From: a virus
Length of the DNA: 46,517 bases
Reading direction: 5' to 3' (one strand)
IMG/VR virus record: IMGVR_UViG_3300043313_001434
Span: 1-46,517 of that record
In this document: piece by piece, positions 1 through 46,517 of the stretch
How the letters are laid out: every line of letters starts with the position of its first letter
Position numbering within the stretch: the first letter of the stretch is position 1
The notes under the pieces: generated by a model
What the model was told of the DNA's origin: nothing
Databases searched by the model: none
What the model saw: only the letters and a program-made list of their open reading frames with translations
Position numbers and translations under genes: made by a program

Positions 1-69
1 AATCGTGATCCTCAGCGACGTGAACCAACTCGCCGCCGTCATCACCGAGTACGGCCCCCTGGCGCACCA
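1..69. repeat. Terminal direct repeat, left copy (circular closure)
   Basis: The first 69 bases are identical to the last 69 (46449-46517). The minus-4 GTGA junction between the upstream membrane-protein gene and the portal gene is intact in the right copy. The simplest reading is a circular assembly (or circularly permuted genome) cut at an arbitrary point in the portal gene, not a biological terminal repeat, because it falls inside coding sequence. Confidence 0.95.
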
Positions 70-1426
70 GGAGTGGCATCGACTCGGGGGCTTCGAGTCC
101 TACTACCGGGGCCAGCACCGGGCGCCCTACACGCCCGAGACGGCCACGCGCGAGTTCCGTGAGTTGGTGCACCGCTCCACCACGAACCTCACCCGCCTGA
201 TCGTCAACACGCTCACGCAACGCCTCATCGTGGACGGCTTCCGGTCGAGCCAGACGAGCCAGGAGAACGCCCCGCAATGGCAGTGGTGGCAGGCCAACGG
301 CATGGACGCCCGCCAGAAGGCGCTGTACGACGAGGTGGCCAAGCACGGCTACGCCGGGGTGATGGTGTTGCCGCCCAACGACGGCCCCGCCCCGGTGATG
401 CGCCCCGTGTCCCCACGCGAGTGGTGGTGTGCGTGGGACGACTGGAGCGACGACTGGCCCATCCTCGCCCTGAAGCAACCGGCCCGGCCTACCGAACCGG
501 TCGACCCCCAGGCTGAGGATTGGGAACTGTGGCACGTGCTCGACGAACGAGCCCGCTACGTGGTGCGCACCCATGGCAGCCAGGCCGTCCTCGAGAGCGA
601 AGACATACACGACTTGGGCCACGTCCCGATCGTTCCATATCGCAATTCGTGGGACCTGACGCGCTACCCCACTGGTGAAATTGAACCACTCGTCGCGATC
701 CAGGACAGATTGAATCAGACGGTGTTCGACCTGCTTGTCGCTCAAACTTACAGCGCGTCGCCGCAGAAGTGGGCCACGGGCATGGCGCTGCCCACCGGCC
801 CCGATGGCAAGCCCGTCATCGAGATGCGGGCGTGGGCCAAGTCGCTGTGGTTGACCTCCGACGAGAACGCCAAGTTCGGCAGCCTGCCCGAGGCCAACCT
901 CAAGAACATCGTCGAGGCCATCGAGCAGGCGCTGCGCATGTACGGGCTCGCCTCGCAGACGCCACCGCACTACCTGCTGGGCGACTTGGTGAACCTCAGC
1001 GCTGAAGCCCTCCTGGCGGCCGACACGACGCTGGCCAAGAAGGTGGCCGACCACCAGACGATCCTGGGCGAAGCGCACGAGCAGATGTTCCGGCTCGCCG
1101 GTGTCGCCATGGGCGATGAGGCCGCGGCCACCGACACGGCCGCGCAGGTCCGGTGGCGCGATACCGAACCCCGCTCCATCGCCCAACAGGTCGACGCCCT
1201 CACCAAGCTGGCACAGATGCTCGACGTGCCCCCGCAAGCCCTGTGGGAGAAAGTTCCGGGCACCACCGGCGGGGACCTGTCGCTGTGGCGGGCCGAGGCT
1301 GCCAAGGCCCGCCTGCAGGCCCGTGTGGACGGCGTACAGACGGCGCAGGGTGCGCCCAACATGAACCGCCAGCCCGGTGTCCCCTACGGCACCCCGGCCG
1401 ACAGGGCGGCGGCCAATGGCCGATGA
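5..1426 (+). CDS. Phage portal protein (SPP1 gp6-like)
   Basis: 473 aa, GTG start. The portal dodecamer sits at one capsid vertex; DNA is pumped through it by terminase and the head-tail connectors bind it. The length, the N-terminal helical block (SYYRGQHRAPYTPE region, residues about 29-42), the RLIVDGF strand near residue 72 and the central DRLNQTVFDLL helix near residue 232 match the SPP1 gp6-like portals of actinophages. It follows terminase and a small membrane protein across the circle junction and overlaps the next gene by 11 bp. Family assignment is by pattern recognition; the role is also supported by its position between terminase and scaffold. Confidence 0.93.
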   Translation: MILSDVNQLAAVITEYGPLAHQEWHRLGGFESYYRGQHRAPYTPETATREFRELVHRSTTNLTRLIVNTLTQRLIVDGFRSSQTSQENAPQWQWWQANGMDARQKALYDEVAKHGYAGVMVLPPNDGPAPVMRPVSPREWWCAWDDWSDDWPILALKQPARPTEPVDPQAEDWELWHVLDERARYVVRTHGSQAVLESEDIHDLGHVPIVPYRNSWDLTRYPTGEIEPLVAIQDRLNQTVFDLLVAQTYSASPQKWATGMALPTGPDGKPVIEMRAWAKSLWLTSDENAKFGSLPEANLKNIVEAIEQALRMYGLASQTPPHYLLGDLVNLSAEALLAADTTLAKKVADHQTILGEAHEQMFRLAGVAMGDEAAATDTAAQVRWRDTEPRSIAQQVDALTKLAQMLDVPPQALWEKVPGTTGGDLSLWRAEAAKARLQARVDGVQTAQGAPNMNRQPGVPYGTPADRAAANGR

Positions 1427-2123
1427 AGAGGTCGGCTCGGTCCTCCTGCGCGTCAGTCAGGCCGAGGCCGTCGACTTGACGCTGGCCTACCTCGAAGAGG
1501 TCGACCGTCTCGCCCAGGCCGTGGGTGACGCCGTCCGGGATGTGTTCCGCGACCTCACGTCCATCGACCGCTCCGAAGTGGCGGCGTTCATCGAGGGGGC
1601 CTCGCCCTACACGACGGCGGGCCAACAGGGTGGCGCGGACCTCGCCGCCGCCTACCTGTCCGAAGTGCTCGACGAAACCATCAGCGTGGTCGACCTGCGC
1701 TTCCCGGAGATCCCCTTCGACGGACCGTTCCTGCGCACGTGGCACAACCTCGGCGAGGACATGCCCTACAGCGAAGCCCGCTCCGGCGGTGAGTCGGTGG
1801 CCGAGATGCTGGGCCATGACGCCACCACGAACGGCGCCTCGACGGCTAGTGGGCAGACGAAGACGAAACTCCGCGGCTGGCGCCGACCCATCCAGGCCAA
1901 GGCGTGCGAGTGGTGCCGGGTCGTGGGCACGCAGCTCTACAAGAGCCAGGAGTCCGCGACGTTCGGCCACCACGGCTGCCGGTGCAAGCCCCCGGTGCCG
2001 GTGTTCGAGGGGTTCGACCCCGGCAAGCAGATCAACGACGCCCGACTCAAGGAACTCCGCGAGTCCGGTGCCGTCAAGCGGGTCAGTGAGGCCCGCGAGC
2101 GCTCCCGGGCACGGGAGTCCTAA
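1416..2123 (+). CDS. MuF-like minor capsid protein
   Basis: 235 aa from ATG 1416, which overlaps the portal stop; an upstream in-frame ATG at 1377 lies well inside portal and is less likely. Residues 1-130 are mostly helical. Residues 164-190 carry the Cys/His cluster C164-x2-C167 ... H185-H186-x-C188-x-C190 typical of MuF/SPP1-gp7-type head morphogenesis proteins. These bind portal and are packaged in the head. Position directly after portal and before scaffold is the usual one. No separate capsid protease gene was seen, so this protein or scaffold self-assembly must cover that step, which is an inference. Confidence 0.85.
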   Translation: MADEEVGSVLLRVSQAEAVDLTLAYLEEVDRLAQAVGDAVRDVFRDLTSIDRSEVAAFIEGASPYTTAGQQGGADLAAAYLSEVLDETISVVDLRFPEIPFDGPFLRTWHNLGEDMPYSEARSGGESVAEMLGHDATTNGASTASGQTKTKLRGWRRPIQAKACEWCRVVGTQLYKSQESATFGHHGCRCKPPVPVFEGFDPGKQINDARLKELRESGAVKRVSEARERSRARES

Positions 2124-2168
2124 GTCCCCGGGGCGTGAGACGCGCCCCGACTGCAACAGGAGGGCGAG

Positions 2169-2705
2169 ATGCCCGACGAACCGGCGCCGACCGAGACGGC
2201 CGACGCTCCACCCACCCCATCCGACGAAGAGATCGACCCGGAACGACTGCCGGGACTCAAGAAGGCGTTCCAGAGTGAGCGCGAGACGCGCAAGGCCCTG
2301 GAGGCGAAGGTCAAGGAACTGGAGCCCCTGGCCAAGGCCGCGCAGGAACGCGAAGAGGCCGACAAGTCGGAGACGACCAAGCTCAACGAAGCCCTGGCCG
2401 GTGAGCGCACGGCTCGCACCAAGGCCGAGGCCGACCTGCTGCGATACACGGTCGGCGTCGCCAAGGGCGTGCCCGCCAACCTCATCGGACACATCACCGG
2501 GGCCACCAAGGAAGAGGTCGAGCAGTCGGCGGATGCCCTGCTCGAAGCACTCGGCGAAGCCCGCCCGCAGATCCCGGGGCGACCCACCGAGCGCAGCACC
2601 AACGGGCGCATGGCCAACGGCCAGCCCTCGAAGTCGACCCTCGACGACGAGGACCCGATTGCGCTCATCCGACGGGGCCGAGGCCAAGAAGCCCCCAAGC
2701 GATAA
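2169..2705 (+). CDS. Scaffolding protein
   Basis: 178 aa, acidic, with a predicted coiled coil at about residues 25-90 (heptad-like runs of E, K, L and A, for example the KALEAKVKELEPLAKAA segment) and a low-complexity basic C-terminus ending in EAPKR, as expected for a protein whose C-terminus contacts the coat. A strong ribosome site (AGGAGGG) precedes ATG 2169. Located immediately upstream of the major capsid gene, which is the standard scaffold position. It would organise the procapsid and leave before maturation. Assignment rests on position, size and composition. Confidence 0.88.
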   Translation: MPDEPAPTETADAPPTPSDEEIDPERLPGLKKAFQSERETRKALEAKVKELEPLAKAAQEREEADKSETTKLNEALAGERTARTKAEADLLRYTVGVAKGVPANLIGHITGATKEEVEQSADALLEALGEARPQIPGRPTERSTNGRMANGQPSKSTLDDEDPIALIRRGRGQEAPKR

Positions 2706-2757
2706 CCCCGTCGATTGCCGCCGCGGCTCTCGATGGTCGACATAACCGGAGGTCGCC

Positions 2758-3666
2758 GTGGCAGCCAATGTTTTCTACACGCCAGAGGTCGTGGCTCGAC
2801 TGATGATCGGCGCCCTCGTGCAGGACCTGATCCTGCCGCGACTCGTCACCCGCGAACTGGAGCGTGAGTTCCAGGGGGGCACGGGCACGGTCATCAACGT
2901 GCGCACGCCTCCGACGGTCACCGGCGGCGGCGCCCGGACCTACACGCAGACCCTGCGTGACGCCGGTACGCCGATCGTGTTGGACCGGATCAACGAGGCC
3001 ACCGTCCCCGTCACCATCGGCCCGATGCTCTACAAGGGCGCCCCGGTCACCGACGAGGACTTCACCTTCGAGATCACCGACTTCACCCGTCAGGTGGTCG
3101 AGCCCCTCGCTCAGCCCGTCGGTGTCGGCGCGGAGTTGGTACTGGCGACGGAGATGAACAACTTCCCGGCGTCGGCCACCATCACGCCCGACCTCACGGC
3201 GGCCGACATCCACGTGGCCGTTCTCGAGGCCCGCCTGCAGCTCAACAAGCGCTATGTGCCCCAGCAGGGCCGGGTGCTCGTCGTGAGCCCCGAGGTGGAG
3301 ATGGCGCTACTCATCGACGAGGCCAACCGCCTGGTCCGCTACCAGGACTCGGGTTCCACCGAGGCCCTGCGCAACGCCACCATCGGCCGTCTGTACGGCA
3401 TGGACGTCGTCACCTCCACCGAGCTGACGGCGAACACGTTCCTCATCATGACCCGGGAGGCATTCGCCTTCGTGATGGCCGTGCCGCCCGTGCCCGCCGG
3501 TTGCACCTTCGGTGCCACGGTCAGCTACCAGGGCCTCGGCCTGCGCTTCATCCGTGACTACGACCCGGCCTTCATGCAGGACAGGGCCGTGGTGAACGTG
3601 TTCGCCGGAGCGGAGACGCTCGACGCTCAGCGGGCCATCCGCGTCGTGGCCACGCCCGTGCCGTAA
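2758..3666 (+). CDS. Major capsid protein (P22-coat-like, HK97 fold)
   Basis: 302 aa, GTG start after the ribosome site GGAGG. The N-terminus (FYTPEVVARLMIGALVQDLI, residues 5-24), the GTVINVRTPP strand near residue 43 and the VLVVSPEVE motif near residue 178 fit the phage P22 gp5-like capsid family found in many actinophages. The protein forms the icosahedral shell. It contains only two lysines. Its TAA stop overlaps the next ATG by one base, suggesting translational coupling to the connector genes. Confidence 0.92.
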   Translation: MAANVFYTPEVVARLMIGALVQDLILPRLVTRELEREFQGGTGTVINVRTPPTVTGGGARTYTQTLRDAGTPIVLDRINEATVPVTIGPMLYKGAPVTDEDFTFEITDFTRQVVEPLAQPVGVGAELVLATEMNNFPASATITPDLTAADIHVAVLEARLQLNKRYVPQQGRVLVVSPEVEMALLIDEANRLVRYQDSGSTEALRNATIGRLYGMDVVTSTELTANTFLIMTREAFAFVMAVPPVPAGCTFGATVSYQGLGLRFIRDYDPAFMQDRAVVNVFAGAETLDAQRAIRVVATPVP

Positions 3667-4130
3667 TGCTCCCCTCGCTCGCCACCGTCGCCGACCTCGA
3701 AGCCCGGCTCGGTCACCCCATCACCGATGCGGGCGAACGGGAACGGGCGCAGGCCCTGCTCAACGACGCGTCCACCCTGGTGCGCTTCGAGGCCGGGCAG
3801 AGTTGGGTCGACGTGGACGGCGTGCTCACCGTCGTCCCCGACCTGGCCGTGACCATCACGTGCCAGGCGGCGCTGCGGGGCTGGTACAACCCGGCGGGCG
3901 TGGAGTCCGAGCAACTCGGCGCCGTGTCGGTGCGCTACGGCAATGCGTGGCTCACCGCCAAGGAGTCGGCGCAGTTGGCGCTGTTCTCGCGGGGCAAGGG
4001 CCTCGACCAGGCCATCCTGACGGGCGGGTTCGGCTTCGAGGTCGACCAGGCCCCCTACGTGCCGGTCAACAACGAAGAGGGCCTCGATACCTCTGCGGTG
4101 GCCGATCGGTTCCCGTTGGGGTGGCTGTGA
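3666..4130 (+). CDS. Head-tail adaptor (gp6/gp15-like connector)
   Basis: 154 aa. The N-terminal ATVADLEARLG helix and the helix around residues 20-40 (ERERAQALLNDAS) are typical of the head-tail adaptors that dock onto the portal ring; a second helical stretch covers residues 60-75 (AVTITCQAALRGW). Size, fold pattern and position right after the capsid gene agree with this role. ATG 3666 overlaps the capsid stop by one base and its stop overlaps the next GTG by four. Confidence 0.82.
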   Translation: MLPSLATVADLEARLGHPITDAGERERAQALLNDASTLVRFEAGQSWVDVDGVLTVVPDLAVTITCQAALRGWYNPAGVESEQLGAVSVRYGNAWLTAKESAQLALFSRGKGLDQAILTGGFGFEVDQAPYVPVNNEEGLDTSAVADRFPLGWL

Positions 4131-4537
4131 CCCAGCGAGTGGTTGTGCGCGACCGGATGGGACGGGTGGTGCGCGATGAGCCCGTCGTACCGCCCCCGGT
4201 CGTGCATGACCATCCCGTCCACCGCCTGATGGTCATTCCGTGCCAGGTGCACCACTCCGACCCCGGGCCAGTCGACGAGTACGGCGACCACCCGATCGCC
4301 GTGGAGACCACCACGGACGCCTACTGCTACATGTGGCAGTCCACCCGCGGTGAAGCCGACGAGGTGGAACACGAACGCTGGCAGGTCGCGTTCAAGCCCG
4401 GCGTCGAGGTCGACGCCAACGACAGCGTCACCGTGCGGGGTGTCCTGTTCCAGGTGCACGGCAACCCGTGGCCCGTGGTCCATCCCCTCACCGGTTTCGA
4501 GACTCACATCGAGGCGACCGTGAGGCGCCACCAGTGA
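4127..4537 (+). CDS. Head-tail stopper protein
   Basis: 136 aa from GTG 4127 (GTGA overlap with the adaptor). An in-frame GTG at 4121 would add two residues. The protein is beta-rich and ends with the pattern VRGVLFQVHGNPWPV followed by a short strand and a basic tail, typical of small beta-barrel stoppers that close the connector after packaging. The role follows mainly from gene order: adaptor, stopper, tail completion, terminator. Residues 50-75 include DEYGDHPIAVETTTDAYCY, not recognised further. Confidence 0.72.
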   Translation: MTQRVVVRDRMGRVVRDEPVVPPPVVHDHPVHRLMVIPCQVHHSDPGPVDEYGDHPIAVETTTDAYCYMWQSTRGEADEVEHERWQVAFKPGVEVDANDSVTVRGVLFQVHGNPWPVVHPLTGFETHIEATVRRHQ

Positions 4538-4926
4538 GGGTCGTCATCAACCACGCCGCCCTGAAGGCGTACCTGAACGAGAACGAGGGCGCCCAGGCCG
4601 GGCTCCGGGGCACGGCGATGGCCTTCAAGGCGGCGGTCGTCGAGGCCAGCCCGCACGGCCGGTCCTTGTCGTGGCCCAAGCGCAAGCCGGGCGAGCCGTG
4701 GGTGCGTCGACCCATGAAGCACGGCCTGTTCAAGAAGAACTGGAAAGTGCGCAAGATCCGCACGTTCTACCGGGTGCGCAACGATGACGAGTTCGCCCGG
4801 ATGATCGAGTACGGCACGGCGAAGAACCCGCCGTACGCCCCCACCCGGCGCACGCTGCGCCAGTTCAACGGTAAAGAGCAGAACATCCAGCACGGTCGCG
4901 GACCGGACCCGGCAGGTGAGGGTTGA
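4534..4926 (+). CDS. Tail completion protein (HK97 gp10-like)
   Basis: 130 aa from GTG 4534, which overlaps the previous stop by four bases. The segment FARMIEYGTAKNPPYAPTRR near residues 87-106 is the hallmark of HK97-gp10-type proteins, where the IEYGT loop precedes a Pro-rich turn and a last helix. These proteins sit at the head-tail interface. The region 30-65 is basic (SWPKRKPGEPWVRRPMK). Ends with a four-base overlap with a TTG start. Confidence 0.8.
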   Translation: MRVVINHAALKAYLNENEGAQAGLRGTAMAFKAAVVEASPHGRSLSWPKRKPGEPWVRRPMKHGLFKKNWKVRKIRTFYRVRNDDEFARMIEYGTAKNPPYAPTRRTLRQFNGKEQNIQHGRGPDPAGEG

Positions 4927-5324
4927 TAACGGTCGACGTCGAGCGCCTGCTCTCCGCTTGGCTGCGGGCTCGACCGGAGATCACCGCCATCGTCGATGAC
5001 CGCGTGGTCACCGTGGTGCCCAACCGGGCCGTGTTTCCGTTCGTGAAGATCACGCAGATAGCGGGCGCCCCGGTCTACAGCCAGCCCCTGTTCCTCGACG
5101 AGGCATACCTGCAAATCGACTGCTACGGCGGTCCCAAGGTGCAGGCCCGTCAACTCATCGACCTCATCCGGCACGCCATGTCGGAGGAGTTCCTCGGTCT
5201 GCACGAAGGCGTCGGCGTGGTCACGTCGGTGCGCTTCGGAGACCTGTCTTACATCCCCGACGACGGCTACGACCCGGCAGTCCCCAGGTTCTTGGCCATG
5301 GCGTCGGTCTACACCCACCCGTGA
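4923..5324 (+). CDS. Tail terminator protein
   Basis: 133 aa with a TTG start at 4923 overlapping the previous stop. Pattern: N-terminal helix VERLLSAWLRARPEI, followed by alternating strands and the LDEAYLQIDCYGG strand near residues 58-70 and helix QARQLIDLIRHAMSEEF. This alpha-beta arrangement is that of the gpU/gp17-like tail terminators that cap the tail tube. The TTG start and TTGA junction are unusual but the overlap pattern used all along this operon supports it. Confidence 0.8.
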   Translation: MITVDVERLLSAWLRARPEITAIVDDRVVTVVPNRAVFPFVKITQIAGAPVYSQPLFLDEAYLQIDCYGGPKVQARQLIDLIRHAMSEEFLGLHEGVGVVTSVRFGDLSYIPDDGYDPAVPRFLAMASVYTHP

Positions 5325-5341
5325 ACCAATAGGAGGCCCCC

Positions 5342-6001
5342 ATGGCACGGGACGCAACTGACATCCGAGTAGCCGGTGACGCCAAGATTTTCCTGGCGCC
5401 GTTGGGCACGGCGTTCCCCGCGTGGGACACCGCTCCCGCCACCGGCTGGAACGAACTCGGCTACGTGACGCCCGACGGCGTCACCTTCAACTTCGGGCGT
5501 GAGGTCACGGAAATCTTCGCCATGCAGAGCGCGGAGCCCGTGCGCATCGTCAACACCCGCACGCCGCGCACCGTCGCGTTCTCCATGATGCAGCAGGGCA
5601 TCGACCAATTGATCCTGGCCCTCGGCGGTGGCGAGGTGGCGGCCGACGCAATCACCGGCGCCTTCCGCTTCACTCCTCCCGACGCGTCGGTGGTGGATGA
5701 GCGGGCCATGCTCGTCGAGATGATCGACGGCACCTACACCTACCGGTGGGAGTTCCCCCGGGTGCAGAACCGTGAGGGCGTCGAGGAAAAGCTCATGCGT
5801 GAGGACTCGGCCAACTTCCCGGTCACCATGCAGATCCTCGTGCCCGGCGACGGTGGCCCGTCCTTCGAGATGGTCACCGACGACCCAGCCTACGACGCCG
5901 CCGCGCTGCTCACCACCAACGGCCAGGGCGAGCCCGTGGACGACGAGGACGATGACGACGAGGCCGCCAACGCCTACGACCGGGAACCGGCCAGGGCCTG
6001 A
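5342..6001 (+). CDS. Major tail (tube) protein
   Basis: 219 aa, strong ribosome site (TAGGAGG) eight bases before ATG 5342, fitting its high expected expression. The N-terminus (ATDIRVAGDAKIFLAPLGTA), the ELGYVTPDGVTF strand and the later FPVTMQILVP strand match the actinophage tail tube family. It polymerises around the tape measure protein. The C-terminus after residue about 195 is an acidic run (DDEDDDDE), probably a flexible surface tail. The stop codon shares one base with the next ATG. Confidence 0.9.
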   Translation: MARDATDIRVAGDAKIFLAPLGTAFPAWDTAPATGWNELGYVTPDGVTFNFGREVTEIFAMQSAEPVRIVNTRTPRTVAFSMMQQGIDQLILALGGGEVAADAITGAFRFTPPDASVVDERAMLVEMIDGTYTYRWEFPRVQNREGVEEKLMREDSANFPVTMQILVPGDGGPSFEMVTDDPAYDAAALLTTNGQGEPVDDEDDDDEAANAYDREPARA

Positions 6002-6288
6002 TGGCTGGGTTCATGCCGTTCGGTGACTTCAAGGTCACCTACACGAACGGCGAGACGGTTGACGCGGTGTCGAACTTCCGGGGCCTCGTCGAGGTCGAAC
6101 GCCGGTGGCCCGGTACGGCGGATGCGCCGGGCATCGAGGCCATCGGCGTGGCCGTGTGGTTCTACCTGGGCTGTCCCGGCGACGACCTCGACTCCTGGCT
6201 GTCGACGGTCCACCTCATCGAAGCGGCCAACCCGCCGCCCATCGAGGAGACGGCGGACCCTACGACCCCGGCAGTTGGCGCGGCCTGA
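6001..6288 (+). CDS. Tail assembly chaperone, short product (gpG-like)
   Basis: 95 aa, located exactly between the tube and tape-measure genes. In this position siphoviruses encode gpG, and gpGT made by a -1 ribosomal frameshift, which chaperone tape measure during tail assembly. The protein begins with beta strands (FKVTYTNGETVDAVSN) and has the conserved-looking GVAVWFYLGC core. The C-terminal segment NPPPIEETADPTTPAVGAA is in the region of overlap with the downstream -1 frame. Confidence 0.85.
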   Translation: MAGFMPFGDFKVTYTNGETVDAVSNFRGLVEVERRWPGTADAPGIEAIGVAVWFYLGCPGDDLDSWLSTVHLIEAANPPPIEETADPTTPAVGAA

Positions 6289-6599
6289 TCGCCCGACTGT
6301 CGGCTGAGACCGGCATCGGCTACTCGACACTCCTCGGCGAGCGCACCGACGACGTGATGGCTCTGGCCCACGCCGTCCGGGAACGCAATGACCGGTCGGA
6401 GTGGACGACGCTGCACGAACTCCTCGCCATGCTCGTCGAGGTGGTGTCGATCGTGCGCATCGAAGCCCTACTGGTGGCCGGGGTGAAGCGGTGGTCCCTG
6501 CCGGACCCCATCCACATCCCGCGCCCCGGTGAGGACAAGGAGGAACGGGTGAAGACTGTTACTCCCGGCCAGTTCCTGCGCCTGCAGGCGGCCATGTAA
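6237..6599 (+). CDS. Tail assembly chaperone, T part, expressed by -1 frameshift
   Basis: The reading frame -1 to the short chaperone is open from before 6105 and stays open to a TAA at 6599 that overlaps the tape-measure ATG. Downstream of about 6258 it encodes PYDPGSWRGLIARL and then a helical protein (residues including LHELLAMLVEVVSIVRIEALL), the usual composition of the T domain. There is no ATG or GTG in frame between 6237 and 6353, so expression as a fusion with the first chaperone by a -1 slip is the best model. I could not find a canonical X-XXY-YYZ heptamer; a GGACCCT stretch at 6255-6261 is the nearest but pairs poorly. Start given here is approximate. Confidence 0.75.
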   Translation, partial: AHRGDGGPYDPGSWRGLIARLSAETGIGYSTLLGERTDDVMALAHAVRERNDRSEWTTLHELLAMLVEVVSIVRIEALLVAGVKRWSLPDPIHIPRPGEDKEERVKTVTPGQFLRLQAAM

Positions 6600-9500
6600 T
6601 GGCCACGACCGTCGGCACCGTCTACGTCGACGTCAAGTTCAACGTCGGCGACGTCGCCCGGCAACTTCAGGCCCAGTTGGGTCGGGCACTGCCCTCCACC
6701 GGTGGCCCGGCCGGTGGGGCGGCAGCCGCTCTCGAGCGCACGTGGACGCAGTCGTTCGCCGCCATCGGGGCATCGGCCGCCAACCTCGGTCGCCAGATGA
6801 GCGTGGCCCTCACCGTGCCCCTCGTCGCGCTCGGTCGCGCCGCGGTGTCGACGTTCAACGAGTTCGACGCGTCGATGACGCAGATATCGGCGCTGAACGC
6901 CGTGCCGATCCAGCAGACCGAACAGTGGCGGGGTGAAGTCCGCGACCTCGGCCTGGAGTACGGCATCGCCGGTGAAGAGGCCGCCAAGGGCCTCTACTTC
7001 ATCACCTCGTCCGGCGTCGAGGCGTCTGACGCCATGGGCGTGTTGGAGACGTCCACGAAGGCGGCGGCGGTAGGTCTCGGCGAGACCAAGGTGGTGGCCG
7101 ACGTCGTCACCTCGGCGCTCAGCGCCTACGGCGCGGCCAACCAGTCCGCGGCGAAGACAGGCGATCAGCTCGTGGCCGCCGTGCGCTACGGCAAGGGCGA
7201 GGCCAACGAACTGGCCGGGGCGCTCAGCCAGGTCATCCCCATCGCCGCCAACGTGGGCGTGGAGTTCGGCGAGGTGGCCGGGGCCATGGCGGCCATGACG
7301 CTCTCGGGCACCTCGGCGGACCAGGCAGCCACCCAGTTGCGTGGCCTGTTCAACACGCTCCAGGACATGCCCCCGATCGCCCAGAAGGCGCTCAAGCAGT
7401 ACACGGGGCTCGACTACGAGCAGGTCCGAATGAACCTGTCGGCCAAGGGGCTGATCCCGACCCTCAAGGAGATTTACGACGGGTTCGGTGACAACAAGGT
7501 CGCCATCGCCGAGGTGTTCGGCAACATCCGGGCCATGACCGGCATCATGAACCTGTTCGGCAAGAACACCGAGCACACCATCGAGGTCATCGACGGCGTC
7601 ACCAACGCGACGGGCGACCTGAACAAGGCGTGGGACATCACCGCCCAGTCGAAGTCCAAGCAACTCGACATCGCCATGACCAAGTTGCACGACACGCTGA
7701 TCGGCCTGGGCGCCGACATCGTCCCGGCCCTCACGCCGGTGGTCGGGGCCGTGGGCTACCTGGGTGAGGCGTTCGGCAACCTGCCCGGCCCACTGCGGTC
7801 GGCCGCCGCCGCCCTGGGCATGCTCGCCGCCGCGGCCGGACCGGCGATGTGGGCCTTCGGCAAGATGGCCGAGGGCGTGGGTGCCATGGGCGACAAGCTC
7901 AAGGTGCTCGGTCCTCAGCTACGGACCATGAACACCAACTTCATGGGCGTCCCCGCAGTGGCCGCCGCGTGGGCCGGAGCGCTCGCCCTGGTGGTCGTCG
8001 CCTACCAGCAGATCCAGAGCTACCAGGCCGACGTCCTGCGCATGCAGGAAGAACTGGTGAAGGGCGGCCTGGAACGATCGGCAGCCGGGAGCGTCGCGGA
8101 CACCGAAGGCGAACTCGGTCGGATCAATACCGAGTTGGACAGGATCGACAAGTACGCCAAGAAGTGGCAGGAGGGGCGCGAAAGCTGGAACCCCCTCGCC
8201 AGTTTCGGGGCGTTCAAGGACACCGGCGAGGCGATGGCCAACGCCGATGCCGCCACCGGTCTGGTGAAGCTGCGGGACGCACACGTCCGCAACCTGGCCA
8301 TCTCCAAGGAGATGACGGCGCAGCGGGGGATCGACCGCAACGCGGCGCTCAAGTGGCTCGCCACCGAGGCCCTGGCCGGTCGCACCTACGCCACCGCCGA
8401 GATAGCGCTAAACGCCTACAACGTCGCCCTGCACAACAACGACCCGGCCGCCCTGGCCATGGCCGAGTCGACCAAGAAGGCCACCACCTCACTCGACGGG
8501 TTGCTGGCCGCGGCCAAGGAATCGAGCGACGCGTTCTTCGGTCTGCGCGACGCCGAAAAGAAGCGCGACGATGCCATCCGGGGACGGGCCGACGCGATCC
8601 GCAAGGTGGGCGACGCCGAACAGGGCTACCGCGACGCCCAACAGCGGACGATCGACGCCAACCAGAAGATCGTCGACTCGCAGCGCAAGGTGACCGAGGC
8701 ATCGGAGGATCTGCGCGAAGCCCGGGTGAAGCTCACCGAGGCCGAGCAGAAACTGCAGGAACTGCAGGCCGGACCCACCGCAGACGAACGCCTCGATGTG
8801 CAGAGCGCACAATTGGCGCTGCAGCGTGCCCAGGGCAAGGGCGGGGCGTCGCTCGACAAGCAACAGAAGCAACTCGACATCCGCCGGGCACAGATGGACC
8901 TCAGACGGGCGCAGGGGGCGCACGCCGAGAACATCAAGGAAGCCGAGCGCGACGTGGAAGACGCCCGCCGCGGGGTGGCCGACGCCGTCCAGGCGGAGAC
9001 CGATGCCCAGCGAGGCGTGGCCGATGCTCGCCGGGCCGCGGCCGATGCCCAACGCGACCAGGCCAGGGCGTACGAGGCCATCGACATCGCCCAGCGGGGC
9101 GTGGCCGACGCCGAGACGGAACTGTTCGATGCCACCACGATCCTCGCCGGGAAACAGGCCGAACTGGAACACGCCATCGCCACCTCGGCCACCAGTGGCG
9201 ACAAGTTCCTGGAGTACCTGGAACTGCTGAAGACGCAGTACCCGGACTTGGCCCGCACGATCGACGACTACATCCGCAAGTTCAAGGAACTGCGCGACGC
9301 CCAGGCGCCGCCCCCCAAGATCGAGAACCAGGGCCAGGTCGTGAACGTCCCGGGCCAGGGTGACTTCGTGGTCATCCCCGGCATCGGCATCCAGCCCGTG
9401 ATTAGGGCCGCCGGTGGCCCGTTGTCGGCCGGGCAGTTGTCGACGGTGAACGAGCGGGGCGTGCCCGAACTGTGGAGCGCAGGCGGCAAGCAATACCTGC

Positions 9501-9682
9501 TGCCCACCAACGCGGGTCAGGTCACCCCCCTGAAGCCCGTGGTCAACATCGAGGCCAAGGGCCACGACGGCGTCACCATCGGCGGGGACATCATCGTGCA
9601 GGGCGCCGAGAGCCCGGTGGCCACGGCGTACGAGGTCCGGCGGCAACTGCGGATGAAGTCGCGCACGAAGGGACGCACGTAG
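6599..9682 (+). CDS. Tape measure protein
   Basis: 1027 aa, the longest gene, as expected. It sets tail length and is ejected ahead of DNA. Residues 1-30 are a start domain (TVYVDVKFNVGDVARQL); about 85-300 resemble the phage tail tape measure domain (FNEFDASMTQISALN, GLEYGIAGEEAAKGLYF). Hydrophobic segments lie around 380-420 and 450-470 (AGALALVVVAYQQI), candidate membrane-inserting parts. About 640-870 is a long coiled coil made of short repeats (GVADA, DAQRG, DARR). The C-terminus has no peptidase motif that I could see. Overlaps both neighbours by one base. Confidence 0.93.
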   Translation: MATTVGTVYVDVKFNVGDVARQLQAQLGRALPSTGGPAGGAAAALERTWTQSFAAIGASAANLGRQMSVALTVPLVALGRAAVSTFNEFDASMTQISALNAVPIQQTEQWRGEVRDLGLEYGIAGEEAAKGLYFITSSGVEASDAMGVLETSTKAAAVGLGETKVVADVVTSALSAYGAANQSAAKTGDQLVAAVRYGKGEANELAGALSQVIPIAANVGVEFGEVAGAMAAMTLSGTSADQAATQLRGLFNTLQDMPPIAQKALKQYTGLDYEQVRMNLSAKGLIPTLKEIYDGFGDNKVAIAEVFGNIRAMTGIMNLFGKNTEHTIEVIDGVTNATGDLNKAWDITAQSKSKQLDIAMTKLHDTLIGLGADIVPALTPVVGAVGYLGEAFGNLPGPLRSAAAALGMLAAAAGPAMWAFGKMAEGVGAMGDKLKVLGPQLRTMNTNFMGVPAVAAAWAGALALVVVAYQQIQSYQADVLRMQEELVKGGLERSAAGSVADTEGELGRINTELDRIDKYAKKWQEGRESWNPLASFGAFKDTGEAMANADAATGLVKLRDAHVRNLAISKEMTAQRGIDRNAALKWLATEALAGRTYATAEIALNAYNVALHNNDPAALAMAESTKKATTSLDGLLAAAKESSDAFFGLRDAEKKRDDAIRGRADAIRKVGDAEQGYRDAQQRTIDANQKIVDSQRKVTEASEDLREARVKLTEAEQKLQELQAGPTADERLDVQSAQLALQRAQGKGGASLDKQQKQLDIRRAQMDLRRAQGAHAENIKEAERDVEDARRGVADAVQAETDAQRGVADARRAAADAQRDQARAYEAIDIAQRGVADAETELFDATTILAGKQAELEHAIATSATSGDKFLEYLELLKTQYPDLARTIDDYIRKFKELRDAQAPPPKIENQGQVVNVPGQGDFVVIPGIGIQPVIRAAGGPLSAGQLSTVNERGVPELWSAGGKQYLLPTNAGQVTPLKPVVNIEAKGHDGVTIGGDIIVQGAESPVATAYEVRRQLRMKSRTKGRT

Positions 9683-10149
9683 TGGCCTACCAGATCGTGT
9701 TCACCCACCACCTGGAGATCGACGGCGTGCCCCTCTCCACCCCGGCATGGGAGCACCTCGACATCCACACGCTGTACTCCGCTCCCGACCGGCGGGGCGA
9801 GAACCGGGTGATGCCCGGAGCCAACGGACGTCGGGCGCTGCCGTGGCGGCACGACGAAACAATGCGCACCATCACCCTCGCCATCTTCGGCGACAAGTCG
9901 TGGGACGGCAGCCTCAACGCGGATGCCGTGGCCGGGTTGTGGGCGAACGTGGCCCACCTGCAGTCCTTCGTGTTCGCCAACCCCCTCAACGCCCGTTCCA
10001 CCCGGGAGGCCACGATCAAACGCGACGGGCAGACCGACCTGACGGCCACGATCCAGGTGAGGGGCTTCGAGATCGACGACGAGCCCTACAGCCCCTCGGC
10101 CATCGGGGCCTCGGTGGACATCGCCCTGATGTCGGGAGGGTTCGCGTGA
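9682..10149 (+). CDS. Distal tail-type minor tail protein
   Basis: 155 aa from GTG 9682, sharing a base with the tape-measure stop. It begins AYQIVFTHHLEIDGVPLSTPAWEHLDI and contains the PGANGRRALPWRHDETMRT segment; beta-rich content and the place directly after tape measure suggest the Dit-like hub protein that starts the tail tip. The family is not certain; a Dit-like role is inferred from order. Ends in a four-base overlap with the next GTG. Confidence 0.65.
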   Translation: MAYQIVFTHHLEIDGVPLSTPAWEHLDIHTLYSAPDRRGENRVMPGANGRRALPWRHDETMRTITLAIFGDKSWDGSLNADAVAGLWANVAHLQSFVFANPLNARSTREATIKRDGQTDLTATIQVRGFEIDDEPYSPSAIGASVDIALMSGGFA

Positions 10150-10526
10150 GGGCCATCTACCCCTCGGCGAAGACGGCCTTCCTGCGGGGCCAGATGGACT
10201 TCGAGGTCGACACCTTCAAGGCGCAGCTCACCACCGGTGCGTTCTATGACGCAACGCACGTGAACCTCGCCGACGTCGGCGGGCTCATCGGCCCGGTCGT
10301 GGTGCTCAACGGCATCGCCGTGGCCAACGGCATCGCCACGGTCGACGACGTCACCTTCCCCGACGTGGGCGGTGGCTCGCCGATCCAGGGCGTGGTCATC
10401 TTCAAGGACGGGTCACCGGCGCCGCTCGTCGCCTTCATCAACCAACGCCGTGACACGGTCCCCATCGACGTTCCCGCCACGGGAGGCGACGTGACTCTTT
10501 CCTTCGACTACTTGGTGAAACTGTGA
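10146..10526 (+). CDS. Minor tail protein, small, beta-rich
   Basis: 126 aa, GTG start with GTGA overlap. Begins RAIYPSAKTAFLRGQMDFEVDTFKA and continues with Gly/Val-rich strands and repeats of NGIAVANGIATV type. I do not recognise a named domain, although proteins starting with YPSAK...FL.G.. DFE.D..K are common in actinophage tail and baseplate regions. The C-terminal strand TLSFDYLVKL overlaps the next start. Likely a virion component by position. Confidence 0.6.
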   Translation: MRAIYPSAKTAFLRGQMDFEVDTFKAQLTTGAFYDATHVNLADVGGLIGPVVVLNGIAVANGIATVDDVTFPDVGGGSPIQGVVIFKDGSPAPLVAFINQRRDTVPIDVPATGGDVTLSFDYLVKL

Positions 10527-10867
10527 ACATCGCCTACTCCCTCACCCTGCCCGGCGTAGAACCCGACACGTTCGTCACGTTCCCTGGGGGCGGTGACGTG
10601 CTGCCCGGTCCCGGCACTCTCGTGTGGCTCGTGTTCGCCGACGTCGACGCCGACCAGAGTCTCCAGACGCAGGTGCTCGAACGGGCCGACAACCTGACGA
10701 TCTTCGTCATCGAGGACGAGACCGTGGCCGCCGACGTGTCGAACCAGACCGGGTTCCAGTCCACGCCCGTCCCCCTGGTGAACGACTCCTGGGGAACCAT
10801 GCTCGGTGTGCGGATCGTCGGGGGCACCGTCAATCACGACGTGAACGTGGTGGCCATCCAACTGTGA
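10523..10867 (+). CDS. Hypothetical protein in tail-tip operon
   Basis: 114 aa, GTG start overlapping the upstream stop by four bases and overlapping the next GTG by four. Beta-rich with alternating hydrophobic strands (LVWLVFADVDA, NLTIFVIEDETVA, DVNVVAIQL) and no signal peptide. No domain recognised. Its tight coupling to the tail hub gene suggests a small tail-tip subunit, an inference from location only. Confidence 0.55.
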   Translation: MNIAYSLTLPGVEPDTFVTFPGGGDVLPGPGTLVWLVFADVDADQSLQTQVLERADNLTIFVIEDETVAADVSNQTGFQSTPVPLVNDSWGTMLGVRIVGGTVNHDVNVVAIQL

Positions 10868-12243
10868 GCGGGCGCGGCGACCTCTTCTACTACCTGGGTC
10901 CCTCGGTCCCGAGGGTGGATGTCCGAATGAACGCCGCCGGGGCGGTGACCACGGCCATGCCGGGCACGCCCATGATGTACCGGGAAGGCGTCATCCCGCC
11001 CCGCCTGCAGGCGTCATTGCACCGTCGTCCCGACCTGTTGCCCACCGTCGCCGTACTCGGTGGATCGTTCCACCGGCAGTGGCAGGACGAGCTGAACGAG
11101 GTCGGCTCCGGGTCAATGACCATCGCCAACGAAGACACCCAGGCCACCATCGTCACCCCCGGCGACGTCGTGCGCTTCGAGGACGACGGCTACGCCTGTT
11201 TCGCGTGGATCGTGCGGGAGATCAACCGGGCGCAGATCGCTGAGGGCGAAGAACACGATCAGGTCACCGACTACTCGGGTGAGGGCCTGCTGTCGATGCT
11301 GTCCGAGGGGGTCGTGTACCCGGCCCGGGGCGCGGGCGTGAAGCCCTATGACGACCAGCGGGCATTCTCCTGGCCCGCCGTCGACTACGACGACCAGTGG
11401 TGGGGCTACGCCGCGGAGATCGGCGGGCCAAGGGCGGGCTACTGGTTCGACGGCATCACCGGCTGGCCCAACGACACGTCCACCTGGATCTGGGCGCATC
11501 TGCCCAACGCTCTCGAGTGGGCACCGGCGGGGGCGTGCTACGTGCGCACCACGTTCAACGTCCCCGAGGGCGTGAACCTCCTGCACCTCTACCTGATCCT
11601 CGACGCCGAGGGCGAACTGTTCATCGACGGGATGAGCCAGCTCTACTTCATGTACGACGCCGAACCGGTCAGCCCGGCCGAGACGGACGTGGAGATCACG
11701 CCCGGCGAACACACCCTGGCCATCAAGTGCACGAACGACGTCGACCCCGAGTCCGATGAGATCCACAACCCCGGCGGCATCCTGTTCGCCGCCTACGGCG
11801 TCAACTCGGTCGGCGAGTGGATACCCGACTACGGACCCCTGGTCGAAACGAACGGCGGATGGAAAATCGTCGAGTACCCGCCCTTCGAGCCCGGCATGAC
11901 GCCCGGCGAGGTGATGACCCACTGCGTGGAGGAAGCCCAGGCCCGGGGCGCCCTGCTGGGACTCACTCTCGGGTTCGACGGCGAGGTGGACTCCGATGGC
12001 AACCCGTGGCCCGAGTACACCCAGATCGCCACGGCGGTGGCCACCGACGTCCTCACGTTCTTCCGGGAGATGTGCGCCACCTACATCGACATGTGGATGG
12101 AGCCCTCGCAGTTCCGCCTGCACGCGTGGGTGAAGGGCATGCGGGGGTCGCATCTCGCCGATGTCGACCTGCACCCTGTCACCGATCCCCTGGACCCGTG
12201 GTCGGGCAACCTGGCCGGGCTGTCCTACAAGAGGGTCGACTAG
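10864..12243 (+). CDS. Tail hub protein, N-terminal part, with beta-sandwich insert
   Basis: 459 aa from GTG 10864. Residues 60-140 (PTVAVLGGSFHRQWQDELNE, then GSGSMTIANEDTQAT) match the opening barrel of actinophage minor tail/hub proteins. Residues about 170-310 form an insert rich in Trp, Tyr and Gly (WWGYAAEIGGPRAGYWFD, TTFNVPEGVNLLHLYLI, GEHTLAIKCTND) that reads like a carbohydrate-binding beta-sandwich, possibly receptor-contacting. The last part returns to hub-like sequence (FFREMCATYIDMWMEPSQF). The usual C-terminal half of this family appears in the next gene, so the hub seems to be split. TAG stop at 12241-12243 shares one base with the next GTG. Confidence 0.7.
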   Translation: MSGRGDLFYYLGPSVPRVDVRMNAAGAVTTAMPGTPMMYREGVIPPRLQASLHRRPDLLPTVAVLGGSFHRQWQDELNEVGSGSMTIANEDTQATIVTPGDVVRFEDDGYACFAWIVREINRAQIAEGEEHDQVTDYSGEGLLSMLSEGVVYPARGAGVKPYDDQRAFSWPAVDYDDQWWGYAAEIGGPRAGYWFDGITGWPNDTSTWIWAHLPNALEWAPAGACYVRTTFNVPEGVNLLHLYLILDAEGELFIDGMSQLYFMYDAEPVSPAETDVEITPGEHTLAIKCTNDVDPESDEIHNPGGILFAAYGVNSVGEWIPDYGPLVETNGGWKIVEYPPFEPGMTPGEVMTHCVEEAQARGALLGLTLGFDGEVDSDGNPWPEYTQIATAVATDVLTFFREMCATYIDMWMEPSQFRLHAWVKGMRGSHLADVDLHPVTDPLDPWSGNLAGLSYKRVD

Positions 12244-13184
12244 TGGCGACCAACGTCCTGTTGTGCCGGTGGACCGACGGGTGGCGGGAAGTGAAGCGCC
12301 AGTCGAGCATCGACGTCATAGGGCGCCGCGAGGCGTTCCTGTCCCTCGGGGCCATCGAGACGGCCGAAGAGGTCGACCGGGTAGCGAACATGCAGCTCGA
12401 CGTCGTGGCCAACCCCCGCATGGCCATCGCCACCGACCTCGCTCCCATGGGCGAAGCCGACCGGCCCTACTTCGCCTTCAACGTGGGCGACACCATCGGC
12501 GTGCCCGACTACGGCACGGGCACGATCACCCAACGGGTGCGTGCCCTCACCGGGTCCGAGGACGACAACGGGGAGATCACCTACAGCCCCGAGTTGGGCG
12601 ACCTGATCCTCGAAGAACAGGAACGCACGCTGCAGGCCGTCAAGAAGATGAGCGACGGCACGCTTGAAGGTGACAGCCCCGTGGCCCAGCCCCGCCTGCG
12701 AGCGCAGGTGCAACAGATTTGGAAGCCCCCGGCGGCGCCACCGAGCGACAGCCCCGGGGCCACAGTGCAGACCACCCAACCGCAGTACGGGTTCCCCGAC
12801 TCACACATCTTGCGTTCCCTGCCGTCCGGCGATGGCACCTACACGCTCACGAAGTTCTGGTGCGTACCGGAAGGTGAGGGGGACCGTTCCGAGCTTTACC
12901 TCACGTTCAAGTTGTGGCAGTTGGTCCCCGGGGGCGACGGCAACTTTGAGACCGCCTACGTAAGCATCGGCGGCAACTATCAGGCTGGCGTCGAGTACGT
13001 CGGATTCATCTACCACGACGCCATCGAGTTCGGCCCGGAACACGGCATCCAATTCCGGTCCGACGAGCAGGCGGCGTCCGCGATGACCGGCAGCGTGTAC
13101 GTGGCCGCCGAGTTTGAGGGTGGCGGCACGGTCGTGACCGTCGAGTGGGAGCAACCGACCCTTCGGGTGGTTCAGCACCAATGA
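12243..13184 (+). CDS. Tail hub protein, C-terminal part
   Basis: 313 aa, GTG 12243, one-base overlap (TAGTG) with the upstream gene and a GAGGG ribosome site eight bases before. Residues 1-120 have the IGRREAFLSLGAI and YSPELGDLILEEQER segments that in related phages continue the same hub polypeptide. Residues 121-170 are a Pro-rich linker and the remaining part is a beta-rich domain (VCVPEGE-like, YLTFKLWQLVPGGDGN, SGSVYVAAEFEGGG), probably a further tip or fibre-attachment domain. Whether the two halves are made separately or partly as a fusion by slipping is unknown. Confidence 0.68.
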   Translation: MATNVLLCRWTDGWREVKRQSSIDVIGRREAFLSLGAIETAEEVDRVANMQLDVVANPRMAIATDLAPMGEADRPYFAFNVGDTIGVPDYGTGTITQRVRALTGSEDDNGEITYSPELGDLILEEQERTLQAVKKMSDGTLEGDSPVAQPRLRAQVQQIWKPPAAPPSDSPGATVQTTQPQYGFPDSHILRSLPSGDGTYTLTKFWCVPEGEGDRSELYLTFKLWQLVPGGDGNFETAYVSIGGNYQAGVEYVGFIYHDAIEFGPEHGIQFRSDEQAASAMTGSVYVAAEFEGGGTVVTVEWEQPTLRVVQHQ

Positions 13185-13206
13185 CCGATGACTGCAGGGG
13201 GGCCTG

Positions 13207-13605
13207 ATGGCCGCGCACACCAACTACCCACCGGCGGGTGCCGAACCGTTCGTGCGAGGCGACCCGGCCACCTGGGTCGTGCGCTTCCAGAAGGGCGGCG
13301 TCGACCAGGACATCACCACCTGGACGTGGCGGTGCTACGTGCGCGACAAGATCGACGGCGTGAAGATCAATGAGTGCGCCACCTTCACCGTGTCGAACCC
13401 CGCGGCCCTCGGCGAACTGTTCCCCGGCGACCCATCCACCGTCCCCTGCGTCCTGTTGCTGGAGTGGACCGAGGGCGACACCGCGGAGTGGAAGTCGGGC
13501 TACGTCGCCGACATCGAGCAACTGACGCCGACGAAGCGCACGTGGCTCATCATCGACTCCATCGCCGTCGACAAGGACGTGAGCTACGAGGTAGGCGAGC
13601 CGTGA
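13207..13605 (+). CDS. Minor tail/baseplate upper protein-like
   Basis: 132 aa with ribosome site AGGGGGG before ATG 13207. Begins with an acidic-neutral N-terminus and the pattern FVRGDPATWVVRFQKGGVDQDIT...WTWRCYVRDKIDG, then VLLLEWTEGDTAEW and a final strand RTWLIIDSIAVDKDVSYE. This resembles the small immunoglobulin-like baseplate proteins that stand before collagen-like fibres in many phages, but I cannot name a family. Overlaps the next GTG by four bases. Confidence 0.6.
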   Translation: MAAHTNYPPAGAEPFVRGDPATWVVRFQKGGVDQDITTWTWRCYVRDKIDGVKINECATFTVSNPAALGELFPGDPSTVPCVLLLEWTEGDTAEWKSGYVADIEQLTPTKRTWLIIDSIAVDKDVSYEVGEP

Positions 13606-14180
13606 CGATCACGCTCGACCTGCAGCCGGACCCCGGCATCATCCTCACCGGCATCGTCGGCTGCCCCATCACGCTCGACACGCTCACGTCGCAAGCCGAC
13701 TTCGCCACGAGTGTCATCACCATCGACGTGGGGGCCGAGATGGCGGCCAGCGTCATCCTGGACCTCGACGCCGAACCGGCCTTCAGTGTCAGCCTGGACG
13801 GCGACTTCGACTCGGTGGCCCTGGAGACGGTCGTGGGGGCCGTCACGCTCAACGTGGACGCGGGCCTGGTCTCCACTATCGCCCCGGGCGCCCCGGCCAT
13901 CATCGAACTGAGCACGGGCGGCGCCGTAGGACCGGAGGGACCCCCCGGGCCACCCGGGCCAGCGGGACCCCCCGGCCCGGCCAGCGGCGGCATCCTGCGG
14001 TGGCATCAGGCGGCGGCGGCAGCGCAGTGGATCATCCCTCACGGGCTCGTCTTCTATCCGTCCGTGAGCATCACCGACACGGCGGGCAGTCAGGTGTGGG
14101 GTGACGTCACCTACCTCGATGAGAACACCGTCCAAATCGACCTAGCGCAGCCCATGGCGGGCTACGCCAATCTGAGCTAG
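13602..14180 (+). CDS. Tail fibre with collagen-like segment
   Basis: 192 aa from GTG 13602. Residues about 1-105 are repetitive beta-type sequence with paired Leu/Val/Asp (ITLDLQ, VILDLDAEP, VTLNVDAG). Residues about 107-128 are Gly-Xaa-Yaa triplets (GPEGPPGPPGPAGPPGPA), a collagen-like triple helix. The C-terminal domain (HGLVFYPSVSITDTAGSQV, then GDVTYLDENTVQID) is a fibre tip found on many actinophage fibres. Trimeric receptor-binding or accessory fibre is the likely role. Confidence 0.78.
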   Translation: MTITLDLQPDPGIILTGIVGCPITLDTLTSQADFATSVITIDVGAEMAASVILDLDAEPAFSVSLDGDFDSVALETVVGAVTLNVDAGLVSTIAPGAPAIIELSTGGAVGPEGPPGPPGPAGPPGPASGGILRWHQAAAAAQWIIPHGLVFYPSVSITDTAGSQVWGDVTYLDENTVQIDLAQPMAGYANLS

Positions 14181-14189
14181 AGGCGCACC

Positions 14190-15470
14190 ATGGCACGGTT
14201 CATCGCCCCCATCGACCTCACCGGGAACGAGCTGCGGAACGCTCGCACGCAGAACCTGCCGACCGCTCCCGCGACCCCGGGCATCGGCCTGCGGTACTTC
14301 GACACCGCCCTGACCCTGGAGCGCTACTGGAACGGCACCCGGTGGGTGAGCCTGAACGACACGATCAACGCGTCGAACGTGACCGGCCTGGGGAACCTGG
14401 CCTTCCTGAATCAGGTCACCGGGACGGAGATCGCCAACGGGTCGATCGTCAACGCCCACGTGTCGGCGTCCGCGGCCATCGCCCTGTCCAAGCTCGCCAC
14501 CGACCCGCTGGCCCGTGCCAACCACACGGGCACGCAGTTGGCCAGCACGGTCAGCAACTTCGACGCCCAGGTGCGCACCTCCCGGCTCGACCAGATGGCC
14601 GTGCCCACCGCCCCTGTGAGTTTCGGTAGCCAGCGCCTGACCAATGTGGCGACCCCCACCTCAGCCAGTGAGGCCGCGAACAAGGCGTACGTCGACACGG
14701 TGGCCACCGGGCTCGACGTGAAGGACAGCGTGCGGGCGGCCAGCACGGCGAACGTCACCGTCACGGCCCCGGGCGCGGCCATCGACGGCGTCACCCTGGT
14801 GGCCGGGGACCGGGTCCTGTTGAAGAACCAGACGGCCCTCCCCGAAAACGGGATCTACGTGTGGAACGGCGCCGCGGTCGCCATGACCCGGGCACCCGAT
14901 GCCGACGTGTCGGCCGAGGTCACCTCCGGCCTGTTCGTGCACATCGTCGCGGGCACCGTGAACGCAGCAACCGGCTACGTGCTCACCACCCCCGACCCGA
15001 TCGTGCTGGGCACCACGGGCCTCACCTTCAGCCAGTTCTCCGGGGCCGGGGCGGCCTACGTCGGCACGGCCAACCGGATCACGGTCACCGGCAACCAGAT
15101 CGACATTGCCGCCACCTATACGGGCCAGGCGTCCATCACCACGGTCGGCACCATCGCCACCGGCACGTGGCAGGGCACGGCGGTCGGCATCGCCTACGGC
15201 GGTACGGGAGCGACCACCGCGGCGGCGGCCCGGACCAACCTGGGCACCACCGGCAAGTACGTGGCGACCATCGGCGACGGCTCCGCCCTCTACACCGTGA
15301 CCCACTCCCTGAACACGATGGACGTGGTCGTCGAGCTGTACGACGCCAACGCCCCCAACCAGACCGTGTACGCCGACATCGACCGGGTGAGCGTCAACGC
15401 CATCCGCGTCTCGGGCTTCACGACCAACCCGACCGCGGGAACCCAACTCAAGGTGGTAGTCGTCGGATGA
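14190..15470 (+). CDS. Tail fibre protein
   Basis: 426 aa, ATG after AGAGG. The N-terminal module (IDLTGNELRNARTQNLP, LRYFDTALTLERYWNGTRWVSLND) is the first of three copies shared with the gene at 15682. Residues 110-300 have fibre repeats (SGTANRITVTGNQIDIA-like, NVATPTSASEAANKAYVDT) typical of trimeric phage fibres. The C-terminal domain (IGDGSALYTVTHSLNTMDVVVELYD, DRVSVNAIRVSGFTTNP) is the common fibre-tip domain also seen, diverged, in the neighbour at 13602. Likely host recognition. ATGA overlap with the next gene. Confidence 0.82.
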   Translation: MARFIAPIDLTGNELRNARTQNLPTAPATPGIGLRYFDTALTLERYWNGTRWVSLNDTINASNVTGLGNLAFLNQVTGTEIANGSIVNAHVSASAAIALSKLATDPLARANHTGTQLASTVSNFDAQVRTSRLDQMAVPTAPVSFGSQRLTNVATPTSASEAANKAYVDTVATGLDVKDSVRAASTANVTVTAPGAAIDGVTLVAGDRVLLKNQTALPENGIYVWNGAAVAMTRAPDADVSAEVTSGLFVHIVAGTVNAATGYVLTTPDPIVLGTTGLTFSQFSGAGAAYVGTANRITVTGNQIDIAATYTGQASITTVGTIATGTWQGTAVGIAYGGTGATTAAAARTNLGTTGKYVATIGDGSALYTVTHSLNTMDVVVELYDANAPNQTVYADIDRVSVNAIRVSGFTTNPTAGTQLKVVVVG

Positions 15471-15691
15471 GCGCACCCAAGATTGTCGAAACCAACGGCC
15501 AGGCCGACGTCAAGAAGATGAAGGCACGTCTCGTGTCGGTCACCGTCGCTCTCGAGGTGGTCGCCGATGACGGCGAGACGTTGCACCCCGTCGAGACGCA
15601 GCCCATGCGGTTCAGCGCATCGGAGTGGCCCGCCTTCCACGTCGACCTCGCCATGACGCAGATCCAGGAGAGCATGCGGCCGTGCGACTGA
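15467..15691 (+). CDS. Hypothetical small protein between fibre genes
   Basis: 74 aa. N-terminus has KIVETNGQADVKKMKARLVSVTVALEVV, a strand-rich body with DDGETLHPVETQPMRF, and a final helix FHVDLAMTQIQESM. No domain recognised. Start ATG 15467 overlaps the fibre stop (ATGA) and the end overlaps the next GTG by ten bases. The placing suggests a fibre chaperone or small virion protein, inferred only. Confidence 0.6.
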   Translation: MSAPKIVETNGQADVKKMKARLVSVTVALEVVADDGETLHPVETQPMRFSASEWPAFHVDLAMTQIQESMRPCD

Positions 15692-17802
15692 TCGCGCCGG
15701 GACGGGTCAACACGGCGACCACCGATGTCCCCACCGCGGACCTGTTGGTCGCGGCCGGAGCCGTCGGGCGCAAGCCGCTCGTGGTGCAAGCCCTGGCCGG
15801 GCAGACCGCCAACCTGCTGGAGGTGCAGTCGAGCGCAGGTGCAGTGCTGGCGTCGGCAGGGGCGATCGGAAACCTTGGGGCGTATCCCACGGCTACCACG
15901 TGGGGGTCGAGCCGATCCGGCATCGACACGGTGTCGACGGCCAACTCCGGTGTTGCCGAAGGCGTGTACGCCGTCATCGGCATCAATGCTCGTGCCGTGA
16001 AACAGGGGACCGGCAATCTCACTACCACCGACGGGGTTCGTGGGGCGAACATCGTGGCGGACGTGGACGGCACGGGCAACGTCACCGAACTCACCGCCCT
16101 CAGTCTTACGTACCGCAACCTCAACGCGACGGCGGCGATTACCACCGCCAGGGGACTCAGAGTCAACGCACCGTCCAGTGCGGGCGGCCCCATCACATCG
16201 GCCTTCGGCCTTGACATTTACGCGCAGAAGGTCACGGGCGTGACCAACGGGTACGGCGTCTACCAGCGGGGCGCGGCGGACCTCAACTACTTCGCGGGGT
16301 ACGTGAACATCGGGAATCCGGACGCAACCAGACCGTTCACCTCGCAGCGCACGTTCGTCGACGCCGACCTCGCAGCGAACCGCTCCAACGCGTACTTCCG
16401 CACCAACTTGACGCCGACGACCACGCAGTCGACGTACACCAACGGGGTGAATTCGGCCCTCTACATCATCCCCCCGTTGGACGTGACGCTGAGCAACATA
16501 GACGGCTCGCTCGCCGCCCTCGCCGTCGGGGCTCACAAACAGGGCGACGGGAATGTCAACGCCATGAACGGCATCTCCGTCGGCTACGGCGCCCTGTCCG
16601 GCGAAGGCGTCGTCACGTACTACAACCACATCTCCGTCAACAACACGAGACGGCTCTCGGGTGCCGGTTCCATCGCCCAGGTGGTAGGTCTCAACATCGT
16701 CACGCAGTCGGCCGCCCACGTGACCACCGCCTACGGGATCATTCAGGCGGGCGTCGCCGACCTGAACCGGTTCAACGGGTGGATTGGACTCGGGCAGGTC
16801 CCGACCGCGGCCCGCCTGCACTTCGCCCAGGACACCACCGCGGCCGGGGGCATCTCGTTCGGGGGAGACGTGAGCCTGTACCGGAGCGCGGCGGGCGTGC
16901 TCAAGACGGGCAAGCTCGACCTTGGCGTGAACGAGTTGCAGAACGCCGTCACCCACAAGCTCGCCACCGCCCCCGCTTCGCCTGTCGAGGGGCAGCGGTA
17001 CTACGACACCGTGTCAAAGACGGAACTGTTCTGGAACGGGACGGCGTGGGTGAGCGTGAGTGGGGGCGGTGCGGGAGCGGTGGCATCCGTCGACGGACGC
17101 ACGGGCGTCGTCACTCTCACGGACTTGTACGTGAACGTCACGGGCGATGCCATGTCGGGTGCGCTCGACCTCGCCACCAACGAACTTCGCAACGCCGTCA
17201 CCCACAAGCTCGCCACCGCCCCCGCCGCGCCCGTCGAAGGGCTCCGGTACTACGACACGGTCACGAAGAACGAGCGCGTGTGGGACGGGACGAAGTGGAC
17301 GGACCTGAAAGACGTGTGGGTGGGGACCGCCGCCCCGACCGGCACGCCGACTGTCGGGGACCTGTGGTGGGACACGGACGAACCGGCCGCGCCGGTGCCC
17401 GGTGCCGAGTTGGCCTACAACCAGATCACGGTGCAGACCAACGTGACAGGTCTCAGCGAAGCCGCTCCGTCCCTGCTGATCGAAGGCACCTCTCGCACCT
17501 ACGACGGGGCGGCCGTGATAATCGAGTTCTACACCTCGGGCGCGTACATGTCGGCGACCTCACAGATTGTGTTCAACCTGTGGGATGGGACGACCGACAT
17601 CGGCCGTATCGCGGGCGTCATCAACGCGACCGGGTACCTGACGCCGGTACACGGCAGACGCAGGATCACGCCCACGGCGGGCACGCACAACTTCCGCGTC
17701 GTCGCATGGCTGCCCCTTGCCGCGGGCAGCGGCATGGTCTTCGCAGGCTCTGGCGCGGGGGCCGCCTACATGCCCGCCTTCATCCGAGTGACCCGAGTAT
17801 GA
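15682..17802 (+). CDS. Large tail fibre protein with duplicated modules
   Basis: 706 aa from GTG 15682. Residues about 30-370 form long beta-repeat sequence with phrases such as TAYGIIQAGVADLNRFNG and VTNGYGVYQRGAADLNYF, suggesting repeated strands of a trimeric fibre. Two copies of the NELQNAVTHKLATAPASPVEG module lie at about residues 415-460 and 495-545, with 35 bp of identical DNA (16942-16976 and 17191-17225). Between them is SVDGRTGVVTLTDLYV, a joint motif reused in the next gene. The C-terminal 130 residues are a beta-rich head domain, probably receptor binding. Confidence 0.8.
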   Translation: MRLIAPGRVNTATTDVPTADLLVAAGAVGRKPLVVQALAGQTANLLEVQSSAGAVLASAGAIGNLGAYPTATTWGSSRSGIDTVSTANSGVAEGVYAVIGINARAVKQGTGNLTTTDGVRGANIVADVDGTGNVTELTALSLTYRNLNATAAITTARGLRVNAPSSAGGPITSAFGLDIYAQKVTGVTNGYGVYQRGAADLNYFAGYVNIGNPDATRPFTSQRTFVDADLAANRSNAYFRTNLTPTTTQSTYTNGVNSALYIIPPLDVTLSNIDGSLAALAVGAHKQGDGNVNAMNGISVGYGALSGEGVVTYYNHISVNNTRRLSGAGSIAQVVGLNIVTQSAAHVTTAYGIIQAGVADLNRFNGWIGLGQVPTAARLHFAQDTTAAGGISFGGDVSLYRSAAGVLKTGKLDLGVNELQNAVTHKLATAPASPVEGQRYYDTVSKTELFWNGTAWVSVSGGGAGAVASVDGRTGVVTLTDLYVNVTGDAMSGALDLATNELRNAVTHKLATAPAAPVEGLRYYDTVTKNERVWDGTKWTDLKDVWVGTAAPTGTPTVGDLWWDTDEPAAPVPGAELAYNQITVQTNVTGLSEAAPSLLIEGTSRTYDGAAVIIEFYTSGAYMSATSQIVFNLWDGTTDIGRIAGVINATGYLTPVHGRRRITPTAGTHNFRVVAWLPLAAGSGMVFAGSGAGAAYMPAFIRVTRV

Positions 17803-17812
17803 ACGGAGCGCC

Positions 17813-18223
17813 ATGGGTGCGATAAAAGTGTGGGACGGCACGGCGTGGCAGACCGCATCGGCGCAAGGGCCGACCGGTCCGATGGCCACCCCCGCGGTCA
17901 CCTCCGTCGACGGACGCACGGGCGCCGTCGTGTTGTCGGACCTCTATGCCAGCAGGGCGCAGCTCATCCAGTACGTCGGGGTCAGGGCCATCACGACCGA
18001 CGCGGGCGCCTACATCTTCCTGACGTTCCCGACTCCGTTCCAGTCGTCCGAAGTCGCGGTGGGCGTCACGAATGCAACCCCGGGCGAACCTCTCGCTCTC
18101 ATCGTCCAACACACGAACCTCACCGCCAACGGGTTTGTCCTGCAGGCATGGCGGATCAACGGGACCCCGGCGACGAATGTGGCCATCGCCTTCATGTACA
18201 CCGCCGTGGGGGTCCGGCCATGA
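17813..18223 (+). CDS. Tail fibre/tip protein
   Basis: 136 aa, GGAG ribosome site before ATG 17813. The N-terminus (IKVWDGTAWQTASAQGPTGP) is the short WDGTAW module common to fibre attachment regions; SVDGRTGAVVLSDLYAS near residues 31-47 repeats the joint motif of the large fibre. The rest is a compact beta domain (FPTPFQSSEVAVGVTNATPG). Probably the distal part of the fibre complex or an alternative tip. Confidence 0.7.
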   Translation: MGAIKVWDGTAWQTASAQGPTGPMATPAVTSVDGRTGAVVLSDLYASRAQLIQYVGVRAITTDAGAYIFLTFPTPFQSSEVAVGVTNATPGEPLALIVQHTNLTANGFVLQAWRINGTPATNVAIAFMYTAVGVRP

Positions 18224-18381
18224 GTGACGCCCCGGACGTCGCCTGCACCGACGAGGACTGTTCGGAGTTCAACGTGGCCAAGTCGAACCCGGGCGGGTTC
18301 CCGGCCGACATGATCCTGTGCGGCGGGTGCGGCGGGCCGGTGGAAGAGGTCGGTGACGTGCCCCCCGCCGATGCGACCTGA
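18220..18381 (+). CDS. Small Cys-rich (zinc-ribbon-like) protein
   Basis: 53 aa, ATG 18220 overlapping the fibre stop by four bases. Cysteines are arranged as C-x4-C near residues 9-14 and C-x2-C (LCGGCGG) near residues 34-37, a zinc-ribbon pattern. Such small zinc proteins often end fibre operons in actinophages, function unknown. Confidence 0.6.
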   Translation: MSDAPDVACTDEDCSEFNVAKSNPGGFPADMILCGGCGGPVEEVGDVPPADAT

Positions 18382-18393
18382 CCGACCGGTCAT

Positions 18394-18402
18394 TGCTACA
18401 GT
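18394..18402 (+). promoter_or_regulatory. Possible extended -10 promoter
   Basis: TG-C-TACAGT is an extended -10 element 34 bases upstream of the hairpin at 18436. No convincing -35 is present. If used, transcription would start near 18409, giving either a leader for the SEC-C gene or a short structured RNA. Confidence 0.35.
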
Positions 18403-18435
18403 CGGTTCGGCCAAGGATTCGGGTCCAGGGCCGGT

Positions 18436-18459
18436 GACAGCCTCCTACGGGAGGCTGTC
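18436..18459 (+). terminator. Hairpin with cUACGg tetraloop at end of tail operon
   Basis: Ten-bp perfect stem GACAGCCTCC / GGAGGCTGTC closed by a UACG loop, a UNCG-type loop of exceptional stability. No T tract follows (GTCATTACGG), which is common for terminators in high-GC hosts. It lies just after the fibre genes in the 18382-18718 gap, where I see no other convincing gene. Confidence 0.7.
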
Positions 18460-18718
18460 GTCATTACGGGGCAAGGGCGTTCGCAGGCATGTCGCCGAGC
18501 TAGAGCGCCTCACCCCTTCGGCCACGGTCTGCTCCATCGTGGACCAGACGCGTGCGGCGGTGGCCACCAGGCTGCATCTCGCCAGACTTGAAGTGGAACT
18601 GAACGTGTGGAGATCCAGCGCAGGCCATACCCCTACGCGCTAGGGTCACCATCCGATGGACCCGAATCTGTCAATGCACCACATGTGCCGTGCTGTCCGC
18701 CATTGGAAGGAACGTCTG

Positions 18719-19306
18719 GTGGCCACCGACGGAGTTGGCACGGACATCCCACCGGCCGTAGTCACCTTGGCCGGGCCGACGGTGGTCGGAGCGTATGACC
18801 TCGACATCGTCAAAGGCCTGGCCCGTGACGCCTCAGTAGTGGCCGCCATCGCCCTGTCCGATTGCGACCGGGCGGTGATCTGTTACGAGGCGTACATCGA
18901 CCCAACCGGGGGCGGCAGCCCCGGCGACCTAGCGCCGCGCTTCGCCACCGGGGACCCCGACGTCGAGGAGGCCGTGGTGCTGAACTTCGTGACGCGCGAC
19001 GGCTACAGCACCTCCCGGACCTTCCCCTACACCTACGCCGCGGGGCGCAAGGTGCGATGGAAGCCCCCGGCCGTGCCCCTCGACGTCGGCCAGGCGCAAC
19101 TCAGCAGGCAGGTGCAGATGATGCGGGAGGGCTTCGCTCGTCAGGCCGACCGGGGCACCCCGCCCGTGCTGAACCCGGGCACGCAGTTGCACGTCGTGGG
19201 CGAGGAGACGACGGAGCACGGAGCGCTCGTCAGCTTCGCCGTCACCGCCCCCTGCCCGTGTGGCTCGCAGCGCCCCATCGAACAGTGTTGTGCAAAATGG
19301 AACTGA
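18719..19306 (+). CDS. SEC-C zinc-motif protein
   Basis: 195 aa if started at GTG 18719, which has the excellent ribosome site GGAAGG at eight bases; an in-frame ATG at 18656 (216 aa) is 9 bases after a TAGGGT element and would be leaderless. The C-terminus CPCGSQRPIEQCCAKWN is a SEC-C metal-binding motif (C-x-C ... C-C), found at the end of SecA and many uncharacterised proteins. The body is alpha-beta with no recognised domain. Function unknown; SEC-C motifs usually mediate zinc-dependent protein contacts. Confidence 0.7.
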   Translation: MATDGVGTDIPPAVVTLAGPTVVGAYDLDIVKGLARDASVVAAIALSDCDRAVICYEAYIDPTGGGSPGDLAPRFATGDPDVEEAVVLNFVTRDGYSTSRTFPYTYAAGRKVRWKPPAVPLDVGQAQLSRQVQMMREGFARQADRGTPPVLNPGTQLHVVGEETTEHGALVSFAVTAPCPCGSQRPIEQCCAKWN

Positions 19307-19331
19307 GGACAGGCAACCAAAGGAGCAACCC

Positions 19332-20333
19332 ATGAGTTCACAATCCACCGCCGAACTACGCAAGGCCCGGGGCCGTTGGCAATGGGGACCGGCGGCCAAG
19401 GAATCGGGCAAGATCATGATCCCGATCATCCTCTGGACCCTCCACGACCTCGGCGGGTCGATCACCGACCGGCCCAGCGGGCGCTGCGGGGCGAAGCTCA
19501 TCGAGGAGGCCCAGAAGCGCAACTACGCCGTGACTCCGTCGTTCCGCGGTGGCACGGGCACGGGGTCGGTGTCGGCGATGCTGGCCGAACTGGAGAGCGG
19601 GCGCTACGCCGGGTGCATCGCCCGGGAGAAAGGCAAGAAGCGCACCTACAAGATCACCCTGTTGCTCACCGAGGACGAGATGCCCGAGCGGCCGTTCCCG
19701 GTGAAGGTCACGAAGATGGCCGACCGACCCAAGCTCACCCCGGTGCCGCGCCCGGTGAAGCCCATGTCGGTGTTCGTGCAGCCGGTGGCGGACCACGCCG
19801 GGTTTGGCAACGGTGGCCCGGACCCCGACTACGTGCCGCCCACTGTCGTGCCCGATCCACCGGCCCCGGCACCCGAGCCCATCCAGCCCGAGCTACCGGA
19901 GAACCCCGACACGCCCGACGTCGAGGACGTGGTGCTCCCGCAGATCCCACCCCTGTTGGTCATCCCCGAGAACGAGAACACCTTCGACCTGTTGATCGAG
20001 TTGAACCAACTGGCCGCCCGTGCGCTCATCGCCTCGTCCCGTACGCCCGCCAAGATCGGGCCGAGCCCGGAGGCCCTCGACGAAGCAGCCCAACGTCTGG
20101 CCGCGACGGTCGAAGAGAACCAACGCCTGCGTACCAAGGTCAACATCCTGCAGGAGACGGTGGTGGCCAAGGGCAAGGAGGCCGAGGCGCTGCGCAAGGC
20201 TCTCATGCTGGCCCAGGGCAACCTCAAGGCCATCCAGGACAATGTCAACCAGGGCGAGGGCCGGGAGCGAGCACTGGCCCGACTGCGGGACACCGAGCGC
20301 ACCATGCAGGCCCGCCCCGCCGTTCGCGGGTGA
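19332..20333 (+). CDS. Winged-helix-like protein with Pro-rich linker and coiled coil
   Basis: 333 aa, strong AAAGGAG site before ATG 19332. Residues 25-125 read as a winged-helix domain (KIMIPIILWTLHDLGGSI, GAKLIEEAQKRNYAV, helix VSAMLAELESGRYAG, basic wing REKGKKRTYKITLL). Residues 130-220 are Pro-rich and acidic. Residues 225-330 are a coiled coil (AAQRLAATVEENQRLRTKV, ALRKALMLAQGNLKAIQDN). A DNA-binding role is plausible, but targets are unknown. It could be a virion-associated or regulatory protein. Confidence 0.65.
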   Translation: MSSQSTAELRKARGRWQWGPAAKESGKIMIPIILWTLHDLGGSITDRPSGRCGAKLIEEAQKRNYAVTPSFRGGTGTGSVSAMLAELESGRYAGCIAREKGKKRTYKITLLLTEDEMPERPFPVKVTKMADRPKLTPVPRPVKPMSVFVQPVADHAGFGNGGPDPDYVPPTVVPDPPAPAPEPIQPELPENPDTPDVEDVVLPQIPPLLVIPENENTFDLLIELNQLAARALIASSRTPAKIGPSPEALDEAAQRLAATVEENQRLRTKVNILQETVVAKGKEAEALRKALMLAQGNLKAIQDNVNQGEGRERALARLRDTERTMQARPAVRG

Positions 20334-20336
20334 GGC

Positions 20337-20762
20337 GTGGAGCAGACCTTTGAAGCGACCTGGCGCCGGGAGGCCCTAACCAACATTGTGGGGTTTATGG
20401 GGGTCGGTTTCCCCGCTTCCGCACTCGTCTTCGCCGCCTTCACCGGCATGTGGCGACTCGCCCTGATCTGCGCCGTCGTGCTGGCCGTCGGGACGTACCT
20501 CGTGTACCGGGCGCTCCGCAATGTCGCGGAGAACCGCCTGGAGATCGTCGAAGCGGCGTGGGAGACGGTCAACGCCGTCGCCGGGATCGAGCGCCTGCGC
20601 CTGCGGGTCATCATCCACACGGCCCTGCGGGGGGCGCTTGAACTGACCGGTGACCCCCATGCCCCCGACCTCGTGGACCCCGAGCAGATGGACTACCTCG
20701 TCGAACACACCGTGGACGCCATCATCGCCACGTCCCCGGGCTATGAGAGGCGCGAACGATGA
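20337..20762 (+). CDS. Two-helix membrane protein
   Basis: 141 aa from GTG 20337. Two membrane helices close together, about residues 15-35 (NIVGFMGVGFPASALVFAAF) and 38-58 (WRLALICAVVLAVGTYLVYR), with short N-terminus and a mostly helical soluble C-terminus (residues 60-141). The hairpin topology resembles some holins, but a better holin candidate is at 34189 beside the endolysin. Overlaps the next gene by four bases. Confidence 0.6.
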   Translation: MEQTFEATWRREALTNIVGFMGVGFPASALVFAAFTGMWRLALICAVVLAVGTYLVYRALRNVAENRLEIVEAAWETVNAVAGIERLRLRVIIHTALRGALELTGDPHAPDLVDPEQMDYLVEHTVDAIIATSPGYERRER

Positions 20763-20929
20763 CCGACGACAACAAGCCCAACCCCGGGTCCGATGAGGCC
20801 CGCTCCAGGGGATGCACGTGCCCGGTGATGGACAACAGCCGCGGCATCCGAAAACCGTGGACCGGTAGTTGGTGGATCAACGATCGCTGCCCACTACATG
20901 GCGACGGCCGAGAGCTGGCGCCGGTGTGA
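20759..20929 (+). CDS. Small conserved phage Cys/His protein
   Basis: 56 aa, ATG 20759 in an ATGA overlap. The sequence has NPGSDEARSRGCTCPVMDN near residues 8-26 and WWINDRCPLHG near the end: two Cys pairs plus His. I recognise this as the short NPGSDEA-x-x-x-GC-C-PV-DN type repeatedly found in phage genomes, function unknown, probably zinc-binding. Confidence 0.75.
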   Translation: MTDDNKPNPGSDEARSRGCTCPVMDNSRGIRKPWTGSWWINDRCPLHGDGRELAPV

Positions 20930-21051
20930 AGATCCTGCTGGCCGGTGTCCGCGCACCTGCCGGTGGATGAGGAGGGGTGGCAAGGTCGGGGCGGGCATGT
21001 CCGGCCTTGCCATCCCTCCGATGATGTCCTCCCGAACAGAGAGATGGAAAG

Positions 21052-21606
21052 ATGCGTTTCGCCTACCTCGACCCGCCGTACCTCGGGTGCTGCCACCTCT
21101 ACGGCCACGAGCATGGAGAGAGCGGGGACTGCTGGGACGACCCGGAGACCCATCGCACGCTGATGGCATCGGCGTGTGAGGAGTTCACCGACGGTTGGGC
21201 GCTGTCGGCGTCGTCCGTGTCGCTGCGGACGATCCTGCCCTTCGCCCCTCCCGACGTGAGGGTGGCCGCGTGGGTGAAGCCGTTCTGTGCGTTCAAGCGC
21301 GGCGTGCGTCCGGCCTATGCGTGGGAACCCGTCCTGTTCTGGCGCGGCCGCAACCCGAACGCCGGGCACCCTCACCCTCCCCCCGTCAAGGGTGGGGTGC
21401 AGACCACGCCGAAGGACTTCATCTCCGTCCCGATCACCCTGCAGAAGGGGTTGACCGGGGCCAAACCCGACAAGTTCTGCGTCTGGGTGCTCGACCTGTT
21501 GGGTTGGCTCCCTGGGGACGACGTGGTGGACGTCTTCCCGGGGACCGGGGTGATGACGAAGACGGTCACGCTGCAAGAACGGGACGCGGTGGGCCACCTG
21601 TTCTGA
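21052..21606 (+). CDS. DNA N4/N6 methyltransferase (phage)
   Basis: 184 aa. DPPY at residues 7-10 is the catalytic motif IV of N6-adenine/N4-cytosine methyltransferases; DVFPGTG at about residues 163-169 is motif I that binds S-adenosylmethionine. Motif order IV then I is the beta-like arrangement. The protein is small, as for several actinophage methylases without a separate target-recognition domain. GAGAGATGGAAAG precedes ATG 21052. Probable role: protecting phage DNA from host restriction, or marking DNA for packaging. No partner endonuclease is adjacent. Confidence 0.82.
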   Translation: MRFAYLDPPYLGCCHLYGHEHGESGDCWDDPETHRTLMASACEEFTDGWALSASSVSLRTILPFAPPDVRVAAWVKPFCAFKRGVRPAYAWEPVLFWRGRNPNAGHPHPPPVKGGVQTTPKDFISVPITLQKGLTGAKPDKFCVWVLDLLGWLPGDDVVDVFPGTGVMTKTVTLQERDAVGHLF

Positions 21607-21682
21607 CACGTTCCCCACGGGGCTTGTTCGGGGTCCCGTGGTTGGCACCTGACGGGTTCTAAGGGATGGGACCCGGGTGCCC

Positions 21683-21723
21683 GGGGCGGTGAGGGTCACC
21701 TTCCTGTCGGCCCTCACCGCCCC
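21683..21723 (+). terminator. Strong hairpin terminator after methyltransferase
   Basis: A perfect 13-bp stem (GGGGCGGTGAGGG at 21683-21695, complement at 21711-21723) with a 15-base loop. It is followed by ACTTGTC, not a T run. It stands 77 bases after the methyltransferase stop and closes the rightward structural/accessory operon. Confidence 0.75.
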
Positions 21724-21794
21724 ACTTGTCGTCTATGGGAGCGCCACTTCCCGACCCAATGGGTTGTATGGCCGATCGTCGATATCACGGAGTG

Positions 21795-21803
21795 TGGTAT
21801 AAT
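21795..21803 (+). promoter_or_regulatory. Extended -10 promoter (TGG-TATAAT)
   Basis: A perfect TATAAT at 21798-21803 with the TG of an extended -10 at 21795-21796. No clear -35 at 17 bases (ATCGTC). Predicted start near 21810, giving a 38-base leader with AAAGGA before ATG 21848. This is the most consensus-like promoter in the window. Confidence 0.75.
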
Positions 21804-21847
21804 GGGTCTGTAGCCACTTGCAGTGACCCACACCAAAGGACCCGAAC

Positions 21848-22063
21848 ATGAGCGCTTCCAAGCCCCAATACGAACGCATCGACCGCGAGCGCATCCGGGT
21901 GATCTTCGACGGCGAGGTCGTCGGTGAGATCACCGAGAGCCTGCACCTACGTCTGAGCACGGGCCGGTTCTTCAAGGCGTGGCATTTCGGGGGCCGCGAC
22001 TTCGCCCGGCGGACCGACGCCGGGTACGCGGCCATCCGCGCCTGGCACGCCGCGCAGACCTGA
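21848..22063 (+). CDS. Hypothetical small basic protein
   Basis: 71 aa, sole gene of a unit with a strong promoter and a strong downstream hairpin. Contains strand pairs RIRVIFDGEVVGEITESLHLRL and the pattern FKAWHFGGRDFARRTDAGYAAIRAWHAA, a helical end. No domain recognised. The dedicated strong promoter suggests it is expressed in the lysogen or very early. It is convergent with the two minus-strand genes beyond. Confidence 0.65.
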   Translation: MSASKPQYERIDRERIRVIFDGEVVGEITESLHLRLSTGRFFKAWHFGGRDFARRTDAGYAAIRAWHAAQT

Positions 22064-22070
22064 AAACAGA

Positions 22071-22107
22071 GACGGCCCCGGGCTCCACTGACGAGTCCGG
22101 GGCCGTC
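22071..22107. terminator. Bidirectional hairpin between convergent genes
   Basis: Eleven-bp perfect stem GACGGCCCCGG / CCGGGGCCGTC with a 15-base loop, located between the convergent genes 21848 (+) and 22133 (-). Likely terminates both. Confidence 0.75.
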
Positions 22108-22132
22108 GCAGCGACAGGTCGACGTGCGCCGG

Positions 22133-22399
22133 TCAGGCGGCGCCGCGTTGCTGTCGCCGTTCTCGCTTCCGCCGGGAGGCGTCGATGGCCCGAGCGCACT
22201 CCACGATGTCGTTCATCACGTCCTTCATGTTGCCCCCGTCGGCCGTGATCCGTGCCCCCAGGTCGACGATGTGCGCCTCGATGAACGAGGTCACCGAGAT
22301 GCCGCGGACATCGCAGAAGTCCTCCAGGCACGACTTCGATGACGGCTGCACGAGGGCGTGCACCGACACCCGGTCACGTTGCATCACACGGGAAGTCAC
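22133..22399 (-). CDS. Ribbon-helix-helix-like small protein
   Basis: 88 aa from GTG at 22399 with ribosome site GGAGGG. Residues 10-45 (RVSVHALVQPSSKSCLEDFC, then DVRGISVTSFIEAHIVDL) fit the strand-helix-turn-helix pattern of Arc/CopG/MetJ DNA-binding proteins, with the strand VSVHALV followed by two helices. The C-terminus is basic (ASRRKRERRQQR). It overlaps the upstream gene by four bases and would be co-translated with it. Candidate transcription regulator, antitoxin or partition protein; no direct evidence for which. Confidence 0.6.
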   Translation of the reverse strand: MTSRVMQRDRVSVHALVQPSSKSCLEDFCDVRGISVTSFIEAHIVDLGARITADGGNMKDVMNDIVECARAIDASRRKRERRQQRGAA

Positions 22400-22764
22400 A
22401 GACGCCCTCCGATCAGGCGGTGGAAGTAGGTGGCCGCGGCGGCCGGGGTCCCCAGGTCGATGTGGTCGCGTCCCAACCGGGCCGAGAGCACCCACGACCC
22501 GACGAGCACCCACCGCTCGCCCTGCTCCTGGTCCACGTAGGTCTGCGTGGCCGAGTGCGGCCTCTCGAGGAGCGCCGCCGCCGCCATCGTCAGGACCGTC
22601 TTCAGGTCATCCGGCGATCGGGCGGAGCCGACCTCCGTCGCCAGGGTCGGCGTGTAGAGCGTGCCCCACGAGACGCCCCCGAAACCGGGGTGGAAGTCGA
22701 TGTGCACCGTGTCGGACAGGGTGATCGAGTCGGGCAGGCGTTCGGGCACCTGGGCAAAAGCCAT
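22396..22764 (-). CDS. Hypothetical protein upstream of RHH-like gene
   Basis: 122 aa, ATG 22764 with GAGAGG about ten bases upstream. Begins MAFAQVPERLPDSITLSDTV and contains two beta regions (VHIDFHPGFGGVSWGTLYT, RWVLVGSWVLSARLGRD) and a helix DLKTVLTMAAAALLE. No domain recognised. A four-base overlap with the RHH-like gene makes a two-gene operon, which might be a toxin-antitoxin or regulator pair; that is inference. Confidence 0.55.
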   Translation of the reverse strand: MAFAQVPERLPDSITLSDTVHIDFHPGFGGVSWGTLYTPTLATEVGSARSPDDLKTVLTMAAAALLERPHSATQTYVDQEQGERWVLVGSWVLSARLGRDHIDLGTPAAAATYFHRLIGGRL

Positions 22765-22867
22765 GGGGTCGATCCTCTCAGTGGTGTTCAGTGAGGCGTC
22801 ACATCTGAACGTACCATGTCGGTGCAGTGTCGTGATGGGGAACGTGCAGGGGTGCACGCCGGAGGGT

Positions 22868-22873
22868 TAGGGT
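22868..22873 (+). promoter_or_regulatory. TAGGGT -10-like element, leaderless start
   Basis: TAGGGT (TANNNT) lies eight bases before GTG 22882, a spacing that would put the transcription start at or near the start codon. The same hexamer precedes the first genes at 18656 (nine bases) and 33276 (six bases). Confidence 0.4.
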
Positions 22874-22881
22874 CCCGCCCC

Positions 22882-23160
22882 GTGGGCCGACTGAGAGCAG
22901 TGAATCTCCGAAAGTCGAGCGAGGTCGACACCGACTTCCCGTACAAGTCGGATCGGGTCTGCTACATCCTCGTGATGTCCGACGGGTCCGTTACGAGTCC
23001 GCGCCTCGTGGGGGAGCGCAAGCGGGCAGCGAGGGCGCTACGGGACGGCGACGGGCAGTTGTTCGCTGCCTGGCCCGGCCAGTACCGCACGGACCTCTTC
23101 GAGATCGACGACGTCGAGGCGTTCGTCAACGCCTACCCACCACCCGAACGGGGTGGGTAG
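22882..23160 (+). CDS. Hypothetical protein upstream of integrase
   Basis: 92 aa from GTG 22882; GTG 22900 (86 aa) is an alternative. Sequence is mixed alpha-beta (RVCYILVMSDGSVTSPRLVGERKRAARALRD in two parts, then FAAWPGQYRTDLFEIDDVEAF). No HTH or enzyme motif seen. It sits between a divergent minus-strand module and the integrase, which makes a role in lysogeny plausible but unproven. Confidence 0.5.
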   Translation: MGRLRAVNLRKSSEVDTDFPYKSDRVCYILVMSDGSVTSPRLVGERKRAARALRDGDGQLFAAWPGQYRTDLFEIDDVEAFVNAYPPPERGG

Positions 23161-23165
23161 TACAT

Positions 23166-23195
23166 TTGCAGGTTGACGGGCGTCATTGTTACGAT
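23166..23195 (+). promoter_or_regulatory. Possible integrase promoter
   Basis: TTGCAG (23166) and TACGAT (23190) separated by 18 bases; the -10 ends nine bases before ATG 23205, so the message would be leaderless or nearly so. No ribosome site of AGGAGG sense precedes this ATG (the CCTCCT at 23199-23204 is the complement of one). Confidence 0.45.
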
Positions 23196-23204
23196 GTACC
23201 TCCT

Positions 23205-24755
23205 ATGGATTCGTACAAGGACACAGCCGTCAGCCAGCGGGTCGCCGGGGTGGCGCGACAACACGCCAAACGAGTGCGTTCCAAGCCCAGGGTGGCGTCC
23301 ACGGCCACCGAGGACGTGGGCTACGCCCGTGCCAGCAAGGACGCCGCCGTGGACCACAAGGGACGCCCCCGGGCCAAGGGCAAGAGCGTGGCCCGGCAGC
23401 GGGCGGACGGGGACATCCTGGCGAAAGCCCACAAGCTCGCCCCGCTGGAATGGTTCATCGACAACAACTTGTCGGGCGGGGACTTCGTCGACCGCCCCAA
23501 GTACGACGCCCTCCTGCTCAAGATCGAGGCTGGCCTGGTGCGCACCGTCGTCACCGACGCCCTGGACCGGATCGGACGCGAGGGGCTGGAACAGCAGGAG
23601 TTCCTGCTCATCTGCGAGGTGTACGGCGTCCGGGTCGTGACCGGCGAGGGCGACGACATCGACTACACGCACACCGATCCCGACAACGCCGTGCTGTCGG
23701 CCGAGGTGCGCGGCTCGGTGGCGAAGATGGAGCGGAACAAGATCCGCCGCCGCATGCGCAAGGACATCGCCTACCGCGCCCGCAACGGCGCCGCCCATAG
23801 CGGCAAGCGGGCGTTCGGCTTCGAGGCCGACAACGTCACCCACCGGCCCGACGAGGTGCGCCTCATCAAGGCCGCGGTGAAGGCCATCAAGAGCGGGGTG
23901 GCGACACAGGGGACGATCGCCGCGGAGTGGCAGGCGCAGGGCGTGCCGACGTCGGAGACCGAGAAACGCATCGCCAAGGGACTGGAGCCGGGTCGGTGGC
24001 ATCCCGAGGTCGTGAAGAACATGCTCCTCTCGCCGCGCATGATCGGGAAGCGCACGCACCACGGTGAGCTGTACGACGGGAAGTGGAAGGGGATCATCAC
24101 GGAGAAGGACCAGGATCTGATCCGGGCCAAGATGTGCCAGGCCCCCCAGGGAGCCAAGGCCCGTGTCGCCCTGTTGACCGGCGGCCTCGTGCGCTGCGGG
24201 CTCTGCGGCCACCCCATGTCGACGTTCTCGCCCAAGGGCGTGCGCAAGTACCGGTGCTGGACGCTGCGGGGCGGCTGCGGCGGCGTCACCATCCTCGCCG
24301 AGGAGTTGGAGAGGATTGTCGTGGCGGGGTTCTTCTACCGGCTCGACCAGATTTATGGCGGGTCGAAGTTGCGGGCGATCAAGAACGCGGACGACGACCG
24401 TGCCCGGCTCATAGCGGAGATCGGACTCCACAAGGCCAAGCTCAGCGACCTGGCCGAACTGTACGGCTCCGACAAGATGAGCAGGGCGGACTACGAGCGG
24501 CAGCAGGACAAGCGTGAGCGGATGCTCAAGGCCGCGGAGCGCAAGCTGGCCGAGACGCCCGACGGGCACGCCATTGCCGAACTCGTCTCGTCGAAGGACC
24601 AACTGCGGGCCGATTGGGACAAGCCCACGATGACGGTAGGGCGCCGACACGCCGCCCTGGCCCTTCTGCTCGACCACGTGCCGATCCACCGGGCGACGCC
24701 GCCCTTCCACACGTTCAACCCGGACCGGGTGGGGGAGCCCGTGTGGCGGGCCTAG
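23205..24755 (+). CDS. int: Large serine integrase
   Basis: 516 aa. Catalytic domain with GYARASKD (nucleophile Ser44), LSGGDF-x-x-RPKYDALL (about 89-104), ALDRIGREGLEQ (119-130) and the E helix (SVAKMERNKIRRRM). Recombinase domain about 195-310, then a zinc ribbon with C331, C334, C351 and C358, and a coiled coil at about 370-470. This architecture catalyses attP x attB integration without host factors. The catalytic Ser usually lies near residue 10-15; here 38 extra residues precede the domain, so a downstream GTG at 23316 is possible. The stop overlaps the convergent gene. attP was not identified. Confidence 0.93.
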   Translation: MDSYKDTAVSQRVAGVARQHAKRVRSKPRVASTATEDVGYARASKDAAVDHKGRPRAKGKSVARQRADGDILAKAHKLAPLEWFIDNNLSGGDFVDRPKYDALLLKIEAGLVRTVVTDALDRIGREGLEQQEFLLICEVYGVRVVTGEGDDIDYTHTDPDNAVLSAEVRGSVAKMERNKIRRRMRKDIAYRARNGAAHSGKRAFGFEADNVTHRPDEVRLIKAAVKAIKSGVATQGTIAAEWQAQGVPTSETEKRIAKGLEPGRWHPEVVKNMLLSPRMIGKRTHHGELYDGKWKGIITEKDQDLIRAKMCQAPQGAKARVALLTGGLVRCGLCGHPMSTFSPKGVRKYRCWTLRGGCGGVTILAEELERIVVAGFFYRLDQIYGGSKLRAIKNADDDRARLIAEIGLHKAKLSDLAELYGSDKMSRADYERQQDKRERMLKAAERKLAETPDGHAIAELVSSKDQLRADWDKPTMTVGRRHAALALLLDHVPIHRATPPFHTFNPDRVGEPVWRA

Positions 24756-24985
24756 TCGTCGAGCATGATGCGGGCGACCGCCTCGCCGATCACCGGGTCG
24801 TCGACGAACTCGGGTAGCCCTTGAGCGGCCGTCGAACGGCGCACCCACTCCGCGATCCAGTCGTCGAACTCGACGCCCTCCCGTGCACCGGGAGGGCGTC
24901 GCCGCGTGTCGACGCCGAGGGGTGAAACCGCGCACGGGTTTACGTCACTATCGGTGGCGGGATTCCGGCCGGGATTGTCGTCCAT
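24752..24985 (-). CDS. Small acidic protein convergent with integrase
   Basis: 77 aa, ATG 24985. C-terminal half has DDWIAEWVRRSTAAQGLPEF and VDDPVIGEAVARIML, a helical LPE-x-V-x-DP pattern common in short actinobacterial and actinophage proteins of unknown role. TATGGT lies six bases before the ATG (24992-24997 on the minus strand), consistent with a leaderless transcript. The 3' ends of this gene and of the integrase overlap by four bases, so read-through transcription of either would oppose the other. Confidence 0.6.
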   Translation of the reverse strand: MDDNPGRNPATDSDVNPCAVSPLGVDTRRRPPGAREGVEFDDWIAEWVRRSTAAQGLPEFVDDPVIGEAVARIMLDD

Positions 24986-25446
24986 GGGTCGACCATATCT
25001 AGCAAATGGCAGGTGAGCTAGGTATTCCTCTAACTACACCGCTGTGGTTCAGGTTGGCGCTAATCCTGAAATGTAAATGGGGGGTTGCGGTGGGCCTACA
25101 TCTGGGGTTTCATCGTATCCACGCAGGTCACAGGCACTGCTGGATTCTCCGGGTGGCCACGAGTCCCTGAAGGTCCCGAGTGCTTCCCCCCTGCGGGGGA
25201 CCCGGCAAGGGGGCCGGGTGTAACAACAAATTGGTGCGCTGCAACGGCGCTCTATTTGATGATCCACCTCTCCGGGCCATCACACTGCGCGGCGCTATTC
25301 GGCCGCTCGCCCGGACCACAACACCGCCCCCCGGGTCGGGAGAGGCCCCCTTCCTTCCCGGCCCATCGCGTCGACCGTGCACCTGGCAGTCCGCGGTCGC
25401 CGTTCCTGGCCCGGGGGGCGGTTCCCGACATCGACAGGACACCCGC
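24986..25446. other. Intergenic control region before replication operon
   Basis: 460 bases with no convincing gene. The left part (24990-25080) is AT-richer than its surroundings (AGCTAGGTATTCCTCTAAC, ATGTAAATGG) and is a reasonable place for early promoters or attP. The right part holds a GC-rich inverted repeat at 25323-25335/25410-25422. A weak TTGGCG at 25054 lacks a matching -10. Confidence 0.5.
25323..25422 (+). repeat. 13-bp inverted repeat in leader of early operon
   Basis: ACCGCCCCCCGGG (25323-25335) and its perfect complement (25410-25422). Each arm is followed at once by a second complementary pair, TCGGGA (25336-25341) and TCCCGA (25423-25428), so two mutually exclusive pairings exist. 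The right arm ends 24 bases before ATG 25447 and could control its translation. Confidence 0.5.
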
Positions 25447-26358
25447 ATGCCCGACCCCGCCCTGCCCCTGATCGGGGCCGAACCAGAGTTGGCCCCCGAG
25501 GCGCCCGACGACCTGAAGTTGTGGTCGGTCACCACCATCATCGGCACGCTTGACAAGCCCGCCCTGGTGCCGTGGGCCGCCATCAAGACGGCCGAGGCCG
25601 CCGTCGACAGCGAGACGTGGAAGTACCTCCTCGAGAACGAGGGGCGCCAGGCCGCCGTCGACTACTTGAAACAGGCGCGGTTCCGCACGGGCCGCGGCCT
25701 GCGGTCGGCCACCGAGTTGGGCACCGCAGTCCACGGGGCGCTGGAACACAAGGTGCTGCACGGTCGCTTCCGCGACGAGGACCGCAACGACCTGGAGCTG
25801 CGCCCGTTCCTGCAGCAGATCAACCAGTTCCTCAAGGACTTCAAGCCCCGGTTCATCGCATCCGAGGTCACCGTGTTCCATCCGCGGTTCGGGTACGCGG
25901 GGACCTGCGACGGGTTCCTGGAGATCGACGGCACGACCTACATCTACGATCTGAAGACGAGCCGCGACTCGTTCGACGCCCGGGGCAAGCCGAAGACACC
26001 CTTCCCGGAGGTCTCGCTCCAGTTGAGCGCCTACCGGTATGCGGAGTGCGCGGCCATCTGGCGGGCACGGCAGGCCGAGCAGTTCAAGCGCCGGTACTAC
26101 CTGCTCTCGCCCAACGAACGGGCCATGGCCGTGCCGGTCCCGGCGGCCGATCACGGGCTCGTCCTGTTCGTCGCTCCCGATCGTTACGCCCTGCACCCGG
26201 TGCGTTGCGACGAGGAGATCTTCGATCTGTTCCTGGCCACCATCGACGCCGCCCGCTTCGTGCTCGACGTCGGCAAGAACGTCGTCGGCCACCCGCTCAT
26301 CCCGCCCGGTGCGTTGCGTGACAGTACGGACCCGTTCGCCAACCTGCCCGCCCAATGA
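25447..26358 (+). CDS. Cas4/RecB-like PD-(D/E)XK exonuclease
   Basis: 303 aa from ATG 25447. Motifs of the RecB/Cas4 nuclease fold: H96 in GTAVHGALEH, E140, D155 in TCDGFLEI, D168-x-K170 in YDLKTS, and Q192/Y196 in LQLSAYRYAE. The N-terminus WSVTTIIGTLDKPALVPWAA is characteristic of the actinophage Cas4-like exonucleases. No four-Cys iron-sulphur cluster was seen. Probable role: end resection during phage recombination or replication; no CRISPR array is present. First gene of the early operon. Confidence 0.88.
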   Translation: MPDPALPLIGAEPELAPEAPDDLKLWSVTTIIGTLDKPALVPWAAIKTAEAAVDSETWKYLLENEGRQAAVDYLKQARFRTGRGLRSATELGTAVHGALEHKVLHGRFRDEDRNDLELRPFLQQINQFLKDFKPRFIASEVTVFHPRFGYAGTCDGFLEIDGTTYIYDLKTSRDSFDARGKPKTPFPEVSLQLSAYRYAECAAIWRARQAEQFKRRYYLLSPNERAMAVPVPAADHGLVLFVAPDRYALHPVRCDEEIFDLFLATIDAARFVLDVGKNVVGHPLIPPGALRDSTDPFANLPAQ

Positions 26359-26370
26359 AGGGACCGAAGT

Positions 26371-26574
26371 GTGAAGCCCGACCGCATCTTCGTCCAACTG
26401 CACGACGGCAAGGACGTCGTGCTCATCGACATGGACGCCATCCACGCCATCGTCGGGGAGACCAACTCGACGGTGTACTTCGCCGAGTTCGAGGAGGGGT
26501 TCCTGGTGGACGAACCCCCGGCCGAAGTGCTGCAGCTCATGCACGAGGCGCACATGCAGAGGTACACCCCATGA
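26371..26574 (+). CDS. Hypothetical small protein in recombination operon
   Basis: 67 aa, GTG 26371 with GAAG upstream. RIFVQLHDGKDVVLIDMDAI is followed by a strand-rich stretch ending PPAEVLQLMHEAHMQRY. Acidic and compact, no domain recognised. It ends in ATGA overlap with the RDF-like gene, so the two are probably co-translated. Confidence 0.6.
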   Translation: MKPDRIFVQLHDGKDVVLIDMDAIHAIVGETNSTVYFAEFEEGFLVDEPPAEVLQLMHEAHMQRYTP

Positions 26575-27965
26575 CCATCCTCGGCCTGCAGCGCCGCATC
26601 CGTGAGGTCGGCCGCATCCGACTCGGCACCTCCACCCCGTCGGGCAACTCGAAGCGCCCCCGCAAGCTCGACAAGTTCCGGTTCACCTCACCTGACCGTG
26701 GAGTCATCGAAGCCGTCGCCGCCCTCCTCGGTGGCACGGCCCAGGAGTGGGACAACAACGGGGCGGTGCAGTGGGAGGTGTTCACCGAGGCGAACGAGGT
26801 GAAGATCCTCCTGCCGCCCAACGCCAGCGACATGTCGTTCTCACAGTTCTATGAGCAGTGGGCGAAAGGGTTCTGTTCGCACCGATGCGACGGCGAACGC
26901 AACCAGGCCCGGGACACGGCGTGCACGTGCGACCCGGAGAACCGGGCGTGCAAACCCACCACCCGCCTGTCGGTCCTCGTGCCGGAGATACCGGGGCTCG
27001 GCCTGTGGCGCCTCGAGAGCCACGGCTACTACGCCGCGGTGGAGTTGGCGGGGGCCGTCGAACTCATCGGCCAGATGGCCGGTGCCCGCTCCATGATCCC
27101 CGCCCGCCTGCGCCTGGAGCGCCGGGAGGTGCGCCGCCTGGAGGGCACCAAGCCCGTCGTGCGCAAGTTCGCGGTGCCGGTCATCGACCTCGACGTCTCC
27201 ATCCTCGGCGTGCGAGCCCTGGCATCGCACACGGTCGACGAGCTACCGGAGATCGAAGCCGGTGACGGGTGGGCGCCCGTGCCCGAGGTCGAAGCCCCCA
27301 CCGTGCTGTCGATCGAGTCGCAGGTGCGTGAGCACGAAGAGGCCAAGCCCCGGCGCACCACGCAGGCCCCGCTGCCCGCCACCGGTCGCCCCCGGCGCAA
27401 CGCGGCCGAGGTCACCGAACAGTCCTGCGACATCTGCACCAAGCCCTACGGCGCGGAACCCCTCGTGAAGAACCCGACCGAGGGCGGCAGCCGGTTCGTG
27501 CACCGGTCGTGCCTCAACACCGAGACACCCACGGATGTGGGTGAGTCACCGCCACCGGAGTCGGTGGCCGACGGCGGGGATGGCTCGCCTAGTGGGAGTC
27601 CCGAGGCGTCTCCTGCTGAACCCGTCCCCGCCGTCGCTCGACCCTCTACCCCGACCGCCGCCCAACCGCAAGGGGACTGGCCGATGACCGCGGGGCAGCA
27701 CCGCAAGATCATGGCCATGACAGCCGAGTTGTTCCCGGTCGCCCCGGGCACGCCCGGTCCCGAGGCGGACGGCTACCGCCGGGAGGTGACGCTGGAGATA
27801 TGCCGGGTGCTGGGCTACCCGGGCCTGGAGTCCCGCACGGACATCACGCGGGAGATAGCCAAGCTCCTGCTCGACGCCCTCACCAAGTTGGAGTCCGGCG
27901 AGTACGTGTGGGACGCCACCGAGTTGCGCCTGGTGGACGCGGCGACCGGGGAGATCGTGGGATGA
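26571..27965 (+). CDS. phiC31 gp3-like recombination directionality factor, extended
   Basis: 464 aa. Residues 1-225 resemble gp3 of phiC31/phiBT1: RIREVGRIRLGT (9-20), LDKFRFTSP (33-41), CSHRCDGE and CTC with Cys102, 106, 118, 120 and 127, CKPTTRLSVLVPE, and LGLWRLESHGYYAAVELAG (143-161). gp3 binds the serine integrase and switches it to excision. Residues 281-314 add a zinc finger (C286-x2-C289, H311-x2-C314). A Pro/Ser linker follows, then residues about 375-464 form a helical domain (MTAGQHRKIMAMTAELF, LESRTDITREIAKLLLDAL) like those at the C-termini of some phage annealing proteins. Much longer than phiC31 gp3 (about 245 aa). An additional role in replication is possible. Confidence 0.8.
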   Translation: MTILGLQRRIREVGRIRLGTSTPSGNSKRPRKLDKFRFTSPDRGVIEAVAALLGGTAQEWDNNGAVQWEVFTEANEVKILLPPNASDMSFSQFYEQWAKGFCSHRCDGERNQARDTACTCDPENRACKPTTRLSVLVPEIPGLGLWRLESHGYYAAVELAGAVELIGQMAGARSMIPARLRLERREVRRLEGTKPVVRKFAVPVIDLDVSILGVRALASHTVDELPEIEAGDGWAPVPEVEAPTVLSIESQVREHEEAKPRRTTQAPLPATGRPRRNAAEVTEQSCDICTKPYGAEPLVKNPTEGGSRFVHRSCLNTETPTDVGESPPPESVADGGDGSPSGSPEASPAEPVPAVARPSTPTAAQPQGDWPMTAGQHRKIMAMTAELFPVAPGTPGPEADGYRREVTLEICRVLGYPGLESRTDITREIAKLLLDALTKLESGEYVWDATELRLVDAATGEIVG

Positions 27966-28501
27966 CCCCGTCAACCCCGATCGTCGTCGGCGTCGACCTG
28001 TCCCTCACCGGCACGGGCATCGCCCACGTCGACGGCAGCGCCGAAACCTACGAGCCATCGGCCGACCGCGAATCGCACCACGGCCTGGTGCGCATGGATG
28101 AGATCGCCCGCTACGTGGACCGGGCCACCGACATGGGCGACCTGGAGTTGGTCGTGCTCGAAGGGTTGGCCTTCGACGCGCACGACACCAAGCGCCAGCA
28201 GGCGCAGCTCACCGGCGTCGTACGGCACTCGCTCTACCGGGCCAACAAGCCTTTCATCGTCGTGCCGCCCACCACGCTCAAGAAGTACGCCACCGGCACC
28301 GGGCAGGCCAAGAAGATGACGGTGTTCAAGTCGGCCCAATACCGGTTCGGCTACCAGGGCGAGTCCTTCGACGAGGCCGACGCCCTGTGGCTCCGGGCCA
28401 TCGGCTGGCACCTCATCATGGGCGAGCCGATCACCGAACTGCCGAAGACGCACCTGGCGGCCATCGACCCCCTCATACGACAACGGCCGGTGACCCCGTG
28501 A
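27962..28501 (+). CDS. RuvC-like Holliday junction resolvase
   Basis: 179 aa, ATGA overlap with the RDF-like gene. RNase H-fold acidic residues in the RuvC order: D12 in GVDLSLTGTGIA, E67 in LVVLEGLA, and D137/D140 in FDEADALWL. Conserved basic segment TLKKYATGTGQAKKM near 105-119. It would cut branched DNA made during replication or recombination and trim concatemers before packaging. Length is usual for the family. Confidence 0.85.
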   Translation: MTPSTPIVVGVDLSLTGTGIAHVDGSAETYEPSADRESHHGLVRMDEIARYVDRATDMGDLELVVLEGLAFDAHDTKRQQAQLTGVVRHSLYRANKPFIVVPPTTLKKYATGTGQAKKMTVFKSAQYRFGYQGESFDEADALWLRAIGWHLIMGEPITELPKTHLAAIDPLIRQRPVTP

Positions 28502-28584
28502 ACGACGCATACACGCTCATCGTTCTGGTCGGCGTCGTCCTGGCCGTCGTCGGCCTCCTGTACCTGCTGGAGCGCCGTCGATGA
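28498..28584 (+). CDS. Single-pass membrane micropeptide
   Basis: 28 aa, GTG 28498 with a four-base overlap on both sides (GTGA and ATGA). Nearly the whole peptide is one hydrophobic helix (TLIVLVGVVLAVVGLLYLL) with the tail ERRR, so it should insert with the C-terminus inside the cell. Too short for normal gene calling but its junctions are exactly those of the surrounding operon. Function unknown. Confidence 0.65.
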   Translation: MNDAYTLIVLVGVVLAVVGLLYLLERRR

Positions 28585-28907
28585 TGTGGCCGCCGTGCTC
28601 GTTCTGCGGGGACCCGGTCTACGGGCTGGCGGCGGAGAGCGGCATCCATCCGTGTTGTGCGCAGGCCGAGGCGAACGAGCGCTCCACCTGCGCGGCGTGC
28701 GAGATGGCCAAGGGCGAAGAACTCGAACCCCGGGTGCTCACCTCCGAAGTCGTCCCCGTCGAGGAGTGGGATTGGGACGAAATCCACCGCCTCGAGAAGG
28801 CCGCCCGGCGGCGCCTCTACGCCAACAACCCGCGCTGCCCGCCGTGCACCAAACCCATGGTGTGCGGCCAGACCGGAGCGCACTTCGTCTGCAGGGAGAC
28901 GCCATGA
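28581..28907 (+). CDS. Cys-rich zinc-finger protein
   Basis: 108 aa, ATG 28581 (a second ATG follows at once). Four Cys pairs: C-x2-C (CSFCGD) near 6-9, CC near 25, C-x2-C (CAACEM) near 37-40, and CPPCTKP near 85-88 with a final C. The middle is an acidic helix (VEEWDWDEIHRLEKAARRRL). Nucleic acid-binding or protein-bridging zinc protein; no family recognised. ATGA overlap with the next gene. Confidence 0.6.
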   Translation: MMWPPCSFCGDPVYGLAAESGIHPCCAQAEANERSTCAACEMAKGEELEPRVLTSEVVPVEEWDWDEIHRLEKAARRRLYANNPRCPPCTKPMVCGQTGAHFVCRETP

Positions 28908-29224
28908 CCGGCCAGTCCCTCTTCCCCGACGACTACCCGGTGGTCGAACCCCGGGGCACCCGGAACCCGCCGTGCTGCACCGGGCTCGTCACCCCCGACG
29001 ACGTGGTGCCGCGCCTGTGGGAGTTCGTCCACGCCCTCGGGCACTCCCGGACGCCCTTCACCGTGCACACCCTGGCCCTCGCCACGCAGACCACCAACGG
29101 CGACGCCCTCACCGCCGCCCGCCTGGCCGAACAGGCCGGGTGGATCGACCGCATCCTGGCCGAGAAATGGGAGACCGCCAAACCCGGCTTCCGCTGGGTC
29201 GGATGCCTACTCCGCAGGAGATGA
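28904..29224 (+). CDS. Hypothetical protein with HTH-like helices
   Basis: 106 aa. Begins with a Phe/Pro-rich start (QSLFPDDYPVVEP) and NPPCCTGLVTPDD, then a helical half: DVVPRLWEFVHAL, FTVHTLALATQTTNGDALTAARLAEQ and AGWIDRIL, which could be a small winged-helix fold. Ends RWVGCLLRRR. Function not recognised. ATGA overlap with the next gene. Confidence 0.55.
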   Translation: MTGQSLFPDDYPVVEPRGTRNPPCCTGLVTPDDVVPRLWEFVHALGHSRTPFTVHTLALATQTTNGDALTAARLAEQAGWIDRILAEKWETAKPGFRWVGCLLRRR

Positions 29225-29472
29225 ACATGGAACTGCCCGCCGCTCTCCCCGTCGTGATCGCCACGCCCGAACCGCCCGGGTTCGTGCGCACCGCGCAAGC
29301 CCACTGGAACGACCTGCAGCGTTCCCTGCGGGCACAAGAGGACCTGATCGACAGCCTCGTCACCGAGGTCGGCGACTACGCCGAAACGCTCGACCGGCTG
29401 CGCCCGTACATGGCCGACCATCCGTTCCGCACGGTGGCCGACGCCCTGGAGTTGATGGAGGCGCGGAAGTGA
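29221..29472 (+). CDS. Hypothetical helical protein
   Basis: 83 aa from ATG 29221 (or ATG 29227). The central segment is a coiled-coil-like helix (AHWNDLQRSLRAQEDLIDSL, VTEVGDYAETLDRLRPYM). No domain recognised. Part of the tightly overlapping early operon. Confidence 0.5.
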   Translation: MNMELPAALPVVIATPEPPGFVRTAQAHWNDLQRSLRAQEDLIDSLVTEVGDYAETLDRLRPYMADHPFRTVADALELMEARK

Positions 29473-29645
29473 ACGTCGAGACGACCGAGAAAACGATCGT
29501 GACGCTGTCGAAGTGGGTGGCCGAACTGCTGGAGCAGGCCGACACGTCGCGCCGCCTGGTCCTGTCCATGGCCCTTGGGCTCAGCGCCGAGGAGATGCCC
29601 TTCGACGAGCGTGAACTGCTCGAAGAGATCCTGGAGACGACGTGA
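29469..29645 (+). CDS. Hypothetical small acidic protein
   Basis: 58 aa from GTG 29469, four-base overlaps at both ends. Sequence is helical and acidic (SKWVAELLEQADTSRRL, EEMPFDERELLEEIL). Supported by overlap pattern and by having no stop codons in a frame that joins both neighbours. Function unknown. Confidence 0.55.
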   Translation: MNVETTEKTIVTLSKWVAELLEQADTSRRLVLSMALGLSAEEMPFDERELLEEILETT

Positions 29646-29845
29646 TGGCCGTGTTCCCCGACGACACCGCCCTGACCAAGGCCATGGCGGAAATCCTCTA
29701 CTACCGCTCGGTGGCCGGGTGGGGCCGGGACGAGGCGCCGCCGTGGATGGCGTTGAGCCAGGAGGTACGCGACCACTGGTCCGACATGGCCCGGATGGCC
29801 GTCTCTATGGTGCGCACCGCGGACCAGGCCGCCGCCAACGCATGA
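29642..29845 (+). CDS. Hypothetical small protein
   Basis: 67 aa from GTG 29642 (GTGA overlap; ATG 29645 gives one residue fewer). Helical with a WGRDEAPPWMALSQEVRDHW segment, a helix-breaking WG...PPW centre. No domain recognised. Confidence 0.5.
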   Translation: MMAVFPDDTALTKAMAEILYYRSVAGWGRDEAPPWMALSQEVRDHWSDMARMAVSMVRTADQAAANA

Positions 29846-30438
29846 ATGACCGCCAGCGCATCCGACTGGCCCAGGCCGTCGCCAACCGCACGGACCTGCT
29901 GGCCCGCACGCTCGACACCACCGTGGGGGGCTCCACCGTGTTGGGGCGCATGCGCGACTGTCAGGGGCCGTTGCGGGCGAAGACGTACGAGGCCACCCCG
30001 ACCTCCATGCGTCACGACGGCACCGCCGGGGGCATCGACCAGGCCACCCACGACGAAGCCAACCTCGACGCCGCCCTGCGCCACGCGTCGGTGGCCATCG
30101 GCAAGGCGTGGGAGATCATCGCCCGCTACCCGCCACCGCATCGGGCCAACGAGGCCGACCTGTTGGCCCTGGGCAAACTCAACGCCCGACCCGACCCCGG
30201 GTGCGAATCGTGCGCCCGCATCGAGAGCCCCGCCGGTGGACCCCGGTGGGAGCCACCACGGGCCGGTCAGGCCAACGCCACCTTCGTGGGCGGCCGCCTG
30301 GACAGGCCCATGTTGCTCTGCGAGTGGTGCTACCAGTGCGTGCGCCGGTGGGGCCGACTGCCATCGGGCACCGAGCTGGAGCGGCACCACCGCGGGGAGA
30401 TCGTGGCCTGGCCCAAGGACGTGAAGAGGCCGTCATGA
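29842..30438 (+). CDS. Hypothetical protein with Cys pairs
   Basis: 198 aa, ATG 29842 in an ATGA overlap. Helical N-terminus (RIRLAQAVANRTDLLARTL, then ALRHASVAIGKAWEIIARY). The C-terminal half has C-x2-C (CESCARI) near 114-117 and C-x2-C-x2-C (CEWCYQCVRRWG) near 163-169, a likely treble-clef or ribbon zinc site. Located just before prim-pol, so a replication accessory role is possible but unproven. Confidence 0.6.
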   Translation: MNDRQRIRLAQAVANRTDLLARTLDTTVGGSTVLGRMRDCQGPLRAKTYEATPTSMRHDGTAGGIDQATHDEANLDAALRHASVAIGKAWEIIARYPPPHRANEADLLALGKLNARPDPGCESCARIESPAGGPRWEPPRAGQANATFVGGRLDRPMLLCEWCYQCVRRWGRLPSGTELERHHRGEIVAWPKDVKRPS

Positions 30439-31247
30439 CCCTCGGCGACCTCGCCGCCGCCTACACGTACGGCGGGTGGTACGTGTTCCCGTTGCGGGCA
30501 GGCATGAAGACACCGGCGACGGCCAACGGGTTCAAGGACGCCACCCTGGACCGGGCCAAGATCGGCGCCTACTGGAGCCGTCACCCCGAGGCCAACATCG
30601 GCATCGCCACCGGGGCGTCCCGCCTGCTCGTCGTCGACCTCGACGCCGAAGAGGGCACGTGCGCCGCCGCCCTGGAGTTGTTCCACGGCCTGGGGGAGGT
30701 GCCCTACACGTACCGGGTCACGACGCCACGGGGTGGGGAGCACCACTACTTCACGCTGCCCGAGGGCGTGGACGTGCCGTGCTCGGCCAGCCGGGTCGGC
30801 TACCACATCGACATCCGCTCCACCGGCGGGTACGTGGTGGCCGCCGGGTCGGTGACCGACCTGGGCGCCTACGTGGAGTTCGACGCCGAAGTGGCGCCCG
30901 CCCCCCGGTGGCTCATCGAGGTGTGCCAGCGTCGCCCCGCTCCGGCTTCAGGACATCCGAAGACTGTCGCGGTAGACCACCTGGAGGCGTACGCCCGACG
31001 GGCGCTCGATGCCGAGGTAGCCCGGGTGCTCCTGGCCCGTGAGGGCGTGCGCAACCACACGCTGAACGAGGCCGCCTTCAACCTCTTCCAACTGGTGGCG
31101 GGCGGCGTGCTCGACAGCGTCACCGCCTTCGACGCGCTCTACATGGCCGCACGGGGCTGCGGGCTCGACGCCCGGGAGATCACCAACACGATCGAGTCCG
31201 GTGCCGAGGCAGGCAGCCGGTACCCCAGGAGGCCCGACGATGGATGA
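30435..31247 (+). CDS. Prim-pol: bifunctional primase/polymerase, N-terminal domain
   Basis: 270 aa. Residues 10-180 follow the prim-pol (AEP superfamily) pattern: YGGWYVFPLRAGMKTP (12-27), IGIATGASRLLVVDLDAEEG with D68 and D70 as catalytic acids, GGEHHYF with H103/H104, and HIDIRSTGGYVVA with D126 and R128. The enzyme makes primers and may extend them. The C-terminal part (residues 190-270) is helical. The partner helicase-like DUF3987 protein follows directly with an eight-base overlap, the usual pairing. Confidence 0.88.
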   Translation: MTLGDLAAAYTYGGWYVFPLRAGMKTPATANGFKDATLDRAKIGAYWSRHPEANIGIATGASRLLVVDLDAEEGTCAAALELFHGLGEVPYTYRVTTPRGGEHHYFTLPEGVDVPCSASRVGYHIDIRSTGGYVVAAGSVTDLGAYVEFDAEVAPAPRWLIEVCQRRPAPASGHPKTVAVDHLEAYARRALDAEVARVLLAREGVRNHTLNEAAFNLFQLVAGGVLDSVTAFDALYMAARGCGLDAREITNTIESGAEAGSRYPRRPDDG

Positions 31248-32796
31248 CGAGCTAGAGGCCGCGAGGGAAGAGTTCCTGTCGTCCCAGGTCGGGCGGGCGC
31301 TGAACGAGCCCCCGGCGCCCGACCCACCGCAGGAATGGAAGGCCCCCATCGCCCTCAGCCCCGGCGCTCGACCGCCGGTGTTCCCGGCCCACCGGCTACC
31401 GGCGTGGCTCTGCGACTACGTGTGCGCCGTGGCCGAGTACCTGCAGGTGCCCGTGGACCTGCCCGGCATGCTGGCGCTGTCGGCCATCGCCACCGCGGCC
31501 GGGGGCCGGGCCGTGGTGCAACCGTGGGCGGGGTGGAGGGAACCCCTGAACCTCTACGTCACCGTGGCCATGCCCCCGGGGGCTCGTAAGACGCCGGTGT
31601 TCCAACACATCATCCGCCCCCTGGAACACGCCGAGCGCCTGGCCGTCGAGGCCGCCAAGCCCGAGGTGGCCGAGGCCCGGGTGCGCCACCAGGCGGCCAA
31701 GGCCAAGGCCGACAAGGCCGAAAAGGACGCAGAGACCGCGTCCAAGGAGGCCAGCGAAGAGGCCGTGCACTTCGCCAGCCAGATGCGCCTCATGGCCGAG
31801 GCCGTCACCGTGCCCCACATCCCCCGACTGCTGGCCGATGACTGCACGCCCGAGTCGCTGATGACGCTCATGTGCGAGCAGGGCGGGCGCATCGCTCTCT
31901 ACTCGGACGAGGGTGAGGTGTTCGGGATGATGGCCGGTCGGTACTCCACCGCCGGGCCGAACCTGGGGGTGTACCTGAAGGCGCACGTCGGCAGCCCGAT
32001 CCGGGTGGACCGCAAGGGCCGCGACCCCGAGTACATCGAGCGCCCAGCCATGACGCTCGGGCTAACCATCCAGCCCCACATGCTGCGCGACGTCGCCGGT
32101 ATCCACGGCGCCCGCGGCCGGGGCCTACTGGGTCGCTTCCTGTGGGCCGTTCCGGTGTCGAACATGGGCACCCGGAGCAATGACACGGCGCCGGTCCCCG
32201 ATGCCGTCGACGCCCGGTACCTGGAGTACGTCGCCGCCCTGGTCGCTTCCCTGTCCGAGTGGGTCGACCCGGCCGTGCTGCCGTTCACGCCCGAGGCCGC
32301 CGCCGAGCTGCGCCGGTTCGCCGACTGGCTCGAACCGCAACTAGCCGAGTTCGGGGCGCTCGGGTACCTGGCCGACTGGGCGTCCAAGCTCGTCGGGCAC
32401 ACGGCCCGCATCGCCGGTCTGCTCTCCCTGGCCAGCAACGTCGACACCGGGTGGAAGGTCGACGTGAGCGCGGCGTGCGTGGCCGACGCCATCAAGATCG
32501 CCGAGTACCTGATCGCCCACGCCGTCATCGCCTTCGACACCATGCACTTCGACCCCCTGGTGGAGGACGCCAGGGCGCTCGTCAACTGGATCAGCGAACG
32601 GGAGCACTTCACCCGGCGGGAGATCATGCAGTCCCACCGCCGTCGGTTCTCCACCGTCGACGACATCAAACCTGCCCTGAACCTGTTGTGCGAGCACGAG
32701 TTCATCGTGGAACTGCCCCGGGAACGCCCCACGGGGCGTGGTCGTCCCCCCGGACCGAAGTACATCGTGAATCCACGGATCATGGAATTGGACTAA
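31240..32796 (+). CDS. DUF3987 helicase-like protein
   Basis: 518 aa from ATG 31240. Matches the DUF3987 pattern: PPVFPAHRLPAWLCDYVCAV, a P-loop-like MPPGARKTPVFQ at about 123-134, then a Lys/Ala/Glu coiled coil (165-195), LADDCTPESLMTLMCEQGG and LYSDEGEVFGMMAGRY (about 222-238; Walker B-like DEGE), and ARGRGLLGRFLWAVP. C-terminal winged helix (FTRREIMQSHRRRFSTVDDIKPAL). Such proteins act with prim-pol as replicative ATPases. Last gene of the early operon. Confidence 0.86.
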   Translation: MDDELEAAREEFLSSQVGRALNEPPAPDPPQEWKAPIALSPGARPPVFPAHRLPAWLCDYVCAVAEYLQVPVDLPGMLALSAIATAAGGRAVVQPWAGWREPLNLYVTVAMPPGARKTPVFQHIIRPLEHAERLAVEAAKPEVAEARVRHQAAKAKADKAEKDAETASKEASEEAVHFASQMRLMAEAVTVPHIPRLLADDCTPESLMTLMCEQGGRIALYSDEGEVFGMMAGRYSTAGPNLGVYLKAHVGSPIRVDRKGRDPEYIERPAMTLGLTIQPHMLRDVAGIHGARGRGLLGRFLWAVPVSNMGTRSNDTAPVPDAVDARYLEYVAALVASLSEWVDPAVLPFTPEAAAELRRFADWLEPQLAEFGALGYLADWASKLVGHTARIAGLLSLASNVDTGWKVDVSAACVADAIKIAEYLIAHAVIAFDTMHFDPLVEDARALVNWISEREHFTRREIMQSHRRRFSTVDDIKPALNLLCEHEFIVELPRERPTGRGRPPGPKYIVNPRIMELD

Positions 32797-32803
32797 CGAA
32801 AGG

Positions 32804-32848
32804 TGACGCATTTGACCTCATAATTCATTAATGAGGTCAAATGCGTCA
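32804..32848. terminator. 18-bp perfect inverted repeat closing the early operon
   Basis: TGACGCATTTGACCTCAT at 32804-32821 pairs without mismatch with 32831-32848, loop AATTCATTA. It begins eight bases after the DUF3987 stop. The AT content is far above the surroundings. Most simply a transcription terminator; a protein-binding palindrome (operator, origin element) is the alternative. Confidence 0.75.
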
Positions 32849-32904
32849 GGTTTCGTAGGAATCCAGAATCGACCGGGGGTGACGGACCGTGATCGGAACG
32901 CGAA

Positions 32905-32942
32905 GAGGCCCGGTCCCCCCTAGCCCAAGGGAACCGGGCCTC
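32905..32942. terminator. Second hairpin, bidirectional terminator
   Basis: Ten-bp stem GAGGCCCGGT / ACCGGGCCTC extended by three more pairs after one mismatch, loop of about ten bases. It lies between the early operon (+) and the convergent membrane-protein gene 32971-33198 (-). No long T tract. Confidence 0.7.
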
Positions 32943-32970
32943 ATCGAGCGCCCACGCCAGGACCCGAATC

Positions 32971-33198
32971 CTAGTACGGGGCGCCCGCCTTGTACCGCGC
33001 CGTGCACGTGTCGACGCCAGGGCCGCGGTAGATCGAGGAGTTCAGGCACTCGGTGTAGTTCTGCAGGTTCTTGGCCTGCTCCCGCTCGTTCGAGCGGTAG
33101 AGCATGTACGCCATGAAGATCATGCAGACCAGGCCGAGGATGCCGATGACGACGACCGGGCTGGCGTGGGGGGATGGGGCAGTTCGGGTCTGAGCCAT
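32971..33198 (-). CDS. Single-pass membrane protein
   Basis: 75 aa, ATG 33198 with AGGGGGA ribosome site. One membrane helix at about 14-34 (VVVIGILGLVCMIFMAYMLY), then a charged helix (RSNEREQAKNLQNYTE) and a C-terminal portion with Cys at residues about 51 and 66 in a Gly/Pro context, which could form a disulphide outside the cell. Function unknown; position next to lysis genes would allow a spanin-like or superinfection-exclusion role, inference only. Confidence 0.6.
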   Translation of the reverse strand: MAQTRTAPSPHASPVVVIGILGLVCMIFMAYMLYRSNEREQAKNLQNYTECLNSSIYRGPGVDTCTARYKAGAPY

Positions 33199-33263
33199 GC
33201 TCCCCCTATCGGCACACCCCACCCCAGCGTCAAGGACTTCAGGGAAAACCCAGGGTGCGGCCA

Positions 33264-33269
33264 TAGGGT
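33264..33269 (+). promoter_or_regulatory. TAGGGT -10-like element before lysis genes
   Basis: TAGGGT with six bases (GCAGAC) to ATG 33276, ideal for a leaderless transcript beginning at the A of ATG. No clear -35. Confidence 0.5.
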
Positions 33270-33275
33270 GCAGAC

Positions 33276-33425
33276 ATGAGCACGACCGACCCTCACCGAG
33301 TCGAGCCGGACGAACATCGGGGCGAGGACATCGGCATCCTGGACCGACTCTTCGAGCTACGCCGGGACCGGGACGACGACGACCACCGCGGGCCCCGCCC
33401 CCTGCGCCAGGACTACGACTCGTGA
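33276..33425 (+). CDS. Hypothetical small acidic protein before endolysin
   Basis: 49 aa, ATG 33276. Very rich in Asp and Arg (LFELRRDRDDDDHRGPRPLR). No ribosome site but a TAGGGT element six bases upstream. Overlaps the endolysin GTG by four bases, so may serve as its translational leader. Confidence 0.55.
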   Translation: MSTTDPHRVEPDEHRGEDIGILDRLFELRRDRDDDDHRGPRPLRQDYDS

Positions 33426-34192
33426 CCCGCTGGGACTACTTCCCGATGGCGCCAGGGCCGTGCGCCCCGGCGGCCGACGTGCAGGGCGGGTGGCAGATCA
33501 CGTCCTACTTCGGCGGCCGGGTCGACCCCCTCACCGGCGTCCCCGGTTCCCACGGCGGCCAGGACCTCGCCTACGGCGGATGTGGCGGCGCCCACATCTA
33601 CGCCCCGAGTTCCGGCACCCTGTCCCAGGCGTGGGACTCCTCGGGCGGGGGCAACTGGACGGGCATCACCCTCGACGACGGTTCCTACATCGGCATCGGT
33701 CACGCCAGCTCGTTTGCGCCCGGTGGCTCGTACCGGCGGGTGGCCGCCGGTGAACTCGTCGCCTACTGCGACTCCACCGGCGGGTCGACCGGCGACCACG
33801 TGCACATCGCCTACCGCCCGGCGGGCGCCTACAGCTACGCCGACCCCTACGACCTACTTGAAGACTCACAGCATCGCCCCGTCGGTGGTGGTGGGGGTTG
33901 GGAGGAGCCTGACATGACCGACGACGACCACAACCGCATCATGAGCAACATCGGGGCACTGCTCGACCACCGCATGAAGCAGTTCGGCACCTCCAACCTG
34001 TTGTGGCAGGACGGCGACGACTACTTCGAGGTGCTGACCGACGGCGAGGGCCGACGGGTCCGGCGCATGATCGACCCCGGAGAACTCGTCGCCCTGCGCA
34101 CCGGCGCGACCATGGCCGAAGAACCGGTCGTGGACGTGCGCACCATGGCGCAGGCGCAGCAGGACGCGGTGAGGGCCTGGCGCGAGGTGTGA
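33422..34192 (+). CDS. Endolysin, M23-type metallopeptidase
   Basis: 256 aa from GTG 33422. Residues 25-145 are an M23 (LytM/lysostaphin) fold: H44-x3-D48 in SHGGQDLAY, H94 in GIGHASSF, and H126-x-H128 in GDHVHIAY, the zinc ligands and catalytic His. It cuts peptide bonds of peptidoglycan. Residues 165-256 (starting MTDDDHNRIMSNIGALLDHRM) are a separate helical part ending in AQAQQDAVRAWREV, possibly a second unit or wall-binding region; an internal ATG at 33914 could start it alone. No signal peptide, so export depends on the holin that follows. Confidence 0.88.
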   Translation: MTRWDYFPMAPGPCAPAADVQGGWQITSYFGGRVDPLTGVPGSHGGQDLAYGGCGGAHIYAPSSGTLSQAWDSSGGGNWTGITLDDGSYIGIGHASSFAPGGSYRRVAAGELVAYCDSTGGSTGDHVHIAYRPAGAYSYADPYDLLEDSQHRPVGGGGGWEEPDMTDDDHNRIMSNIGALLDHRMKQFGTSNLLWQDGDDYFEVLTDGEGRRVRRMIDPGELVALRTGATMAEEPVVDVRTMAQAQQDAVRAWREV

Positions 34193-34374
34193 GTCCGCGC
34201 CGGGACCTCGCCCACTGGCTACAGCCCCGGCCGATCCCCCTGGCCGTCCTGCAGTTCGTCGGCCTCGTGTGCCTGATCGTCTCGGCCTGGGCCATCCGCG
34301 ACGGGTGGTACGCCCTCGGCATCTTCGGCCTGGCCCTGCTCACTATCGCCGAGTTGGCCCGCCGGTACCGGTGA
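34189..34374 (+). CDS. Holin (two-helix)
   Basis: 61 aa, GTG 34189, four-base overlap with the endolysin. Short basic N-terminus (SPRRDLAHWLQPRP), helix one about 17-35 (LAVLQFVGLVCLIVSAWAI), tight turn RDGW, helix two about 40-56 (YALGIFGLALLTIAELA) and a basic end RRYR. Classic class II holin topology and position. Its 3' 156 bases are antisense to the gene 34219-34722. Confidence 0.8.
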   Translation: MSPRRDLAHWLQPRPIPLAVLQFVGLVCLIVSAWAIRDGWYALGIFGLALLTIAELARRYR

Positions 34375-34722
34375 CGGCGAGCACCACCGGGACACGCCGT
34401 CGATGATCTGACGCACGGTCCCGGGCTCCACGAAGGGGATCGACCGATCGTGGACGGGACCGGCGTCGTCGTACACCCAGACCTCGACCGTCGTGGGTTC
34501 CTCGGTCCACCGGGTCAACGCCCCGTCCATGTTCCAGTTCGTGCTGGCCGATCCGGTGCACCACTGGATGTGGACGTGCCAGCCGTTCTCGAAGGTCAAC
34601 ACGGCGATCCGGCAGCGGTGCGTGTCGTCCTCATCGGCGCACAACTCGGCCCACCGGTAGGCCCGGTCGCCGACCCAGAGCGTGGACGGTGGCTCCAGGC
34701 GGAACGTCTCGTTCGTGCTCAC
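34219..34722 (-). CDS. Hypothetical protein, 3' end antisense to holin
   Basis: 167 aa from GTG 34722 (GTGA overlap with the upstream gene). Residues 1-118 look like a real alpha-beta protein (LEPPSTLWVGDRAYRWAEL, FENGWHVHIQWCTGS, EVWVYDDAGP). From about residue 119 (PVPAGQLGDSEQGQ onward) the sequence lies opposite the holin and is low complexity, so a stop may have been lost and the last 48 residues are probably not functional. Function unknown. Confidence 0.6.
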   Translation of the reverse strand: MSTNETFRLEPPSTLWVGDRAYRWAELCADEDDTHRCRIAVLTFENGWHVHIQWCTGSASTNWNMDGALTRWTEEPTTVEVWVYDDAGPVHDRSIPFVEPGTVRQIIDGVSRWCSPSPVPAGQLGDSEQGQAEDAEGVPPVADGPGRDDQAHEADELQDGQGDRPGL

Positions 34723-35084
34723 GTGTCGACCTCGGGCACCGGGTGGCCGAGCAGGACCCAGACCTTGATGGCGGCGTCGCGCCGCTTGCGGTGCTCGTCG
34801 GTGAGGGGCGCGTCCCACCCGTCGGTGCCATAGGCGATGACCTTGGCCATCACGTAGGGGTCCTCGGCGTCGAAGTCGCACGTGGCGTCGGGCGGGTGGG
34901 CCAGGAGTACGGCCCGGCAGAGTCGCATGCGTTGGGCGTAGGGCAGCCAGCCCAGCAGGCCGACCAGTACCTCGCCGTCCTCGCTGGGCTTCACGGCGTC
35001 GACGGTCACGGCCAGGTCGGCGTCGACTTCGCGGATGAGGGCGACGGTCCTGTCGTGGCACGTGAGAGGTGTGTTCGGGTCCAT
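34719..35084 (-). CDS. Hypothetical protein
   Basis: 121 aa from ATG 35084 with AGGA nine bases upstream; an ATG at 35102 would add six residues. Contains DADLAVTVDAVKPSEDGEV, a helix LLGWLPYAQRMRLCRAVL, and a C-terminal helix (DEHRKRRDAAIKVWVLLG). No recognised domain. First gene of a two-gene minus unit, divergent from 35120. Confidence 0.6.
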   Translation of the reverse strand: MDPNTPLTCHDRTVALIREVDADLAVTVDAVKPSEDGEVLVGLLGWLPYAQRMRLCRAVLLAHPPDATCDFDAEDPYVMAKVIAYGTDGWDAPLTDEHRKRRDAAIKVWVLLGHPVPEVDT

Positions 35085-35106
35085 GGCACACCATCCTGTC
35101 ATCGGG

Positions 35107-35112
35107 TAGCGT
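35107..35112 (+). promoter_or_regulatory. TAGCGT -10-like element, leaderless start
   Basis: TANNNT element seven bases before ATG 35120, in the short space between divergent genes. Fits the same leaderless arrangement as at 33264 and 22868. Confidence 0.4.
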
Positions 35113-35119
35113 CCGGCGC

Positions 35120-35380
35120 ATGGACCCGAAACCCATGGCCGACGACGACGCCGCGATGAGCCGCCTCGCGACGTGGGTCTACCGGTTCGGGATCACGTGG
35201 TGCACGTGCGCCGCCCTCGTGTACGCCTGGAGGGGCAGCGTGTGGTGGGTGGCCTTCTATCTGTTCTGGCTCGGCGTCAACGTCGTGTCGTACCGGCGCA
35301 TGATCCGCGCCCGGGACGGCTACCTGCTGGCCAAGGCCAATCTGGAGTACCAACGCGAACGCCGGGAGGGTGAGCAATGA
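35120..35380 (+). CDS. Two-helix membrane protein
   Basis: 86 aa from ATG 35120. Helices at about 20-38 (YRFGITWCTCAALVYAW) and 42-60 (VWWVAFYLFWLGVNVVS) followed by a charged coiled-coil-like end (RDGYLLAKANLEYQRERR). Holin-like topology again, but not adjacent to a lysin. ATGA overlap with the next gene. Confidence 0.6.
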   Translation: MDPKPMADDDAAMSRLATWVYRFGITWCTCAALVYAWRGSVWWVAFYLFWLGVNVVSYRRMIRARDGYLLAKANLEYQRERREGEQ

Positions 35381-36045
35381 GTGATGAGGTCGCGGCGGGG
35401 GGTGTCCCCGAGGGGAGCACCGGGACAAACACTGAGCCCGGTGAGATCGCACCCCCCGCCGCCCCCATCACGTGGGGGACGCACAAGCAGCCGGAGACGC
35501 CCGACGAACTGGCCGAGGCCATCACCAGTGCCTCACTCGACGTGCAGGTGTCCGTCCTGCTCGGGATGCTGGAACGTGTCGGCGACCAACGCGACGCCCT
35601 GAAGGCCCGCATCGACGCCTACGAAGGCGCGGTGGAGGCATGGGAGGAGATGGGGCGACTCATCGAGCAGTCATCGCTGGGGACTGCGGAAGCGAGAGTG
35701 GCACAGTTGGCAGCACCCGAAGGCGTAGGCCGGGCGATCGTGCTGGGTGCCGAGTACCTGCGTGAGCGGGATGAGGCGCGGGCGAAGCTCCACGAGCTGC
35801 TGGCCCGCGACGTGGACGCGGTCGACCTGATGAATGTCGAATACGGGTGCCCCGACTGCGGGGTGCATCACGCGTGCGGGGAGATCGTCGCCGAACGGGA
35901 CCGGCTGCGGGCGGTCGTGGAGATCGCCAACCGAGTCGTTGACCGCCGAGACCCGGAGCAATGGAGCGTCGACCACAACGCTTTCGCTGAACTGGGCGCG
36001 GCGCTCGAACAACTTGACGCCGGTCCGATCGGGGAGGACACGTGA
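35377..36045 (+). CDS. Coiled-coil protein with CxxC
   Basis: 222 aa. Low-complexity start, then coiled coil about 50-150 (LLGMLERVGDQRDALKARI, YLRERDEARAKLHELL), C-x2-C (YGCPDCGVHHACGE) near 152-163, and the repeated element ERDRLRAVV near 170-178. The last residues GPIGEDT and the DNA around the stop/start (GGGGAGGACACGTGA) recur in the next gene, showing duplication. Function unknown. Confidence 0.55.
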   Translation: MSDEVAAGGVPEGSTGTNTEPGEIAPPAAPITWGTHKQPETPDELAEAITSASLDVQVSVLLGMLERVGDQRDALKARIDAYEGAVEAWEEMGRLIEQSSLGTAEARVAQLAAPEGVGRAIVLGAEYLRERDEARAKLHELLARDVDAVDLMNVEYGCPDCGVHHACGEIVAERDRLRAVVEIANRVVDRRDPEQWSVDHNAFAELGAALEQLDAGPIGEDT

Positions 36046-36251
36046 TCGTGCTCCGTCGATTCACTTTGCACGTGGTGGGTCCTGATGGGGTGACGCGACC
36101 GACCGGGGCGCTCTACTGGACACGTCGTCGTGCCCGACGAGAGGCTGCGCGTCTCGACGCGCCCGGATACTCCTATCTTGTGCGCCGGTTCTGGTTGGTT
36201 GGTCAGGAGTTCTCGCAACTTGACGTAAGCCCGACCGGGGAGGACACGTGA
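36042..36251 (+). CDS. Hypothetical small basic protein
   Basis: 69 aa, GTG 36042. Arg-rich centre (YWTRRRARREAARLDAPG) and the C-terminal LDVSPTGEDT repeated in neighbours. The GGGGAGGACAC ribosome site before the start is identical to that of the next gene. No domain recognised. Confidence 0.5.
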   Translation: MIVLRRFTLHVVGPDGVTRPTGALYWTRRRARREAARLDAPGYSYLVRRFWLVGQEFSQLDVSPTGEDT

Positions 36252-36664
36252 GCGGCGATCGGTCGCCGCTCACGATCCCTTGCCCCCTTGACCACCTTCC
36301 GGGCAGCGTCGGCGTCGGCGGCGCCACCGTGACGACGTGCATCCTGTGTGGCGAGACCAGCGAATCGACGGCCCTCAACCGGCACCGGCGCATCGTCGTG
36401 CACGAGCTGGTCGCCCGGTTGATCGCCGCGGTCGCGACTCCTGCACCTCACGACGACACCCTGCTGACTCTCCGTCAGGCCGCCGCTGTGCTCAGCGTCT
36501 CGTACTCCACCCTCACCAAGTGGACGGCTCGCGGAGAGTTTTGCCCGCAAGCATTCAAGCTTCCAAATGGCGAGTACCGCGTTCGTTACCGTGACCTCAT
36601 CAGATGGGCACTCGACTTCCGGGCGCCCGAGGAACCCCGCTCACGTCGGAAGGGAAGCCAATGA
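36248..36664 (+). CDS. Excisionase/MerR-type HTH protein
   Basis: 138 aa, GTG 36248. C-x2-C near 31-34 with histidines downstream (TCILCGETSESTALNRHRR) suggests a zinc finger. Residues 72-120 are a MerR/excisionase-like winged HTH: LLTLRQAAAVLSVSYSTLTK, then W-x-ARGE and PNGEYRVRYRDLIRWAL. DNA-binding role is likely; it could be a regulator or assist recombination, though serine integrases normally use gp3-like factors rather than this type. Confidence 0.7.
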   Translation: MSGDRSPLTIPCPLDHLPGSVGVGGATVTTCILCGETSESTALNRHRRIVVHELVARLIAAVATPAPHDDTLLTLRQAAAVLSVSYSTLTKWTARGEFCPQAFKLPNGEYRVRYRDLIRWALDFRAPEEPRSRRKGSQ

Positions 36665-37062
36665 GCGACGACGATCCCACCATCGTGATCCTTGCCGAGC
36701 ACTACGGTTGCGTAGCAGACATCCTCGCCGAGCGGGACCGGCTGCGGGCGGTCGTGGATGCCGCGGCCGATGGAGCGGGTAAGACCCTGGCTCAAGTCCT
36801 GGCCGATGTCATGGACGAACGGGACCGGCTGCGGGAAGCGCAGGAACGTGAGCGCGCCACTGCCGACGAAGCACGCGTAGCCCGTGAGCGGGCATGGCTA
36901 CGCATTCGTGAGATCGAAGCCGAACGGGACCGGCTGCGGGCGGTCGTGGATGCGCTCGTCGCGGCCGCACCGCTAGTCCCAGACGAGCACGGCGTGTACG
37001 TCAACCCTTTGGCCGACGCACTTGACGTAAGCCCGGCTATGGGCGACGGGGATGACACGTGA
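36661..37062 (+). CDS. Coiled-coil protein with ERDRLR repeats
   Basis: 133 aa, ATG 36661 overlapping the upstream stop. Three ERDRLR elements (near residues 24-29, 53-58 and 87-92) in a long coiled coil, and the C-terminal LDVSPAMGDGDDT. DNA of the repeats is nearly identical to that at 35890-35921, so the gene grew by duplication. Function unknown. Confidence 0.55.
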   Translation: MSDDDPTIVILAEHYGCVADILAERDRLRAVVDAAADGAGKTLAQVLADVMDERDRLREAQERERATADEARVARERAWLRIREIEAERDRLRAVVDALVAAAPLVPDEHGVYVNPLADALDVSPAMGDGDDT

Positions 37063-37370
37063 CCGAAGAGTCATGGACGGTGCACGCCTACGTGTGCGAC
37101 CACCCGCAGGGCTGCAACGCCATGTCCGACGACACCGAGGACATGGACCACCTCAAGGTCATGGCCGAGGAGGACGGGTGGTTCACCGACGGCGACCTGC
37201 ACTACTGCCCGGTCCACCGGCGTGAGGCGATGCTGCTCAAGGACATCCGCACGTACGTGTGCCCGGCGCACATCCTCACCGGCGGGTACGAGTCGTGTTG
37301 CATCTGCGACGGGTGGGTGCAGGGCGACCCGGACTACGGGCGCCGGTGCGATGAGTCGGTGGAGCGATGA
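37059..37370 (+). CDS. Cys/His-rich protein
   Basis: 103 aa from GTG 37059. Zinc-type positions: C13 and C19 in VCDHPQGCNAM, CPVH near 50, CPAH near 69, CCICDGW near 80-83 and a final C. DDTEDMDHLKVMAEEDGWFTD lies in the middle, in two parts. The arrangement suggests one or two zinc sites; the start YVCDHPQGC with a CPVH is common in short actinophage proteins. ATGA overlap with the next reading frame. Confidence 0.6.
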   Translation: MTEESWTVHAYVCDHPQGCNAMSDDTEDMDHLKVMAEEDGWFTDGDLHYCPVHRREAMLLKDIRTYVCPAHILTGGYESCCICDGWVQGDPDYGRRCDESVER

Positions 37371-37490
37371 GCGAGGAGTTCCACCAGTGCGACGCGGGAC
37401 GGCGTGCCACCTCTCGACGCCATCGCCAAGGACATGAGCGAGCAGACGATCATCGAGGCGTGGAAGGAACACGGCGGATGGATGGGATGA
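37367..37490 (+). pseudogene. Small gene with apparent +1 frame change
   Basis: ATG 37367 sits in a normal ATGA overlap and opens with SEEFHQCDAG. From about 37400 the sensible frame is +1: DGVPPLDAIAKDMSEQTII and EAWKEHGGWMG, ending at a TGA (37488-37490) that itself overlaps ATG 37487. The original frame becomes Arg/His-rich there. So a gene with one extra base, a +1 frameshift, or a tiny independent gene from GTG 37404 (28 aa). Confidence 0.5.
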
Positions 37491-37681
37491 ACGGTTGGAT
37501 GGAAGAGGACTTCGCCGTGCGCATCCTGGGCGAGGCCATCGCCGACGGTCGGGCGGCCGAGTTGCTGGAGACGCTGATGGAGGGCGGGGCGGCCACGTTC
37601 GACCCGGTGGAGAACAAGCTGCGCATCATCACCGGCGAACAGGTGCGCCGACTCGCCCGTGGCCCTCTGGGCGATGAGTGA
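37487..37681 (+). CDS. Hypothetical small protein
   Basis: 64 aa from ATG 37487, ATGA overlap with the preceding +1 frame; the frame is also open upstream to ATG 37367 (104 aa) but the added N-terminus is shadow-like. Sequence: acidic helix (EEDFAVRILGEAIADGRAAE), LLETLMEGGAATFD, then ENKLRIITGEQVRRLARG. Function unknown. Last gene of the rightward accessory unit. Confidence 0.55.
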   Translation: MNGWMEEDFAVRILGEAIADGRAAELLETLMEGGAATFDPVENKLRIITGEQVRRLARGPLGDE

Positions 37682-37710
37682 GGGGTGGGGTATCACCCCC
37701 TCCCTCATGA

Positions 37711-37783
37711 CCCCCGGGGTAGCACCCCCTGGGGTAGGACCCCTGGGGTATAGCCCCCCTATTCGCTCCCCCCGGGGGTAGGG
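37711..37783. repeat. Four imperfect CCCC(T)GGGGTA repeats
   Basis: Units near 37711, 37725, 37740 and 37768, each a short C-run/G-run palindrome followed by TA (C5G4TAG, C5TG4TAG, C4TG4TAT, C6G5TAG). They fill the gap between the rightward accessory unit and the minus gene 37902-38189. Also here: a 6-bp hairpin GGGGTG/CACCCC at 37682-37699. Could terminate transcription from both sides. Confidence 0.6.
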
Positions 37784-37901
37784 TCCCGGGTGGACATCCA
37801 CCGTCCCGTGCTGCAGTGGCACATCGGCACCGCTGCATCACCACCTCCCCCCGGTCCCGCGACTGTTCACCAACCACCGCCGGGACCGGGGGGGCTCCGC
37901 G

Positions 37902-38189
37902 TCAGGGGTCGGGGACCTCCCAACCGGAGGGGCCAAGGAACACGCCCAGGGCCTCGTCGAAGGCCATCAGGGCACGCTGCAGCCGGTCGTAGCCCTCGGC
38001 GTCCTGGCGGAGTCGGTACACGCCCAGGGCGCTCTGCACGGCGTTCCAGGAGGCGCTGAGGTCGGCCATGGGGCCGGAGAGGCTGGCGGCCGACGCCGTC
38101 AGTTCGGCGTGCGCTACGGACCACCAGGCGCCCTTGCGCATCGTGCGCAGGGCGGCCATGGGTGAGGTCATCGGCAGGGTTCGGGTCAC
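37902..38189 (-). CDS. Hypothetical helical protein
   Basis: 95 aa from GTG 38189 with GGAGG just upstream. Helical (MAALRTMRKGAWWSVAHAEL, SWNAVQSALGVYRLRQDAEG, LQRALMAFDEALGVFLG), no recognised domain. It is a lone minus gene whose upstream side faces the AATCG and CATG arrays at 38252-38463, so those arrays could be its control region or it could encode a protein that binds them; both are guesses. Confidence 0.55.
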   Translation of the reverse strand: MTRTLPMTSPMAALRTMRKGAWWSVAHAELTASAASLSGPMADLSASWNAVQSALGVYRLRQDAEGYDRLQRALMAFDEALGVFLGPSGWEVPDP

Positions 38190-38251
38190 GGGTCCTCCGT
38201 TTGGCTCATCGAGGGGCAAGGGGGGCCAAAGGTGGACCGCATGCTGTCAGG

Positions 38252-38327
38252 AATCGCCCGTTCGGGGAATCGCCGGGATCAAAAATCGCCGGGAATCGGA
38301 AAATCGCCCGAAAATCGCCGGGAATCG
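38252..38327. repeat. AATCG-element array (7 copies)
   Basis: AATCG at 38252, 38268, 38284, 38294, 38302, 38313 and 38323, six of them as AATCGCC or AATCGGA/C with G/A runs between. Spacings 16, 16, 10, 8, 11 and 10. A-rich spacers (AAAAATCG, GAAAATCG) make this the most A-rich stretch around. Iteron-like. Confidence 0.75.
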
Positions 38328-38360
38328 GCCCTCTAGGGGCGTCCATGAGCATGCCTGTGT

Positions 38361-38460
38361 GTGCATGCTTCAGCATGTTGCAGCATGCTTAGACATGCTC
38401 CGTCATGCTGAAGCATGTTGATACATGCTTAGTCATGTAGGAGCATGCTTAGACATGCAC
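38361..38460. repeat. Ten tandem 10-bp units centred on CATG
   Basis: CATG occurs at 38364 and every 10 bases to 38454 without a break: ten units of the form NNNCATGYTN. The 30-bp blocks at 38364, 38394 and 38424 are also related to each other, so the array probably grew from a 30-bp unit of three. Extra CATG at 38344, 38350 and 38460 flank it. Phase of 10 bp places all sites on one face of the helix. Not coding, since 10 is not a multiple of three. Confidence 0.9.
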
Positions 38461-38464
38461 ATGC

Positions 38465-39060
38465 CTGTACACGGAGGTCGGGACCTCCGGGCGTCGACGG
38501 GACCGGACCGGGCGACCGGACGACGACGACGGGCACGCCCGGGAGGTCGCTGCAGCCGGTCGCCCGGACGTTCTGCAGCGGGACCGGGCGAAACGGGCGT
38601 TTCCGGGGCGTCCGTGTGCAGAACGTCGACGGTCGTCCCGGGCGTAAAAGGGCCAGAACGGACGACTCTACGGGCGTGCCGTCCCGGTCCGTCGACACAC
38701 GTCTACTGACATCCTGGCGGCGCGGTCCCGGGCACGGCAGGCCACGGCAGGCCACGTTACCGACAACGGGCACGCACACGGCGCCGACGACCTCTACGGG
38801 CACGACGACGGGCACGACGTGCCGACGACGGCGCACGGCGCCGTGAGCGACCTCTACGGGCACGGACGACGCACACGGGAGGCACACGGCGTCGAGACGG
38901 GCACACGGACGCCACACGGCGTCGTGTGCGTCCTCGACGACCGGGACGACCTCGACGGTCCACACGACCTCGTGACGGGCAGGCACGGCACTAGGAACGC
39001 GCCGGTACCCGCGTGCCGACAACGGGCACACGGGTACGGGTACGGCACTAGGGCAGAGAC
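38465..39060. other. Skewed sequence without convincing gene
   Basis: About 600 bases made largely of CGAC, GGCAC and ACGG words with few AA or TT steps. Small hairpin CGGAGGTC/GACCTCCG at 38472-38489; a 10-bp tandem ACGGCAGGCC at 38734-38753; CTCTACGGGCACG at 38792 and 38852. Long open frames exist on both strands, but their products are low complexity and lack ribosome sites. Possibly a decayed gene or structured RNA. Confidence 0.5.
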
Positions 39061-39062
39061 GG

Positions 39063-39093
39063 GACTGGCCCGCGGATGATCCGCGGGCCAGTC
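39063..39093 (-). terminator. Terminator of the minus operon
   Basis: Perfect 14-bp stem (39063-39076 with 39080-39093) and a TGA three-base loop, 21 bases beyond the last stop codon of the leftward operon. Strongest hairpin in the neighbourhood. Confidence 0.8.
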
Positions 39094-39113
39094 GAGCAAC
39101 GGGCACGGTCGGT

Positions 39114-39725
39114 TCAGTCGCCGTTGTGGAACGACTCGAACGGGCATCGCCCGGAGGGTACGGGCGTGAGCGTCGTCGACGCGTCGTCGTCCCAGGACAG
39201 CCCACACGTGCCACACGTGGCGTTACCGTCGTCGTCCGGCTGTACTGGCCAGTCCTCCGGGATGTCCTCGGCGTCGAGCTGCAGCGACTCGACGAACGGC
39301 ACGTACTCGGCGCGGACCTCGTCAAACAACGCCGTCGCCAGTCGCTCCGCGATGATGTAGAGGCACACCCGGGCGGACTGCTCCATGTCCGATCCATCGA
39401 CGCCGTACTCGGTCGGGTCCTCCTGGTAGGCCGCGAGGTCCGTGAACTCGGACCACAACGTGTGCGTGTACACGTCCGGCGCGTTGTCGGCGACCTCGTG
39501 AACGACGTCGGAGATAGTGCCGTCGTCCTCGGCCCATGCCTCCCGGTCGTCCTCGTCGAAACTCTCGAGACGGTCGACGACGTTGTCCCGTACGGAGAGG
39601 AGAAACAACGCGCCCGGAGAGTCCGGGAGGTCGGGTGTCGCGCACTCGGCGTCGCCCGTGAGCTGATACGCGTTGTAGTTGCGCAGTACGTCGAGGATGC
39701 GGTTGGGGACCGGGAGGTAGTTCAT
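39114..39725 (-). CDS. Acidic lysine-free protein with C-terminal zinc site
   Basis: 203 aa, ATG 39725, no lysine at all. Asp/Glu-rich body (FDEDDREAWAEDDGTISDVV, WSEFTDLAAYQEDPTEYG, RVCLYIIAERLATALFDEV) and a zinc-like end with C171-x2-C174, C194 and H200. The W-x-x-FTDLAAY-x-ED pattern is one I associate with uncharacterised actinophage proteins. Last gene of a five-gene operon. Strong negative charge would suit a DNA-mimic or anti-restriction protein, but no such family is recognised. Confidence 0.75.
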   Translation of the reverse strand: MNYLPVPNRILDVLRNYNAYQLTGDAECATPDLPDSPGALFLLSVRDNVVDRLESFDEDDREAWAEDDGTISDVVHEVADNAPDVYTHTLWSEFTDLAAYQEDPTEYGVDGSDMEQSARVCLYIIAERLATALFDEVRAEYVPFVESLQLDAEDIPEDWPVQPDDDGNATCGTCGLSWDDDASTTLTPVPSGRCPFESFHNGD

Positions 39726-39740
39726 CGGATGTCCGTTCTG

Positions 39741-39759
39741 TTGGGCTAGGTGGGCTAGG
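39741..39759 (-). promoter_or_regulatory. Start-associated leader, copy 1
   Basis: TTGGGCTAGGTGGGCTAGG on the plus strand; read on the minus strand it is two CTAGCCCA units before the start codon of 39725. Shared with 40646-40671, 41636-41667, 41843-41869 and partly 42736-42744. In this copy the following AACAGAACGGA replaces AACCGAAGGA. Confidence 0.75.
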
Positions 39760-39798
39760 CGACTGTCATCATCAGTACGGCGCCGTCACGCGCCGTAG

Positions 39799-39817
39799 AC
39801 GGTCCACACGGGACCGT
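39799..39817 (-). terminator. Intergenic hairpin after the 39828 gene
   Basis: ACGGTCC / GGACCGT, seven pairs, five-base loop, ten bases beyond the stop codon. Closely related to the perfect palindrome at 40713-40732 in the same relative position. Likely a partial terminator or RNA-processing/stability hairpin between operon genes. Confidence 0.55.
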
Positions 39818-39827
39818 TTCGACTGTC

Positions 39828-40637
39828 CTAGACGTAGAGGTCGCCGTCGTCGCCGACGTAGAGGTCGACCTCGCCGTACGGGCGGCAGGCGGACGTGAGA
39901 CGGTCGCCCACCTCGCCGAGTCCGCGGTCCCAAAAACCCGCGCCGTGCCCGTTGCGGGTAAGCCAGAAGTCGTGGCCAGTCTGCTCCGCGTCGAGGTCCC
40001 GGAGGTCGTCCCAATTGGCGCCGATGAACGTCACGACGTCGACCAACAGTTCCGCCCGGAGGTCGTCGGAGAGGTCGTCGACGCTGAAACGGGCATCCAT
40101 CGGTTCCGGATTGTGGACCTCGACGTCGTCGACGTCCGTGTAGTCGAGCGACGACCACAACGCCGTTTCGAGGTACTGGGCGAACGCGGACTCGACGTAC
40201 GCCCGGAACGTCTCATCAGCAACGACGATCTGTCCGCACACGGCGCACACGACGGGCCAGTCGTGCGCCGTGTGCTCCGAGTACGTGAACGGGTAGGCCA
40301 CGGCGTCGCCCGCACCCTGCCCGTCCTCGTCGTCGCCCGTGAGCAGGAACGTACGGACCTCCGCGTGCTGCCACATGTGCTCGACGTCCGTCATCAGCTC
40401 GACCGCGCCCGCCATGTGCTCTGCAGCCCACCGCGTGAGGCAGTCGTCGCTGCAGACTTCCGCGCCGTCGTACGCCTCGACGCCCGTCCAGTAGTGCCCG
40501 CCGTAGAAGTACGTACGGTGACCGACGGTCGACGTGCAGTCGAAGAGGTCGCGGGCGACGGCGCCGACGACGACGCACGACGCGTCGTCGGAGAGGTCCG
40601 GGAGTAGTTCGTTCACGAGGTTCACGGTGATGTTCAT
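39828..40637 (-). CDS. Acidic lysine-free conserved phage protein (GHDFWLTRNGHG family)
   Basis: 269 aa, ATG 40637, no lysine; by hand count 54 Asp/Glu against 12 Arg. C62-x3-C66 and C131-x2-C134 may bind zinc. The C-terminal GHDFWLTRNGHGAGFWDRG and then GEVDLYVGDDGDLYV are a strong signature of an uncharacterised protein seen in many actinophages and some mobile elements. Here it stands in a co-transcribed set with the same leader before each gene. Function unknown; the conserved His/Trp/Asn-rich block may be an active or binding site. Confidence 0.8.
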   Translation of the reverse strand: MNITVNLVNELLPDLSDDASCVVVGAVARDLFDCTSTVGHRTYFYGGHYWTGVEAYDGAEVCSDDCLTRWAAEHMAGAVELMTDVEHMWQHAEVRTFLLTGDDEDGQGAGDAVAYPFTYSEHTAHDWPVVCAVCGQIVVADETFRAYVESAFAQYLETALWSSLDYTDVDDVEVHNPEPMDARFSVDDLSDDLRAELLVDVVTFIGANWDDLRDLDAEQTGHDFWLTRNGHGAGFWDRGLGEVGDRLTSACRPYGEVDLYVGDDGDLYV

Positions 40638-40645
40638 CGGAGAGG

Positions 40646-40671
40646 TCCTTCGGTTGGGCTAGTGGGCTAGG
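40646..40671 (-). promoter_or_regulatory. Start-associated leader, copy 2
   Basis: Minus-strand reading: CCTAGCCCACTAGCCCAACC then GAAGGA, eight bases before ATG 40637 region. One base shorter between the two CTAGCCCA units than in copies 3 and 4. Provides the ribosome site. Confidence 0.8.
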
Positions 40672-40712
40672 TAGTTGGCAGGCACATCAGTACGGGCATG
40701 CCAGTCCCGTAG

Positions 40713-40732
40713 ACGGTCCCGTACGGGACCGT
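40713..40732 (-). terminator. 20-bp perfect palindrome after the 40738 gene
   Basis: ACGGTCCCGTACGGGACCGT is fully self-complementary and begins five bases after the stop codon of the gene ending at 40738. A second small inverted pair (TACGGG/CCCGTA, 40691-40711) follows. Either an intergenic attenuator or a dimer-binding site. Confidence 0.6.
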
Positions 40733-40737
40733 TTCGC

Positions 40738-41628
40738 CTAGAGGTCGTCGGCGTTGAGTCGGCCCTGGTAGTCGACCCAGTCCGCGGGAGGCATAGCGTC
40801 GTCCTCGACGTAGTGCGCGGTCCCGTGCCCGGTCACATGCTCACGGACGACGCTGAACACCGGGAGGTCGACGCCGTTCGACCGCTCGACGAGTGCAGCC
40901 ATGATGAGACGACGGGCGTGCGCGGCTTCCGACCTCTCGTCGCCCGTGAGAGGCACGGACGCGTGCCACCGCCCGAAACCGTCGGCCCACACGGTCGACC
41001 GGTCCGGGAGGTCGTCGACGTCGTCCTCGACGACCTCGGCGTCCTCGCCGTCGTCGTTCCAACCGTGCCAGTCGTGCCCGTACAACGCGTCTTCGTTCTC
41101 CGCGTCCTCCGCGTCGTCCCACGCGGCCACGTCCGGAAAGAGGTCCCGGATCATGTTGTACGCGTGCACGCCGTTCACGGCACGTTCCGGGAGGTGGTGG
41201 TGGGAGACGAGTCCCGTCGACGCCGTGTGGGTGACATGCCTGCCGCCGTACCAGGCGACAACGCCCGGTCCGTCGACGTCACCCCACAACGCGGGCGAGT
41301 CGTCGCCGAGTTCGAGGTACGCGCAGAATGGAGACGAGTACTTCCGGGAGTACTCTCCGCGCCACGTCCGGGACAGTCCGCCGGTCGGCACACGACCGCC
41401 GTACACACGGGAGGGACGGACGAGGTAGTCGACGTTCCGGACGACGACGACCGTTTCGTACGGCGTGTACGTCCGTCGACCGCCGTTCACGGTCGTCACG
41501 ACGACGCCGTAATCGGAGACGTCTACCGAGTCGATGCGCGGACCGTAGAACGTTCCGGAGAGGGTGATGGTTACGAGGTGGTCGCCCACCTCGATGTTGC
41601 GGGCGCGGAATGTGAGTTCGTTCATCAT
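40738..41628 (-). CDS. Acidic lysine-poor hypothetical protein
   Basis: 296 aa from ATG 41628 with AAGGA seven bases upstream (a longer frame exists but includes the leader). One lysine only. Beta-rich N-terminus (FRARNIEVGDHLVTITLSGT, GGRRTYTPYETVVVVRNVDY), a central acidic stretch (WDDAEDAENEDALYGHDWHG, DDGEDAEVVEDDVDDLPD), and a helix-rich end (AAHARRLIMAALVERSNG). No domain recognised. The N-terminal DNA/RNA-like barrel pattern (VGDH...V) is only suggestive. Confidence 0.75.
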   Translation of the reverse strand: MMNELTFRARNIEVGDHLVTITLSGTFYGPRIDSVDVSDYGVVVTTVNGGRRTYTPYETVVVVRNVDYLVRPSRVYGGRVPTGGLSRTWRGEYSRKYSSPFCAYLELGDDSPALWGDVDGPGVVAWYGGRHVTHTASTGLVSHHHLPERAVNGVHAYNMIRDLFPDVAAWDDAEDAENEDALYGHDWHGWNDDGEDAEVVEDDVDDLPDRSTVWADGFGRWHASVPLTGDERSEAAHARRLIMAALVERSNGVDLPVFSVVREHVTGHGTAHYVEDDAMPPADWVDYQGRLNADDL

Positions 41629-41635
41629 GGCGAGT

Positions 41636-41667
41636 TCCTTCGGTTGGGCTAGGTGGGCTAGGTGGGC
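41636..41667 (-). promoter_or_regulatory. Start-associated leader, copy 3
   Basis: Minus-strand reading has three CTAGCCCA/CCCAC units then AACCGAAGGA just before ATG 41628. Same core as copy 4; the extra GGTGGG unit indicates slippage of the tandem repeat. Confidence 0.8.
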
Positions 41668-41677
41668 AGAGACGGGA

Positions 41678-41836
41678 CTAGTCGGCGAGGTCGATGCAGT
41701 ACGACGACTCGGCGCGGATGAGACGGGCGATAGCGGCACGAGCGAGGTACTCGTCGAGGTCCGCTGCAGCGTCGCGCCGGAACTCGGCGAGGTGGACGGC
41801 GTCGCGGATGATGTTGGCGGCTGCATTGATCGGCAC
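41678..41836 (-). CDS. Small lysine-free helical protein
   Basis: 52 aa from GTG 41836 with leader copy 4 and ribosome site GAAGGA. Helical throughout (PINAAANIIRDAVHLAEFRR, DLDEYLARAAIARLIRAESS). No lysine. No domain recognised. Its retention of the leader supports a real gene despite its size. Confidence 0.7.
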   Translation of the reverse strand: MPINAAANIIRDAVHLAEFRRDAAADLDEYLARAAIARLIRAESSYCIDLAD

Positions 41837-41842
41837 GGGAGG

Positions 41843-41869
41843 TCCTTCGGTTGGGCTAGGTGGGCTAGG
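41843..41869 (-). promoter_or_regulatory. Start-associated leader, copy 4
   Basis: Minus-strand reading CCTAGCCCACCTAGCCCAAC then CGAAGGA, immediately before GTG 41836. This is the fullest two-unit form and can serve as reference. Confidence 0.8.
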
Positions 41870-41880
41870 GCAGAGTCGGA

Positions 41881-42723
41881 CTAGAACGGGCGGACGTCGA
41901 GGTCGAAACGGTCCGCACAACGCTGGCACGTCGGTACGGCGCCGAGGACCGGATGAGAGGTCGTCCCGGCCGCGGGACGGTCGCACATGGCGAAGTACTC
42001 GCACGGGACGGGCGTCGACTGAGGTTGGGCGAGTTGCTGGCACACGGACCGGTCGCACACGGGCAGGCGGTCCGGCGCGACGGTCGCGGCGTCGACGTCA
42101 CGTCCGCAGTACTCGCACGGTGCCCACACGGTGCCCGTGTACAACGGCGAGGTCCGGTCCGTGAGGAGGTTCGACCGGGCGACCCAGACCTGGGGACCGG
42201 TCGTGAGCTTCACCACACGACCGTCGACGCCGTCCCGGTCCTGGGACCGGAGGACGATGCCACTCGGGTCCCGGACGATGCCCGTGGGACCGGAGAGGAC
42301 TCGCACGGGCGTACCGGGAGTGAAGGCAGGCTCAACGGGCATCGGCACGTCGACGTGCGACCGGTCCATGTGGTCGCCGTCGTGCCCGGTCGGGAGGGTG
42401 CAGGCGATAGGCGTGCCGTCGTCGTGAGGCATGTGCGGGTACACGACGGCGCACGGCACGGCGTCCGGGACCGTCTCGCCACGGTCGACCGGGTGCATGC
42501 CGGGACGGGACTCAGCCCAGGCGGCCAGTAGTGCCACCTCGTCGAGCTTCACTCCCGGCTTGTTGCCCAGTACACGGCGCACGTCCGTGAGGGTGCTGAA
42601 CCGCACGAGGAGTGCGATGTCGGCGACGTCGTCCTTACGGAGACGGGAGGGGACGGCCACGCCGTGAGTCGTGAGGTACGCCCGGTACTGGGCGACGGTC
42701 GGGCGGAACGGGAGTGAATGCAT
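41881..42723 (-). CDS. Zinc-finger protein, first gene of lysine-poor operon
   Basis: 280 aa from ATG 42723, GGAGAAC ribosome site. Four lysines. Residues 1-75 are helical (TVAQYRAYLTTHGVAVPSRL, DVRRVLGNKPGVKLDEVALL). Residues 85-125 contain CAVVYPHMPHDDG and ACTLPTGHDGDHMDRSH, a His-rich motif known from short actinobacterial proteins. Residues 130-195 form an SH3-like beta part (GTPVRVLSGPTGIVRD). The C-terminus has two zinc knuckles: C203, C206, C223, C228 and C241, C247, C266, C269. Function unknown. Confidence 0.72.
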   Translation of the reverse strand: MHSLPFRPTVAQYRAYLTTHGVAVPSRLRKDDVADIALLVRFSTLTDVRRVLGNKPGVKLDEVALLAAWAESRPGMHPVDRGETVPDAVPCAVVYPHMPHDDGTPIACTLPTGHDGDHMDRSHVDVPMPVEPAFTPGTPVRVLSGPTGIVRDPSGIVLRSQDRDGVDGRVVKLTTGPQVWVARSNLLTDRTSPLYTGTVWAPCEYCGRDVDAATVAPDRLPVCDRSVCQQLAQPQSTPVPCEYFAMCDRPAAGTTSHPVLGAVPTCQRCADRFDLDVRPF

Positions 42724-42735
42724 CGGAGTTCTCCG

Positions 42736-42744
42736 TGGGCTAGG
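42736..42744 (-). promoter_or_regulatory. Start-associated leader, partial copy 5
   Basis: A single CCTAGCCCA unit (minus strand) 13 bases before ATG 42723. Upstream, TAGACT at 42794-42799 (minus strand) is a possible -10 for the operon; no good -35 was found. Confidence 0.5.
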
Positions 42745-42894
42745 TGCGGACTGGCTTACACACACTGCATCGGCGCCGTGTGCACGGGAGTTGAGTCTAA
42801 ACGGGCAGGCCACGGCGTGTTTCTTAGCGCTAACGGGCACGTGTGCTCGACCTCGGCGACGGCGCACGGCGTCGAGCACTAGCAGAACGGGGGA

Positions 42895-43270
42895 TTGACA
42901 TGCTCCATATGAGGGACCCTCGACCTCGCACGTATGGGGGAGGCGAGGATGAGTCATCGGGCCTATTGACACGACATGTCAATGGGCCGTCCGGCCCATT
43001 ACCGTCGGTTTACACCCGTGGGGGGTACCCCGAACGGGTGATAAGACGCAGACCGTTGAGGCCAGGAGTCGCTTATATGGAGAACCTGGCCAATTGGCTA
43101 TTCCGCTGCTTATTTCTGCTAGAGGCTCCAGGTGGTTCCTATTACCGGCACGTCCCGCCACCTGGGGTTTAATGGCTAACGCTCGCCCCGATCCTTGCTT
43201 GACATCCCAAGCACGGTTCGAGTACAAGTCGTGGTTATCGGCTATTGGCCACCGGTCGGCCAGGACGCAT
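42895..43270. promoter_or_regulatory. Palindrome-rich control region before terminase (possible cos)
   Basis: No gene. ATTGACA at 42894-42900 and 42965-42971; the second forms ATTGACA-N5-TGTCAAT (42965-42983). It overlaps AATGGGCCG-TC-CGGCCCATT (42981-43000). Another hairpin, CTCCAGGTGG / CCACCTGGGG at 43126-43167, is followed by TTTAAT and may be a terminator. Location directly before HNH and terminase genes is where cos sites of HNH-type phages lie. Confidence 0.5.
43199..43228 (+). promoter_or_regulatory. Probable late promoter
   Basis: Perfect -35 TTGACA (43199-43204), 18-base spacer, -10 TACAAG (43223-43228). Predicted start near 43235, 38 bases before the HNH gene. It would drive the packaging and structural genes. 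Confidence 0.6.
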
Positions 43271-43272
43271 AG

Positions 43273-43593
43273 ATGCCCCGCAAGTGGGGGCCATGTGCCG
43301 AGCCTGGCTGCCCCACCCTCGTGGATACGACCTATTGCGCTGAACACCGGCCAGCGCCTTGGGGCACATCGGACCGTCGGTCCCGGTTACCTACGGACTG
43401 GGACCGGCGGCGCCGCATCGTGTTCTCCATGCACGGTCGGCTCTGCTATGTCTGCGGAGCCCCCGCCACGCAGGTCGATCATGTAGTCGCCGGTGATGAC
43501 CACGACGTAGCGAACTTGGCCCCAATCTGCACCGACTGTCATCTGTCCAAGTCGGGGCACGAGGGGGGCACGACCCAGGGGAGATACACATGA
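43273..43593 (+). CDS. HNH endonuclease next to terminase
   Basis: 106 aa, ATG 43273. N-terminal Cys/His set (C8, C13, C22, H25) and a standard HNH core: C58-x2-C61, D69-H70 in QVDHVV, N81, C86-x2-C89-H90 and K93. In cos phages an HNH protein encoded beside terminase is needed for efficient cutting at cos. Length and gene position match this group. ATGA overlap with the next gene. Confidence 0.9.
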   Translation: MPRKWGPCAEPGCPTLVDTTYCAEHRPAPWGTSDRRSRLPTDWDRRRRIVFSMHGRLCYVCGAPATQVDHVVAGDDHDVANLAPICTDCHLSKSGHEGGTTQGRYT

Positions 43594-43850
43594 GCTTCAT
43601 CGACTGGCCCGGTGCCGGACCGACTCCCGAGCCCGAGCCCGAGGGGTTCCGTGAGGAGCAGTCCGCCGCCGAACGGCAGCGTCAGCTCGACGAACAGCAG
43701 GCCGCCCAGGACGCGTCGCTGGCCAAGAAGCAAGAACTGACCGGCAACCCCGACTGGCCCGCTGAGCGCCCCGCGCCCGCCCCTGAAACGTCGAGGTCCA
43801 AGTCCAAGTCCGCCACGAAGTCGGACGCCAAGGACTCGCACCACTCCTGA
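43590..43850 (+). CDS. Hypothetical acidic/Lys-rich protein before small terminase
   Basis: 86 aa, ATG 43590 overlapping the HNH stop. Pro/Glu-rich start, coiled coil about 22-50 (REEQSAAERQRQLDEQQAAQ), and a Ser/Lys tail (SRSKSKSATKSDAKDS). Low complexity suggests a disordered adaptor. No family recognised. Stop shares a base with the small terminase ATG. Confidence 0.65.
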   Translation: MSFIDWPGAGPTPEPEPEGFREEQSAAERQRQLDEQQAAQDASLAKKQELTGNPDWPAERPAPAPETSRSKSKSATKSDAKDSHHS

Positions 43851-44287
43851 TGGCCTCGCCGGTCCCCAAGCCCCCCGATGCCAGACAACGCAGGGCGGCG
43901 GTCGCCGGTAACCCGGTCCGGCGCCTTCCCGCGTCGGGCCGAACCGGTCCCGCCCCCAAGCCTCCGGTCCCTCTCGGGGCGGAGGGCCGCCGGTGGTGGC
44001 GGTGGGCATGGAAGACGCCCCAGGCGCTCACGTGGCACGTCGGCACGATGGAGACGGTCGTGAAGCGGGCGCAGATGGAGGACCGCTTCGCCGATGCCGA
44101 CGCGCCGCCCGACATGGCCCGGATCACGGCGCTGATCCTGCGCCTCGACGACGCCCTGGGCCTGTCCCCCACCGGGGCGGCCAAGTTGCACCTCACCTTC
44201 GTGGACGACGAGCCCGAGGTGAAGGTGCCCGAGGGCGCCAAGAACGTCACGCCGATCCGCAACCGGCTGAAGGGCATGCGCGAATGA
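43850..44287 (+). CDS. Small terminase subunit
   Basis: 145 aa. Basic N-terminus, then the WWRWAWKTPQALTWHVGTME segment (about 50-69), a helical region with MARITALILRLDDALGLSPT and a final strand/tail (KNVTPIRNRLKGM). These features match the actinophage small terminases that recognise cos/pac and load the large subunit. Between the HNH gene and the large terminase. ATGA overlap with the membrane peptide gene. Confidence 0.82.
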   Translation: MASPVPKPPDARQRRAAVAGNPVRRLPASGRTGPAPKPPVPLGAEGRRWWRWAWKTPQALTWHVGTMETVVKRAQMEDRFADADAPPDMARITALILRLDDALGLSPTGAAKLHLTFVDDEPEVKVPEGAKNVTPIRNRLKGMRE

Positions 44288-44397
44288 ACGAGGTGGCCGA
44301 GGCCATCAAGATGCTCGCCGTCGTCGTCGGCCTGGTCGGCATCGCCATCACCTTCGCCGTGCTCACGCTGGCCTTCACCTCGGGGCTACGGCATTGA
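44284..44397 (+). CDS. Single-pass membrane micropeptide
   Basis: 37 aa, ATG 44284, overlapping both neighbours by four bases. One hydrophobic helix (MLAVVVGLVGIAITFAVLTL) after NEVAEAIK. Position between the terminase subunits is unusual. Function unknown. Confidence 0.65.
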   Translation: MNEVAEAIKMLAVVVGLVGIAITFAVLTLAFTSGLRH

Positions 44398-44630
44398 CCT
44401 TCCTCGACTCGCTCACGTCGGAGATCGCCGCCTACGAGCACGTGGAGGGCGAGGTCATCGTCACGCAGTTCGTGGTGCTCGCCGAGTTCCTGAACTCCGA
44501 CGGCGACCGGGCCATCTGGTGCGACACCTTCGAGGGCCAGCGCACCCACCAGACCCTCGGGTTGCTCGCCTACGGCCTGGCCGTGGAGAACCGGCGGGCG
44601 GCCGACGCCGTAGAGGACGCCGACGAATGA
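44394..44630 (+). CDS. Hypothetical protein between terminase genes
   Basis: 78 aa with a TTG start at 44394 (TTGA overlap). FLDSLTSEIAAYEHVEGEVI, a strand/helix FVVLAEFLNSDGDRAIW, then QRTHQTLGLLAYGLAVENRR. Sequences of this form (asking for FVV-x-E) are common between small and large terminase genes in actinophages; role unknown. Ends in ATGA overlap with terminase. Confidence 0.65.
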   Translation: MTFLDSLTSEIAAYEHVEGEVIVTQFVVLAEFLNSDGDRAIWCDTFEGQRTHQTLGLLAYGLAVENRRAADAVEDADE

Positions 44631-46240
44631 CCTGGCGGGGCGTGGAGGCCGAACTCGACTCCACCGGCCTGGACTTCCCCACGTTGGGCGTCACGGCCTG
44701 GCAGTGGATCGAGGATCACTGCGTGGTGCCCGACGGTGACCAACTGGGTGAGCCGTTCACGCTCACCGACGAGATGGTCAAGTTCCTGATCCACTACTAC
44801 CGGCTGGAGCCGACCGGCAAGAGCATGAAGTGGGACGGGCCACGGTTCCACCACGCCCGCGGCGGGCAACTGGTCCGGCCGCAGAAGTGGGGCAAGGGTC
44901 CGTTCAGCGCGGCGATCATCCTCTTCGAGGCGTGCGGGCCAGCACTGCCCGATGGGTGGGACGCCGATGGTGCGCCGGTGGGCCGACCGTGGCCGACACC
45001 GCACATCCAGATCACCGCCATCTCGGGCGACCAGACGGCGAACGTGTACCGGTCCCTGCTGCCCATGATCCGCTTCGGTCCCCTCGACACCGAGCTGCCC
45101 GACTCGGGCCTGACGCGCATCAACCTTCCGGGCGGCGGCCTGATCGAGCCGGTGACGGCATCGGCCATGTCCCGGCTCGGTCAGCGTGTCACGTTCGTGC
45201 TCTCCGACGAGACGCACGGGTGGACGCAGGTGAACGGGGGCAAGCGCCTGGCCGACAACCAACGGCGTAACGCCTCGGGCATGGGCGGGCGATTCATCGA
45301 GACGACCAACGCCTGGGCGATCACCGATGACTCGGTCGCCCAGGACACGTGCGAGAACCCCGTGGGCGTGTACGTCGACTACCCCCGCCCCATCGGTGGC
45401 TCGGTGAAGAACAAGGCCGAACGGCGCAAGGCCATGCGCCACGCTTACGGCGACTCCGTGCGCAACGGCCCGACGTGGAAGGGCTGGGTCGACCTCGACC
45501 GCATCGACGTCGAGGTGGAGGCGCTACTCAAACGTGACCCGGCCCAGGCGGAGCGGTTCTTCCTGAACAGGGTGCACGCCGGAGAGGACGTGGCCTTCGA
45601 CCTGGAGGCGTGGGCCAACGCCGCCCGACCCGAGACGGTCGTACCGGACGGCACGCTCATCGCCATCGGCGTGGACGGCGCCCGCTGGGAAGACGCCCTG
45701 GCCATCGTGGCCACCACCGTCGAGGGGTACCACCAGTGGCCCCTGCTCATCCTCGAGAAGCCCCCCGGGGCGGGGCCGGATTACGAGCACGACTTCGACC
45801 TGGCCGACGCCACCGTGGCCGCCGCCTTCGAGCGCTGGAACGTGGGTCTGCTCTACGCCGACCCCCAGAAGATCGAACACCTCACCGACCGGTGGACCGG
45901 ACTGTACGGCAAGGACCGGGTCGCGGATTTCGTGACCAACTTGAGGTCGCGCAAGTTGGGCGACGCCGTGGCCTGTTACGTCGGAGCCGTGGCGGGCGGG
46001 GACGTTACACATGACGGTGACAGCGTCCTCGCTCGCCACATCGGCAACGCCCGCCGCAAGGTGCTGCCCGCCCTCGACGACGACGGCCGCAACCTGTTCA
46101 CCCTCACCAAAGACAGACCGCATTCGCCTAACAAAATTGATGGGGCGATGGCCGCGGTCATCAGTGCCGAGGCGAGGCGCGACTGCATCGCCAAGGGCAT
46201 GCTCAACACTCGTGGGCCGTCGTGGTTCGCAGGGGTCTAG
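44627..46240 (+). CDS. Large terminase subunit
   Basis: 537 aa from ATG 44627; a longer open frame to 44519 overlaps the previous gene and is Arg-rich shadow. ATPase: RPQKWGKGPFSAAIILFEA (Walker A-like, about 84-102), VTFVLSDETHGW (Walker B, Asp-Glu), and the coupling motif ETTNAW. Nuclease domain begins at IAIGVDGARWEDALAIV (about 344-360) with further acids in FDLADATVAAAF and HSPNKIDGAMA. It packages and cuts DNA at the portal. Start of the universal head gene order. Confidence 0.93.
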   Translation: MTWRGVEAELDSTGLDFPTLGVTAWQWIEDHCVVPDGDQLGEPFTLTDEMVKFLIHYYRLEPTGKSMKWDGPRFHHARGGQLVRPQKWGKGPFSAAIILFEACGPALPDGWDADGAPVGRPWPTPHIQITAISGDQTANVYRSLLPMIRFGPLDTELPDSGLTRINLPGGGLIEPVTASAMSRLGQRVTFVLSDETHGWTQVNGGKRLADNQRRNASGMGGRFIETTNAWAITDDSVAQDTCENPVGVYVDYPRPIGGSVKNKAERRKAMRHAYGDSVRNGPTWKGWVDLDRIDVEVEALLKRDPAQAERFFLNRVHAGEDVAFDLEAWANAARPETVVPDGTLIAIGVDGARWEDALAIVATTVEGYHQWPLLILEKPPGAGPDYEHDFDLADATVAAAFERWNVGLLYADPQKIEHLTDRWTGLYGKDRVADFVTNLRSRKLGDAVACYVGAVAGGDVTHDGDSVLARHIGNARRKVLPALDDDGRNLFTLTKDRPHSPNKIDGAMAAVISAEARRDCIAKGMLNTRGPSWFAGV

Positions 46241-46456
46241 GTGTCCCCGCCGACTCGGCGACGGATCGCCCTGGCGCACCTCATCGCGTCGGTGGTGATC
46301 GGCTGGCCGTTGTCGTGGTGGCTGCCGACGGTGCCCGAGCCGTGGTTCGGCCGAGTGCTCATGTTCATCAGCTTCTACGCCATCACGTTGACCTCGCTCG
46401 ACGTGTTGGCCACGGCGGACGCCCGCGAGCAGATCGAAGGGGGTGCTGAATCGTGA
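46241..46456 (+). CDS. Small membrane protein between terminase and portal
   Basis: 71 aa from GTG 46241 directly at the terminase stop. Two hydrophobic stretches: about 9-28 (IALAHLIASVVIGWPLSWWL) and 37-56 (GRVLMFISFYAITLTSLDVL), with a basic N-terminus. Ends in GTGA overlap with the portal start at 46453. Function unknown. Confidence 0.65.
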   Translation: MSPPTRRRIALAHLIASVVIGWPLSWWLPTVPEPWFGRVLMFISFYAITLTSLDVLATADAREQIEGGAES

Positions 46457-46517
46457 TCCTCAGCGACGTGAACCAACTCGCCGCCGTCATCACCGAGTAC
46501 GGCCCCCTGGCGCACCA
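46449..46517. repeat. Terminal direct repeat, right copy; portal start
   Basis: Identical to 1-69. Contains GTG 46453, the portal start codon, with the first 21 codons. Join 46448 to 1 to obtain the circular molecule. Confidence 0.95.

Follow-up and report, generated by a model that had tools for sequence, protein, structure and literature searches.

Ten CATG cores in 10-bp phase in a probable temperate actinophage: a candidate loading strip for a DNA-binding protein

In the HTH_17 family of DNA-binding proteins, BldC binds head to tail on 9-bp direct repeats (PMC5859096), and RdfS forms a head-to-tail filament with about 10 bp of DNA per molecule (PMC11963761). The partition protein ParR recognises repeats of 10 bp, with one dimer on each iteron (PMC5016525). 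The small-terminase ring of the SF6 type has HTH motifs spaced by roughly one turn of B-DNA and could be wrapped by about 100 bp (PMC4737164). Here we analyse the full 46,517 nucleotides of a viral record from IMG/VR (the window), in which CATG is repeated at a similar spacing. The parts of the array are:

Positions 38344..38363, plus strand: left end motif CATGAGCATGCCTGTGTGTG, with an in-phase CATG (38344), an off-phase CATG (38350) and a degenerate in-phase CCTG (38354).
Positions 38364..38457, no strand assigned: ten phased CATG cores, from the sequence scan, shuffles and column counts.
Positions 38454..38473, plus strand: right end motif CATGCACATGCCTGTACACG, with the tenth in-phase CATG (38454), an off-phase CATG (38460) and a degenerate in-phase CCTG (38464).

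The ten cores follow each other at exact 10-bp steps from 38364 to 38454, with zero spacing errors. A sequence-only reading had stated precisely this, together with flanking copies at 38344, 38350 and 38460, and the rescan and the shuffles bear it out. Three CATG at 10-bp steps occur eight times in the window, all in the array, against none in 100 dinucleotide shuffles, and a scan of the whole window finds no CATG pair spaced 10 bp outside the array. The two copies of the end motif CATGNNCATGCCTGT, at 38344 and 38454, stand at both array ends, 110 bp apart; the off-phase CATG at 38350 and 38460 are parts of this motif. Followed outward, the in-phase order is CATG at 38344, CCTG at 38354, the ten CATG, and CCTG at 38464. 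The same reading saw three 30-bp blocks, which are present but weak: TRF scores period 30 best, and spacers resemble each other more at lag 30 (mean identity 0.52) than at lag 20 (0.44) or lag 10 (0.31).

Clear is the difference between cores and spacers. In the ten units, which contain no indel, none of the 40 core letters varies, while 26 of the 60 spacer letters differ from the column majority (Fisher p=1e-7). The core has a weak extension, RCATGYT, where Y is found in 10/10 units, T in 8/10 and R, before the core, in 7/10. Invariant cores between drifted spacers point to selection on core and phase, and argue against a neutral minisatellite, in which all columns of the unit would be expected to diverge alike.

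The array strand is predicted to fold stably as RNA (z -4.7), because the cores are self-complementary: permutations of whole spacers are as stable or more so in 561 of 1000 cases, and no special dyad was seen. A hairpin or structured RNA was therefore rejected. In an Rfam search the array matched only sub-threshold microRNA models.

Viral contigs were scanned for five CATG at 10-bp steps, which gave 28 loci. Most of these are perfect minisatellites, while nine belong to one phage group and have unrelated spacers; their terminase places this group in Beephvirinae, Streptomyces cluster BF. In 31 Beephvirinae regions upstream of terL, with kinship only partly removed, CATG pairs at 10, 20 and 30 bp number 41, 33 and 20, against shuffle means of 2.3, 2.2 and 2.0 (maximum 8), and at 9 and 11 bp there are 1 and 2 pairs. 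Four divergent members have unrelated spacers and keep CATG and the phase alone. FlowerPower has a phased CATG triplet near both genome ends, and the 275-bp direct terminal repeat of Immanuel3 contains a CATG pair at 10 bp. Phased CATG is not found in every member. Examples upstream of terL are 143-166 and 46023-46046 in L158 and 2690-2733 in L019, and the phased CATG of this group adjoins an element, of the type GACCCGGGGGTTNTTAAA, that is widely shared. It may be part of a packaging or end-recognition signal. No packaging signal of these phages was found described in the literature searched, and phased CATG offers a way to test whether helical phasing is linked to terminase or end recognition.

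A functionless minisatellite, produced by slippage of a unit of 10 or 30 bp and now decaying, would agree with the tandem layout and weak 30-bp blocks of the window array, with the plain minisatellites that make up most CATG arrays at this step in the viral collection, and with the nearest relatives, which lack the array. However, neutral decay should strike cores and spacers alike, and much of Beephvirinae has phased CATG, with spacers that are unrelated, in one and the same terminal region. We regard this explanation as improbable.

The relatives were gathered using TerL as bait, which gave contigs 79-85% identical in TerL; with the helicase and the anti-restriction proteins as baits in viral contigs, no usable close relatives were obtained. 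The surroundings of the array contain two features needed for the comparison:

Positions 37902..38189, minus strand: g59, a small helical protein, the sole gene called in 37682-39114 and the nearest to the array.
Positions 38250..38330, plus strand: an AT-rich repeat family, AATCGCC, with AAATCGCCGGGAATCGG twice, unrelated to the array and located between g59 and the array.

Around the array, 37682-39114 is largely non-coding and is here called the hinge. Rightward genes end at 37681, and on the other side of the array there is a leftward operon (39114-42723), whose gene adjoining the array resembles OCR-like anti-restriction proteins. In a genome of 68% GC the array is among the least GC-rich, most AT-rich places (0.42-0.47). 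No sigma-70-type promoter was found near it, and the GC skew of the genome was uninformative.

Two nearest relatives cover the hinge, G032 (47.3 kb) and G035 (46.6 kb, to which L168 is very similar), both with 79-84% identity in TerL; the third, G029, begins just after the helicase gene, so that the hinge is not covered. G032 and G035 are syntenic with the window: the layout is kept, with AT-rich repeats at the same place and then the leftward operon. The counterparts of the repeats at 38250-38330 differ in sequence (AAATTTCCCCGGGATTT twice in L168, CCGAAAAAACCCCGAAAAAACCCC in L166), and a small leftward gene of L168 at the position of g59, with 26% identity, may be homologous to it. Not one copy of CATGN6CATG was found in G032, G035 or the other contigs searched, nor was any other tetramer phased at 10 bp found in those relatives checked. 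The array is thus lineage-specific and dispensable to this type of phage. The sequence-only reading held that absence from related phages, together with a lack of protein binding, would make the array a neutral minisatellite; the absence is real in the two nearest relatives that cover the hinge, but the neutral origin is opposed by the core and spacer statistics and by the recurrence elsewhere. Nothing comparable to the array is seen in Lannister, Diane, Urza and ChewyVIII, which are named phages of Streptomyces and Rhodococcus that carry the anti-restriction gene; in ChewyVIII, a run of three CATG in 10-bp steps lies about 90-115 bp inside the right end.

Some further differences from the relatives can be observed. 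The Prim-Pol primase (30435-31247) has no match in the three relatives, which suggests that the primase module was replaced in the lineage of the window; read by eye, two relatives seem to encode a CHC2/TOPRIM-like domain instead, located ahead of the helicase. The hinge DNA beside the leftward operon has a phage-specific vocabulary that is different in each relative: ACGGGCACG in the window (38474-39114), GTCGAGCACG and GGGCTGGTCG in L168 (2340-2905), and CGAGCACGAGC in L166 (5100-5560). At the operon, TGGGCTAG occurs at 39742, 39751, 40655, 40663, 41645, 41654, 41852, 41861 and 42736, mostly as tandem pairs, about 13-26 bp before the starts of all five leftward genes (39725, 40637, 41628, 41836 and 42723), and looks like a start-associated sequence.

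A 70-base repeat is common to both ends of the IMG/VR record, indicating a circularly closed genome of 46.4 kb, with 67.9% GC. Besides the genes for an exonuclease, a RuvC-like resolvase, the Prim-Pol primase, a DUF3987 helicase and the terminase, it contains:

Positions 23205-24755, strand not given: serine integrase.

Further, among the 42 proteins scanned one, in all likelihood the product of 26571-27965, matched a gp3-like recombination directionality factor. From the integrase, the directionality factor and the other gene content, the virus is probably an integrating temperate actinophage.

Phased arrays are not limited to one tetramer. Planned controls were GTAC at 10 bp and CATG at 11 bp, and ACTG at 10 bp, which is not self-complementary, was also scanned. 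Distinct arrays with spacer identity up to 0.6 make up 10/37 for GTAC at 10 bp, 11/40 for CATG at 11 bp and 10/28 for CATG at 10 bp; for ACTG at 10 bp the fraction is 8/61 among the matches listed. A device specific to CATG, or strictly to 10 bp, was rejected, as both control types also include arrays with divergent spacers. GTAC arrays at 10 bp are found inside replication-initiator genes (L126 at 5486, L129 at 3966), at the start codon of a small protein in L141 that is RHH-like by eye and matches RHH_1 below the cut-off, in L157 at a distance of about 1 kb from a ParA gene, and upstream of terminase genes (L118 at 4366, the L136 type at 3748 and the L128 type at 7289). CATG arrays at 11 bp lie inside Lin1244_N/O-like initiator genes, by profile in L307, L293 and L308 and by resemblance in L286, L301, L312 and L294; in L290 (7858) a ParA gene has such an array at its start, and an RHH_1-like protein is encoded next. 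These contexts (initiators, ParA modules and terminase-proximal sites) indicate that phased self-complementary tetramers are a recurrent form of protein-loading site, tied neither to CATG nor to a single function. The arrays of L118, L136, L128, L126, L129 and L290 may represent a general class of phage loading sites. Among 395 sampled genomes of the same actinobacterial class, the only two five-unit CATG arrays at 10 bp are plain minisatellites. With its ten units, the window array is the longest example of CATG at 10 bp with divergent spacers found in the viral scan.

An iteron block of the phage replication origin, bound by an initiator, would be in keeping with array DNA that is AT-rich, non-coding and beside a second repeat family, and with the CATG arrays at 11 bp inside O-like initiator genes of other phages. 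The unmatched Prim-Pol primase also speaks for it, since replisome and array could have arrived together. On the other hand, no O-like or DnaD-like initiator was matched, and no cognate initiator gene containing or adjoining the array was found, among the proteins scanned; the replication genes (helicase) are 5.6 kb away, and relatives with a 57% identical helicase lack the array. Further, the highest AT content is that of a long inverted repeat, which closely follows the helicase gene in all four phages and is a better origin candidate. We therefore consider an origin at the array unlikely, though still worth weighing. The inverted repeat, directly after the DUF3987 helicase at 32795-32860 in the window and likewise in L262, L264 and L266, has a different sequence in each, with arms of about 20 bp in the window (TGACGCATTTGACCTCAT...ATGAGGTCAAATGCGTCA); it is a candidate replication origin or terminator.

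Another function to consider is packaging, where the array would be a pac- or cosB-like site wrapped by the terminase ring. Arrays phased at 10 bp do occur upstream of terminase genes in Beephvirinae and in the L118, L136 and L128 types, and in FlowerPower and Immanuel3 phased CATG is inside the direct terminal repeat. For the window, the position of the genome end is indicated by the contigs of relatives: L162, L163, L164 and L169/L170 start at one point upstream of terS-terL, L168 reads through it (~6388-6397), and there the ends of G035 meet, ten bases (CGGCTGAGGA) separating them. In the window this point of convergence corresponds to the putative cos site:

Positions 43054..43063, no strand assigned: inferred cos site CGTTGAGGCC, from its position and the similarity to the contig ends of relatives.

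It is 4.6 kb from the array, which is consequently not at the packaging terminus, and relatives with TerL 79-84% identical have no array. Packaging at the array is very unlikely.

Partition had been proposed as well, in the form of a centromere bound by an RHH-type protein. In favour of a plasmid-type centromere, similar arrays adjoin the ParA modules of L290 and L157, and ParR takes repeats of 10 bp. Against it, the window encodes a serine integrase and thus the means of an integrating lifestyle; no AAA_31 match, as expected of a ParA-type ATPase, was obtained in the window genome (one is found in G023), and no ParM/StbA family was matched among the proteins scanned. The RHH-like character suggested for the product of the gene at 22133 found no support either: profiles gave no RHH family, RHH_1 had no match in the window genome even at E 1, and the AlphaFold2 model, of moderate confidence (pLDDT 73), is all-helical with no strand and no significant PDB match. 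As a dedicated binder this protein was rejected, as it has homologues in G032 and G029 while G032 lacks the array. With these results a centromere becomes very unlikely.

The explanation we prefer, in which we place about even confidence, is that selection maintains the array as a loading strip, to which a DNA-binding protein with sequence specificity attaches. We infer that a protein binds it. This agrees with the proposal of a regulatory or nucleoprotein site, which gains from the core being kept while the spacers diverge and from the comparable phased arrays in other phages. As partition and packaging are disfavoured and the inverted repeat is the better origin candidate, a regulatory or architectural element remains, with an origin function second; the role is probably regulatory or origin-like. 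Each CATG (RCATGYT) would be occupied by one protomer or dimer, so that every helical turn would carry one molecule. The 10-bp spacing would align the subunits on one face of the helix, where they would touch and bind cooperatively; the resulting nucleoprotein filament, bent or wrapped, would span about 110-130 bp. More tentatively, the complex may have a regulatory or architectural part in the hinge, the non-coding DNA that separates the rightward early genes from the leftward anti-restriction operon.

Also more tentatively, the binder may be the phage's own HTH_17 protein, whose gene is 1.7 kb from the array:

Positions 36248..36664, plus strand: HTH_17 protein (excisionase/BldC-like wHTH), candidate binder of the array, Pfam HTH_17 over the cut-off.

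Its proximity and the behaviour of its family, in which BldC, Xis and RdfS place about one protomer on each DNA turn, make it the lead candidate, and the array consists of direct-orientation repeats about one helical turn apart, as would suit an HTH_17 filament. Against this protein, the self-complementarity of the core would fit a symmetric dimer more readily than wHTH subunits bound head to tail. The idea that an HTH_17 protein is unique to the phage with the array was rejected, as relatives encode such proteins elsewhere in their genomes. The product of 37902-38189, noted earlier as a lone helical protein, is indeed modelled as a three-helix bundle, but it matched no DNA-binding family.

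If one copy of the protein loads per turn, the array would be a sequence-defined ruler for the study of cooperative filament formation. In a wider sense, self-complementary tetramers (CATG, GTAC) one helical turn apart with free spacers could be a general phage device, in which docking strips are interchangeable and serve at genome ends, origins, centromeres and regulatory hinges. The array of the window would then be a use outside the three recognised contexts. We did not find such a device described in the literature searched, and we put it forward as a tentative idea, doubtful at present. The window array itself we take to be new in this phage lineage and to look selected; counterparts of its kind occur close to terminase genes, at origins and at partition modules, and its role in the window is presumably the one argued above.

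Compared with known systems, the array shares with the type II centromeres parC (ParR; R1/pB171/pSK41) about ten phased repeats of 10-11 bp, each taking one dimer in parC; the difference is that in the window phage, an integrating one, neither ParM nor ParA was found and no RHH protein is confirmed. Lambda-type origin iterons are likewise phased short repeats, with versions of CATG at 11 bp and GTAC at 10 bp inside O-like initiator genes of other phages. However, lambda-type iterons lie inside the initiator gene, while the window array stands in non-coding DNA, with the replication genes 5.6 kb away, in a phage where no O-like protein was found. The Beephvirinae arrays have the same exact 10-bp steps of CATG and variable spacers, but they have 3-6 units against ten in the window, adjoin the terminase gene, are inside the direct terminal repeat where the ends are known, and have no homology with the window beyond the core. 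Finally, BldC repeats are 9 bp and AT-rich (AATTNNNNC) and RdfS has no clear consensus, whereas the core of this candidate site is an invariant self-complementary CATG at 10 bp. What the array has in common with the filaments of BldC, RdfS and Xis is short repeats about one DNA turn apart, tolerant spacers and a variable copy number, in a phage that encodes an HTH_17 protein.
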